The notes beneath the pieces were generated by a model. The model saw nothing but the letters and a program-made list of their open reading frames with translations. It had not been told where the DNA came from and did no database searches. Positions 1 through 64,000 of a stretch of 64,000 nt of DNA are shown in pieces. The stretch spans positions 43,158,171 to 43,222,170 of the forward strand of contig CM041776.1 in NCBI GenBank assembly GCA_023374045.1. The letters run 5' to 3'. The position numbers and the translations under genes were made by a program. Source of the stretch: Limonium bicolor (Eukaryota; Streptophyta; Magnoliopsida; Caryophyllales; Plumbaginaceae). Within the stretch, counting starts at the first letter, position 1; each line of letters opens with the position of its first letter.

Positions 1-1365
1 TGGGGATATTGCAAGAGTTGTTCTCTGATTTTGTGTGCGATTCCCTTGCGTTTTATTGCATTTTTGGATGGCTAAAACCCCATAGTTCTCTGTATTTTTC
101 TATGATTTGGTGTGTGTACCAGTTTGGCAATTCGTGGTGATGTTTTTACATTGTTTTCTGCTCTGTTCATCTTCTGGAAATTATAGTTTTCGCGCTGTCC
201 GAACTTCCGTCCTAACTTTGAAGTTCAGACAGCGTGTTTTACGCTTTTGTATTTTCGAGTTCGGGGCATGTCCAAACTTTAGTCCGAACTTTGAAGTTCG
301 GACACCCCTGTTTTCTGAAATAATCCGAGCTTCGAAGCTCGGACTTCACCATGTAACTTTTTCCATAAAACCGTCCGAACATCAGTCCGAACTTCGATGT
401 TCGGACACTCTGAATTTCTCTTCTGTTTTCAAATCGACTTGTGTCCGAACTTCAACGTTAGGACACAAGTTTGGACACCTTACTGTTTTCAACGTAACTT
501 CTTCGTCTGAACTCCGATTTGAGTGCCGTTTGCGGCGTTGGATTCCTTTTGATCTGTACTACTGATTTATGAGTGTTTTGGCACATTTAAATGCAATTTT
601 GCCTCTGATTATGCAATCCTTCTATTTTGGGACATTATACTTTATTTCTGAGCCGTGAATGGCTGGGTCGAGCTATTCCGTGGTATACCATGTAGACGTC
701 ATTCTGAGTGTGGGTCATTCCCTTTCTGTTCTGTGGGGTTGATAAACCCTTTGGCTCTTTAGAGTCATTTCAGCGTTGTCGAGAGATCTGTTATGATCTA
801 TGGGTCTTCGACCCCTTCTGAGTGTGTGCATTGTATCTTGTCCCTTCTCTGTTTAAGAACTCTGATTGATTCTGTACTGGGAACTATTGTGTTCCATTCT
901 GTTCTGATTCTGAAAGCTTCTGACTGTTTGGGAAATTGTGGATATAATGTTTATCTTCTCCTTCTCCTGATTTCAATTGTTTTGAGCGACCTCACTGATG
1001 ATGGTCGCTGCTTACTGGGCATAGTGTATGCTTACCCCCTACTCTTACTGTTTTTGCAGATTGATCAGCGAGGATCATCTTAAGTTTCTGGAGCCATATT
1101 GTTTAGCTTTTTGATCGCTCAGACTATTTGTTTATGTTATTGTAGCCTTCGGGCCTTACACTGTTTTGACCTTTGTTTCTGACTTGGATATGTATTTGGG
1201 AGTTGTGTTAACTTCAGTTGTATTATAATACCTTGGTTTATACTATTTATGAAAGCGTTGTTCTGGGCCTTAACGTGATTGTTAGTTTTAGAGCCTTGCG
1301 TTATTAGGTAGTAATGCGTGGCGTGTAATGCCCCTAACTCTTAGGCCGGTTTTGGGGGTGTTACA
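1..1365 (+). mobile_element. 3' portion of a giant LTR (Ty3/gypsy type), left-truncated by the window
   Basis: The segment ends at 1365 in GGGGGTGTTACA, the same terminus as the other giant LTRs here (30712, 41108, 58512). At 1366 a different LTR resumes in mid-sequence, so this is the right end of an element nested in another; CGGGC at 1366-1370 would be its right TSD copy, with the left copy outside the window. It contains a palindrome array (190-482) and a TTTTTGCAG acceptor-like motif near 1055, at positions comparable with other LTRs in the window. No coding sequence is supported; open frames here have no recognisable domain. Solo LTR or full element cannot be decided. Confidence 0.7.
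190..482. repeat. Array of about five GTCCGAAC/GTTCGGAC palindromes inside the LTR
   Basis: Five imperfect palindromic modules built on GTCCGAACTT and its complement AAGTTCGGAC lie near 195-232, 272-308, 322-345, 371-407 and 441-480, separated by T-rich spacers. The third contains a near-perfect dyad, CCGAGCTTCGAAGCTCGG. Arrays of the same design but different sequence occur in the other giant LTRs of the window. Confidence 0.8.
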
Positions 1366-1796
1366 CGGGCTGCACGATTACCATACCAGCAAAGGTGCTG
1401 AGCCCCCTGGGGGGGGCCACCCTTTCTTTCCTTTTTCAGGTACAAGGAGTTGGAAGCCGTTCGAGAGTAGGACGGGGTGATAGTTGGTGCATGGGTAGTT
1501 ATTTAATTACTTATGTATTGTAGGTGTAGTAAGACCGAAACTGTTATCGGCATTAGTTTGTAAATACTTGGTACAGTTGGAATGTAAATGTATATTGGTT
1601 GTGTGAAATGGAACGAGATCGTAATGTGTAGTTGCTCGAGAATCTGGTCCATCAGACCGATACAATGTATATGTATTAGCCTTGTTAGCCACGTGAGTGG
1701 TTAACGGTGTGTAACACCAATGAGTTAAGTAATGTGATGAGTTATGTTTTCCACTGAGAATGGTTGTAAAGTTAATGTTGTAGTTGAGGTGTTACA
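1366..1796 (+). mobile_element. 3' end of a second giant LTR (same family as 53275-54756)
   Basis: The sequence is the reverse-complement counterpart of about 53275-53710: shared landmarks are the GCTGAGCCCC hairpin, TCAGGTACAAGGAG, the 22-bp dyad at 1684-1705 (GTTAGCC..GGTTAAC) and the terminal GGTGTTACA at 1796. It is the host LTR into which 1-1365 was inserted; its 5' portion lies left of the window. Any TSD of this older LTR cannot be checked. Confidence 0.75.
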
Positions 1797-2317
1797 CAGA
1801 CAGTTTTGGTTCCAGGTCTGGTTTAGTCCAAATCCCAAAATTTGTATTCGTATTCGCTTCGTTCAATCGTGGTTCCAGACCGGTTCCGGCCGGTTCCGGT
1901 TCGAACCACCGGTTACGATTCTATTCAGAACTGATGACCACCATTAAAACATACCTCTGCTTACAATGAATATGATGAATGGGGATAGGGATTTTAGAAC
2001 AATGGTAAAATACAGATGGACAGCAAAAGAGAGCGACAATGAGATAGAGTAAACTGGATTCAGGTGAAGAGAGAAAGATAAACACTAGGGAAGACAAATT
2101 CCAATATAAGAAACTTTTGTCGAATCTAACCGACACGTGCCTTGTTTATATATATGGAAAGTGTCACATCTTCTCAATAAGTGAAGTTCGATCGCCTGAT
2201 CATTTTTTTTAATGACAGAACCTAATCTAACGTCTAGGGTACATTATGATACGGTACCAATGAATGATTCAGTAAATGGTACCTGAGTTTGAATAATATA
2301 AACCATTTTATTAAATA
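1797..2317. other. Distal upstream region of the oil-body protein gene
   Basis: No gene is seen. Near 1880-1915 there is a run of CCGGTTCC/GGTTCGAACC blocks of the kind found in old MITE fragments. An ACACGTGC G-box/ABRE-like motif lies at 2133-2140, about 800 bases upstream of the likely start of the gene at 2944; such motifs are common in ABA- and seed-regulated promoters, but a role here is inferred. Confidence 0.4.
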
Positions 2318-2518
2318 CACCCTCCGTTGATTAATATCTGTCGTTTCAGGGTGTGATTCTTGTTTAAAAATAGGTGTCATTCTAGTTTTTTAACACACTT
2401 TTTTTTATTTTTAACTCTATTTTTCAACATAAAAATAACTATTATCTAGATGGAAAAGTAAAAATAGAGATTATTCTACTTTTCATAATAGATGTATGTC
2501 ATATTGTTGAAGGGAAAA
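2318..2518. mobile_element. Stowaway-like MITE in the gene's upstream region
   Basis: The left end CACCCTCCGTTGATTAAT follows a TA and resembles the CTCCCTCCG terminus of plant Stowaway (Tc1/mariner) MITEs. The right end, read on the other strand, begins CCCTTCAACAATATG and is a degenerate match, followed by TA. The inside is AT-rich with no reading frame. The TIR is decayed, so the exact right boundary is uncertain. Confidence 0.5.
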
Positions 2519-2730
2519 TATGAAACGGTGTCATAGACACCAAAGCTACTTGGTTGTCTTTCTTTCCAATCTGATCACTCTGTTTTATTCAGATAGTTCG
2601 CCGTATACTGCAACGCACTATCAGGTATCACGCACAAGAAGTTGGGGGATGCTTACGAGAAATTTAGTCCGACAAGTACACAACGAAGAGACACGATACG
2701 GGGTACAGCAGCAGCTAGACACCTTCTCCA

Positions 2731-2890
2731 CATGCAGAGCTCACAGGTGTTGCCAACTCCTGATTCCAGACACTTGTAGTTGCTTCTTCACCGATTATCT
2801 ATGCCAGTATATATAACTCCTTTCCATAAAGTCGAGTGAGTGATCAGGGTAGGATAGAAATCAATCGAAAAAGGAATAAAACTAAAGGAG
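2731..2890 (+). promoter_or_regulatory. Likely core promoter of the oil-body protein gene (RY motif, TATA box)
   Basis: TATATATAA at 2808-2816 is a good TATA box about 75-135 bases before the two candidate start codons (2891 and 2944). CATGCA at 2731-2736 is an RY core, the known target of B3 seed-maturation factors, at a typical distance upstream. With the upstream G-box this fits a seed-expressed lipid-body gene. The motifs are seen; regulation is inferred. Confidence 0.5.
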
Positions 2891-2943
2891 ATGGCATCAA
2901 CGACAAATGGAACAGCAAGAGGTGAGAAAACTGCGGGGGGCCG

Positions 2944-3791
2944 ATGACGATACATCAGCATATGGTGGATAAAGGGGCTGCGATGGTCCAGTCATTTAAA
3001 CCTATCAACCAGATGACTCAACACGTCTGCACCTTTGCCCTTTGCTCTGACAATATGTCACGTCAGATCGAAACTCATCACTTTGTTAGCAGACTTAACC
3101 AGGATTTCCTCCAGTGCGCCGTTTACGATTCCGATGACCGTTCTGGTCGCCTTATCGGTACTGCTTTCATTTAGAATAAGCCATGAATTAATTTTTGACC
3201 AAGATTGATGTTCACATACTTTACAAACTGACTGTTGAATTCAATAAATACAGGAGTGGAATACATAATCTCGGAGAAACTCTTCGGTGCACTTCCACCG
3301 GAAGAGCAAAAGCTATGGCACTCACACTACTACGAGGTCTTTTTCTCTTCTCTCCAAGTTCCCTCTTTCTCACATCTCCACCGTGCCCGCCTATCTAACT
3401 AATCAAGTTTTTTCATCAGATCAAATCAGGGCTATGGGCCAACCCACGGCTACCAGAAGCGGTAGTGAAGTCTGATCTAGACGACCTAGCAAAGACATAC
3501 GGGAAATTCTGGTGCACATGGCAGGTAGATCGTGGAGACACACTTCCCTTAGGGGAGCCTTCGTTGATGATGTCCCCGCAGGCGGAGGCCGCAGGGCTAG
3601 TGGACCCATTGCTAGTTAAGAAGAGAGATGAGAAGTATGGATTTTCCAGCGCCCGACTGAGTCAATTACGAGTCGACATCGCGGGTCCGGCGTGGATTAA
3701 TCCAAATGCGGATTACTGGAAGACTCATGGGAAAGGGATAGCTGTTGACATTGTGCCGACTGAGATGAAGCTTAAGGCACCTTTTCCTTGA
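2944..3791 (+). CDS. Oil body-associated protein (OBAP2-like), three exons
   Basis: Family of small proteins associated with seed oil bodies. Proposed exons are 2944-3157, 3254-3336 and 3420-3791 (669 nt, 222 residues); introns of 96 and 83 nt are both GT..AG and keep phase. Family-typical stretches include QSFKPINQMTQHVCTF and RQIETHHFVSRLNQDFLQCA in exon 1, EYIISEKLFGALPPEEQKLW in exon 2, and LAKTYGKFWCTWQVDRGD, LPLGEPSLMMSPQ, WINPNADYWKTHGKG and the end KAPFP in exon 3. Length is close to the family's 230-245 residues. An upstream ATG at 2891 opens MASTTNGTARGEK but leaves frame in a G-run near 2935-2941, so either translation starts at 2944 or there is a one-base frameshift or sequence error. 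This is the only convincing host gene in the window. Confidence 0.85.
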
Positions 3792-4079
3792 ACTAGGCGA
3801 GTTGAGGAGAGTGGATGTTCAGGGTGGTTATATAATGTGAACTCTGTTAGTTAATCGGAAGAAGATAGTGTGGTGTAATGTAGAAAATAAGAGGAGTTTG
3901 TATATTATATTTTCATCTTTACCCATCATCTGAATAATGGTAGTAATAGTCTCGGGGGCCCAAATTTTGTTTTATAAAATTATTGTGAAAGTGGGAGGGA
4001 GATAGTAATATATATCCGGTGTTCCAGCTTCTGAAGGTGTTTTGTTGGTCACCAAAAATCATGGTAAGAGGGCAACTAG
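3792..4079 (+). other. 3' flank of the oil-body protein gene
   Basis: AT-rich sequence after the stop codon. No canonical AATAAA is evident immediately downstream; GTGGTGTAATGTAG near 3870 is a weak candidate for a plant near-upstream element. The junction with the LINE lies near 4060-4090. Confidence 0.4.
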
Positions 4080-6875
4080 CTTAACGAGCAAAAGAAAGAA
4101 TTCTTGAATGCAAGGGCAAGCTGCAGGAAGTAGAGAATAGATGTACGCAGCTGGCGCGAGATAAATATGTAAAGGAAAATGATAATAACACTCGGTACTT
4201 CCAGAAGAGAGCAACCATCAATTACAGAAGGAAACTCATCACCTGTTTGCAAACAGATGGCGGCATGATTGATACGCCAGAAGAAATTCGAGCCCATATA
4301 GTTAATTTTTATACCAACCTCTACAGAGCACAGGACACCTCAGTCATTAGACCCCCGATGAATAGTCACCCTACACTGTTGGAAGTAATTCCGACACTAT
4401 CAGAAATATCACAAGCTGTCAAAGAATGCAATAGCTCCAAAGCCCCGGGCTTCGATGTACAACATGAAATTCATGAAAAAAAATGTGACATGTAATACGG
4501 AAAGAATTCGGAAGAGATGTTCAAAAGTTCTTCACCACATCGAGGATGGACAGAGGTGTGAATATCACATAAGAAATTAGATGCGGCTCAGCTAGAGGAA
4601 TACTGACCCATAACACCCAAAGTAATTGTAAAAATACTAAGTACAAGATTGAGCCTGTACATGCCAAAACTAATTGGTGAAACACAATCCGGTTTTGCGA
4701 AACGAAGAAACATCCTTGAAGGATTACTAAAGATAGACTTGAAAAAGGCATATGACTCAGTCTCATGGGCTTTCCTTGATATTATGCTAGAAAGTATGGG
4801 GTTCAGTCAAGTTTGGAGAAAATGGGTGAAAGAATGCATCACTACTGCAAAAATCTCAATCTTCGTTAATGGGTTTCCTACGAAGTCGTTTCCCCCTAGC
4901 CGAGGATTACGACAAGGCGACCCATTGTCCCCTGCATTATTTGTTATCGTGGTAGAGGTACTAAACTGGTTGATCCAAGGGGCGGTCGAGGTGGGAGAAT
5001 TTTCGGGCCTCAAAATAGGAAGAAGGCAAGTAAGGGTTACTCATTTGCAATTTGCTGATGATGTGATGATATTTTGTGAAGTAAACAAGGAGGAGCTAAT
5101 TCAAGTAGACAGAATACTCATAATGTTTTCGGAGCTCAGTGGCTTAAAGTTAAACATGGAAAAATTGATGGCTTTTGGCATTAACACAACAGATGAAGAT
5201 GATCGACTGATAGAGGAAATGCTAGGCTGCCGGATTGTTAAACTACCGACCAACTACCTTGGGTGTCCTCTTGGGGCAAATACTAGAAAGGCGTCAACAT
5301 GGGAGCCGGTTTCGCATAAAATGGAAGCGAAATTAGCCACGTGGAAGGCTATAAGCTTGTCTAGAGCCGCGCGAGCAACTCTTATAAGATCAGTGTTGGA
5401 ATCAATGCCCCTCTATTATGCAAGCTTATTCGTTATACCGGTGAATGTAAGGAAGAAGATGGCTGGGATACAGAGACAATTCTTCTGGGGAAAGAACGGT
5501 AAACATTTTACCCCAGTTTCTTGGGCAAGGATGTCGCGTCCCAAAGCGAAGGGGGGACTTGGATTATCAGACCTACAACTCAAGAATCTCGCATTTCTTG
5601 CTAAGTGGAGAGTAAACTATACACGTAACCATGCACCACTGTGGAAGAGAGTTGTCGGTTCTATTTATCAAACCCGAGGAGGTATGCATGTAGGCGAGAT
5701 AAATACGACAACAATCAGACAAAGAGGGATTTGGCACTCTATACTCAAAGCCACAGATGCGCATGAAGGGGTTCGAAAGTGGCTAGAAGAAGAAGTTAAA
5801 ATCACCGTCAGGAGTGGTTACGACACAATGTTCCGGTGGGACAAATGGGTGCCGACGGGTATTCTTAAAGAAACATTCCCACGTCTGTACCAAATAAGTA
5901 TACAACAAGAAGCAACAATAGCTGACATGGGGTTCTGGAGTAATGACACATAGAATTGGAACCTCCAATGGCGCCGCCCACTTCTGGAATATGAAATAGC
6001 ATTGTTGACAGAGCTTCTTGCAACATTGTCTGTGTGTCCCACATCTCGCGGTGAGCCAGACGAGAGCAACTGGAACAACACTGGGAGGAAATCGTTCTCA
6101 AAAGGCATATGTGAGTCACTCATGCTTCGAGATGGAGATATGCACAATGAACAGGGAAATGTGAGTTGGCTTCATATGTGGTCAGGATTGTGCGAGCCTA
6201 GAGTAGAAATTACTCTTTGGCTTACTCTTATCAGGAGGCTAACAACCAAGGAATTACTATTTGAACGAGATATTATCCCGATTGGAGAGAGTCTCTGCCC
6301 CTGGTGTCGTAGATCAATGGAAACTCTGGAACACGTTTTACTTGTGTGTATAAAGGTCACAGGGGTCTGGAAACAATTGTTAGACTGGTGGAATATCTCA
6401 CTCGTGTTTAGGGATACGGCTACAGAAGTCTATCAAGACTAGTTTGGAGTCTCACTTAGAGGTAAAGCACGCAGGGTGTGGAGATCAACGTTGTGTTATG
6501 GTGTATACTCTATCTGGATACAACGAAATAGTGTAGTATTCAGAGGTGATTCGCTTGAGGTCTCAAGGGTGGTAATGCAAACTAAGCTAGGAGTGGAGGT
6601 GGACTAGGTGCTGGTGGAAAGATTTCCCACTAACATGTAGCGTCTTTGTAGGAGCTTCGTCACTTAAGGATATGTTGTAATGCTGTTGTCTTTCTTTACC
6701 ATTGTAAGTGTAGCTGGACACTTAGGTTGTAATAGGATGTGGAGGGTACTCTTTTTCCTCTCTAAGCTTTTTCCCACTGGGTTTTGCTTGGAGAGGTTTT
6801 AATGAGGCCCATTTTCCTTTCCACATCCGCCAAAACGTAAATTTTTAATAAATTGGCATAAAGCCAAAATTATCT
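4080..6875 (+). mobile_element. 5'-truncated plant LINE (L1-type non-LTR retrotransposon)
   Basis: The body encodes reverse transcriptase and a C-terminal zf-RVT-like region. The 3' end holds TTTTTCCCACTGGG and TTTTAATGAGGC (about 6768-6808), a tail sequence familiar from plant LINEs, then a short A-rich tract near 6870. ORF1 and the endonuclease are absent, the usual result of incomplete reverse transcription. A clear TSD could not be found, so both ends are approximate. Confidence 0.85.
4092..6606 (+). pseudogene. LINE reverse transcriptase, broken
   Basis: One reading frame can be followed through the whole interval with several in-frame stops, including 5951-5953 and 6440-6442. Domains in order: pre-RT linker (TRYFQKRATINYRRKL), degraded RT start (SSKAPGFD), palm motif DLKKAYDSVSW near 4737, GLRQGDPLSPALF near 4903, catalytic FADD in LQFADDVMIF near 5050, thumb region with NYLGCPLG, and a C-terminal CPWCRRSMETLEHVL zinc-binding motif near 6295. 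Residues normally present between the NILEG and KIDLKKAYDS motifs are missing, an internal deletion in the RT fingers. The copy cannot be active. Confidence 0.9.
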
Positions 6876-7349
6876 AAAAAAACATAAGCTTATATAAAGG
6901 GCAAACATAGAATTTAGATTTTTGGTTTGCTTTGCATTAGGTTAATTTAGTCTTTTTTTAATGTCCAGATTTGTGAATTTTGATACTATTTAGGTATGTG
7001 TTTTAAGATTTAAAAATAAATAAAATATATAAATTTTAGGTATGTGTTTTAAGATTTAAAAATAAATAAAATATATAAATTTTAGTGTTACTCATCAAAG
7101 AGTTAGAAGGGTCGGTTTTTATTGTGTGATAGTTAATATGTGGGGGGTATGATTATATTTTTCTTAAGTGGTTAATTACTGAATCCCATTAGCATTTTTT
7201 AACAGCTCCGTGAATCTTGACATTAACTAGTGGGACCTACTGAAAACACTTAAATTTTCATTTTTGAAAAGTGAATATTTTGTTCAAGAAAAGTGAATCT
7301 TATGTTTTAACAAAGTGAATCTTATAAGAAAGTGAACCTTTCACATTAA
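6876..7349. other. AT-rich intergenic sequence with a tandem duplication
   Basis: No gene is seen. A 46-bp unit beginning AGGTATGTGTTTTAAG is present twice in perfect head-to-tail tandem (6992-7037 and 7038-7083). From about 7238 onward it grades into GTGAATC-type repeats. Confidence 0.6.
6992..7083. repeat. Perfect 46-bp tandem duplication
   Basis: Two adjacent copies of the same 46-bp AT-rich unit, identical by eye, indicate a recent duplication or slippage event. Confidence 0.85.
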
Positions 7350-7734
7350 GAGGGTGTTTGTTTCGGGGTAATCAGGGAAGGGATCGGACTGATTTCCTTT
7401 CCTGCTTTTGCCAGTTTTTCCTATTTTCAGGAAAGGGAATGGGATTACCCTAAAACCTTTTATCTTGATTCTTCACCCCCTACTAGGGAATGGAATTCCC
7501 TTTCCCCAGTACATGCTGACCGGCGACTATTGACCGATGACTAGTGACGATTGATCGGGGACCGGTGAATGTTGACCGGATATTAATGACCGTTGACCAT
7601 TGACCGACGGCCGTTGATCAATTATTTATTTCATTTCCTGAGCTCAAACAAACAACCAAAAATATCAAAGGGAATTCTTTTCCATTCCCTTTCCTGATTC
7701 CTTTCTGTTTCCCCCGCTCGAAAAAAACACCCCC
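7350..7734. mobile_element. Tourist-like (PIF/Harbinger) MITE, 385 bp
   Basis: Left terminus GAGGGTGTTTGTTTCG and right terminus (reverse complement) GGGGGTGTTTTTTTCG form imperfect TIRs continuing inward with AATCAGG(G/A)AAGGG. The element is flanked by TAA on both sides (7347-7349 and 7735-7737), the 3-bp TSD typical of PIF/Harbinger. The interior at about 7517-7620 is a run of GACCG/TTGACC words, a short degenerate tandem repeat. No transposase is present. Confidence 0.75.
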
Positions 7735-7862
7735 TAAGATATGAATCCTTTGTGTTTTTAAAATTGAATCTTTAGCTAAGAAAAAAGTGAATCTTATGCG
7801 AGAGCAATATGAATCTTTCATTCATTTATAAGTGAATCTTAAGTTTAAGAAAAGTGAATCAA

Positions 7863-7956
7863 AGGGCCAAGCCTTCGTGGCTTGGTCGGTAGAGGAGTGG
7901 TTTCCTCAAACCAAAGGTCCTGGGTTCAAAACCTACCCCACTTATCAAAAAAAAGA
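7863..7956 (+). mobile_element. tRNA-derived SINE (or processed tRNA pseudogene)
   Basis: The sequence contains an RNA polymerase III A-box-like TGGCTTGGTCGGTAG (7878-7892) and a B-box-like GGTTCAAAACC (7923-7933) about 45 bases apart and ends in an A-rich tail at 7947-7956. The flanks are both AAGAAAAGTGAATCA, consistent with a TSD, though that word recurs locally. No long 3' body follows, so it is a short SINE or a polyadenylated tRNA-like retrocopy. Confidence 0.65.
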
Positions 7957-8170
7957 AAAGTGAATCAGAGGTTTTTAAAAAAGTAAATCAAAGGTTTAAG
8001 AAAAGAGAATTTCGTAAACAGAGATTGTTTAACTAAAGTGAATAAGAGGTTTAAGAAAAGTGAGTCAAAGGTTGTTAAAAATTGAACCTAAACCCAGCAC
8101 TACAAACCGTGATGAGTAATATTTTCTGAAGTTTTCAAATTATTTATAATGTCAGCACTAACTTGACAGA

Positions 8171-8240
8171 TTTTTAGGGTTTGTGGTTTAGGGTTTATGG
8201 TCGTAAGACCCTAAACCCTACACTACAAACCCTAAAAATT
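8171..8240. repeat. Inverted repeat of telomere-like TTTAGGG motifs
   Basis: TTTTTAGGGTTTGTGG and TTTAGGGTTTATGG on the left arm face ACCCTAAACCCTA and CAAACCCTAAAAATT on the right arm, forming an imperfect hairpin of about 30-bp arms. It could be a tiny foldback element or telobox-containing debris. Confidence 0.6.
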
Positions 8241-8498
8241 TCTTCGATGATTTTAGCTTTCCTAGGGTGGTTTTTAGGTTGGGTGGTGTTGCGTAATCTA
8301 TTTTGAAATTTTTCTATAGTTTATATTGTTGTCATTGGCTCGATAGTTTTTAGGGTTTGTGGTTAATGGTTATTGAAAAATGAATATTTTATTTAGAAAA
8401 AGTGAATCACATTTTTTAAATAAAATTAATCTTTTACTTAATAAAAATGAATCTTATGTTTAAGAAAAATGAATCTGACCACAAACTTATGCGAGAAC

Positions 8499-9292
8499 TG
8501 AAACCAGCAAGCGCTCCTGATGCGTCCCCGACGTGTCGTGGACGTATCGTGGACTCTAATATAACTTGATAGTTAAGGAATGGACGCGAGATAAACTTAA
8601 ACTGGAAAACCCATTTCTATTGAGAATTTACACACATGAAATTCACTCAATCTCCCTTGCCCCACACATGGACTCCCGGGACAGTTTCGACTTTACCCCT
8701 GAAGTCCTTAACCCTCTCCTGACTATCGGCCAACAGTTCACTGACCGTTCCCCGACCTGTTCGTCTATCAAATACCCAATGTATTGATACTCTAACCCAC
8801 TCCTGTCTAGCTCACCAACTCTCTAGCACTTACACACACTCCTAAGTCTGATCCACACTTGCCCAGATTATCTATTTCTTTTCTCTCGTATAGGCATACT
8901 TACATAAGGAATAAATGCAAGTATATATACACGGTTGTTAGGATGTAACTACCGTCCTATTAGTCCCTGGACTTCTAGGAGTCGACTACAGCTTCGATTA
9001 TTCACATAATAGCCACACTAGACTTGAAGAGAATCTTCAACTTGATCTGGAGGCGTCTGGACTACGTGTCGCCTCATGGTTTGTCAAGTTGGCGGCAGCC
9101 CTCTTGATAGGTCGATCACCGCTTGTGTGCCCCACTTGCCTGATTCTATCTGGCTCATTAAATGCTCTTTTCTGAATTTATTACGCCTATGTAATGATGT
9201 TCATTGATAGCCTTGTTAACTTGTGCATTAATGATCTTCTCCTTTTGTCGTGAACAAGTTGCTTATGTGGATGTATGTGTCTTATCTGAATG
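8499..9292 (-). repeat. 3' LTR of copia 1, outer part
   Basis: Matches 41124-41928 of the 5' LTR closely (plus-strand start TGAAACCAGCAAGCGCTCC). It is cut at 9292 by the solo LTR insertion; the last five bases GAATG are duplicated at 17952-17956. A minus-strand TATA box (GTATATATAC at 8921-8930) is in the position expected of U3. Confidence 0.9.
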
Positions 9293-10417
9293 TGTAACAC
9301 CCCTACCGCTAATCAAGCCATTATCTCCTAACCCGTCTTAATTACCAATAACAAAGAAGCGGAATTCAAACTACAAACGGTGGGTGATACAATGCCGTTA
9401 GTCACCCACGTGACTAACAAGGCCAAATCCAACAAAACTGCACCGGTCTGATGAATTAATATTCCGAGTACTCTATACAAATACAACCTCAAATCCGTTC
9501 TATACCGAGTATCTACAATCATCAAGTTTGCCGATACAATCCGGACTTACAATTCAACATTTCAAATAAATACAACATTCATTAATCAACTACCCAAGCT
9601 TATGCAGCAACCCCGTCTTACACTCTCGGACGATGATTGGCTTTAAAGTACCTGTAATGCTAAAATGGTGCCCCAAGGGGCTCAGCAAATTGCTGGCATG
9701 AAATTCGCATACCCCGCGTGCTAACGGGGGTACGCCGACTACTTTGTCGAGAACATGCTATTTGTTTTAATTCAACAATCATGCTCACATTCAAGGTATT
9801 CAAACAAGGAATGCAACAACAACTAACACAACAACTTTGTTAGTTAGTATTAACTTACTCTTAGGCTTGAGGGTTTCTACCTCACTATGCCTTAGTCACT
9901 TATTCATTACTTTACCCATGCTATTGGGTTACTCTCACTCAAGCTCTCTTATTCTCAATCTCAATCGAGTTCTACAATACTCAATTTCAACTCTCAACTC
10001 TCAAGTTCTCAATTCTCGAGTTCTCAAATCTAAATTTTCAATTCACACTCAACTTCTCATTCTCAATCTCAAATTCTCAAATCTCAATATCAAATTCTCA
10101 AAGGATATCTTTTAAGTCATTACCCATGACCTCCGGGCAGAGTCGTACACAAGACTCACCACCGGGCTTTCAAATACAAGTCTTACTTCCCCAGTTTCGT
10201 CCCTACTCTGGGTCTAGCATGGTGGGAAGGTTTGACTATCAAGCGGAACTATACACTTAGCTCCTCAAATTCTCAAACGTCCGTTTCTCTACTGGACTAC
10301 TCAATTTCCCAAATACTCCTCTCTCGGAGTTATAATATAACCATATAGATTAGCCTAGAAGTATCTCTCTCGATATCATCTAATAGCTTAGGGAATTTCT
10401 CAATGTCTAGTATTCTC

Positions 10418-13400
10418 TGTAACACCCCTACCATTAATACTGTCATTACCGTCCAATATCCTCATGCTTCCAGATTCACGCAGCGGATACATACTTACAT
10501 ACATCGGGTGATACAATGCCGCTAGCCACCCACGTGACTAACAAGGCTACTACTTCTACATACTGCATCGGTCTGATGGACCGGAATATCCGAGTATTAC
10601 ACAAATACAATACATACTCCCATTACTTACTGAGTACTACAATACTCCATTCAATACAATACTCCATAATTCAATACAAGATAATGCACTACACATACCG
10701 AGTTTACTAAGTTCCAAATACAAATACGATACCTCTTCCGAGTTCATGCATACTCATTAAGAGTCAATCTACTACCCATTCCTCACCAACTAGATACTTC
10801 TAAACACAAGGCGTGCCACCGGTATCTTACCCTGACCGTATCCGCTCCGGGTACCTGCACACTAAAAACGTTCCCCCGAGGGGGTCAGCTTTCGCTGAAT
10901 ATGATAACCGCATACCCCACGTACTAGCGAGGGTACGCCGACCATTTGGTCGAATACATGCAATTCATTTTGCAATACATACATTTATACATACATACAT
11001 ACATGCTTTCATTCACGATACTACAATACTACACAAGTGTACGTACATACGCACAGTACAATACATGCTTGGAAGACAATACAAGTCAACCAATAGTTAC
11101 CTACCATCTTTCGGGTTACACATACACCATACATACCCATTACATACCCAATACGCAATACGGAGATACAGTTCTCCAATACATACAAAGGTCTAGTTAG
11201 CTTCATTACACACCCGGGTTAATCGGGTGTTCGATACTCTTTTACATCCGGTCGATGACTTACAATAGTCAAGACCGATACACATACAATACTTACTTCT
11301 TACATACTTTACTTCCAGTTAAGTCGGTATGACCTCCGGGCAGGGATTACTATATCCCACCACCGGGCTTTAGGGTGGCCCACTAATCCAGGATGCTACC
11401 CATTCAAGGGAATTGGTCCAAGGAAAAGATTATAGCCAGGATTCGGATCCAACCTCTTGTGTTTCCTTATCCTCACGCGTGGCCGAAACTATATCGGACT
11501 TCTACTCATTCCATTTTACTCATTACTCAAGTTAGGAGTTAGAATGTTAGGAATTAGTAGAAGTCAGTACTTCATTTCCATATATACATACAATACACAG
11601 GTACACAATACGTACACATACTTCTCATTGTCATTCATTCATTTCATGAGTTATACAAACTAATTGTTCAAGAAGATACGACAAGAACAAAATAGTTCAA
11701 ACACAGTTAAGTGCAATATAAGTCCGATTCGTGCATTTATCTTACAGGGCATGAAGAAATGATACCGTACACCGTCGTATTCGCACTACCGGTTCCTTGG
11801 AGATCAACTATTTGATTCCTATACATACATGGAGTAGCATGATCAATGATCTATTATTGATCTAACTCACTCCTTCATTGATACTTTCAATTTTTACTTA
11901 CCACTTCATTACTTTCTTACTTGATTATAAAACCTTCCTTTACTTTACTACTTCTTAAACTTGTTTTCTTACTCCTTTACTTACTTTCTTACCATTACTA
12001 CTTCAATAATGGTGTATTACCACCTACGTATGCTTATATGTGTATAGGCATATATATATACATGATTACTATAATCATATAATAAAACATTTTTTTTGTT
12101 TGACTCGACCGAACTTGCAAGTCCGGTCGCAAGTTCGGTCCGAGTCAGTAGGCTACATCGTGTGAAAATTCCAGGGCCGACCGACCTTGCAAGTCCGGTC
12201 CCAAGGTCGGTCCATTCCAGTAAGTTCCCTTCGTTAGAATTTTAGCCCGACCGACCTTGCAAGTCCGGTCGCAAGGTCGGTCCATTCCAGTAGCTTGCAT
12301 TACGGGAATTTTTCTGGCCGACCGAACTTGCAAGTCCGGTCGCAAGTTCGGTCCATTCCAGAAGGTTTCTGACGGGAGAAATTTCTGGTCCGACCGAACT
12401 TGCAAGTCCGGTCGCAAGGTCGGTCGATCCCAGAAGGTTTCCCGTCTTTGTAAATCTGGGCTCGACCGAACTTGCAAGTCCGGTCGCAAGTCCGGTCCGG
12501 CCCAGTACTTCAGTTTTAAAATCTGTTTTTAGGTGTTTTCTTTGCCCATTGCTTCCCAAATCTTTACCAATACTTCCCCACATGATTTAGCCCTAATCAA
12601 ACTTCCTAAATCACCTTGGTTCATCCACCAAACTTACTACTCAATCCTTACATTCACTTACACATTTTCCCTCACTTCTTCTCAACACTTATACTAGTTC
12701 CCTTTTCACCAATGCTACAGATTTTGCTCTTTCCTCAAATGCTACAGATTTTCAACCTAACCTTTATCATTCAATACTCTTACTACCAATACCACTACTA
12801 ACATCCTTATTACATTACCTTCCACTCAATCCTTCCCACTATCTAGCTCCTTTCAAAATCTGTTACAAAGTGGTTTACTTCACACTTTTGGCTCTCCAAG
12901 CACACCTAGTTTCTCCTAGTTCCTCTAATGCATTATACTACTTCTTGCTACAGATTTTACACTTTCACATCCTCATACTACAAGTACCAATCCATGGTTA
13001 CTAAATATCTCCGCTAACTTCAATACACACCTTGGTTCTCCCATTCACCAAGTCATCCATAATGGTACATATTCCTACCAAAATTTTGCCATAGCTCATC
13101 TACTTTTCTTACTTAGTCACACATACACCTTCTTACCAAATTCATGCCTATTCTAGCCACACCCATACAAGGGTCCTACCAGCAATCAATACAATACCAA
13201 TTCATCAATACTTCCTCAATCTACGATATTAATACTCATATACAATACTCTTGGCTCTATGGCCTATAATTCACATACTAGTTCACAAATACTCAAAACT
13301 TCATAAACTCCAATACTAATACCATAGCTTAGGTTCTTTTAAATTGGTTACCCATTCCCATTACTCTAATATATTAAATCTTAACCTTAGGAGAGAGCCC

Positions 13401-14712
13401 TTACCTTGAGCTTACAATTCCTTCATTCCTTTTCCACTTCTCCTCTTCTCTTCCTTGTACAATTCGATTTTGTGGGGAATGGAGTTGCCAAACTCCATTC
13501 CCATCACCCAAAGCATACAAAACAAGTATAATTAATATACTAACCCTTAGATTTATACTAACTCATTGAGATGTTTTAAACAAATTTCTAGGGTTTACCT
13601 TTTGAAGCTTTTAGGAGGGGTTTTAGCCCTTGATTCAAGAAGGTGATTCCACCACCATTGCAAGGTTGATATTATGCTCAAAAGAGAGAGAGAGAACAAG
13701 GCATTACACAAGGGTAAAAATCGGCTACCAAAGGAGATGAAGAAAACTTAAGGTTTTCATGGAGATTTTTACCTTGTTGGAAAGAGGAGACTCCAAGCTC
13801 CATAATGGTGTGCTTTTCTCTTTGAATGGGGTATACCCACGAAAATGAACTTCCTCATTTTGAAATTCTGGAAAGAGGGAAGTATAGAGGAGTGTGAGGG
13901 GAGTTCAAATATGTAGTTATTTTTGTGATTGGAGCTCAAGTGGAGGTAGTGCAAGGAGGAGAAGATGAGGTTGCCATTGGAGCTCTTGTGGAGCTTTGAA
14001 ATCGCCACACCAGAGGAGAGAGGGGGAGAAATCAGTGAGAGAGGGAGGAATGGGAGAGAGATGAGTGAAATGTGAGGTGAGAGAATAAGTGGGTACTTTT
14101 ACCCTTTTTACTTTTTGCTTTTGTCTCTTAATTAACTAGCTAGTATGTGAGTGTGTGTGAGGGCTTTTAATTTATTAAGAACCGGCCCCCTTGCAGTATA
14201 CTAGCTGGAGCGTTTTTTGTCTTTTACAGAAAACGCTCGTTATTTTACCCGGTTTAGGTACTGTTCACTAACCGGGCCCGTTTTCCAGAATTTTCTCGTT
14301 CCTTATTTTTATTGGTTATTAAGCTCCCATAAATGCTTAATTATTCTTATTTAATGATTTAGGATCTTTACGGGTCTGTTTGACCACTTAAAGTCACGTT
14401 TTCGGGTTTTCTCGAAAAACGTGCTCTAAAGCTCTATTAGCATTTTAATTCCTTCTTTGGATCCATTTTCTTCGGGAGTTGTTCCCATATATTATTTAGG
14501 TTTCATTAAACCTTTAGAATCCATATAATACGCTAACCGAGGTCTCATACCTCCTATGGTTATTTAACGCTTATTTAGCGTTTTTCGCTTTTAAAGTGTT
14601 TCTTTATTTCTTTCGGATTTATTTTCCCCTACCAATACTTCTTAATCATTATTAGGCTCTTAAATACCTATCAGGATAATTTAATCGCCATATTTAAGGT
14701 TGGGGTATTTCA
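10418..14712 (-). mobile_element. Solo giant LTR (inner), nested in the outer one
   Basis: Begins TGTAACACCCC and ends GGGGTATTTCA, 4295 bp, with TSD TTCTC at 10413-10417 and 14713-14717. No protein domains are present. Closely related to the plus-strand LTR at 51622-53274 (shared 5' end, short ORF and donor motifs). Landmarks on the minus strand: palindrome at 14396-14423, ACCTT-containing splice-donor-like sites near 13768, 13594 and 13405, a six-unit palindrome array at 12107-12506, hairpin 10873-10889 with TACCTG at 10852-10857, dyad 10521-10542. Several overlapping open frames over the array only reflect its repeat structure. Confidence 0.88.
12107..12506. repeat. Six-unit palindrome array, period about 71 bp
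   Basis: Units start near 12107, 12178, 12248, 12319, 12391 and 12463. Each contains GACCGAACTTGCAAGTCCGG followed by TCGCAAGTTCGGTC (or the AAGGTCGG variant), so the unit folds on itself, with a spacer ending in CCATTCCAG. It is the longest and most regular of the LTR arrays in the window. Confidence 0.9.
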
Positions 14713-15645
14713 TTCTCAGATTTAAGGGTTACCCCAACTTATCGAATACCCTTTTTATGTTCGGGACATTTTCTCAAATTAAGTCGGATCCTCATATTGT
14801 AGATCGACTGTTTTTCTAAGGGAGTTTGATGGTCCCTTATTGTTCTTTTACTTCTCTCAAAAGTTCATATCTTGAACTGTCATCAATATCTTATTAGAGG
14901 TTTCATCATTTCTTTCCATTATTGATTATTTCGTGGATTGTTCTTTTCGGTTCTCTAACCGTAATCGGGACTTTACTAACCCCGTACAACTCTCTCACGT
15001 TCTAGTGAGTTCATAGGTTTGTGTTATCGTTATTTTTAAATCGATAGTGTTTGTGTGTTTCCACTTGTTCGTTATTTGCGGAACGACTCTTTCTTCGAGT
15101 CTCTAATCAACAACACTCATCTATGAGTCGGTCTCTAACACTCGTTTAGACCACACAATCATTCAAGAATGGTTAGTTCATTCATATCATGCATCAAGAC
15201 ACACATATCAAATGCAATAAATAATTTTCATGCTTTTATCTAGATTAAGCCGACACACAAGCACACAAATCAGCGTAACCACGTTAGCATACAGGGCATG
15301 AGAAAATCATACCTTTCACCATGGATTAACTTTACCATGTCACCTCACGTTCCTCGAGTCTTACTCTCGAATCACTGATCACATTCAAGTTGTTTTATTA
15401 ACGTTAAGGTATTACAATGTGTGAATGACTAGTACACCCGTATTTAACCCCGTTGTCCCGTTATTCCTTAGTTTTGTTCATGTGCTCTTAAACTCACAAC
15501 TTCCTCATTCACTTCTCAATCTTGTTTAAACTTCTTAGGACATTTATATGTCACCAAACAACTCCTAAACAACATCTAAAACCAATACCAATCAATCCCC
15601 CGTCATTAGAACCCTTTAAAACACTCTCGGAGAAATTCTGGAGGT

Positions 15646-15826
15646 GGTCCGGGACTTGGACCTTACCCTAAGTCCCGGACCAATTAAGAATCAAACTTTC
15701 GTAACAAAATCAGGGGTGGTCCGGGACCTTGTACCTGGCCTAAGTCCCGGACCAGGTATGTAGTCCAACTCTCGGCAATAATTTAGGTGTGGTCCGGGAC
15801 TTTGTCCAAGGACCTAGTCCCGGACC
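15646..15826. repeat. Three-unit palindrome array, period about 72 bp
   Basis: Units at 15646, 15718 and 15791 each have GGTCCGGGAC on the left and GTCCCGGACC on the right of a roughly 16-base middle. The same core is used in the array of element D at 56493-56816, although the two LTRs otherwise differ. Confidence 0.88.
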
Positions 15827-17956
15827 CTGCTAAAAAGCTGTCAAAATGTAAATTTTCAATCCCATTTCAACCCCTAATTCACACCCAATCTTTCCTAATC
15901 CTTTCACATGTTTAACCACCTCAAAAAATGCTCTAAACCACCTCAAACCATTGGTCAAATCCTTGCCTCAATTCTTGCTTAAATTCTACAATTTCACTTC
16001 TCACATTTTGCACTTCGCACACTAATGCACTTCTAACTTCTTCTTGATAGTTTACAACCTCCTACCACCTTACCAAATCACCTATTGACCATAACCACTC
16101 ATTCCTAGTCATTTGCACTTCATTGCTCAGTTCAAACCTTCCTTTTCAAAGTCTTGCACACTAACTCTTTCCTAGAAATTCAATGCACCACAACACCATC
16201 TTTGCTACAGATTTTTGCTTCTCTTCAATCCACCCTCAAACTACCATTTCAAGGTTATTAGTCCACTCAACTCAACCCAATACACACCTAACCTCTCCAA
16301 TTCATTAAATCACCTAAGAACACCCAATTTCTACTCAAATTTTACCATAACTTACCTACAATTCTAACATGTCCAAATTCATCAATTCTCACCTAAATCA
16401 ATCCAAAACTAGCCACACCCATAAAGGGTCCTACCAGCACACAAGCTCAATCAAAATTCACCAAAATCTCTTCAAACAACAATATCAATGTATATTCAAG
16501 TCATTTGGCTCCAAGGCCCTCAATTCAAACATCAATTCCACATATTCCTCCTAGTCACAATCAAACACAATTTTGCTCCAGATTTTGTTTCATCTTTTAT
16601 TTCCCCATCCCAAAATTTCTAAAGCATTAAGATAGTAGTTAAGGTAAGCTTTTTACTTTAATCTTCCAAATTCCTTTTTAATTCTCCTCTTCTCTTCTCC
16701 AATCCATTTTCGGTCAAGTGGGAAATGTATTTGCCAATGCTCCAGCCCAAAATTCAAGTAAAGGAAATGAGTTTAAGTAGAAACACTAACTCATTAATTA
16801 AAATGCTTAAGACACTAAGATTGGTCATTACCTTGGAACCCTAGAATTGGTTTCTTGCCATGAATCAAAGAAGAGGCTCTAATCCACCATTGAAGGCTTG
16901 GAGAATAGCTCAAACAAGGAAAGACCAAGGCATTATAAAGGGGCAAAATTGGCCAAGAGAGAAGATGGAGGAAAGTGAGTTTTTCTTTGGAACTTTTTAC
17001 CTTAAATGAAAAGGGAGACTCCAAGCTTCAAGAATCTCTAGCTTTCTCTTAAAATGGGCTATACCCATGGAGATGAACTTCATCATTTTGGGATTTTGAA
17101 AAGAGAGGCATGTAGAGCTTGGTGAGGGGAACTCAAATATGAGGTTTGTTTTGCATTTGGAGCATGGGTGAAGCTTGGGCAAGCAAGAGAATGGCAAGAA
17201 GCCATGGGAGCTTCCTCAAAATCGTTTCCAGTAGAGAAGGAAGGGGGAGAACGTCTGGTTAGGAAATAAGAAAGGGAAGAGAAGAGGGAAAAAAGAAATG
17301 AGAGAAGAGAGAGGGAAAAGGTGTATTAGTATTATTTATTTACTTTTTGACTTTTCAACTCTCTCTTTTTCTTTTGTCATTTAACTAATAGAGAGAAAGG
17401 GTGAGTCACACCCACAAAACCGGCCCCATTAATAAAGTAGGCTGGGGGCGTTTTTCATTTTTTACAATAAACGCTCGTTAGTTTACCCGGTTTAGCACTA
17501 TTCACTAACCAGGCTCGTTTTCTGGATTTTTCTCGTTTCTTTAATTTTAATGGTTCTTAAGCTTCCATTAATGTTTAATTATAGTTATTTGATGGACTAT
17601 AATTTTTACGGGTTCATTTGACCACTCAAAGTCACGTTTTCGGGTTTTCTCGAAAAACGGCTCTAAAGCTTCATTAGCATTTTTAAGCCATTTTATGGAT
17701 CCGTTTTCTTCGGGAATTTCTCCCACATATTAATTAGGTATAACTAAGCCTTAGAAATCCATCTAGGACCCTAACCGGGGTCGTATTCCTCCTATGGTCA
17801 CGTAACGCTCATTTTTGTGTTTTTCGCATTTTAAGCGTTTTCTCTTTTCTTTTGGCTTTATTTTCTTCACCAAAATTCTTTAGGCACTATTAGGCCCTCA
17901 AATACCATATTAGAATTATTTAATCACCATTTTTAAGTTTGGGGTATCTCAGAATG

Positions 17957-18234
17957 TGTCGATCCTTTGTAGTCCTTTGTCTTTGTTTTTCATCTTTAAG
18001 CATGAGAGATATCTTCGTGCGGTGTCTGACTGGTTGTATGTGCTAGAAGTTCTACGGAGCTCTCGCAGACAGGTGTCTGACTGGTTGGGAAAATTTCATG
18101 GATTGAGTGCGCTTGCAACCTTGCATGCTAAGCCACTCATTTACCTGTCTATCTGAATCATGAATCTTGACAAGCACATTAGATAAACAATACAAGGTTT
18201 GCTATCATCAAAACTAAAGGATCTTGTCTTAACA
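17957..18234 (-). repeat. 3' LTR of copia 1, inner part
   Basis: Continues the LTR after the solo-LTR insertion (GTGTCGATCC onward) and matches 41926-42203, ending in CTTAACA at 18234. On the minus strand this is the start of the LTR, TGTTAAGACAAG. Confidence 0.9.
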
Positions 18235-18250
18235 ATTTCCACCTTTTTGA
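18235..18250 (-). promoter_or_regulatory. Polypurine tract of copia 1
   Basis: On the minus strand AAAAAGGTGGAAAT lies directly before the 3' LTR, the expected site of plus-strand DNA priming. Confidence 0.75.
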
Positions 18251-18693
18251 TGATGGCAACCTATTCACTTACATGTACTTGGCAATTGAAAAATTGAGAG
18301 ATTCCCCCTAAGAAGGATTCCCCTTGAGTTTGTTAAGGGTTTTAAGTATGAAAAACTTTAACGAATGATAGCAATAAGTGACAGCTTTTATGCACAATAA
18401 GTGACAGCTTTTATGTTTCACTATAACCACAATAGATAAAATTTTCATTTAGATGATGCATAATACAAGGGTGACAGACATAATCTCACAAGTACATATA
18501 CTTTTTCTTTTCCCCTTTGCCATACAGCAAAATAGGGAGAAACTACACGTCGTAAGATGTTGTTAAGGCCATGACATTCCATAGAGTATAAACCATAAAC
18601 ATGATCAAGATAATCTGGATGGAGTGACGTAGTTGGTTATCCCATTCATAATCTTCTGGGCCAAAGTTCTTCCTCCTAAAAAGAAGCTTTGAT

Positions 18694-21221
18694 CTAAGAT
18701 GGTCTTGTGGTAGGTTTGATCAAAGGTGATTCAGCTGTGGTTGAAAGGTCGGACTCATCAGAATCTATTGTGAACTCCATGCAGTGTGGAGAACGTATAT
18801 GTGATATAGTGACACTTGAGGTGATAGACCAAGCTGTAAGTGAGTCGGAGTCTGGCTGAACATAGCTTTGGGCGACGAATTTTTTTGGGTGTTTTGTGGC
18901 CATGAACTTGCGAAATATGGAGTGCACTGTTTGTTCATTCGAACTGTATGAAATTTGTGGAGTTTGTGCCATTTCGTGAGATGTGAAGGACTGAGTATGA
19001 GTGGCAGACAGAGTAAGCAAGTTTTATAGACACTTTGGATATGCTCAACGACTGATCGGTGAGTGGTAATAAATAAGGTTCTACGTCTCGTGGGCTATGT
19101 GTGTAGGCTTTTTAGGTGTCAAGGTCCGAGATTGGATTAGTGGAATGGATGGGACTAAATATCTCAGATCATTTTGCAATTTTTTATCAAGGAAGAAGTA
19201 GTAAAAAAAAATATTTTAGAACCATCATAAGCATTCAAGTCGACAAGAACCAGTTGCATTTTCATTGATATCAAAAGTTTACTTTGAAAACAGATTGTCA
19301 AAGGCAAAATAAAACATTAATGGAAAAGAAAAAATCTAATCCTAAATTTAGCTCTCACGGTTTCACTCAAGTCTCTAGGAGACAATGAACACTCTGGCTA
19401 TGTGAGAGTCTATAAAATCTATTGCTCCTTGAACCATGTGATGAACATTTGGTTCAGAGGAGACAGCCTGCACAACGGTAAGAGTTACTCTTACACGCTG
19501 AAGAACGTTCCGAGCTGAAGTATCCAAACTGGTCCCCGACCTGTTGTGGACCGGTGTGGGACTTCTCCTCCTTTTGATTCCTGATGCTCTTGCCGTTGGT
19601 CTAGGTTCTGACCTTGCATCTTCGCTCTTTGTAGGCTTCTGTAGAGCCATGAGCTTATCTCCTCTAGTCTCGATTCCCATTTTTGAAAGCATCTCAAAGC
19701 AGATGCAGTCCTGACTGATCCGCGCGCACTCGTGGAACCTGTCGGTGTCCACTCCAAAGTCTTTTATAGTTGCGGAGACCACTCCCCCGTGTAATAGCCC
19801 TTGGTTGACGTGTCGGCTTTCATCAAGTGTGAGGAGAATCATGTCAGGGAGGTCAATCTTCTCCTTGGTCTTAAGGGCGTACAGAAGTCTCACGTCTCTT
19901 GCACTCACTTTTTGAGTTCATTGATTCATTGGGGTGATGTTATGGGTGATCAGATTGAATAGGACTCTGTCCGAGATGGACATGTCCACAGCATGAAAAT
20001 TTTTCATAGCTGCTCCTTTGTTGAGCATATTCACCATTTTCCCACCTTGGTGTCCTAGGTCATTCCACGTTGTCTCCTTGGAAACGACCAGCCCTTCTGG
20101 CTCTAACTCGAAGACTTTGCATATCCAGGACTTTGTTATGTTGACATGGATGCCTTGAACTGTGGAGGTGAGGTAGGCATCGTCTTCGTTACTCTGGAGA
20201 GGTTCTAGCTGTCTCATGTGTTCTTTGAGCAACTCTGTGTACACAGGGATATGCTTCTAGAAGAAGCCTACCAATCCTTGGAACTCCAATAGCTCGATGA
20301 TCTCTCCCAGGCCCATCTTTTCCATCCACTCCATGTCCAACGTCTTGGGTAACACGGGACAGGATCGATCGTTGACATTCTCAGCCTTGATCAAGGCTAG
20401 CTCAAGCTCCTTGAGTTTCTTGAGGTGCTTTAGAGATTGAGGTGGTTGAGGCTTGGCAACGACCTTCTTGGCTTGAAGGAGCTCCTCGAGCTCTTAGGAT
20501 GTGGAGAAAGGACCATCTTCTTTTTGCCTTTCGCCTTCTTTAGTTTCTCACACTCCTCGTGCGTGAGTTTGTCATGTGATTGTGACTCTGTGTCGCTGTC
20601 TTCAACCTAAGGCTGTCGTTGAGGTGTCGGGGATCTGTCGATGAGTGGCTCCCCAAGCACAGCGATGAGATTCGCCTCTTCCTCTGAGTCAGCTGCTTTC
20701 TCTTGGTGCATCTCCTCTACTGAAGCATCCTTTTACACTGGTTCATCATGTTGAACCTCCTCTTCCTCCAGTTATTGTACAACTGCCTCAATTTCAGATG
20801 AGGGAGTTGCTTCTTCTTCATCGAAGAAGTGCAGTCGTCGAGTGGTCTTTTATGAGGTAGAGTGAGATGTTTGTGGTGCTGTTGGATTTTGAGCACGCTT
20901 TGATGCGCGTGTCACACGACCAATTATGGCGGTGCAATGCTCTTGGATTTTTTTTTTGGATTGTTTTGTGGTGATTTTGATGGTTTTTGGTGAAGGAGCG
21001 GGAGAATACATTTGTGGATTTTCTGTGGGGGCAGGGTTAGGAAGAATAGTAGGTTTGAAGGTGCCGGATTCAATGAGGTAGTAGGTTTTAGGAATATAAG
21101 TTCTTATATACTCTACCTCACTCGCTTGTAGTTCGTCTTCTTGTACTACTTTGATCACGAGTTGATCTCCCTCTTCTTTTGCCAGACGAGCTAGAGATTT
21201 AGTCGGCTGTATGTCGGCCAC
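18694..21221 (-). pseudogene. Extra 3' ORF region of copia 1 (env-like/additional ORF position), degraded
   Basis: About 3.5 kb separates RNase H from the 3' LTR and still holds open stretches on the element's own strand: 20850-21221 (123 codons, Lys-rich, starts MADIQPTKSLARLAKEEGDQ), an acidic Glu-rich stretch around 20550-20850, 19918-20244 (YTELLKEHMRQLEPL..), 19375-19908 (SARDVRLLYALKTKEKIDLP..) and 18694-19020. The 20244 and 19908 pieces abut and read on through one stop. The 19375-20244 segment has the look of plant-transposon proteins of unknown function carried by SIRE-type elements. I see no clear signal peptide or membrane segment, so an envelope role is not supported. Confidence 0.5.
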
Positions 21222-21849
21222 TTGTTGTGTGGAAGCTTCCTTGAAAATATCCTTAGCCTTTGATCGAAGAGCATTTTGGGTGCCATTTTGGTTTAGAGAT
21301 TTGTATGGATTTTAGAACTTTCGATCGGGTGTTCTTTTAGCGGCTGTGAGGCAAGGGTTCTTTGCACTAAATCTCACAAGAGTGTATGTAAGAGAGAAAA
21401 GAAAATGCTCTGAGTGCTTAGAGAGATTAGAGAGAGTGAGGGCAATAGTGTGACAAGAGAGGAACTCTCGTCGCCCTTTTATAGATATCGAGTAACGATC
21501 AGCGACCGCTCCCCGTCCGCTCGCTGACATGTCCCAATGGTACTATTCATAAACGGGCAAGCGATCGTGACAGGCTGTCATCGATCATTGGCGATTTTTC
21601 CCGTTTCTACCCGTTGAACTATCTCTAAACTAACCTCACTTTGTGGAAAATGACAAATCTGTTTCAAGTAGTAGTTTGACATAACTTCTATGCACTAAAC
21701 TGATTGTTGACTACTGAACGACAATATAATAGGTGTTGCTCACATGTCGGTGACCGATCATGGGAAATAAAAGACAGTTTAATTGTGATTAATCAATATC
21801 ATTCCAAGATCATGAACAATCTTAGTAAACCTTTCTCTACTTAATGACT
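21222..21849. other. Spacer between RNase H and the extra ORF of copia 1
   Basis: No domain recognised. On the minus strand this would be the leader of the extra ORF; 21312-21530 is open but featureless. Confidence 0.35.
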
Positions 21850-23252
21850 TAGTAAAGATGTCAGCTAGTTGGTCTTCAGTAGAAATATACTTTAAACCAA
21901 CTAATTCCTTTTCACAACAATCTCTAAGAAAGTGATGTCTAATTCAATATGTTTGTACGAGAATGATGCACATGATTTTTGGAAATAGAGATGGCACTTG
22001 TATTGTCACACATAATTGGTAATGTACCTGTTTTGATGCCACAATCACCAATTTGTTGTTTAAGCCATAGGAGTTGAGCACAGCAGCTTGCCGCAGCAAT
22101 GTATTCAGATTCAGCTGTTGAGATGGTAACATTTTGTTGTTTCTTTGATCCTCATGCAATCAGACAAGACCCAATAAAGAATGTTGTCCCTGACGTGCTC
22201 TTTCTATCGGTGATAGATCCTCCATTGTCTGCATCTGAAAATCCTACAACGTTATAGTTAATGAACTTATGGTTCCTTTTAAGTAACGCAAGATTCTTTT
22301 TACAGCTGTGAGGTGACTTTCTCTTGGATCTGCTTGAAACCAGGCACATAAGCAAACGTTATACATAATGTCAGGTCTACTAGCAGTTAAATATAGTAGA
22401 TAACCAATCATCTCTCTGTATGATCACTGGTCGACTGGTCGGTCACCAGTCGTGATGCCCATCTTGGTGCCAACTGCCATTGGTGTGTCAAACGTTTTAC
22501 ATTCCTCCATTCCAAATCTCTTCAGCAAATCCTTTACGTACTTCTCTTGGAATATGATAGTCCCTTCGTCATTTTGCTTGACTTGAAGTCCTAGAAAGAA
22601 CTTCAATTCTCCCAGATCACTCATCTCAAATTCATTTTTCATCAATGCTTTAAATGTTTTGCAATATTTCTCATCAGAGGCCCCAAAAATTATATCATCA
22701 ACATATACTTGCACAATTAAGAAATCACTCTTGTTGTTGTACACAAACAAGGTTTTATCCACCTTTCCTCTTTTGAATTGGTTTTCCATAAGATAGGAAG
22801 AAAGACGATCATACCATGATCTTGGTGCTTGTTTGAGCCCATAAAGAGCTTTGTCGGGTTTAAATACCATATCCTTTCCTTCTTGTGTCTCAAAACCAGG
22901 AGGTTGCCTAACATACACTTCCTCTTTGACGTACCCATTTAGGAAGGCACTTTTGATGTCAAGTTGGAAGAGTTTGATTCCTTTGTGTGCAGCAAATGCA
23001 ATTAGTAATCTGATGGACTCCATCCTTGCTACTGGAGCAAAGGTTTCTTGGAAGTCTATCCCTTCTTGTTGACGATATCATTGAGCTACCAGACGAGCTT
23101 TGTTCCTGACAACTTCTCCCATCTTATTCAGTTTGTTTCTAAAGATCCATTTTGTGCCAAGTACCCCTTGATGTGAAGGACGAGGCACAAGATGCCAGAC
23201 TTTGCATCTTTCAAACTGGTTTAGTTCTTCTTGCATTGCATTGATTTGAGTC
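21850..23252 (-). pseudogene. Copia 1 reverse transcriptase and RNase H
   Basis: RT core reads KLFQLDIKSAFLNGYVKEEV, KALYGLKQAPRSWYDRL and the catalytic YVDD in VQVYVDDIIFGAS (within 22424-23023). Upstream in the same frame, after one stop, is the copia RT start (VLGTKWIFRNKLNKMGEV). RNase H follows in shifted frames: SDADNGGSITDRKSTSG (22152-22355) and a further shifted segment to about 21850. At least one stop and two frameshifts break it. Confidence 0.88.
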
Positions 23253-24520
23253 TCAAAGAGATTCCTTGACGTTCTTGGTCTCGATGGGTGAGACTGTCGT
23301 TGAGAAGGCTAGAACATCTCGAGTTTGTGCTCTTGTCTGAGTTCCTTTGGATATGTCTAATATTCTCCAATGGATGATTTTGTACAAAGCACGAGATTGA
23401 TGAATGGTTGATGGAGATAGGGGATCCTCGACATCATTGTTTCCTTCGTCGACCTGTTGTTGACCTATCGCTGACCTGTCAGGCAATTTTTCTTCAGTCG
23501 GTGATTCATCTTTGGGATTATCTGTGTGATCCATATCAACTAGATCAAATCCAAATTCTTCATCTTCATCAGATTTCTTGATCTTGAGTACGTCAGCCTC
23601 ATCAAAGACCACGTGCACAGTTTCTTCCACCTTCAATGTCCTTTTGTTGTATACTTTGTATGCCCGGCTTCTTTCAGAGTATCCAAGGAAGATGGCCATA
23701 TCGCTTCTGGCATCAAATTTTCAAGGGGACTCTTTTCATTATTGTGGACATAACATTTGCAACCGAAGGTTCTGAAGTGACTTATGTTTGGTTTTCTTCC
23801 CTTGTTTAACTCATAGGAAGTTTTGTTGAGGATAGGTCGTATGAGCGTTATATTTGTGATGTAGCATGCAGTTGCCACTACCTCTGCCCAGAAGACCTGA
23901 GGAAGACTGCTCCCCAATAGCATGGCCCTGGCTACCTCTTTTAGTGTTCTGTTCTTACGCTCAACTACCCTATTCTGTTGGGGTGTTCTTGGTGCTGAAT
24001 ATGTGTGATTAATCCCATGTTGTTTACACATATCTATGAATTATTCATTCTCAAACTCTGACCCATGATCAGACCGAAGAGCCTTGATTTTGTGGTTGAG
24101 TTGTACTTGGACTTTTCCCGCAAAAACTTGGAATTTCTCAAAGACTTCATCTTTGGAGGCAATGAAGAGTGTCCAAACAAATCGTGAGTAATCATCAACA
24201 ATCACAAACCCATACCAATTTGCTCCAAAACTTTTGATTTTCATAGGTCCACATAAGTCCATATGAAGTAATTCAAGTGGCTTGGATGTACTAACCAAGT
24301 TTTTTGATTTGAAAGAATTCTTAGTTTGCTTGATTCTAACACATGTATCCCAAAGATTGGTCTCAAATTTCTTAATCTCAGGAAGACCTCTTACCAACTG
24401 TTTCTTGACAAGTTTCTTTAACAAGGAAGTGCTAACATGCCCTAGTCTTTTGTGACATAGTGTAGAGTCATCTATTGAAGCAACCAAGCATGAAAAATTA
24501 GGACTGTCAATATCCTCCAA
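23253..24520 (-). pseudogene. Copia 1 GAG-pre-integrase zinc region and integrase
   Basis: The zinc region survives in CHKRLGHVS at the beginning of 24041-24520, but the second Cys pair is altered (TCVRIKQ where C..C is usual). The catalytic core has the first Asp in LLHMDLCGPM, the second in LRSDHGSEFEN and the Glu region in PRTPQQNRVVERKNRTLKEV (23633-24031). A stop separates the two pieces and a frameshift follows. The C-terminal part (23253-23699, FLGYSERSRAYKVYN then acidic Asp/Glu-rich linker) matches the usual integrase-RT connector. Confidence 0.88.
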
Positions 24521-24541
24521 ACTAGTTACATAAACATTTTT

Positions 24542-24880
24542 CTACCTTTTTCCCATTAACAACTCTTTGCCATTGTTCTGACTTACTATGCTACAATGTG
24601 TAAGATAGAAGTGAACTGAATTGCCTTTGTCACAAATTTGAGAAACACTAAGCAAGTTGAATTTTAAACCATGAACTAAATTTACACTATCTATGACATA
24701 ATCAGATGTAATAACAACCTTACCTACACCGATGATTTTTCCTTTCTTGTTGTCGCCAAAGCAGACGGTTCCTTGGCTTCCTGGTTCGAGTGAGAAGAAC
24801 TTCTTTTTGTCTCCTGTGATGTGTTTAGAGCACCCACTGTGGATGTACCAGCAGGGGTCCATTCTCGCTCGATTCTGCAC
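24542..24880 (-). pseudogene. Copia 1 aspartic protease, catalytic Asp replaced
   Basis: The stretch DPCWYIHSGCSKHITG is the retropepsin active-site region, normally W-Y-x-D-S-G; the catalytic Asp reads His here (GAT to CAT, one base). VHGLKFNLLSVSQICDKG is the conserved downstream segment. The substitution alone would abolish processing. Confidence 0.85.
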
Positions 24881-25529
24881 TTAACACGTTAGTGGTGTGG
24901 GGTTAGGGTCCATAGAAAGGTTGGACCCATTTCCACCATTAAACATTCTAAGATCATTGTTGACTACCCATTTTAGTCCTAGTTTATTGAGTTGCCAATG
25001 TCTCATAAAACACGTTTTATAGCAATTGGATTCGTGATGACCAGGTTGTCTGCATAAGCTGCAGACATCTCTACGACTGGTCTCTGACCAGTATCCGACC
25101 TGTCGTTTGCTTCTCCTCATGGGTGTCTTAGAAACAGCTTCTGTCATAGAATGTTTTTCTTTGATGGTAGCTAGTTCCTTTTCTTTTGCGTTAAGCGCAA
25201 CAATCAATTCATCGATTTCAGGTTGTTTTTTATGCTTCAATTTTTCATGAATGAAGAGAATTTCAGTATAATCACTTTGTAATTTCATGAGTGCCCTCAT
25301 GAGATTATCTACCTTGCTTTTATCCGAGGTTTTTCTCAATTCCTCATTTTCCTCCAAGAGTTCCTTGTTTTTAATTTCCAATGCCTCTAGTTGATCAACT
25401 AGTATAAGAGAGAACCTTCTAAGTCCTAGAAGTTCAGCTTTTTGAATCCTTTGTTTTAGTTTAGAGTAGTTTACCTTGTTTTGATCTTCTTCTTCTTATT
25501 CTGATGTGTCTTTGTCTTGTGCCATCAGG
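24881..25529 (-). pseudogene. Copia 1 Gag C-terminal coiled coil and second zinc knuckle
   Basis: 25381-24881 is open: an N-terminal coiled-coil-rich part (KNKELLEENEELRKTSDK.. and KEKELATIKEKH) followed by CSLCRQPGHHESNC, a CCHC knuckle. Residues 25382-25529 join it to the main Gag through stops and frameshifts. Confidence 0.75.
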
Positions 25530-26606
25530 CTAAACTTCTTCAAGGCATAGATGAGCCTTCTCATCTTCTGAGATGTCACTGTCTGAGGTTTGATTATCAT
25601 CACTCAGTTCAGAGTCTCCCCATGCAGCAATGAAGGCTTCCTTCTTTGGCCCTTTGTTGAATGATCGTCGGACAGGCTTCTTGACCATGTCGTTGTCCTC
25701 TCGGGATTGTTGAGGACACTCTTTGATATGGTGTCCGCGTTTTGAACACCCAAAACATTTGTCATTGTTTTTCTTTTGATTATTCGACTCCTTGGACTCT
25801 ATGTCTTTCCTCATCTTATTTCTTATGAACTTTCGAACGTACCTCTCAGCATAGAGGACCATTTCATCATTGTCGTATCCTGACTCGGACTTTTCATTTT
25901 CAGCTACTTGAAGGGCTATGCCTTTTCCTCTATCTCTTGATGAGCTTTCTGAATTCCTGTGTTGTAATTTTAACTCAAAAGCCAATATAGATCCTAGCAT
26001 GTCTGCCTGAGACATCTTGGAGAGATCATGTACTTCTTGCATGGCATTTACTATGCTGTCAAAGGAGGCAGGAAGAGATCTGAGGAACTTCCGAATTTGA
26101 TCCTCGTTAGAGATAGTTCTTCCAAGCACCAACATTTCGTTGATCAGCTTAGTGAACCTTGTATGCATTTCAGAAATGCTCTCCTTTTCTTCCGCCTTGA
26201 ATAGCTCCCAATGAGTGAGTAGCAACTCAATGCGAGTCTTTTTGATATCATCATTCCCTTCATAAGTGACCTCAAGAGTTTTCCAAATCTCTTGAGCTGT
26301 TTTAGCTGAAGCAATCTTGGAGTATTGCTCAAGTAGTAGTGCACAGTGAAGTATTATTATGGCTCGAGCGTTGAATATCATCTTCTTGATTTTATCATCC
26401 GTCATGCTGTCGATAGATATGTCTTGTCATTGAGTATTCTGGAAGGTGTACTCTCCATGTGTTATCACCCTCCACGTCCTTGGATCGTCAGACTTGATAT
26501 GAAACTCCATCTTATTCTTCTAGTGAGTGTAGTTGTCTCCATTGGAGAGTGGTGGTCGATTTGGTGCAGAACCTTTTTCAGCTGCTAGAATGCTTGCATG
26601 AGACAT
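25530..26606 (-). pseudogene. Copia 1 Gag (UBN2-type capsid region, CCHC knuckle)
   Basis: Start codon at 26606-26604 (MSHASILAAEKGSAPNRPP). Two early stops (near 26516 and 26431) precede a long open part (26405-25530) with capsid motifs EIWKTLEVTYEGN and FLRSLPASFDSIVNAMQE, and the zinc knuckle CFGCSKRGHHIKECP. After this comes an acidic stretch ending in EDEKAHLCLEEV. Confidence 0.85.
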
Positions 26607-26652
26607 CTTGATCGCCTTCCAAAGTAGTTAGCTTTCTAGAAGAGACCCGCTC

Positions 26653-29600
26653 TGAAATACCCCAAACCTAGGTATGGTGATTAGATGTTAAACTAAGAAA
26701 TAATAAGGCTAAAACATGCCTTAGAAACATTAATAAACAATTTAAACCATGGAAAACATAAGAAAACACCATAATGTCAATTTAAGCAAAAACATGCTCT
26801 AGGCTTGGTGTAAGTTTGATTAGGACCCAAAGGTCATTCTTAGACCTTATTAACATGGTAATGGACATTTTAAATAAGTTACCAAAGAAAACCAAGCTCA
26901 AAAACAAGTAAAAACACAGATTGTGCTTTAAGGAGCCTTAAAGCACATTTTTGGAAAAATTGTCTTAGAAATGGGTTTTGAGTGGCTAAATGCCCAAGAT
27001 TATACCTTAATCAACATGTGTACTACTTAGTATCACATTAGGAAGCCTAAATCAATGGGAAACCAAAATTGTAACAAATTTGTGCACTAATTATGAATAG
27101 TGACCAAATAGTGCTTATTTAAGACTTTAGTTAACTTTGGCTAATTAGTTGGTCAAGATAGCCCATAAATATCTCAATTAAGAGAGGGGGGCCAGTTATT
27201 GAAGGTGATGAGTCACCATAACATGCCAGCCAAGTTAGAAAAGAAGAGAGAAAATAAAGTAGAGTACTATTTGTTTTTATGGAAATATCTCACCTTTAGC
27301 TCACCTCTCTCCTCTCTTCTCATCATTCCTTCTTATTCCACCGTTTTTATTCTTCATCATTCTCTCCAAAACCGTAAGAACCAGCTCCATCCTTTCTTCA
27401 CCTTGTCTAGCTCACCAAATCCACAATATTGCTTCAAATCAAAAACTAAGCTTAGATTATTGTTAGTTGGAGCAAGGCCTTCATTTCTATCTTTTCAAAT
27501 CTCCAAAATCTCAAGTTTGATGCCATGTAGAAACTCCATTGAAGAAGGAAAATTCAGTTTTAAGAGCTCCATTTCATCTCCTTTCATTCAAGGTAAGAAA
27601 ACTGAAAAAAAATCAAGTTTCCTTCACTTTTGTGCATTACCAAAAATTGTCTTCTCATGGAGTCTTGTTTTTACTCCTTGAAATAGCTTGTTTTAATCTC
27701 CAAGGACTAGTGGATGTCCTCTTTGATTCATTACCCAAGTCTATCTTGAGACTTTCAAGGTAATCATCCATTTTAATGCTTAAAGCACTCTTTTGACCTA
27801 AGAATGATTTCCATGAGTCTTGGCATGTTCCTTAGTACTCATAAGATTATTTGAATGTTGATTAGAAGCTTAGAAAGGAAACAAAAGTGCTTACCGAAAA
27901 TCAGTCAAGAAAACCAGAGGAGGAAAGTGAGAGAAGCTTGAGAAAAACAAGGTAAATGACTTACCTTAAGGTGGTTTAATGTTTTAAGGGATGGGGTTTA
28001 GATAGATACTAAATGTAGCTTAGAGCTTACATTATATAATGAACTATAATACCTAGGAAAAACAACATGATCATATTTGTAAACTTGTGACTAAAGAGCC
28101 AATGAGAATTGACTTAGTAAAACAACTATAAGGTGGATTACAAGTACATGTATAATTACTATGAGATTGATGGGTGTAATTGCAGGTTGAAGGCTATTAA
28201 ATGTGGGAGATTCAGTGTTTAAATTTATGTCATTTAAGGGCCTAAGAGCCATGTCATTTAAGGGCCTAAGTGCCAAGCAATTTAAGTTTATGCACTATAT
28301 TATGATGTGGTGTAGTTTGAGTGTAGTTTGTGTGTAACAAATGCCTATTGAGAATTTGAGTGTTCTTGGTTGTTTAAGGTTGAAAACCCTAAGTGTTTGG
28401 GTATAAGAATATACTAGGGAAGCTATGTCAAAATATGGTGGAGAAACTAGATGTTTTAAGGATTTTAAGGAAATTTTATGACCAAGGATGTACTAGTAAA
28501 CATTAAGGGTTAGATTGGTGAAAATGGATAAACTAAGGAGTTCTTGAGTATTAGGATGACCTATGAATGTTTAGGAGGAACTAGAGGTTAAAATGGTGAA
28601 TTTAAAGTACCAAACCATAATAAGAGAAGTTATAAGACTTGTGCAAAGTTTGAAGGAAAATAAGGTATAATGTCTTTTGAAGACTTAAGCATGAACTAGG
28701 GTAAGTGAGTAACCTTGAGGAAGTTGAGAAGTTTGAGTAAAGGAAATGGGGATGAAGAATGATGCTTGTGGAGTGGTCAAAATGATTGAGAGGAAACAAT
28801 TGGGATAGTTAAGGTGTTAGGCAAAGTCTACATGTTGGAAGTGTAAGGAATTAAGTTCTAAGTGTTAAGAATCTTGTAAGAAGTTGAGCAAATGATTAAG
28901 GAACTTAGAAGTGAGTTAATCAATGAGTTGGTAGATGATTTAAGAGGGTTTTAAAGTGCCAAAATGATGTTAAAACATGCTAAAATATTTATGGAAAGGG
29001 TAGGAAACGATTGGAAAGGATTTGAGTGGATTAAGCACATTGGAAAGAGTTTCTGGCTCCGACCTACCCAGGGGGTTGGGTCGGTCATGGGTCGGTCGAG
29101 TTTAAGATTTCCTGTCGGACAGTTTCTGGCTCCGACCTACCCAGGGGGTTTGGGTCGGTCGTGGGTCGGTCTAGTGTTTCTGGCTCTGACCTACCCAGGG
29201 GGTTGGGTCGGTCGTGGGTCGGTCAGGCTCTAAAAAAAAGAAAGGAAAGAGTGGCATTAGTAGCCCACCATTAGGAGGGTAATGATGATTAGAAAGATAA
29301 ACCTATGAGGACTTGAGAAATAAGATGAAGTAAAATGATTTAAGTGTTTAAGGTTAAAGTTAAAAGGACTTAGTGGTTATTAGTTGGGGATCATTAGTAG
29401 CTAAGTAAGCTAGGTTGATTGGAAGTAACTAACAATCCAAATTGGATGAATGTTTTAGGACTTGAGAATTGGGACTCGAAAGGAGATTAGGCAACCGAAA
29501 CGACCGATGGTGTACGGTATGGTTTTCTTGTAGCCTGCTTGCTAACGAGGTGTCCCTCGACTTGTGTGCTAATTGTTTAATTGTTTCAACTAAAACCAGA

Positions 29601-30712
29601 TAAAGCATGAAACCGGTGTATTGTGTTACTTGTGTGTTTTGCCTTGAACTAACACACTTGACATTGAGATTGTTTACTAACTATGAGTAGTAAACCGTGG
29701 TATGAGGTAAGAATTTACTCCCAAATTGTTGGTTGGTTAATACCCGAAAAAGGTTTAACTAACACCTTCATCTTTGAGACTTGTACTAACTGGAACTTGG
29801 GGGGTCAGGAACCTGGGACTGACTCCGGTCATGCATGTTAAGAAAAAGGGGGTCGGCATCTGAATCAGATCCGTCTCCCGTTTGAGACTCGTTCTTGACT
29901 TGTCGCCTAGAGTCGACATATAGACTCGACCACCTTGGATTACAGTTCAAGGTGGGAGGCCAGATTAAGATGGTGCGGTGGGATATCCTAAATCCCAAAT
30001 TTAAGATAAGTTGTTTTGTTTAACCAATGGTTAATAGCTCATTGGATAGGGTTACCTTTGACCCAACAAGATAAACATTGAGATAAGAAACAACCAATTC
30101 TAACTAAAAAAAAGGTTGGCACACTGAGATGAGATTGGTTATGAGAATAAGAGAAATCTTGACTTAAGGAGTTGAAAGCAAACTCACTTACTTAAGGAAC
30201 GCCTTTAAGTCGTTCATTGTGTTTGAACTATGAATTGTTCATGTGTTGTGTGGTTTTTATTGTACTTATTATTTATGTTGTATTAATAATCAACCGCATG
30301 ATATCAACAAGTAATCATCGTAGCCCCGTTAGCTTGGGGGCTATAAGTTAATCGTACCAGTGAAGGTGGTGAGCCCCTTGGGGCAACTATATTAATTTTG
30401 CAGGTAAGCGCCTGCAGAAGACTCACCTTGAGAGTAGGAGCGGGTAGACTTAGGTTGGGTTTACTTTTGTATCCGGGTCGTGCCTGTACGCCCGTTGTTG
30501 ATATTAGATGATGTTGTAATTGTGTTGGAGTTGGAGATACTTGAAACTCAGTTGGTATTTTTGGATCAATGGTTGTAAATATTTAAGTTCGGTGTATTTT
30601 ATAGTCAGACCGTGGCAAGCTGTTGGGTAATGTAAAGAATTCCGCTGCGATTTTAATATATGTGTTAGACGGTTTATGCGATAATCACGACTATTAGAGG
30701 CGGGGTGTTACA
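26653..30712 (+). repeat. 5' LTR of element A, 4060 bp
   Basis: Very long for a plant LTR. Promoter-like ATAAATAT at about 27165-27172 with a CT-rich tract at 27296-27360 suggests a short U3 (about 0.5-0.65 kb) and a very long transcribed R/U5. AAGGTAA donor-like motifs are at about 27591, 27759 and 27951, the palindrome array at 29056-29225, a GAGCCCCTTGGGGC hairpin at 30371-30384 and CAGGTA at 30401-30406. It is nearly identical to the 3' LTR, differing by scattered substitutions and small indels. Confidence 0.92.
29056..29225. repeat. Palindrome array of element A 5' LTR (three units)
   Basis: Units at 29056, 29129 and 29182, each beginning GCTCCGACCTACCCAGGGGG (third GCTCTGACC) and ending GGGTCGGTCGTGGGTCGGTC. 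CCGACC and GGTCGG form the arms. The third spacer is shorter than in other arrays. Confidence 0.85.
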
Positions 30713-30717
30713 AAAAG

Positions 30718-30729
30718 TGGTATCAGAGC
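30718..30729 (+). promoter_or_regulatory. Primer-binding site of element A (initiator tRNA-Met type) with hairpin
   Basis: TGGTATCAGAGC, complementary to the 3' end of plant initiator tRNA-Met, starts five bases after the LTR. TCAGAGCGTA at 30723-30732 is followed after two bases by its exact reverse complement TACGCTCTGA (30735-30744), so the 3' half of the PBS could be paired in the genomic RNA. Confidence 0.92.
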
Positions 30730-30946
30730 GTAGTTACGCTCTGAATACAGAATACCGAACTTAGGTAGCCACCGAGTCATAATATGAGTTAAGACATAAG
30801 TTATGGGTTAAGGATTGAGATGTTAGTGTGAGAGGAGTCAGATGACCACTAATAAGAGTGGATCGTCTTTACCGTCTACGGATGTTATACACTCATGAAC
30901 CAAGACCGTTGTAATCACAAGCCTAATGTGCATTGTACTTGTTCAG

Positions 30947-32331
30947 ATGTCAGGAAGGATAGGCCGAGGCCGTGGTCGAGGAGAAGAGGTCTGAGATACC
31001 GGGCGGGCAGGCGATCGCTGAAATCATGGCTGCCTCTTTGGGACACATGGGCTATCATCCCGGCGCACCGCCACCACCACAGCCCCGGGAACCGAACTGG
31101 GTGAAGAGTCTTGCTGACCTTCGACCCCCACCGTTTAAAGGAGAGACTGACCCTGCCAAGCTCGAGGCATACATCTCCAAGATGGAGAATGTGTTCGAGA
31201 CCCTTGACGCTCCTGCTGGAGCCAAGGTTCGACTTGCTGCTTTCTACCTGAAGGGGGCGGCAGGTGATTGGTGGAAGCTGGTAAGGGCCAAGCGTATGGC
31301 CAACCCCGACTTCGGTTGGGAACAGTACACGGCGCTACTGCGAGCCAAGTACTATCCCACTCATGTCCAGACTAAGAAGCGGCTGCAGTTGGACGCGCTG
31401 AAGCAGACTGAAAAGATGATGGTGGATGAGTATTACTCGTAGTTCACCGCTCTGTTGTATCTTCTGCCGGGACTGGGGTACTCGGACTAGGTCTTGGTAG
31501 ACCGCTTCTATGGCGGGCTGAGCCACCGACTCCGGTATGGCATGGGGCCGATGAGCTACACTACCTTGTATGTAATGAGAGAGATTAAGATACTTATAAG
31601 TGTTTGGAGTTTTATACCATGAGAATGTGAGACTAATACCTTAAAGGCAGGAGTGCTATCATGTCACTGCTAAGGTAGAGATTACCGTCCAGCTAAGGGA
31701 CGAGGACAATGCTGCTAAGAGGAAGATTGCTGGAAAGGGGTCCGACAACCAAGGGCAAGGCGGGTACAAGAAACAAAAGTACCAGCCTCAGTCCCATAAG
31801 GGCCAGAAGGGAAAGGGAGAAAGTGAGAAGGCTACTGAAGAGCCTCTGAAGCTAACCTATGTTATTGCTGCTAAACCCCTGCGCTCAAAAGCGCCCAAGG
31901 GTAAGGAAACACACCTTAATGTGAGATGAACATTATTTAGCAATTGAGATCCAATTAATAATGTTGAGAATGATCAGGTTCTGAGTCTGGGAAGGAAGCT
32001 GGTGGGAGTTACTAGCGTCGCTACATATGTTCGTGGTGTGGCAAGGATCACCCCGGAACCGACTGCGAGGGTAACAAGGTGCAGTGCCACCATTGTGATG
32101 GTTGGGGGCACAGAGCCTATGAATGCTTCGAGAACCCCGAGAGCAAAGCCTATAGACCCGATTGGAAGGGCAAGGGCAAGGGCAAGGGTAAGGCCGACCA
32201 GAGCACTGGATCTGACGGTCCGAAGGCGACTCAGTCTGCTGCCAACAAAGGACCCCGGGTGGTCCAGAATTCTGGGCCTACTCTACATATGGTGGACCGG
32301 GAGGATGAGGCTGAACCCTCAACGAGACCGG
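30947..32331 (+). pseudogene. Element A Gag, intron-containing, broken
   Basis: The ATG at 30947 follows TTGTTCAG, a good 3' splice site. It opens MSGRIGRGRGRG, shifts frame near 30985, then continues with the capsid (NWVKSLADLRPPPFKGETDP, KLEAYISKMENVFETLDAPA, WWKLVRAKR, KRLQLDALKQTEKMMVDEYY) with two stops (31440 and near 31488). Intron-like gaps match element D: 31572-31650 (donor weakened to TAT|GTAATG), 31901-31977, and the donor at 32331|32332. Exon 3 has an in-frame TAG, then knuckles CSWCGKDHPGTDC and CHHCDGWGHRAYEC and a Gly/Lys repeat. Confidence 0.85.
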
Positions 32332-32466
32332 GTACCGCTATAACCCATTAACTAATAAAATTGCCTGCTTACCGCATTTCATGCATGTTTGAATAAATGG
32401 TTGAGTTAGATAAGAATTTAGTACATGATTAGAACTTAAGTAAGATATAACCTACTACCACCTTAG

Positions 32467-33206
32467 GAAACTTCAACATTTGCTATCCAATACCTTCAAC
32501 ACCTAACCCGGAAGTGACCGACATCGAAACCCGAGAGATCACACAAGATCAGTGTCAGGTTATCCGCCCAGGTATGATTTCATTAAGGGGATACCTGACA
32601 CCCGAAGCACAAATAGCCGTCATCAGGAGATGCAATCAGCTAGGAGTGGGACAAGGAGGTTTTTATACCCCGGAGTACCCTGGAGGAGCAAAGATGAAAC
32701 TAAGGATGATGAGCTTAGGCAAGGATTGGAATCCATATGCCAAGACATACCATAACACGAGAGCACAAGATGGAGCATCACCACCGGAAATACCCGAAGA
32801 ATTTCATCTGGTTCTTACACAAGCCGTGGAGATCGTTCAGCAACTGGAAGCTTAGCCGATCCCAGACATACAAGCAGATCTATGCATCGTCAACTTCTAC
32901 GAAAAAGAAGGACGACTTGGATTACACCAAGATAAGGACGAGACAGCGGAGTCTCTCGAAAGAGGGATACCCATAGTGTCTTAGTCCATTGGAGATGACG
33001 CCGAATTCCTATATGGCGAACAGAAGTGTGTGGACCGGGCTAAGAAGTTGATACTTAAATATGGAGATGTGTTAGTCATGGGTGGAGAGTCAAGAATGCT
33101 ATACCATGGTATTAAGAAGATCAAGCTGAACACAGCACCGTCAGCGGTAATCAATGTAACGCACATGAGACCAGGGTGACTAAACCTAACCTTTAGGCAG
33201 TACTAG
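32467..33206 (+). pseudogene. AlkB-like (ALKBH1-type) Fe(II)/2-oxoglutarate dioxygenase carried by element A
   Basis: Member of the AlkB family, which oxidatively demethylates nucleic acids. One frame runs from the acceptor CACCTTAG|GA to the stop at 33204-33206. Diagnostic segments: CQVIRPGMISLRGYLTPEAQ, GQGGFYTPEYPGGAKMKL, SLGKDWNPYAKTY, then LCIVNFYEKEGRLGLHQDKD with the metal-binding HxD at 32935-32943, GDVLVMGGESRMLYHG with the distal His at 33105-33107, and LNLTFRQY. Three in-frame stops (32853-32855, 32982-32984, 33177-33179) break it; the last replaces the first of the two Arg residues that bind 2-oxoglutarate. It lies between Gag and protease, with no cellular gene around it. Confidence 0.9.
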
Positions 33207-33281
33207 CCATGTAATACTTTAAGTATGATATAAGAGAGGAAGTGTAAGAAAGAAGCACATGATGTAAAAAGGATGGTTATT

Positions 33282-33287
33282 AATAAA
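33282..33287 (+). terminator. Poly(A) signal candidate after AlkB in element A
   Basis: AATAAA about 76 bases after the AlkB stop, followed by ACAGTGTTGTTC, a GT-rich tract. Element D has AATAAA at the same relative place followed by GCAGTGTTG. This would allow a transcript ending before pol. Confidence 0.5.
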
Positions 33288-33365
33288 ATAACAGTGTTGT
33301 TCATATTAATTGTTACGACTCGTGTTATACCATCAATACTCATGAAAGCTTGTGAAATACATTAG

Positions 33366-34090
33366 GTCATGGACTCGGTACGGAAGGTGCACTAAGCATT
33401 CTTACAGAGGCATAGGCCGGCGAAAGCAGTACTATCCTCACCAGCACCTTTCCGATCAATGGCATTGATGCATCAGTGCTATTCAACTCAGGGGCCTCGC
33501 ATACCTTCATCTCATCATCATTTGTGAGGAGGTTAGGGCTAGACACTGATGAGCTACCGGACTTCATGGTTACGCTCCCGTCTAAGGATAAGGTTCGATG
33601 CACACACTACTACCGAGCAGCCACCATCAGAATCAAGGGTGAAGACTTTCCAGTCACCTTCATTGAGTTCAGAGATTTGCGATTTGATGTGATTTTCGGG
33701 ATGAACTGGTTGGAGCGGCACAAGGGTCGTATCCTCTGCGCCGAGCACCGACTGCTACTCAGGAGTCCGTCTGGGGTTACAATGTCATACCGCCAGAGGC
33801 CCAAAGAGCCTTCGACCAAGATCATCTCCGCTATAGCGATGTTTAGAGAACTGAGGAGGAAGGAGGAAGTATATCTCTGCTATGTCCAGGGCATAGAGAG
33901 GGACCCCGAGTTCGATCCCAACTTACCAGTAGTGTCAGAGTTCCCCGATCTCTTTCCTCAGGAACTGCCCGGCATGCCACCCACTCGGGAGGTAGAGTTC
34001 ACCATTGAGTTGCTACCTGGAACGGGACCGATAGCTAAGGCAACTTACCGCATGGCTCCGGCTGAAATGAATGAGTTAAAAAACAGATGA
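33366..34090 (+). pseudogene. Element A protease and start of RT
   Basis: Begins at the acceptor ACATTAG|GT and reads GLGTEGALSILTEA, a stop near 33411, then the retropepsin motif VLFNSGASHTF, where the catalytic Asp is Asn (GAC/GAT to AAC). FGMNWLERHKGRILCAEH and PSGVTMSYRQRP follow, typical of chromovirus protease-RT connectors, then FPDLFPQELPGMPPTREVEF at the RT N terminus. A one-base loss in an A-run near 34080 shifts the frame. Confidence 0.88.
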
Positions 34091-35325
34091 GAGACCTGCT
34101 TGACAAAGGGTTTGTGCGACCTAGCGTATCACCATGGGGAGCGCCAGTACTCTTCGTGAAGAAGAAGGATGGCAGCCTCCGCCTCTACATCGACTACAGA
34201 GAGTTGAATGCAGTGACAGTAAAGAACAAGTACCCGCTACCACGCATAGATGATTTGTTCGATTAGTTGAAGGGGGCATCCGTGTTCTCCAGGATTGATC
34301 TCAGATCAGGGTACCATCAGATAGTCATTAAGGAGGGAGATATTGAGAAGATGGAATTTCGGACACGATACAGCCACTACAAATTTACAGTGATGCCGTT
34401 CGGTTTGTCGAATGCACCGGCGAAATTTATGGATCAGATGAACCGCTTGTTCAGGGAGCAGTTGGACAAGTCGGTTGTGGTCTTCATCGACGATATACTG
34501 ATATATTCAAAGTCGAGAGCTGAGCATGAGAACCACTTGAGGAAAGTTTTGGAGATTTTGACGGAGAACCAACTTTATGCTAAGTTCTCCAAATGCGAGT
34601 TTTGGCTTGACCATATGTCTTTCCTTGGTCATTTCATCTCGGATGCTGGGATCTCTGTGGATCCAGCAAAGATCGATGCCGTACGTACCTGGCCGAGACC
34701 TAAGATAGTTACCGACATCAAGAGCTTTCTTGGGTTGGCGGGTTACTACCACAGATTCGTGAAGAACTTCTCTAAGGTCGCAAAGCCGATGACCAGTCTG
34801 ATGAAGAAAGATGCACCGTTTGTATGGACGGTTGACTGTGAGAGTTCATTACAGAGCTTGAAGGACTCACTGACTTCTGCACCTGTTCTGACCATTCCAG
34901 ACGGTACGGAGGGCTTTGAAGTTTATTGTGATGCATCCGGCAGGGGATTGGGTTGTGTACTCATGCAGCACGGCAAGGTGGTTGCTTATGCCTCTCGCCA
35001 GCTAAAGAAACGTGAGAAGAACTACCCCACACATGACTTAGAGTTTGGAGCTGTAGTATTCGCCTTGAAGATATGGCGCCACTACTTGTACAGGGTTAGT
35101 GTGACGATCTACACCGATCATAAGAGCTTGAAATACATATTCACTCAGAAGGAGTTGAATCTACGACAAAGAAGATGGTTAGAATTTCTGAAAGACTACG
35201 ATATTGACCTCCAGTACAAAGAAGGGAAGGCCAATGTTGTAGCTGACGCCCTGAGCCGTCGAGCACACTCACTCCATTCGCTACTTGCTTCTTCTAGCTT
35301 GGTTGATGAGGTGCGAGAGGCTTAG
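34091..35325 (+). pseudogene. Element A reverse transcriptase and RNase H
   Basis: RT motifs: [24 protein letters not shown], the CAG-to-TAG stop at 34264-34266, [25 protein letters not shown], and the catalytic [13 protein letters not shown]. RNase [57 protein letters not shown]. The RNase H domain ends at a TAG (35323-35325) where element D has CAG. Confidence 0.9.
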
Positions 35326-36743
35326 AGGAGCGATGAGTATATGAGAGAGGTTAGACAGAAGATGATAGAGGGTACCTTTGAGAGTCAGAAATACGACTTC
35401 AGACTTCATGATGATGATCTAATCAGACTTAAGGGCCGGTTATGCATACCACGAAGCAGCGCTGATCTGAAAGAGCGCATACTACAAGAATCACATTGTT
35501 CTTCAGTTTCCATCCATCCGAGAGCCTCTAAGATGTACAAAGACATGAGAAGGTACTTCTGGTGGTCGGGGATGAAAGCAGATGTTACCGAGTTCGTACT
35601 GAGGTGTCTCACATGCCAGAAGGTGAAATTCGAGCACCGACGACTGGGCAGAATGGTACAGTCGATGCCAGTTTCGGAGTGGAAGTTTCATGACATCTCC
35701 ATGGATTTCATGGTCTGACTCCCACCTACTAGGGGAGGTCTGAACATGATATGGGTTGTAGTTGATCGCCTGACCAAGGTAGCCTGATTCATTCCGATGA
35801 AGGATACTTGAAAGGTAACTAAGCTCGTAGAGCTATTTGATAAGGAGATCATGAGACACCACGGGGTACCAAAGACCATTGTATCCGATAGAGACACCAG
35901 ATTCCTTTCGAGGTATTGGAGAGCTACAAGGGAAGCGCTGGGTACCGAATTGAAGTTTGGTACCGCGTTCCATCCTCAGACAGATGGTCATACTGAGCGT
36001 ACAATTCAGACACTCGAGGACATGCTGAGAGCATGTGCCTTGGACTTCCAGGGCAGTTGGATTGACAAGTTACATCTGATCGAGTTCTCGTATAACAATA
36101 GCTACCATGCTTCGATCAAGATGGCACCTTTCCAAGCGTTGTACGGTAGACCATGTCGTACACCGCTCTGCTGGGATGAGTCGAGTGAGGCGGTCATTAT
36201 AGGACCAGAGTACTTAGAGCAAGTTCAAGTTGAGGTTCAGCAAATCAGAGAGAACATGAAAGCTACTCAAGATAGGCAGAAGTTGTATGCTGTTGTTCGA
36301 CGATGAGACCTAGAGTTCGTAGTGGGCGACCAGGTATTTCTGCGAGTCTCACCGATGAAGGGTGTGTTCAAGTTTGGGTAGAAGGGCAAACTGAGCTAGA
36401 AATTTGTGGGTCCTTATGAGATTATGGAGCGGGTGGGTCCATTTGCTTACAGGTTGAACTTACCTGCTGAGTTGGGTAAAGTGCATGTCGTCTTTCATGT
36501 TTCATAGTTAAAGAAGTACATGCACCACCCCTCTCATGTTTTAGATCCGGAGAGATTATCCTTAGAGCCAAATATGAGATCAGTGGAGACCCCTCAGAGG
36601 ATCTTGGATACTAAGACTAGGGACACTCTCCATAAGTCAGTGTGACTGGTGAAGGTCTTCTGGTCTAACCAGGATGTCGAAGAGGCCACTTGGGAGTTAG
36701 AGGATAAGATGAGAGCGAAGTACCCTTCGTTGTTTACCAACTA
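35326..36743 (+). pseudogene. Element A integrase with chromodomain-like C terminus
   Basis: HHCC zinc domain (H..H in ESHCSSVSIHP, CLTCQKVK), catalytic core with DD and E regions (WKFHDISMDF, TIVSDRDTRFLSRYW, FHPQTDGHTERTIQTL), GPY-type region ([20 protein letters not shown]), and the tail VKVFWSNQDVEEATWELEDK, the chromodomain-like end of Tekay/Del chromoviruses. One frame holds throughout with eight or more stops, mostly TAG for CAG and TGA for CGA or TGG. Confidence 0.9.
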
Positions 36744-37038
36744 GATTGTCTGTATAGGGTATGAGGCGTACCCCTTTTTAAGAGGGGTAGAGCTTCCTTG
36801 TTTTGAGTTAGTAAACGAGCAATCACGTTGTGTTGTTTGTCGTTTGCTTGGTTTGTGTAAGATACTTTGTGTATTGCACTTGGTATTAGATATGAGATAT
36901 GTATAGTACTTATGTATTGTACTTCGTGATATACCACATGAGTCTTAAGTTGTGTGAAGTGAATATAAGTTAAGGTATTGAGTTATTCGTGTGTTGTGAA
37001 TGTTATAGCATACATGTGAACTTTGGGGACAAAGTTCT
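36744..37038 (+). other. 3' untranslated spacer of element A
   Basis: No coding sequence. It leads from the integrase stop to the polypurine tract; TTGTTTGTCGTTTGCTTGG and GTATTGT-rich sequence only. Confidence 0.5.
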
Positions 37039-37054
37039 TTTAAGGGGGGTAGAT
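37039..37054 (+). promoter_or_regulatory. Polypurine tract of element A
   Basis: TTTTAAGGGGGGTAGAT directly precedes the 3' LTR, the expected plus-strand primer site. Confidence 0.85.
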
Positions 37055-40000
37055 TGAAATACCCCAAACCTAGATATGGTGATTATATGTTAAAATAAGA
37101 AATAATAAGGCTAAAACATGCCTTAGAAACATTAGTAAACAATTTAAACCATGGAAAACATAAGAAAACATCATAACGTCAATTTAAGCAAAAACATGCT
37201 CTAGGCTTGGTGTAAGTATGATTAGGACCCAAAGGTCATTCTTAGACCTTATTAACATGCTAATGGACATGTTAAATCAGTTACCAAAGAAAACCAAGCT
37301 CAAAACAAGTAAAAACACAAATTGTGTTTTAAGGAGCCTTAAAGCACATTTTTGGAAAAATTGTCTTAGAAATTGGTTTTGAGTGGCTAAATGCCCAGGA
37401 TTATACCTTAATAAACATGTGTACTACTTAGTATCACATTAGGAAGCCTAAATAAATGGGAAACCAACAATTTCACAAATTTGTGCACTAATTATGAATA
37501 GTGACTACATAGTGCTTATTTAAGACTTTAGTCAACTTTGGTTAATTAGTTGTTCAAGATAGCCCATAAATATCTCAATTAAGAGAGGGGACTGGTTTTT
37601 GAAGGTGATGAGTCACCATAACATTCCATCCAAGTTAGAAAAGAAGAGGGAAAATAAAGTAGAGTACTATTTGCTTTTTAAGGAAATATCTCACCTTTAG
37701 CTCACCTCTCTTCTCTTCATTCGTTCTTATTCCACCGTTTTTCTTCTTCTTCATCCTCTCCAAAACCATAAGAACCAGCTCCATCCTTTCTCCACCTTGC
37801 CTTGCTCACCAAATCCATAATATTGCTCCAAATCAAAAACTAAGCTTAGATTATTGTTAGTTGGAGCAAGGCCTTCATTTCTATCTTTTAAAATCTCCAA
37901 AAGCTCAAGTTTGATGCCATGGAGAAACTCCATTGAAGAATTAAAATTCAGTTTTAAGAGCTCCATTTCATCTCCTTTCATTCAAGGTAAGAAAAGTGAA
38001 AGAAAAATCAAGTTTCCTTCACTTTTGTGCATTAACAAAAATTGTCTTCTCATGGAGTCTTGTTTTTACTCCTTGAACTAGCTTGTTTTAATCTCCAAGG
38101 ACTATTGGAGGTCCTCTTTGATTCATTACCCAAGTCTATCTTGAGACTTTCAAGGTAATCATCCATTTTAATGCTTAAAGCATTCTTTTGACCTAAGAAT
38201 GATTTCCATGAGTCTGGGCATGTTCCTTAGTACTCATTAGATTATTTGAATTTTTATTAGAAGCTTAGCAAGGAAACAAAAGTGCTTGCCAAAAATCAGT
38301 CAAGAAAACCAAAGGAGAATGTGAGAGAAGCTTGAGAAAAACAAGGTAAATGACTTACCTTAAGGTGGTTTAATGTTTTAAGGGATGGGGTTTAGATAGA
38401 TACTAAATGTAGCTTAGAGCTTACATTATATAATGAACTATAAAACCTAGGAAAAACAACATGATCATATTTGTAAACTTGCGACTAAATAGCCAATGGG
38501 AATTGTCTTAGTAAAACAACTATGAGGTGGATTACAAGTACATGTATAACTACTATGAGATTATTGGGTGTAATTGCAGGTTGAAGGCTATTAAATGTAG
38601 GATATTCAATATTTAAATTTATGTCATTTAAGGGCCTAAGAGCCATGTCATTTAAGGGCCTAAGTGCCAAGCAATTTAAGTTTATGCACTATATTATGAT
38701 GTGGTGTAGTTTGAGTGTAGTTTGGGTGTAACAAATGCCTACTGAGAATCTGAGTGTTCTTGGTTGTTTAAGGTTGAAAAACGTAAGTGTTTGGGTATAA
38801 GAATATACTAGGGAAGCTATGTCAAAATATGGTGGAGAAGCTAGATGTTTTAAGGATTTTAAGGAAAATTTATGACCAAGGATGTACTAGTAAACATTAA
38901 GGGTTAGATTGGTGAAAATGGATAAACTAAGGAGTTCTTGAGTATTAGGATGACCTAGGAATGTCTAGGAGGATTTAGAGGTTACAATGGTGAATTTAAA
39001 GTACCAAAACCATAATAAGAGAAGTTATAAGACTTGTGCAAAGTTTTTAGGAAAATAAGGTATAATGTCTTTTGAAGACTTAAGCATGAACTAGGGTAAG
39101 TGAGTAACCTTGAGGAAGTTGAGAAGTTTGAGTAAAGGAAATGGGGATGAAGAATGATGCTTGTGGAGTGGTCAAAATGATTGAGAGGAAACAATTGGGA
39201 TAGTTAAGGTGTTAGGCAAAGTCTACATGTTGGAAGTGTAAAGAATTAAGTTCTAAATGTTAAGAATCTTGTAAGAAGTTGAGCAAATGATTAAGGAAAT
39301 TAGAAGTGAGTTAATCAATGAGTTGGTAGATGATTTAAGAGGGTTTTAAAGTGCCAAAATGATGTTAAAACATGCTAAAATATTTGTGGAAAGGGTAGGT
39401 AAAGATTCGAAAGGATTTGAGTGGATTAAGCACATTGGAAAGAGTTTCTGGCTCCGACCTACCTAGGGGTTGGGTCGGTCGTGGGTCGGTCGAGTGTAAG
39501 ATTTCCTGTCGGAGAGTTTCTGGCTCCGACCTACCCAGGGGGTTTGGGTCGGTCTTGGGTCGGTCGAGTGTTTCTGGCTCCGACCTACCCAGGGGGTTAA
39601 GTCGGTCGTGGGTCGGTCGGGCTATAAAAAAAAAGAAAGGAAAGAGTGGCATTAGTAGTCCGCCATTAGGAGGGTAATGATGATTAGAAAGATAAACCTA
39701 CGAGGACTTAAGAAATAAGATGAAGTAAAGTGATTTAAGTGTTTAAGGTTAAAACTATAAGGACTTAGTGGTTATTAGTTGGGGATCATTAGTAGCTACG
39801 TCAGCTAGGTTGATTGGAAGTAATTAACAATCCAAATTGGATGAATGTTTTAGGACTTGAGAATTGGGACTCAGAAGGAGATTAGGCAACCGAAACGACC
39901 GACGGTGTACGGTATGGTTTTCTTGTAGCCTGCTTGCTAACGAGGTGTCCCTCGGCTTGTGTGCTAATTGTTTAATTGTTTCGACTAAAACAAGATAAAG

Positions 40001-41108
40001 CATGCAACCGGTGTATTGTGTTACTTGTGTGTTTTGCCTTGAACTAACACACTTGACATTGAGATTGTTTACTAACTATGAGTAGTAAACCATGGTATGA
40101 GGTAAGAATTTACTCCCAAATTGTTGGTTGGATAATACCCGAAAAAGGTTTAACTAACACCTTCGTCTTTGAGACTTGTACTAACTGGAACTTGGGGGGA
40201 GTGAGGAATCCGGGACTGACTCCGGTCATGCATGTTAAGAAAAAGGGGGTCGGCATCTGAATCAGACCCGTCTCCCGTTTGAGACTCGTTCTTGACTTGT
40301 CACCTAGAGTCGACATATAGACTCGGCCACCTTGGATTACAGTTCAAGGTGGGAGGCCAGATTAAGATGGTGCGGTGGGATCTCCTAAATCCCAAATTTA
40401 AGATAAGTTGTTTGTTTAACCAATGGAGTTAATAGCTCATTGGCTAGGGTTACCTTTGACCCGACAAGATAAACATTGAGATAAGAAACAACCAATTCTA
40501 ACTAAAGAAAGGTTGGCACACTAAGATGAGATTGGTTATGAGAATAAGAGAAATCTTGACTTAAGGAGTTAAAAGCTAACTCACTTACTTAAGGAGCGCC
40601 TTTAAGTCGTTCATTGTGTTTGAACTATGAATTGTTCATGTGTTGTGTGGTGTTAATTGTACTTATTATTTATGTTGTATTAATAATCAACCGCATGATA
40701 TCGACAAGTAGTGGTCATAGCCCCGTTAGCTTGGGGGCTATAAGTTAATCGTACCAGCGAAGGTGGTAAGCCCCTTGGGAAAACCATATTAATTTTGCAG
40801 GTAAGCACCCGCAGAAGACTCACCTTGAGAGTAGGAGCGGGTAGACTTAGGTTGGGTTTACTTTTGTATCCGGGTCGTGCCTGTACGCCCGTTGGTGATA
40901 TTAGAAGATGTTGTAACTATGTTGGAGTTGGAGATACTTGAAACTCGGTTGGTATTTGTGGATAAATGGTTGTAAATATTTAAGCTCGGTGTATTTTGTA
41001 GTCAGACGGTAGCAAGGTGCTGGGTAATGTAAAGAATTTGCTGCGATTTTAATATATGTGTTAGACGGTTTATGCGATAATCATGACTATTAGAGACGGG
41101 GTGTTACA
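37055..41108 (+). repeat. 3' LTR of element A, 4054 bp
   Basis: Near-identical to 26653-30712, with small differences (for example the hairpin near 40769 reads AAGCCCCTTGGGAAAAC). AAGGTAA motifs lie at about 37985, 38153 and 38345, keeping the 168/192-base spacing; CAGGTA is at 40798-40803. The TSD CGCTC follows. Confidence 0.93.
39451..39619. repeat. Palindrome array of element A 3' LTR
   Basis: Counterpart of 29056-29225 with three GCTCCGACCTACC...GGGTCGGTC units; a few bases differ (CCTAGGGGTTGGG in unit 1, GGGTTAAGTCGG in unit 3), each weakening an arm on one side. Confidence 0.85.
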
Positions 41109-41123
41109 CGCTCTGATACCAAT
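41109..41123 (-). promoter_or_regulatory. Primer-binding site of copia 1, split by element A
   Basis: On the minus strand the sequence beside the 5' LTR reads TTGGTATCAGAGCG, an initiator tRNA-Met PBS. Element A is inserted inside it: the CGCTC at 41109-41113 is the duplicated target, and the rest of the site continues at 26652 leftwards (GAGCGGGTCTC on the minus strand). Confidence 0.9.
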
Positions 41124-42203
41124 TGAAACCAGCAAGCGCTCCTGATACGTCCCCGGCGTGTCGTGGACGTATCGTGGACTCTAATAAAACTTGATAGTTA
41201 AGGAATGGACGCAAGATAAACTTAAACTGAAACCCATTTCGATTGAGAATTTACACACACGAAATTCACTTAATCTCCCTTGCCCCACACACGGACTCCC
41301 GGGACAGTTTCGACTTTACCCCTAAAGTTTTTAACCCTCTCCTGACTATCGGCCTACGGTTCACTGACCGTTCCCCAACCTGTCGGTCTATCAAATACCC
41401 AATGTGTTGAGACTCCAACCCAGTCCTATCTAGCTCACCAACTCTCTAGCACTTACACACACTCCTAAGTCTGATCCACACTTGCCCAGATTATCTCTTT
41501 CTTTTCTCTCGGACAGGCATACTTACATAAGGAATAAATGCAAGTATATATACACGGTTGTTAGAATGTAACTACCGTCCTATCAGTCCCTAGACTTCTA
41601 GGAGTCGACTACAGCTTCGATTATTCACATAACAACCACACTATACTTGTAGAGAATCTTCAACTTGATGTGGAGGCGTCTGGACTACGTGTCGCCTCAT
41701 GGTTGGTCAAGTTGGCGGCAACCCTCTTGATAGGTCGATCACCACTTGTGTGCCCCACTTGCCTGATTATGTCTGGCTCATTAAATGCTCATAAATGCCC
41801 TCTTCTGAATTTATTACGTCTATGTAATGATATTCATTGATAGCCTTGTTAACTTGTGCATTAATGATCTTCTCCTTTTGTCGTGAACAAGTTGCTTATG
41901 TGGATGTATGTGTCTTATCTGAATGTGTCGATCCATTGCAGTCCTTTGTCTTTGTTTTTCATCTTTAAGCATGAGAGATATCTTTGTGCGGTGTCTAACT
42001 GGTTGTATGTGCTAGAAGTTCTACGGAGCTCTAGCAGACAGGTGCCCGACTGGTTGGGCACATGTCGTGGATTGAGTGAGCTTGCAACCTTGCGTGCTAA
42101 GCCACTCATTTACCTGTCTATCTGAATCATGAATCTTGACAAACGCATTAGATAGACAATACAAGGTTTGCTATCATCAAAACTAAAGGATCTTGTCTTA
42201 ACA
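41124..42203 (-). repeat. 5' LTR of copia 1, 1080 bp
   Basis: TG..CA ends, TSD AGAAC at 42204-42208. Minus-strand TATA-like GTGTATATATAC at 41544-41555. Confidence 0.9.
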
Positions 42204-42481
42204 AGAACAATATGAATCATTCGTTTAAGAAAAGTGAATCTTTTGTTTAATAGGAGCGAATCAAATGTTTAAAAAGAGTGAATCTTACCACAAACTTATG
42301 TGAGAACAATATGAATTTTTCATTTATTTAAAAGTGAATATTTCACTGAAGAAAAGTTAATCAAATGTTCAAGAAAAAGGAATCTTATATTTAAGAAAGT
42401 GAACCTTTCACTTTTAATAATGTGAATCCTTTGTTTTTCTAAAAGTAAATTTTAATTTTAAGAAAAGTAAATCTTACAGAA
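42204..42481. repeat. GTGAATC-type degenerate repeat (right part)
   Basis: Resumes the 7238-8498 repeat after the copia insertion, for example TTTAAGAAAAGTGAATC and GAACCTTTCAC words. Confidence 0.7.
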
Positions 42482-42524
42482 GACTCATTTTGTTAATGAA
42501 TAAGGTTCATTTTACTATTAACAT

Positions 42525-42680
42525 CTCACAGACTTCAATATCTCATTCTTTCCATCACTCGAGTATCTCAAATGTCTCACAGACTCGAACGTCTCACAGA
42601 CTCGAACGTCTCATAGACTCGAATGTCTTAACAGATTCCAACTGTCTCATAGACTTGAATACCTCATTTGACTCAATGAA
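42525..42680. repeat. Minisatellite with TCTCACAGACTCGAACG units
   Basis: About eight degenerate 17-20 bp units, with the three central ones near-identical (42567-42625). It encodes nothing convincing. Confidence 0.7.
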
Positions 42681-42739
42681 CTCAAACACCACAAAAACCC
42701 TCAGCTTCTCAAAACCCGGACCTCTCAAAATTTCATGAC

Positions 42740-43797
42740 ACCTCTAAGCCTCGAATATCTCAAAGGACCAACCTCCTCAAACCCCAATTTCCTTAAAACC
42801 TCAAAACTCTTCCAAATCTCTATCTCGTGAACTACATACGGCCAAATCTCAACAGGGAGTTGTGTACGTAGGCAACCCATTCAAGGTGAGATTCATTTTG
42901 TTAATGATTAAGATTCAATTTAAAAATATGTAATATATACTCATTCTAAAAACATAAAATTTTAAGTTTACCAAAACATATCAATGATGCATCTTGTTTT
43001 GAAGAACACAGATTTTGATGAACAATAGTATTAATTTTTTTATACTTGCATTTATATTTTGTAAGTTATAACATTTTGAAGACAAAAATTGTCTCTTTCT
43101 CATAATAACAAATACCACATTCAGTCATAATCTCCTCAATGTGGACGCGTACACAATATGATTTTCCTCTTTATTTTTTTTATTTTTCCTCCTTTTCTTC
43201 CCTTAATTTTAATTGACCCCATAACTTACTGGTTGTGACACTAAAGTCATACAAGAAGTCTGCCAACTGTTTTAAAATAGCAAACCCTTGTATTAGCACT
43301 TGATAAAATTATCTTTTCAAAAGGTGGTTCTCTCTAAAAAGTAAAAGTTAAAATGATCTGTTAAAAGGATAACCTTGATACTTATTTTTTCTTATTCAAA
43401 ACAACATTTTAGAGTACAATTGCAAGTGTTTGTGGTCCTAAATATATTGAAATCCTACCATTCATTATTCCAAAGTTACAACATTTATAACTCCCAGCAC
43501 AATCCAACATTTCATGGAACACTAATTATCCAATATAATGAAAAAAATGAATAAATCCATTAAACCAAACACTAATAATAATTAACAAAGAAAAATGTTT
43601 CTTAAATTCAGTTGTTTACAAAATATTAACCGGAACGAGACCAACTATAATTGTAAGCTCATTATCTTCATCTTCATTATCTTTATATTAGCCTTCAAAC
43701 ATAAGTGATAGTACAAGGTATAGGTGCAGTAAATATGCAATGTGAGTCTCCTCTCGTGAATTTGATGATATACAAAGCATTTTTACTTTTTATGGTG
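42740..43797. other. AT-rich intergenic sequence
   Basis: No gene, TIR or LTR end recognised. Scattered A/T runs and a GACGCGTACAC word only. Confidence 0.3.
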
Positions 43798-44076
43798 CTA
43801 GAGGGTAGAACCGAAATACATGGTGACTTTCATTGCAGGTGTCACATAGTCAATATCCATACTCATACCAACACCTGACGATGATGCCCATGATGCCCAG
43901 TAGGAAAATCTAGTGGTGTCAGTAAAATAGCTTGAAGAAGCCTGAGCTTATGGTACCTGGAGCGTAGTGTTATTATCAACTTGTGATATGGGAATGTTGT
44001 CAGTATTGTCAAATGCATCACCAGAAAGATGGTCAAACTCAAAAGCTTTGACCACGTGCATGTCCCATTGGTCGAA
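43798..44076 (-). pseudogene. Unrecognised coding-like fragment
   Basis: On the minus strand about 92 codons read with one internal TAA: FDQWDMHVVKAFEFDHLSGD at the start, then DNNTTLQVP, stop, AQASSSYFTDTTRFSYWASW and ending VTPAMKVTMYFGSTL before TAG. Composition is protein-like (mixed Asp, Trp, Tyr, Phe) and unlike the AT-rich flanks. I do not recognise the family; it could be the last exon of a decayed host gene or part of a Tat/Ogre-type leader ORF. Confidence 0.35.
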
Positions 44077-45139
44077 AAAAGATTTTTAAAAACAGTCTTA
44101 CAACAACGCTTTTAGCAAGATCGTTTTAAAAAATAATAAAACCACGACTATCTTCTATAACCGTTTTGAAGTGAAGACCCCGGTAATCCAAGCTCAAAGT
44201 CCCGTTCCTTGGTCTTAGGTAGTTTCCCATTCCTCGGTCCATTATGTACATGTCATAGAACACAGACAAAGAAAGCGAGATAAATTAGTTGATGAATGAA
44301 ATGAGGTTGGGGTGTGTGCTATGGGATCATACCGCCCCTCTTAATGTGAGGAAAGGGAGCAATTTAATCATCTCCCACACCACAACCTAGAACATAGAAT
44401 AGAGTTTCAAACTGCCAACGAATGCTAAGAATTATGAGATAAATCAAGTATTGGGGCTGCTACTCAGATTAATTCATATCTGAGATTATGACTCAAATTA
44501 AAGTGTAGTATCAAAGAGGTGAAGTTGAGAGTCATGTGGGATCATACCTAGAAGGGTTTATATAATTTCCTAGAAGAAGAATTAATAAGGACCATCCTTT
44601 CAACGAATGATTTGTCTAAGCGATCTTAACGTTCGGGCAACTATCACTCAAGTCATGTTCTTATCTAAGCGCAATGGGACAAGAAGCATGCTAGTATCAA
44701 ATCAGTTTCCAAACCAAATCAATGCGCAAGGGACAATTAAGTATCAAAGGCAAATAAAGGAAGATTGAAAGATAGAATTTCCAAACCCTATGAGGGGTAT
44801 CAAGCCCAAAGCGCATCAGTACGGTCGATTTGTGTAATCCAATGTCAAACTCCAAGTCAAGTAACCGCAGCCCATGTCAAGCAAGTGCAACTTTGTCCAA
44901 TTGAATATATGTACCTCGGTCAATACAAGATATCAAGTTGTAAGTAGTGAATGGAATTAGGCAAATCAAGCAAAGACTGAATGAACCCCAATACCAACAG
45001 GCCCCTGACCGATTTGGGCATGAAGTCAAAAGGTTATCGTCAGTAAATTGTTGTCACCAGATGGGCCAACCGACAAAAGAAACAAGTACTAAAATGTGCG
45101 AAAACCCAATGAAACCCAAAAGGGTCGGAAGTCCGTGAT
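44077..45139. other. Unassigned sequence left of copia 2
   Basis: No domain found. Word usage (for example GGTCGA, AATCAAGC, CAAAGG tracts) resembles the sequence at 48369-49150 on the other side of copia 2, so both probably belong to one older element into which copia 2 inserted. Confidence 0.3.
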
Positions 45140-46866
45140 TTAAATGTTATGATTCAATCCAAAAGAGCGTACGGGTCCCACATTCCCAACAGTACCGTCG
45201 GTTCTAATAAGAGGCTTGTGTATTTGAGCTTTGGATCGAGTCACCATGGGGTGGAGTGTAGGTGGAGGTTCGGTGGTGGGCGGTGGTGAAATGAGAGGAG
45301 CAGTAGTGCTGGATGAGGGTTCTGAAACAGGTGGGGAGGTAGATGTGTCAGCTGGTGAGGTAGCAGTTTCTGAAATAAGTGGAGAGGTAGCTATGTCAGC
45401 TGATGAGGTAGGTAAAATAGGCGCAGGGTGAGTACGGTGAAAATGAGACAAGGTAATATCAGAGGGGCCAAGCTGTGGTTGAGTGGGAGTAGTTGGGGTC
45501 AGTTTTTGGCTAAAGGGAAAAGTAAACTCATCAAAGGACACATCACGTGAAGTATATATGCGGCCAGTATAAATATCAAGGCAAAGGTAGCCACGATAAT
45601 GAGCTGCATAACCCAGAAAAACACACAAACTGCTGCAGAAAGAAAATTTATGATACTGATACGGTCTCAAATTTGACCACACAGCACACCCAAAAACACG
45701 GAGCAAAGAGTAGTCAGGCGGTTTCTTAAACAGCAGTTCATAAGGGGTATGCATTCCAACCGCAGTAGATGGGGTGCGATTAAGCAGATAAACAGCAGTA
45801 AAGAAAGCATAGTTCCAGTATTGAAAGGGAACTGAGGAGTGATATAGTAAGGCAAGCCCTCTGTCAACAATAGTACGATGCCGATTCTCAATGCTACCAT
45901 TTTGAGCATGGGAGTGAGGACATGTAAACCGATAATCAATACCAAGCTCTTTGTACAGAGAAATAAGAGCTTTAAACTCTCCACCACCATCGGTCTGAAC
46001 AGCACGTATAGTAGCATTAAACTGAGTGCGAATAAAAGCAATAAATTCTTTGAAGGCCATAAGAACACCCGACTTAGCAGATAAAGTAAACAGCCAGATA
46101 TATTTAGTATAATCATCCATAATGGAGAGATAATATCGACAACCATCAGTTCCTACTAGAGGGGCTGGTCCCCAGACATCCATGAACAGACATCCATGAA
46201 CAACAGATCAAAAGGTTTAGAAGAGGTGGAGGGAGAGGAAGGGTGTGGTAGGGAGTGAGTTTTTCCAGCTTTACAACCAGGACATGAAACAGAAACTGAA
46301 CATTTTGTGGTATAAGGTAAACGAAACTTATTCAAAGTATAAGATGTAGTAGTATCTGCAGTGTGTCCAAAACGCAGATGCCAAGTGCGAAAGTCTGTTT
46401 TAAGAGTATGGTGAGCTGCTGGCTGCTCTCGATCAGAAGGGACCGCAAAATTGTAAAGACCATCTTTAATGCCTCCTCTCATGAGTATGGCCTTGGTATC
46501 CTGATCCTTCACAAGAAAATATGTGGAGTGAAATTCAAAATAAACTCGATTATCAGTACAAAACTGCTTAACTGATAACAAGTTTTTTGTGAGGGCTGAC
46601 ACATGGATCCCTAGTTGGTTATCGATGCCAACTAGGGATCCATCACTCATTGAGACACCATCAGAACCATGATAGGGCTGATTAGATATGTTGAGATTCG
46701 AAAGATCATGAGTAAAGTGATCCGTAGCTGCAGTGTCTGGATACCAAGAGGAATCAGCCGAAGGATAACCAGATCTGCCGATGATAGTAGCATTAATGTT
46801 GTGGCCAGGAGCAGGAGAAACCTGATAGGCATGATTATATCGGTGATAACACTCTTTGGCCCGATG
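45140..46866 (-). pseudogene. Copia 2 protease and integrase
   Basis: Protease region reads WYPDTAATDHFTHDL (catalytic D-T-A kept) near 46735. GAG-pre-integrase: LSVKQFCTDN, WHLRFGHTA, CPGCKAGKTH (46156-46650, zinc H..H..C..C intact). Integrase core: FDLLFMDVCSWM, IRAVQTDGGGEFKAL, CPHSHAQNGSIENRHRTIVD, then FKKPPDYSLLRVFGC and FLGYAAHYRGYLCLD. A frameshift lies near 46180 (repeat of a 13-base segment). The reading frame stops at 45140 after the Pro/Ser/Thr-rich connector, exactly where RT should begin. Confidence 0.88.
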
Positions 46867-47164
46867 CAGGGCCGTCTCAACAATTTTCGGGGCCCTGTTC
46901 TAAAATATTAAATGAGGCCCCTTAATCAATTAAATTATGTAAATATAGAAAAATTATTAAATTAAATTACGTATTCACAATGGTCATGTTTATAATGTTT
47001 GAATGTATTTAAAACATAAAGTTTTGATATACCCCATTCAAAATAAATTTAACAATATATAATTTTCTTATGACAAAATCTCAAGGACATATATAAAAAT
47101 TGGGCCCCCAAAATATGGGGCCCTGTTCGGTTGCCCAGCTTGCACAGCTTCAAAGCCGGCACTG
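46867..47164. mobile_element. hAT-type MITE, 298 bp
   Basis: Ends are CAGGGCCGTCTC on the left and GAAAGCC-type AAGCCGGCACTG on the right (reverse complement CAGTGCCGGCTT), matching the CAG-G-CCGGC termini of plant hAT elements. Subterminal GGGGCCCTGTTC repeats are inverted at both ends. The 8-bp TSD GCCCGATG (46859-46866 and 47165-47172) is perfect. The AT-rich inside encodes nothing. Confidence 0.9.
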
Positions 47165-48060
47165 GCCCGATGTCCGGGTTTCTCACAAATCTGACATATA
47201 GGTCGAGTGTCTGGTTTCCCGTTGAAGAAATAGGAAGCGTTACGTCCTCCATTGTTGCGACCGCGACCTCTTGAGTTGCGGCCTCCTCTACCGCCACGAG
47301 AATTGTTATAATTTCTGTCTCATCCAATATTATTAGCGGAAACATCAGCATTGTTCTGAGTCGACACATTATTTGCCGACAGATTGCTATTACTCACAGC
47401 AGTAGCAGAAGATTTATTCAACCGATTCTCTACGGCCAGTAACTGGCTCATAACAGTGGATGTACGAAGAGATGTAGATTGACTCAAAAGAAGAGTGGAA
47501 ATTGATTCATACTCATCAGAAAGCCCATGTATAATGCAGTAACAGAGATCAGTCTCTGAAATCGCAGATCCAGCAGCTGAGAGAGACGATGCAAGCCGTT
47601 TGGCTCAATTGAAATAAGCAATAATGGAATCTGAGTCCTTCTTAATTGAATAAAGCTGAAATCGGAGCTTCTGAAGCCGAGCTGTGGCCTGAGAAGAATA
47701 GATCTCCGCTAGAGTACTCCAGATCTCAGCAGAAGTTGAACACTCAATAACTTGTCCCTGCACCTCCTCCGTGAGAGACGCCATGAGGATAGAGAAGATC
47801 ATTTGATCTTGCTGTTTCCAGCTTTCATGTTCTGTTATTGACGATGCATCTGGAATCGGCTTCGATCCATCTACGATCGGAAACAAATTATAACCGGTAA
47901 GATAGGAGGATAGTTGTTTTTGCCCGATTGGATAGTTTTCACCATTCAACTAGTGAAACGAGGCCGCTGGACCGACTAAGTTGGGAATGGTAGTGGAGGT
48001 GGTGGAGATTGAGGTACTGACGGAGCGATGAGTTTCGGGAGGAGAAATGTCGTTGGCCAT
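47165..48060 (-). pseudogene. Copia 2 Gag
   Basis: Start codon at 48060 (MANDISPPETHRSVSTS). A TAG near 47951 precedes LNGENYPI, then the capsid region ASLTEEVQGQVIECSTSAEI and YSSQATARLQKLRFQLYSIK. The basic Gly/Arg segment near 47210-47300 leads into the zinc knuckle CQICEKPGHRA, whose last residues lie beyond the MITE at 46858. Confidence 0.82.
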
Positions 48061-48090
48061 GAGAAACAAAGATGAACTCAGAGGAGCACA

Positions 48091-48102
48091 GCTCTGATAC
48101 CA
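48091..48102 (-). promoter_or_regulatory. Primer-binding site of copia 2
   Basis: TGGTATCAGAGC on the minus strand, initiator tRNA-Met type, directly beside the LTR and 31 bases before the Gag start. Confidence 0.85.
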
Positions 48103-48368
48103 GACAAAAAAAAGCGCAAGCTAGAAGAAGGGAAATGTGAATATATCTGTTCCATTGATTATGATTTTGATGTCGTGAGTATTACAGACCTATCTGAAGT
48201 CTATTTATACAGAGATAAGAAGATACATAGAAACATAAGGTGGGCTTTGACATATCCTAATATAGCCTTGGGCCTAAACATGAATGGGCCAGATTTGGAT
48301 AGCTTAGCACAGGCCGGAAAAAAGGGGAGACCCAAATCAGTATAATGGCAGATTATTGAGGCCCAACA
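48103..48368 (-). repeat. 5' LTR of copia 2, about 266 bp
   Basis: On the minus strand it starts TGTTGGGCCTC, a common copia LTR start, and runs to the PBS. TATAAATA (plus 48202-48209) is the likely TATA box. The 3' end TTTTGTC lacks a perfect CA, so the inner boundary may be off by a few bases. Confidence 0.7.
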
Positions 48369-50582
48369 GCAAAACTGAACATCGGTACGAACGTTCGGCC
48401 ACTAACAATGTCGATTATCCCAAACAAGAATCGGTCATTACCAGGACCGACACATTCCTCTACAACACCGAATTAATCACCAATGTCAACTACACAAAGA
48501 TTCATTGACAATAAGTTGTTAAGTGGGATTCCCAAACCCAAACATATAGTCCGCAACAGGCAAAATGAATCGGGTAACTCTTAGTGTAAGCATTATCAAG
48601 CAATCACTCAGATCCAAACGCAAGGACAAAGTTAATAGAGGTAAAGCAGCAAAGTCGAATGATTTCCAAGTTCACCAAATTTAGCAGGCCCTAGTGCTTG
48701 AACCAGAAACAACAGTAAAGTTCACAAGATCAAAGCACATTACGAGTGAAGTAAATGTCCACACCTAAATCAAGGCATGAAAATAAGAAAATTGACTACC
48801 AGAAAAGGTAAGCTCCACCAAGGATCTACAAGGTTCGACACAAAATGACTTTCAATTCAGAATATATAAGCAAAAGGTTCACACATCAGTGCTTTAGCAA
48901 GCCGAAGGTCGATAAACGCATAAACAATGAATAACCATCAAGTCCAAATCGAAGAGAGCAAAAGGAAGATACCGCCTTGTATTGTCAAGCTGATAAGACG
49001 TTGGAGAACGAATATTTTTCTTAGAACCACCGAGACCATCGATAACCATGCGACAAGGCCAAGAATCACCAGAAGATGGAAGATGTTGAGATCAATGATC
49101 CATTCGAAAGGCCGGAAACGAAATGTCATCGATTCACCAGATTTTAGTGGAGTGAACTAGTGGTTCTAGAATTTCAAAAAAATGGAAGGAGGTGGACAGA
49201 TTGAAACTTATCGTCATCAATGATGGCGACCACAAGATGGCTGAGGATCTGGAGGCGATGATACAAGAATATGAATGGAGGATTTCAGGTTTCTAAACAC
49301 TGAGAGATGAAAGGGGGATGATATGTTGAATTTGGCTAAGAAAAGTGTAGAGCCCGGTTCGCTCCTTGTTTGCCCGTATTTGTTTCGCAGATTCACTCAT
49401 TGCAGAAAATAACAAGGAAAACTAATGCTCCAGACATGGATATTCTGAAGGTAGCCACGACAACTGAGGTGTTTTTTAAGGAAGAAGAAAGAAGTGGTCA
49501 TCGCTTCTGATGGAATTGAAGAGGTGATCAGCTGTAGGTTAAGATGTTTTCGATGATGGTCATTACCGCTAGGGTTTTTGGTAGAAGGTAGAAAACAGAG
49601 AAGAAGGCCACCCTTCGAGAGAGAAGAAAACTGATATCCTTCGTAGAAGAGAAATGCGGAAGTGCAGCTATTGATCCCGAGATCACGAGAAGGGTGAATG
49701 TGAGACGGAAGAAGATCGATCTAGAGCATCAGTCGCGGCCGATTGAGATGGTGTGCCGTTCGTTTCACACAGATATAAAAGCTACTTTTCAAATCAATGT
49801 CAGACCAGGTGTCCTTACTACAACACACTTGTCAAACTATGATACACTAATTATGGTAATCTTTATGTAAACGCAAGATTAGTTGCGTTTGAAGATTATT
49901 GGCTTCAGAGTAGAAGAGTGATCATCAAAGTAACCATCGTCTGGATCATGAGTAGGTTTTTTCTTGGGCATGTGTTGAGTTTGGGATTTCTTCTGGGCCA
50001 AACGAAATAGACGATAACAGGCGAGAGCAAAGGTGGGACGGGAGTGGACCAAACTGGGTCATCAAATATTTTGTGTTGGGCAAGTTCAGTTTGACCCAAA
50101 ACAAAAGATGCCAAAAAATGATGACTAGGGATAGGAAGCACCACCACTATAATGTCGATATATTTTTGTATGTGTTTTGCATAGATTAATGGAAAAGAGT
50201 GTTCTGACAGACATGAAATAAGCAATTTGACAAGAAAGAAAGTTAACACAATTCAAGGTGAGCAAAACACAAGAAATAAAATATAATTTAGGGCTAAATA
50301 GATAAGATAAAGTAAAAATGAAATTAAAATAAATTAAAATAAAATAACGGTGAATAAGAGAAGTAAAGTAAAATGAAATGAAATAAATACAAGGATTGGG
50401 GTTTTTGGGAAATGCTTTGAAAATTGACTACATGATGGTGTTATTTTGGCATGCGCATGAATAAGTTTTGAAAAGAAAGATGACGACCCTCTTATTTTAT
50501 TTATTTGTCTAATGCTTTATGGGGTGAGAATTTTTGGTGTCTACATTATCTTAAAAGTAAATGAATTAAAATTAAGATTAAA
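48369..50582. other. Unassigned repeat-like sequence right of copia 2
   Basis: No protein domain on either strand. Contains a segment near 49150-49760 with GAAGAAGA-rich text and an AT-rich stretch of AAATAAAAT words at 50260-50400. Probably the untranslated or decayed part of the minus-strand element whose PBS-like box is at 50583. Confidence 0.35.
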
Positions 50583-50603
50583 GTCCCTTAGCAGAGTCGC
50601 TGG
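50583..50603 (-). promoter_or_regulatory. Possible PBS-like box of a Tat/Ogre-like element
   Basis: Minus strand reads CCAGCGACTCTGCTAAGGGA, resembling the GGCGACTC..GGGGAC box next to the LTR of Tat/Ogre-type gypsy elements. The tRNA identity is not claimed. Confidence 0.35.
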
Positions 50604-51621
50604 TATGTGAGCCTCAATTTTAAACCTCTATCCTATGTTGATTCGGATTGATTAGGATTTGATCGGGTTCTAGGTCCACTTATAACCTAAGCGTAATAAC
50701 TATGTCATAAAACATTAATTATTAGAAACCTAAGCTAGCTCACTGGAACCTATTACGAGTCGCCACCTATGTTTTAGCCTAAGTAAACTAGGAAAGGTAA
50801 GAGTTCGGTTTCGAAGACTAGGTATACGTCTTTTCCGGGTACATATTACTCTCACTACCCTTCTAAGTCGTTTTTCCTCTACTTATGTCATTTACGGCTA
50901 ATTATGATGCCAATTTAACCTAAATGCGTGGGTTTCTATATTTTACTATTTTTTGACATTTTTTACTAGAAAGTAAAGTAAAAATTAAAAATGACCTAAA
51001 TTAGGGTTTTGAAGAACGAATTAGGTCAAACTCTAAAAATGTCCATGGCCGCGGACCTACTGTCCGAACCTACGGATCCTAATTAAACTAGTTATGCAAA
51101 AAACAATTTGCAAAATCCCGCCACCGTTCGTGGCCATGGATAGGCCGTCTGGGACCCCGGATGTGCGGTCCGTAGGCGCGGACTGGCCACGGACAGTGGC
51201 TTTCGGGCAGTTTCCGATGATGTTTTCGGCTCAAATTTTATGGATATGTAGCCTGAAAGATTTTAAACCCGTTAGTAATTGAAAGACTTCAATTTGACTA
51301 TGAATTATTGATGAAACTTAGCATACAAGTTAATAGGCAGAAACAAAAACAAACGTTAATTCTTGAGCCATAAAAAGTCAGTTTGATACCAAATTTTAAT
51401 AGAGAATGTATTGAGTTTAAAATAGTTAAGGAATCTGCTTTCTAACTTGTTTTACTTTCAAGATTAGGGATTTCCTTCACGTTGAGAAATTTTAAAGGTT
51501 TTGTTGGCTGCAGTCCCGGATCGAGTTGGACCCGAGCTTCTAACCCTTGATTGTTGGTTAAGTTTACGTTTTGGTGGTGGATTGATGGGTGTTTGATGAT
51601 TTGTGTGGCAATGAGAGTACA
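50604..51621 (-). mobile_element. Possible Tat/Ogre-like LTR fragment
   Basis: Contains GAGTCGCCACCTATG (50757-50771), a phrase typical of such LTRs, and a short GC-rich stretch (51045-51210) with CCATGGCCGCGGACC and CGGTCCGTAGGCGCGGAC dyads. Its right end is cut by the LTR starting at 51622. Boundaries are uncertain. Confidence 0.4.
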
Positions 51622-53274
51622 TGAAATACCCTGAACTTAAATACAACGATTAAAATTATCCTAATAGGTATTTAAGGGCCTAATGGTGCCTAATTAATAT
51701 TGGTAAGGAAAAATAAATCCAAAAGAAATAAAGAAACGCTTATAAAGCGAAAAACACTAAATAAGCATTAAATAACTATAGAGGTATGAGACCCCGGTTA
51801 GCATATTATATGGATTCTAAAGGCTTAATAAGGCCTAAATAATATATGGGAACAACTCCCGAAGAAAACGGATCCAAATAATGTATTAAAATGCTAATGG
51901 AGCTTTAGCGCACGTTTTTCGAGAAAACCCGAAAACGTGACTTTAAGTGGTCAAACGAACCCGTAAAAATTATAAATCATTAAATAACAATAATTAAGCG
52001 TTAATGGGAGCTTAATAACCAATAAAATTAAAGAAACGAGAAAATTCCGGAAAACGGGCCCGGTTAGTGAATAGTACCAAAACCGGGTAAAATAACGAGT
52101 GTTTTCTGTAAAAGACGAAAAACGCTCCAACTAGTAGTAATATAGGGGGGCGGTTTTTAGAGATTTAATAACCCCTCTCACACACTCACACACTAACTAA
52201 ACAAGTTAAAAAGCAAAAAGTAAAAGTACAAAAAGTAGAAAAAAGACTCTCTCACCTCACTCTCTCATTTCCCTCATCTCTCTCCTACCCTTCTCCTCCC
52301 CCACCGATTTCTCTCTCTTCTCCCTCCTCTGTTGGGCGATTTTGAAGCTCCAAAGAAGCTTCAATGGCTTCTCCACTCTACCTCCATGCTCTACCTCCAC
52401 GTGAGCTCCAAATGTAAAAATAACTACATATTCTTACTCCCCTCATCATTCTCTACACTTCCCTCTTTTCAAAATTTCAAAATGAGGAAGTTCATCTCCA
52501 TGGGTTTTCCCCATTCAAAGAGAAAATAGCATCAATGGGTAGCTTGGAGTCTCCTCTCTCCATTAAGGTAAAAATCTACATGAAAAACTCATGTTTTCTC
52601 CATCTTTCTTTACAACTGATGTCTACCCCTTTGTAATTCCTTGTTTTCTCTCTCTCTTTTGAGCATAAATTCAACCTTGCAATGGTGGTGGGATCACCTT
52701 CTTGAACCAAGGGCTAAAACCCCTCTTAAAACACTCCAAAGGTAAACCCTAACTTGTGGTAATTTAAACCCTTCATTGAATTACTGATGTTTTAAGAGAT
52801 TAGAAGTTTAATTATATTCTATTTATGTAATTTGGGTGTTGGGGCCATCCCCCACATGGTCGATTTGTGCAAGAAAGAGAGAAGGAGGAGAATTGGAAAA
52901 GAAATGAAGGAAATATAAGCTCAAGGTAAGAGCTCCTTCCTAATGTTAAATTTTATTGCATTAGAGTAATGGGAATGGGTAAACTAATTTAAAGAACCCA
53001 AATCTTGTATTAGTATTGTAGTATCGGAAGTTTAAGTATTTATGAGCAAGCATGTGGATTGTAAGCCTTAGAGCCAAAGAATTGTGTATTTGTATTGATA
53101 TTGTGATTTGAGGAAGTAATGATGTATTGGTATTGATTTGAGTGCTGGAAGGACCCTTGTATGGGTGTGGCTAGATTAGGAATGATTTTGGCAAGAGAGG
53201 ATGTGTATGGCTAAGTAAGAAAAGTATGTGAACTATGGCGAAATTTTAGTAGGAAAATGTGCATTTATGGAATA
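51622..53274 (+). mobile_element. 5' part of a giant LTR, plus strand (same family as 10418-14712)
   Basis: Begins TGAAATACCCTGAAC and follows the reverse complement of 14712 leftwards, including the CACGTTTTTCGAG palindrome (51911-51938), the CT-rich leader (52250-52330), the short ORF at 52332-52529, and AAGGTAA motifs near 52567, 52740 and 52926. At 53275 it is cut by an inverted LTR; the remainder lies beyond the window. Confidence 0.85.
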
Positions 53275-54756
53275 TGTAACACCCCAACTACTACCATTCA
53301 CTTAACAACAAATTGTAGCGGAAAACTTAACTCATCACATTACTTAACTCAATGGTGTTACACGCCGTTAACCACCCACGTGGCTAACAAGGCTAATACA
53401 TATACATTGTATCGGTCTGATGGACTAGATTCCCGAGCAACTACACACGACTATCCCATTCCGTTAACAACAACCAATATACATATACATTCCAACTGTA
53501 CCGAGTATTTACAAACTAATGCCGATAACAATTTCGGTCTTACTACACCAACAATACACTCTCGATTTGAATGGCTACCCATGTACAACAACTACCCGTG
53601 CTACTCTCGAACGGCTTCCAGCTCCTTGTACCCGAAATAGAAAAGGAAGAAAAGGGTGGCCCCCAAGGGGCTCAGCACCTTTGCTGGTATGGTAATCCCG
53701 CAGCCCGCATGCTACCGGGCCACGCACAACTATTTGTCGTCTTAGCATGCGGTTGATTACATTTAAATCATGCATGTACACCACAAACACGCAACACATT
53801 ACAATCCACAACAATGGTCTCAACAAATACAGACAACACATCTACACATAATAAATCACTCTTTGTTTTCTTTGACCCTAGAGTGTTTCTCCTCTAATGG
53901 AGATGTTTCCTCAATAGACGGCACTTACCCACTAGTCGGGTTATCCATAAATGTCTCTCTTATAAACTGGGATCCATAGCCATAATCCACATATTTCACA
54001 TAACAATTCATTCCACATTTTCACGTATATATAACGCCGTATCGCAATAAGAATTGCAGCGCAACAATAACACATAACATAACGGTAACGGTTCTCTTTA
54101 CGAACCAACCTCAACATAGTTAGTTAACTTGGAAGCCTAGAGAATGTATATACCCTCATGATAAGCTTTTTACATCACTCATTACCGTCCTGTTAGTCGG
54201 ACGAGTAAGTTAACATAAAGATGGATTGGATATAGGGATCCGAACACACCGTACATAATCCCCAACAAACGTGAGTCAAAAGCCTTGGTTAAGCTCAGGG
54301 GTGATTGAAGACCAACGAAGGAATACAACCAACAGAGAGGAAGCTGAAGAAACTGTATACATCAACTCCCAAACAACGCGTGACCGGAACAATCGGATTC
54401 CTCACCCCCCATAATATATACATAAACATAGTTAAGGGCTCCACTGTGGAACCTATCACATCTTTACACCTTGCAGTATTACAACTGGGTTAGACACACA
54501 AAAGTAGTGAACATATTAGCATGCACAAACATCACATAACTAATTCACGCATAGCCGTGGTTAGAACGTTCCCATGGTTGAATACCGATCTGTTATGTAA
54601 TTCTAAAGTCGGTTAGTTAAGTTTAGCACATATTTAAAGCTAAACGGTATCGGAACTACGCACACCACATAAATAAACAACTTTAAACTCATTACATGTT
54701 TTTATCTTAAAAGGTGGCAAACATTCAGAAAAACACATTGGCATACAAGCCGGTGT
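53275..54756 (-). mobile_element. 3' part of an inverted giant LTR, interrupted by element D
   Basis: Starts TGTAACACCCC (minus-strand LTR end) after GAATA (53270-53274, candidate TSD). Same family as 1366-1796. Contains the dyad 53367-53388 (GTTAACCAC..GTGGCTAAC) and the GCCCCCAAGGGGCTCAGC hairpin near 53659-53676. At 54757 element D begins, so the rest of the LTR should lie to the right of element D outside the window. Confidence 0.8.
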
Positions 54757-57700
54757 TGAAATACCCCGTAATTAAAAATAGTGATTAATTAGGCTAATAA
54801 ATATTTTAGAAGCTTAATTAAGTCTAAATAATTATAAGGGAATAAATCCCGAAGAAAACGAATCCTTAAAATGGATTAAAAATACAAACGAATCCTAAAA
54901 CGCGCTTTTCGAGGAAACCGAGAAAACGCGATTTCAACCGGGTTAAATAGACCCGTAATAATTATAAGTAATTGAATAATCATTAATAAGTATAAATGAA
55001 GGTCTAGAACTAATAAAATTAATTAAACGATAAAATTCCGGAAAACGGGTACCGAATAGTAAAAACTGTCAAAACGGGAACTTGTGGGGTAGAAAAATAA
55101 ATAACACAAACTTATGTGTCCAATGTTGCAAATAAATTTCAAAACCCACGAGTGGGTCTGTGGGCTAGCCGATTTCAAGGCCTCTCACACTCTCACTCTT
55201 ATTAACTAAAAACAAAAGAAATAAAGTAAACTTACATTACTTTATTACTCTCATTCTCTCTCTCCGATTCACTCATTTCTCCACGTACAGCACCCCCTCA
55301 CTTTCTGATTTTCTTCCTTCTCTGGTTGCTTCCCACCGAAGCCATGGAGAACTAGAAAACCTTCACAAAACACCCTCTTCTCTCCTTTGTAACTCCCTCA
55401 ATACTTGTCCAAAAATCATAAAAATTACACCATTGTAATCTCCTCATAAAGAGCAACAATTCCCTCTTTTCAAAATCCAGAAAAGAGCATTTTCATTTCG
55501 GTGGGTATACCCCATTTGGAGCTTCAAGACTACCACAAGGAGGCCCTCCTTCTCCTTGTTCTTGTAAGGTAAAAATTCTCAAAAACTTCATCTTTTTCTA
55601 GCCTCAAAGGCAAAACAAAATCTGAGATGAAACCCTTGTTTACTCTCCCTTTTGTTCCAGCCGATTTGACTCATTGGTGGAGTGGGAACTTTGCACTTGA
55701 ACCACTCCAAGCCTTGTTTGCACTCTTGAGAGGTAAAGGAATTCTAAACCCAAATCTTATATTTAACCGTACGTAAGGTTAGGTTTTTTTGGTAGATATT
55801 GTGAGTGGTGATATAGATTTGTGAGGTAGCCGGTGGAAAGAAAGGTAGGCAGAAGAGAAGAAGGAAAGGAAAGAAACCAAACAGAAGCAAAACAAGGTAA
55901 AACTTACCTCTGTTCGGTGTGTGCTAATGCGTGCGTATATGTATATTGTTAAACCAAAGGAAGGAAACTACTGTAACCATATAAAACAGATAAGCAAAAT
56001 GGTAGTGTTAACATTAGTTGAAATCTGTCAAACAAAAACATGTAAACTGCTGTTGTGTAAATTTTGAACTGATGCACATACATATATATGTAAACTGTCG
56101 GATGTATATATATATATGATACAGGATGAAACCGATGTGGATTTGTGAAAGAATTAGTGTGAGGATAATGTAAGATTATAGGGGAAGCTATGGCAAAATT
56201 TACCTAGAAACTATATCACTTAGGAGCTGTTAGCATTTGTAGTGGATGAATGAAAATGAAGCAGAACAGCAGCAGCAGTTCGGTAGAGTTGCAACAGAGG
56301 GAAAAAAATAAGTGAAAGTGATGATGGTGATAGCAGTAGGTTGAGATTGATTTTTGGTGATGATTTAGGTGAGTTAGATACTTGGGTAAGTAGTTAAACA
56401 CAAATATTATTAGAAACCATAGGGAAGTGATTAAAGGAAGAAGAGAATGAAACAGAGCGTGGGAAAAATTCTGTCGTAACAGACCAATTGTTGGTCCGGG
56501 ACCTAGGTCCTACATTAAGGCCCGGACCAACCATGCACAAACAACCGTGAGTTACAATTTCCGTCGGGTCCGGGACTTAGCCTAGGTGCAAGGACCCGGA
56601 CCACCTTACAAAAATAAACCGAGATTTGGAATACCCTATGGGTCCGGGACTTAACCCAAGAGCAAGGGCCCGGACCAATTACAAAATCAATTCGAATCAG
56701 CTACAAACGGTCCGGGACTTATCCCTGATGCAAGGACCCGGACCACTACAAGAAAATAAGCCGAGAGTTTTAACTATATAGGTCCGGGACTTAGGACCTA
56801 GACAATGTCCCGGACCAACACCCAGTTTCACCCGAGAGAAATTTTTAACGGGCAGTAGCGTAAGGTCTTGTTTGGGTATGGACATATAAGTTACTTAAGA
56901 CTTAAGTAATCATAAATAAGAGTCATTAGGAGTATAAACAAGCTGGGATAAGAATGAGAAGTAAATAAATAATGAAAATGAAATTGTACAAGTAAGAATT
57001 AATAAGTATGTAAAACAGATGCAATTGTATAACCCCGAATTAATAAGTATGAACTGGGAAAATTTAAGAAACGAAGTAAGGTTGGTAAATCATAGCTGAT
57101 TGGTTGTGTAATGTTATGTATGTCATAGGACTTGATTTGTGACACCGGAGGACGTTCGGAAACACGTACAACGGTGAACGGTATGAATTCCTCATGCCCC
57201 GAATGCTATCATGGCTACTCTGATTTGTGTGTTGTGTGCTAATTGATCACCAATAAAGATAAATGCACGAATCGGAGTTAATATGCTTACTTGTGAATAT
57301 GTAGTGTTGTATGATGTGTATCTTCTTAAATCTTAGTTTGTATAATTCATGAAATGTATGGATGATATGAATGTGTGCATGTATGTTGCATCGTACTGTG
57401 ACCGAATATGTTTATGAATGGACTTCTAACTTATTCCTAACAAGCTAACTCCTAACCTAAATTGGTAATTAAATTGGAATGAGTAGAAGTCCGATATAGT
57501 TTCGGCCACGCGTGAGGATGCGGAGTCACGAGAGGTTGGCTCCAATTCCTGACTCTTAAACTGGTCCGCGGCCCAAATCCCTTAAGTGGGTAGCATCCCG
57601 GATTAGTGAGTCAAGTAAATCCCGGATGTGGGACGGAGTAGTCCCCAAGGCCGGAGGTCCCGACGACTTAACTTGAGTATAAGTAAGAAAGTAAGAATGA

Positions 57701-58512
57701 GTAAGTAAGGAATAGTAAGTGTAAGTGTAAGTAAGTATGGTGAATGAGTAAAAGAGTAATATGCATTCCGATTAACCCGGATGCACAATCTGGCTAACCT
57801 TGTGAAGGTAAGTGTTGTGAACCCTATTGTATTGTTGCCTTGAAGTGAATGATGTATTGTAATGTATGTATGATTGTATGTAAAGCATGTATGTATGAGT
57901 AATGAACAAGCATGTTTAGCGGTCGCCAATTAGTCGGCGTACCCTTGCTAGCAATCGGTATATGCGGAGTTCATGCGCAGCGTAAGCTGACCCCCTAGGG
58001 GGCTGTTTTTACCACAATGCAGGTACTCGTGAAGGATGAAGACTAGGAGAGTTGAAGTTTAATTTCTCCTGTCTTTCTTTTTTTTGGATTGTAAACATTG
58101 AATTATGATTGGTGTACTAAGTAGTACACGGCTAGGAGCCTTTTTGATTAGCCGGTGTACCATGGGGTACACCCTTTTGGATATTGATAGAATGGGAATT
58201 GGTATAGATGAGTAGCTCTTAGAAACTCATTCTTTTGGGAAACTTGAAAGGTTGTAAAGAACATACTTAAACACTCGGTAATCCTTTAATGTAAGTGCAA
58301 GGTATTTTGTAATCGGTAAGTAATGTTTTAGTAGCTCGGTATACTTAGGCATCAGACCGTCACTGTATTGTAGAGTAAGCCTTGCTAGCTGTATGGGCGG
58401 TTAGCGGCATTGTTTCACCCGCCGTAGTAAGTAGTATTATTTCCGCTGCAGACTCGTAGGACTACCAGGACGATTAGACGGTAAGTATAGCATTAACGGT
58501 TGGGGTGTTACA
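54757..58512 (+). repeat. 5' LTR of element D, 3756 bp
   Basis: TGAAATACCCC start, GGGGTGTTACA end. Palindrome CGCGCTTTTC..GAAAACGCG at 54901-54930, CT-rich leader at 55245-55330, AAGGTAA/GAGGTAAA motifs near 55568, 55733 and 55893, five-unit array at 56493-56816, GACCCCCTAGGGGGC hairpin near 57988-58002 and CAGGTA at 58020-58025. Confidence 0.9.
56493..56816. repeat. Five-unit palindrome array of element D
   Basis: Units at about 56493, 56567, 56641, 56709 and 56781 (period 68-74), each GGTCCGGGAC...CCCGGACC. Middles differ between units while the arms are conserved. Confidence 0.9.
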
Positions 58513-58517
58513 AAAAG

Positions 58518-58529
58518 TGGTATCAGAGC
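58518..58529 (+). promoter_or_regulatory. Primer-binding site of element D with hairpin
   Basis: TGGTATCAGAGC five bases after the LTR, overlapped by the perfect 10-bp inverted repeat TCAGAGCGTA/TACGCTCTGA (58523-58544), identical to element A. Confidence 0.92.
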
Positions 58530-58736
58530 GTAGTTACGCTCTGATGTCCAAAGTACCGAGCATAGGAGATTACCGAGTTAGGATTTCAACCGTCTTAAGA
58601 CGATACTTAGAAACCTAACTAGGACTACCGTTGTTACAAACGGATACCCTTGACGTTCTTGGAACGATACCTTGTTTAAATTCCATGACCTTTAAGTCAT
58701 ATCTTGTGAAGCCTAATGTAGTTGTTGATTATTCAG

Positions 58737-60222
58737 ATGTCAGGAAGAGGCCGAGGCCGACCTAGAGGCGAAGCCTCAGATGGAACCGGTGCGCAGACGA
58801 TAGCTGAGATCGTCGCCGCCACAGTAGCACAGATGCTACCACAAGTAATCCAAGCTGTACAACAAACTCAGCAGAACCAGCAAACTCAAGCGGGGCCAAT
58901 CCCTCCCCCTCCACCCAGAGAAGTGAACTGGGTAAAAGCTATTGCAGATCTCCGTCCTCCCTGCTTTAGAGGCGAGAGCGATCCTGCTAAGTTGGAGGCC
59001 TACATCTCCGAGATGGAGACGGCGTTTGAGACCCTCGAGCTCCTGCTGGAGTTCGAGTGAGAGTAGCTGCCTATTATCTGAAGGATGCTGCTATGGATTG
59101 GTGGAAACTAGTCAAACACGAGTATGTCGACGACCCCACCTTCGATTGGGAGGCCTTTGCTGCTATCCTCCGTTCCAAATACTACCCAGAGCACGTCAAA
59201 ACAAAGAAGAGACTTGAACTTGACGCTCTGAGGATGACAGAGAAGATGTCTGTCGATGAGTACTACCGCACCTTCACTTCTATCCTCCGTCTTCTACCCG
59301 ACCTTGGGTACACCGGCCAGGTGTTGGTCGATCGCTTCTATGGCGGTCTGAGCCATCGCCTTAGGTACGGTATGGGCTATACACGGTTTACCTCCCTTCA
59401 GGTAAACATCAGTTTGACCCTTAGTATCATTTCAATTCCTTAAATTCCTTGAATCCTTGAATCTTTTCTTATCTCTTTTCAAATAAGAATCCCGGCTAAT
59501 ACCTGAAATTTCAGGAGTGTTATCACGCGGCTTCTCGCGTTGAGATCACTTGCCAGTTAAGGGATGAAGAGACCGCGCTGAAGCGCAAGGCTAATAGCAA
59601 GAACACCAGTTCGGAGGAACAGAACCAGGGTAAGAACTGGAAGAAGAAGAAGGGCAATTTCTTTCAGCAATCCCAGAAGAAATTCCCCAGTGAGAGCAGT
59701 GCCCATACTGAGAAGGGCAGCCCGGTTGAGCTTCTTCAGCTAGGCTCATCTGCACCGGTGGCTGCGAAGCCACTGAGATCACACCCACCTAAGGGTAAAC
59801 TTCTATCTCTAATCGTATTCACATAAGTATCATATTAGTATATCCACGCACACTTGTGCTAACCCTCTAAACCTTAGGTTCTGGCTCCGGATTCACCAAA
59901 ACCTTCTCCGATGGCCGCACATACGTGTGCAGGAAGTGCAACCAGGACCATCCTGGTAAGGACTGCTTTGGGAGAGACATCAAGTGCTACAACTGCCAGA
60001 AGCTGGGACATACAGCTAATAGATGCCCAGAGAGTGGGAAGCCAAAGGGGAACTTCCAGAATTTCAAGCAGAGGGAAGGCAAGGAGGTTGCATCTGGCGA
60101 TGCACCGGCCCAGCAGGCACCACAGGGACCGGGATCCCGGGGACCTCAGAGGGGTGCACCTCAGAGGCAGCCTGTCCTTCATGTCATAGACCGTGATGGG
60201 TCCGGTTCTAAGTCCGGCCCAG
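58737..60222 (+). pseudogene. Element D Gag, three exons with introns
   Basis: ATG 58737 follows GATTATTCAG, a 3' splice site consensus. Exon 1 (to 59401): basic MSGRGRGRPRGE start, NWVKAIADLRPPCFRGESDP, one-base loss near 59039, then WWKLVKHEYVDDPTFDWE, KRLELDALRMTEKMSVDEYY and RFYGGLSHRLRYGMG. Intron 1 59402-59514 (CAG|GTAAAC..TTTCAG), phase 0. Exon 2 59515-59794 is Lys-rich. Intron 2 59795-59877 (G|GTAAAC..CTTAG), phase 1. Exon 3 59878-60222 has zinc knuckles CRKCNQDHPGKDC and CYNCQKLGHTANRC and a Gly/Pro/Gln-rich tail. The donor G|GTAATT at 60222|60223 leads to AlkB or to the protease. The basic N terminus and knuckles suggest RNA binding. Confidence 0.87.
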
Positions 60223-60376
60223 GTAATTATCTGAACCTTTAATCCTTGAAGTAGTATGAATAAGTAGTAGAGTAACTACCTGAATGAATGCATGATTGAA
60301 TGAAATGAAGTATGTAATGAGCATGAAATTAAGTAGTTGAAACTAGTACTCACCGTAAATGAATTTGTAACCATAG

Positions 60377-61115
60377 GAAGCTTTAGTATCTGTTATCCAA
60401 TACCATCGAAACCGAATCAAGAAGAGACCGACATCACCAACCACTACTACACCAGCGAACAGTGTCAGGTCATCCGACCAGGTATGATCTTATTAAAGGA
60501 ATACCTGACACCTGAAGCACAGATTTCAATCATACGACGATGCAATGAGCTAGGAGCGGGTCAAGGAGGATTTTATACACCCGAATTTCCCGGTGGAGCG
60601 AAGATGAAGCTGAAGATGATGTGCTTGGGAAAGGATTGGAATCCTTATACCAAGACATACCAAGAGACACGAACACATGACGAAGCGACGCCACCGACAA
60701 TACCTCCAGAGTTTCAGACACTTGTCACACAAGCAGTAGAAATTGCACGACAATGTGAGTATGATCCATCCCCGCACTTGAAGCGGACCTTTGTATTGTC
60801 AACTTTTATGAGAAAGAAGGAAGACTTGGGTTACACCAAGATAAGGACGAGACAGCGGAATCTCTTGAACAAGGAGTGCCCGTAGTGTCTTGGTCCATTG
60901 GTGATGACGCTGTATTTTTGTATAGCGAGCAGAAGCGTGTGGACCTCGCACAGAAATTGGTATTGAGATCAGGAGATGTCCTCATCATGGGTGGAAACTC
61001 TAGGATGCTGTATCACGGTATCAACAAGATCAAGCTGAATACGGCGCCACCGGCAATAGTCAATGCCACACACATGAAACCAGGACGCCTGAACCTTACC
61101 TTTAGGAAGTATTAA
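60377..61115 (+). pseudogene. AlkB-like (ALKBH1-type) Fe(II)/2-oxoglutarate dioxygenase carried by element D
   Basis: Begins at acceptor CCATAG|GA, in phase with the Gag donor. Order: CQVIRPGMILLKEYLTPEAQ, GAGQGGFYTPEFPGGAKMKL, MMCLGKDWNPYTKTYQETR, a one-base loss near 60781, then LGLHQDKDE with HxD at 60834-60842, VPVVSWSIGDDAVFLYSEQK, SGDVLIMGGNSRMLYHG with the distal His at 61014-61016, and RPGRLNLTFRKY with the two 2-oxoglutarate-binding Arg codons at 61086-61088 and 61104-61106, then TAA. All catalytic residues are present; the only lesion I see is the single-base frameshift. About 245 codons, enough for the catalytic core plus a short N-terminal extension. The closest cellular relatives I can name are plant ALKBH1-type proteins. 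Confidence 0.92.
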
Positions 61116-61184
61116 ATTCATAATATCATGTAATGTATTAGTAACGTGTATTAGAGACATGGCATGTATGATGGTTGGTTTATC

Positions 61185-61190
61185 AATAAA
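61185..61190 (+). terminator. Poly(A) signal candidate after AlkB in element D
   Basis: AATAAA 70 bases after the AlkB stop, followed by GAGCAGTGTTGATTT. Same arrangement as 33282-33287 in element A. Confidence 0.5.
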
Positions 61191-61256
61191 GAGCAGTGTT
61201 GATTTAAATTCCACTTGTGTCCACCATCATTACTTAACCACTTGTGAATCCAATAG

Positions 61257-61798
61257 GTTGTGAGCTCGGTACCGAAGGTATTCTGAGCATTCTCACCGAA
61301 GCACAAGCCGGCAAAAGCGGCACCATCTTGACGGGAACCTTCCCAGTGAATGGCATTGAAGCCAATGTGTTATTCGACTCCGGCGCCTCTCACACCTTCG
61401 TATCACCATCTTTTGTGAAGAGGTTGAAGCTAGATGCGGATGAGTTACCCAATTTCCTAGTTACTCTCCCATCGAAGGAGCGAGTACAGTGCACCAAGTA
61501 TTACAAATCAGCCACAATTCAAATCAGAAATGAAGTGTTTCCCATCTCCTTCATCGAGTTCAATGGGTTGGGATTCGACTTGATCATCGGAATGAATTGG
61601 TTGGAGCGGCACAAGGGTAGAATCCTCTGCGCCGAGCACGTGCTGCTCAAGAGTCCTTCTGGGGTTACAGTATCTTACCGCCAGAGACCGAGAGCCTTCG
61701 ACCACCTTATATCCGCCATGGCTATGTACCGGGAACTCAGGAAGGGTAAGAAGTATTATTTATGTACAAGACCTGGAGCGAGATCCAGAGTTCAGTGA
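61257..61798 (+). pseudogene. Element D protease and connector
   Basis: Starts at acceptor CCAATAG|GT, giving ELGTEGILSILTEAQAGK in phase with the Gag donor at 60222. Retropepsin motif VLFDSGASHTF with catalytic Asp kept, then IIGMNWLERHKGRILCAEH and SGVTVSYRQRP. Frame is lost near 61770. Confidence 0.88.
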
Positions 61799-63110
61799 TG
61801 AAGTACCCATTGTATCTGAGTACCTGATGTGTTCCTAAGGAGTTACCCGGCATGCCACCACCGAGAGTTGAATTTGAGATCGATTTATTGCCAGGTACCG
61901 GTCCCATTGCTAGGGCACCGTACCGCATGGCACCTAAATGACAGAACTAAAGAGCAGTTGCGAGATCTTGACAAAGGGTTTATACGCCCGAGCGTATCAC
62001 CCTGGGGAGCACCGGTCCTCTTCGTGAAGAAGAAGGACGGTAGCCTCCGCCTTTGTATTGACTACCGCGAGCTGAATGCGGTCCACGTAAAAAAATACCC
62101 ATTGCCACGCATCGACGACCTATTTGATCAGTTGAAAGGAGCCTCGTCTTCTCCAAGATCGACCTTCGTTCTGGGTATCATCAGATTGCTATCAAGAGCA
62201 GATATAGAGAAAACGGCATTCCGTACCAGATATGGCCACTATGAATTCACAGTGCCATTCGGTTTGTCAAATGCACCAGCAAATTCATGGACCTCATGAA
62301 TCGTATTCAGTGAGCAGTTGGACACTTCGTTGTGGTATTCATTGACACATCCTTGTGTATCAGTCACAGAGGCATGAAATTCATTTGAGGAAAGTACTAG
62401 ACATGCGCGAGAACCAGCTGTATGCGAAGTTCTCCAAGTGCGAGTTCTGGCTAGATCAGGTATCATTCCTTGGTCATGTCATCTCGAGCGCGGTATCAGT
62501 TGACCCTTCTAAGATTGAAGCTGTACGATCATGGCCTAGGCCCAAGACTGTTACCGACATTAGGAGCTTTCTTGGCCTAGCCGGTTACTACCGGAGATTT
62601 GTAAAGGACTTCTCAAAAGTCGCTAAGCCCATGACTACACTGATGAAGAAAGATGCACCGTTTGTGTGGACAGACGACTGCGAGTTATCATTCAGAAGCT
62701 AAAGGACTCATTGACCTCAGCGCCCATCCTTACTCTTCCAGAGGGCACAGAGGGATTTGAGGTATATGTGATGCATCAGGCAAGGAATGGGATGCGTGCT
62801 CATGCAGCATGGCAAGGTTGTAGCTTATGCCTCCCGCCAGCTGAAAAGCATGAGGAGAATTACCCGACTCACGACTTAGAGTTAGGAGCCATTGTCTTCG
62901 CCTTGAAGATATGGCGACACTATCTCTATGGGGTAAGCATCACCATCTACTCCGATCATAAGAGCTTACAGTATGTATTCACTCAGAAAGAACTCAATTG
63001 AGACAGAGAAGATGGATGGAATTTCTTCAGACTATGACATCAACTTGCAGTATAAGGAAGGGAAGGCAATGTTGTAGCCGACGCCCTGAGTCGTCGAGCA
63101 CACTCGCTCC
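61799..63110 (+). pseudogene. Element D reverse transcriptase and RNase H, many one-base losses
   Basis: RT pieces: [50 protein letters not shown], a damaged FIDD site near 62338-62350, [38 protein letters not shown]. RNase H: GTEGFEVY (damaged after), [44 protein letters not shown]. Compared with element A most breaks are single missing bases in short runs, with few stop-generating substitutions. Confidence 0.88.
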
Positions 63111-64000
63111 ATTCGCTACTCGCTTCTTCTAGCTTGGTTGACGAGGTGCGAGACGCTCAGTTGAGCGACCCTTACATACCGAAATCAGACAAAGATCAGA
63201 TGGCACATTTGAAAAGAAGTAAATGATTTTCAGCTACATGAAGATGGTTGATTCGGTGAATGGCAGGTATGCGTTCCCCGAAGCAATGCAGCTAAGGATC
63301 GCATCCTGCGAGAGTCACATAGTTCTACATTATCAGTCCACCAGGAGCCTCCAAGATGTACAAAGACATGAAGAGGTACTTCTGGTGGTCTGGGATGAAG
63401 TCAGATGTGACAGAATTTGTAAGATGCTTGACATGCCAGAAAGTAAAATTTGAACATCGTAGACCGGGCGGAATGGTACAATCGATGCCAGTTCCGGAGT
63501 GGAAATTTCATGATATCTCCATGGATTTTGTTGTAGGACTCCCACCTGCCAGGGGAGGACTCAACATGATCTGGGTTGTAGTCGATCGCCTTACCAAGGT
63601 TGCCAGATTCATACCGATGAAGGACACCTGGAAGGTTGTGAAGCTAGCTGAGCTATTCGATAGGAGATTATCAGGCACACGGAGTCCCTAAGACTATAGT
63701 ATCTGATCGCGACACCAGATTTCTTTCGAGATACTGGAGAGCTACAAGGGAAGCTTGGGTACAGAATTGAAGCTGAGTACCGCCTTCCATCCTCAGACCG
63801 ACGGTCAGACAGAAGGACCATCCAGACACTGAGGACATGCTTCGGGCATGTGCCTTGGACTTTCAGGGGAGTTGGTTAGACAAGCTTCATCTTATCGAGT
63901 TTTCTTATAATAATAGCTATCATGCTTCGATTAAGATGTCGCCTTTCCAAGCTCTATACGGTAGACCTTGCCGTACACCTTTTGTTGGGATGAGTCGAGC
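63111..64000 (+). pseudogene. Element D integrase, partial
   Basis: Zinc region SCESHIVLHYQSTRSLQDV in shifted frame, RCLTCQKVKFEHRRPGGMVQ, catalytic core WKFHDISMDFVVGLPPARGG, VVVDRLTKVARFIPMKD, then SDRDTRF and FHPQTDG in other frames, ending at the window edge within the core. Confidence 0.85.

Follow-up and report, generated by a model that had tools for sequence, protein, structure and literature searches.

A Ty3/gypsy retrotransposon family of Limonium bicolor carries an ALKBH1-type AlkB domain on a predicted alternative exon joined to Gag

An abundant Ty3/gypsy family in the genome of Limonium bicolor carries an ALKBH1-type AlkB domain on an exon predicted to be alternatively spliced to Gag, and on balance we think it probable that this enzyme demethylates the nucleic acid of the element itself. 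The family came to light in a stretch of 64,000 nucleotides, here called the window, for which a preliminary description had reported an AlkB domain inside one Ty3/gypsy element (element D). That observation was confirmed by our analysis, and its interpretation as an AlkB dioxygenase built into the element, which might strip methyl marks from the element's RNA or cDNA, is supported.

Element D measures ~13.9 kb in total and lies on the plus strand. Self-comparison placed its 5' LTR, which has TG...CA ends, at 54757..58512, while the 3' LTR (locus L016) occupies 64953-68672 in numbering continued past the window end, thus ending 4,672 bases beyond the window. A target-site duplication, GGTGT, was read directly at both borders, at 54752..54756 on the left and, in the continued numbering, at 68673-68677 behind the 3' LTR. 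The two LTRs differ by 19 mismatches and 96 gap openings when compared by BLAST, and by 123 mismatches/3692 when aligned by MAFFT. Five bases 3' of the 5' LTR the sequence reads TGGTATCAGAGC (58518..58529), a primer binding site which we take to be of the initiator-Met tRNA type; a purine tract precedes the 3' LTR.

The coding part starts with gag exon 1 (58737..59401), recognised from its ORFs and encoding the N terminus and the capsid (Pfam Retrotrans_gag, E 8.8e-17), followed by predicted intron 1 (59402..59514), exon 2 (59515..59794), predicted intron 2 (59795..59877) and exon 3 (59878..60222), which encodes the zinc knuckle(s) (Pfam zf-CCHC, E 3e-6). The protease (61257..61741; Pfam RVP_2, E 9e-27) and the region from reverse transcriptase to integrase (61820..63998) come behind AlkB, and pol runs on beyond the window end. 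This copy is not intact, since gag exon 1 is frameshifted and pol heavily so. Between 61500 and 64000 it shows 5-21 gaps per 500 bases against related copies, compared with 0-2 in the five relatives examined, an excess attributable either to unusual decay or to bases lost in assembly. The single frameshift in its AlkB exon may be of the same kind, as open copies occur elsewhere.

The AlkB exon of element D (60377..61115) ends in its own stop codon. A profile search of its translation, which the preliminary description had proposed, matched AlkB profiles: 60765-61115 corresponds to Pfam 2OG-FeII_Oxy_2 (E 2.9e-32, 112.9 bits, cut-off 31.2) and 60379-60885 to the first half of the same profile (E 4.4e-8). 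In four open copies the PF13532 match extended over positions 1-194 or 2-194 with E values of 4.1e-45 to 2.7e-47, and when two relatives were included the whole-domain range was 7.8e-45 to 2.7e-47. The best match of the C-terminal half in the PDB was rice OsALKBH1 (5xeg/5xoi, E 1.5e-39), followed by E. coli AlkB (3.2e-17), with which the window sequence has the HQDKDE motif in common. The three motifs quoted at the outset (HQDKDE, YHG and RLNLTFR) are all present, and the domain does lie between a CCHC knuckle (within 59871-60242) and an RVP_2 aspartic protease (within 61238-61798), as claimed. The catalytic residues were also rightly said to be kept, although here they are split over two frames and the element around them is broken as described above.

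Among 35 genomic copies compared, the H and D of the HxD motif, the distal His and the second Arg were found in 35/35 and the first Arg in 31/35. The HxD part belonged to the search motif, so that its conservation is preselected; outside that motif, the N and Y of NFY and the distal His are likewise present in 35/35. The predicted model (pLDDT 93.4) of P0002, a relative 70% identical to one of the copies (L007), was compared by Foldseek, giving a TM score of 0.93 and 52% identity with OsALKBH1, 0.80-0.83 with E. coli AlkB, the second-best fold, and 0.54-0.59 with ALKBH5. An ALKBH5-type relationship as in orchids is ruled out by the latter values. Named relatives of the element domain are ALKBH1C/D proteins, the nearest of them from flowering plants and many annotated as DNA N6-methyladenine demethylases. 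The enzyme class is thus well supported, and by sequence and fold the domain is assigned to the ALKBH1 type in a broad sense rather than to ALKBH5/9/10; the relationship to ALKBH1 anticipated in the preliminary description holds. It resembles plant ALKBH1C/ALKBH1D in sequence, catalytic residues and fold (the fold taken from P0002), but the listed host proteins are mostly longer (about 270-440 aa) and none contains Gag.

The segment under which the domain had first been described, 60223-61256, has a splice-donor GT as its first two bases and an acceptor AG as its last two, a fact that went unmentioned there. The donor GT (60223-60224) is present in 35/35 copies. A first acceptor, A1, whose AG lies at 60375-60376 directly before the AlkB exon, is kept in 34/35 (L018 has lost it although its AlkB frame is open) and closes a predicted intron at 60223..60376. 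The second acceptor, A2 (AG at 61255..61256), precedes the protease/pol exon, which starts at 61257, and is also found in 34/35, the exception being L019, a truncated copy. By comparison, other GT and AG dinucleotides in the donor-A1 intron are common to 2-26/35 copies, while downstream of the AlkB stop some GTs recur in up to 33/35. The stop itself stands at one column in 34/35 copies (TAA 18, TAG 12, TGA 4). Exon 3 ends in phase 1 (..PG|) and both acceptors continue that phase, so the joined frames read either Gag-AlkB-stop or Gag-Pol.

Given one donor, two phase-matched acceptors, a stop at the end of the exon and, usually, an AATAAA behind it, we predict that AlkB serves as an alternative terminal exon, the use of which yields Gag-AlkB in place of Gag-Pol. 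The original placement of the domain between gag and protease is therefore right as to position but incomplete as to arrangement. A single long gag-pol ORF that includes AlkB in frame was also considered and rejected, because gag meets a stop at 60240-60242, within the predicted intron, and a further, conserved stop lies behind AlkB.

The upstream gag introns were called from splice sites and gap lengths in other copies. For intron 1, the donor GT (59402) and the AG were each found in 20/21 loci; for intron 2, the GT was found in 21/21 and the AG in 16/21 at the aligned column, those of L019, L022, L024, L028 and L029 not aligning there. In 15 pairs of 6 representatives, gap lengths were multiples of 3 in 44/44 cases in exon 2 and 42/42 in exon 3, against 21/52 in intron 1 and 11/56 in intron 2. 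In a separate comparison the zinc-knuckle tail gave 29/29. The exon-1 tail (0/5) speaks against the exon call, as do the AlkB exon (6/20) and the protease exon (7/33), the last two from 7 representatives, some of them broken or truncated. The AlkB exon is nevertheless poor in gaps, which take up 0.6% of its columns and 20% of those in the intron. A filter for open gag exons plus AlkB was passed by four loci (L017, L018, L019 and L032), and the predicted exons of two were joined: L019, a natural copy, gave an open Gag-ZnK-AlkB frame of 680 aa, its intron-2 acceptor being picked by eye because it is absent from the conserved column, and the L032 frame was interrupted in exon 3 (403 aa). No gene model combining Gag and AlkB was found, by listed Pfam domains, among the best 120 of 360 matches.

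A predicted poly(A) signal, AATAAA, lies at 61185..61190 in element D and is found behind the AlkB stop in 31/35 copies, against 5.5 expected from Markov shuffles. It is absent from four first-lineage copies, L020 included, and from all six copies of the second lineage described below (0/6), which have AATGAA at one fixed position (6/6). These absences make polyadenylation a weaker part of the proposal than splicing, and we regard an AlkB transcript ending behind the AlkB stop as a prediction of medium strength.

The size of the family was estimated with a degenerate version of the motif G-L-H-Q-D-K-D-E. A search that tolerated up to 2 mismatches gave 2 exact matches in the window (32919 and 60828) where 0.01 were expected; the 2.92-Gb Limonium bicolor genome held 16,627 (8,402 + 8,225), and the reversed pattern 0. 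If each match stood for a full LTR-plus-internal unit of 10.2 kb, the family would make up ~170 Mb of the genome, a rough figure because many copies are broken. Runs of the motif at C1:1430340-1461717, 4328130-4348957 and 7387134-7418970 are spaced at 10.4-10.6 kb, roughly the length of one LTR with its internal region, and are likely tandem arrays of AlkB elements sharing LTRs.

The 35 copies comprise 26 unselected for intactness, all from C1 and all with the exact motif (2 from the window, 19 from L017-L035 and 5 from L036-L040), and 9 best-scoring ones (L002-L010); L001 and L011-L015 were dropped as repeats. Where ~10 kb of sequence was at hand, gag lay upstream of AlkB in 21/21 loci and protease downstream in 20/21, L019 being truncated behind AlkB. 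The expectation that other genomic copies would show AlkB between Gag and protease was thus borne out, and these counts, with the motif matches in genome and window set against those of the reversed pattern and of chance, rule out a chance or isolated insertion. One copy tested for further domains (L020) matched Pfam RVT_1, RNase H, Integrase_H2C2, Chromo (3.9e-6) and SH3_Tf2-1 (4.5e-23). The order gag-PR-RT-RH-INT, with a chromodomain behind integrase as seen in L020 alone, places the family among the chromoviruses.

A second element of the same kind is present in the window on the plus strand (26653..40000 and beyond), with a 5' LTR from 26653 and a 3' LTR from 37055. Its AlkB region (32332..33365) repeats the arrangement of element D, with a donor GT at 32332, the A1 AG at 32465-32466, the AlkB exon from 32467, AATAAA at 33282 and the A2 AG at 33364-33365, and its AlkB frame is broken. 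Elsewhere in the window, ORFs at 4607-6442 resemble the reverse transcriptase of a non-LTR retrotransposon together with its C-terminal part, and those at 22424-26426 and 45140-46899 (minus strand) look Ty1/copia-like, in both cases judged by eye. No clear host gene was noticed among the window ORFs of >=160 aa, and an Rfam search of the window gave 0 matches.

AlkB is conserved under purifying selection. Its median pN/pS was 0.259, calculated on distant pairs (75 pairs, 17 saturated, from 14 open sequences, i.e. 10 of the 26 unselected copies and 4 best-scoring ones), with a mean pS of 0.64 across the AlkB subfamilies. The protease gave 0.247 (19 sequences, 148 pairs, 69 saturated), the capsid 0.206 (8 sequences, 25 pairs, 15 saturated), the reverse transcriptase 0.049 (14 sequences, 86 pairs, 37 saturated) and the integrase 0.05 (5 sequences, 6 pairs, 0 saturated). 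In the 26 unselected copies, diversity at the three codon positions of AlkB was 0.18/0.125/0.406, and 0.418 in the adjoining intron. Taken together, constraint on AlkB is similar to that on the element's capsid and protease and weaker than that on reverse transcriptase.

These values bear on whether the domain does anything at all, as a host ALKBH1 cDNA once inserted in the gag-pol intron of a master element could have been copied since without function. A full-length open AlkB frame passed our filter in 10/26 unselected copies, and the 16/26 that have none would fit such a history; we find it very improbable, given a pN/pS near that of protease and capsid across diverged subfamilies, the excess of diversity at third positions, the conserved stop and splice sites, and the retention of the domain in two lineages. 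A neutral passenger was rejected on the median pN/pS and codon-position diversity of AlkB.

The second of these lineages (L041-L046) was found with a plant ALKBH1 query. Its AlkB is 57-60% identical to that of the first in the four pairs compared, and its parts stand in the same order: the donor and A1 were found in 6/6, A2, as CAG, in 6/6, and AlkB ends in a stop. Gag, protease and reverse transcriptase could be read around AlkB in the three loci examined (L041, L043 and L045). As these six loci are best-scoring matches, their intactness is uninformative on the average copy. The second lineage has HQDRDE in place of HQDKDE (HRDRDE in L043), to which the GLHQDKDE pattern is blind, and carries a gag-tail stretch between AlkB and protease.

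A phylogeny against host ALKBH1 genes was also proposed in the preliminary description. All TE-type AlkB sequences given to the trees, together with P0001, P0002, P0003 and P0005, fell on one side of a branch, apart from the sampled plant ALKBH1 genes, with a support of 100/99 in one tree (bootstrap not fully settled) and 99/100 in another; the trees are unrooted and the branch is long. No nesting of the element domains among plant ALKBH1C/D genes was seen. The host's own ALKBH1 gene was not recognised among 121 scored matches, the six loci fetched all being TE copies. These trees would be read most simply as a single ancient capture event involving an ALKBH1-type coding sequence. P0001-P0003 and P0005 are metagenome/Logan proteins, three of them on contigs of 10-27 kb; they suggest that TE-type AlkB domains exist outside the Limonium bicolor genome, and their contigs could show such elements in other plants. 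Viral contigs scanned with a profile of the TE AlkB yielded 8 pattern stretches and 0 relatives.

How the element might use the enzyme can be outlined from this layout. The primary transcript would contain three gag exons and one donor at 60222|60223. Splicing from this donor to A2 (61257) would give Gag-Pol, while splicing to A1 (60377) would give Gag-AlkB, ending at the AlkB stop and likely polyadenylated just behind it. Unspliced RNA would serve as the packaged genome, since the copies examined keep their introns. Gag-AlkB would then enter the particle through its capsid and zinc-knuckle parts and there remove methyl groups by oxidation, from either the packaged RNA or the newly made cDNA, to the presumed benefit of the element. 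Candidate substrates are m6A set by the host and m1A/m3C damage, which blocks reverse transcription; 6mA would also be possible.

Gag and its RNA are normally cytoplasmic, and the predicted products join AlkB to Gag, not to integrase. For these reasons we think it rather unlikely that the enzyme, though spliced to Gag, acts on host nucleic acid, for example on 6mA/m6A in host RNA or in chromatin at an integration site chosen with the chromodomain, even if such a target would agree with the chromodomain of L020, with the demethylase annotation of many nearest named relatives and with the best structural match, OsALKBH1, which has been proposed as a rice 6mA demethylase (PMC7758401, in its available text). 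Nor do we expect the domain to be purely a repair enzyme for m1A/m3C alkylation damage in packaged RNA, with epigenetic marks uninvolved. The HQDKDE common to E. coli AlkB and conserved here (as part of the search motif), the rank of E. coli AlkB as second-best fold and the RNA repair role of plant RNA virus AlkB domains cited in the accessible part of PMC9289625 would all suit repair; the annotation of the closest family, N6-methyladenine demethylase, together with the fact that sequence does not reveal substrate, leaves this explanation a minor candidate. Demethylation of the element's own nucleic acid, as outlined above, is the reading we prefer.

Parts of this picture are already known, namely AlkB in Ty3/gypsy (Phalaenopsis) and splice choice at gag-pol (BARE1, copia, Ogre). 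According to the text available to us of Alvarado-Marchena et al. (2022; PMC9289625), the Phalaenopsis element Gypsy_Pa_2799, with a paALKBH5-like ORF2, is a Ty3/gypsy LTR retrotransposon with many copies that, like element D, acquired an AlkB domain (PF13532); the encoded protein binds RNA and has m6A demethylase activity in vitro, and in a screen of 121 angiosperm genomes the domain was found in Phalaenopsis only. As described there, the orchid element is a member of the Tat/Ogre branch that measures 25.5 kb and has a dual RNase H and a tRNA-Arg primer site, whereas the family of element D has a chromodomain, ~13.9 kb and another primer site. In the former, a single ORF lacking the Ogre intron encodes Gag-Pol and a separate ORF2 (565 aa) encodes AlkB, whereas element D has predicted gag introns and AlkB on a predicted exon. 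Moreover, the orchid domain falls in the ALKBH5/9B/10B clade, in contrast to the ALKBH1 type found here. The ALKBH1-type domain, the intron-exon layout and the chromodomain place element D outside the orchid Gypsy-AlkB family, and its family is a different and likely independent case, that of a Gag-linked ALKBH1-type domain in a chromodomain element.

Precedents for the predicted splicing come from other retrotransposons, again as far as the available texts go. In BARE1 and Drosophila copia, splicing at the gag-pol border yields a subgenomic RNA for the Gag product, and the unspliced RNA of BARE1 is the packaged form, its spliced RNA not being replicated (PMC3735527); both are precedents for splice choice, which in element D is predicted from splice-site conservation, and BARE1 also for packaging of unspliced RNA. 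Splicing in these elements ends the frame just behind Gag, whereas the alternative acceptor of element D is predicted to fuse an enzyme domain to Gag. Ogre elements are likewise under splice control at gag-pol (PMC6317226); in pea and Medicago one intron is removed between Gag-Pro and RT, unlike the one donor and two acceptors of element D, the nearer of which leads to the enzyme exon. Plant RNA viruses of the Alphaflexi-, Betaflexi- and Closteroviridae resemble element D in being selfish RNA genomes that encode an AlkB domain (PMC9289625), but they are RNA viruses, not retroelements, and are set beside it by description only. Our literature search of open-licence papers found no AlkB-bearing retrotransposon other than the Phalaenopsis case of PMC9289625, and no retrotransposon with an alternative exon encoding a Gag-fused enzyme; a term search of the accessible text of PMC6338049 and PMC11963269, on accessory domains and Retand elements, returned no mention of AlkB.

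Why a retrotransposon might profit from encoding such an enzyme is illustrated by ONSEN, whose RNA is held in stress granules by m6A and freed by ALKBH9B according to the available part of a 2025 review (PMC12786077), which cites PMC9289625. In a wider and more tentative proposal, which we hold as a serious possibility short of a probable one, the alternative last exon, bringing a stop and a poly(A) site of its own, would let the element choose between Gag-Pol and a Gag-demethylase, so that each particle carries a demethylase, and Ty3/gypsy elements would have recruited AlkB at least twice, from different AlkB branches, as a counter-defence against host methylation. A single case in orchids could be an oddity. 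With a second one, likely independent, in which another AlkB branch sits in another gypsy lineage and the motif occurs more than ten thousand times, conflict over methyl marks on the RNA or cDNA of retroelements is likely to be real.
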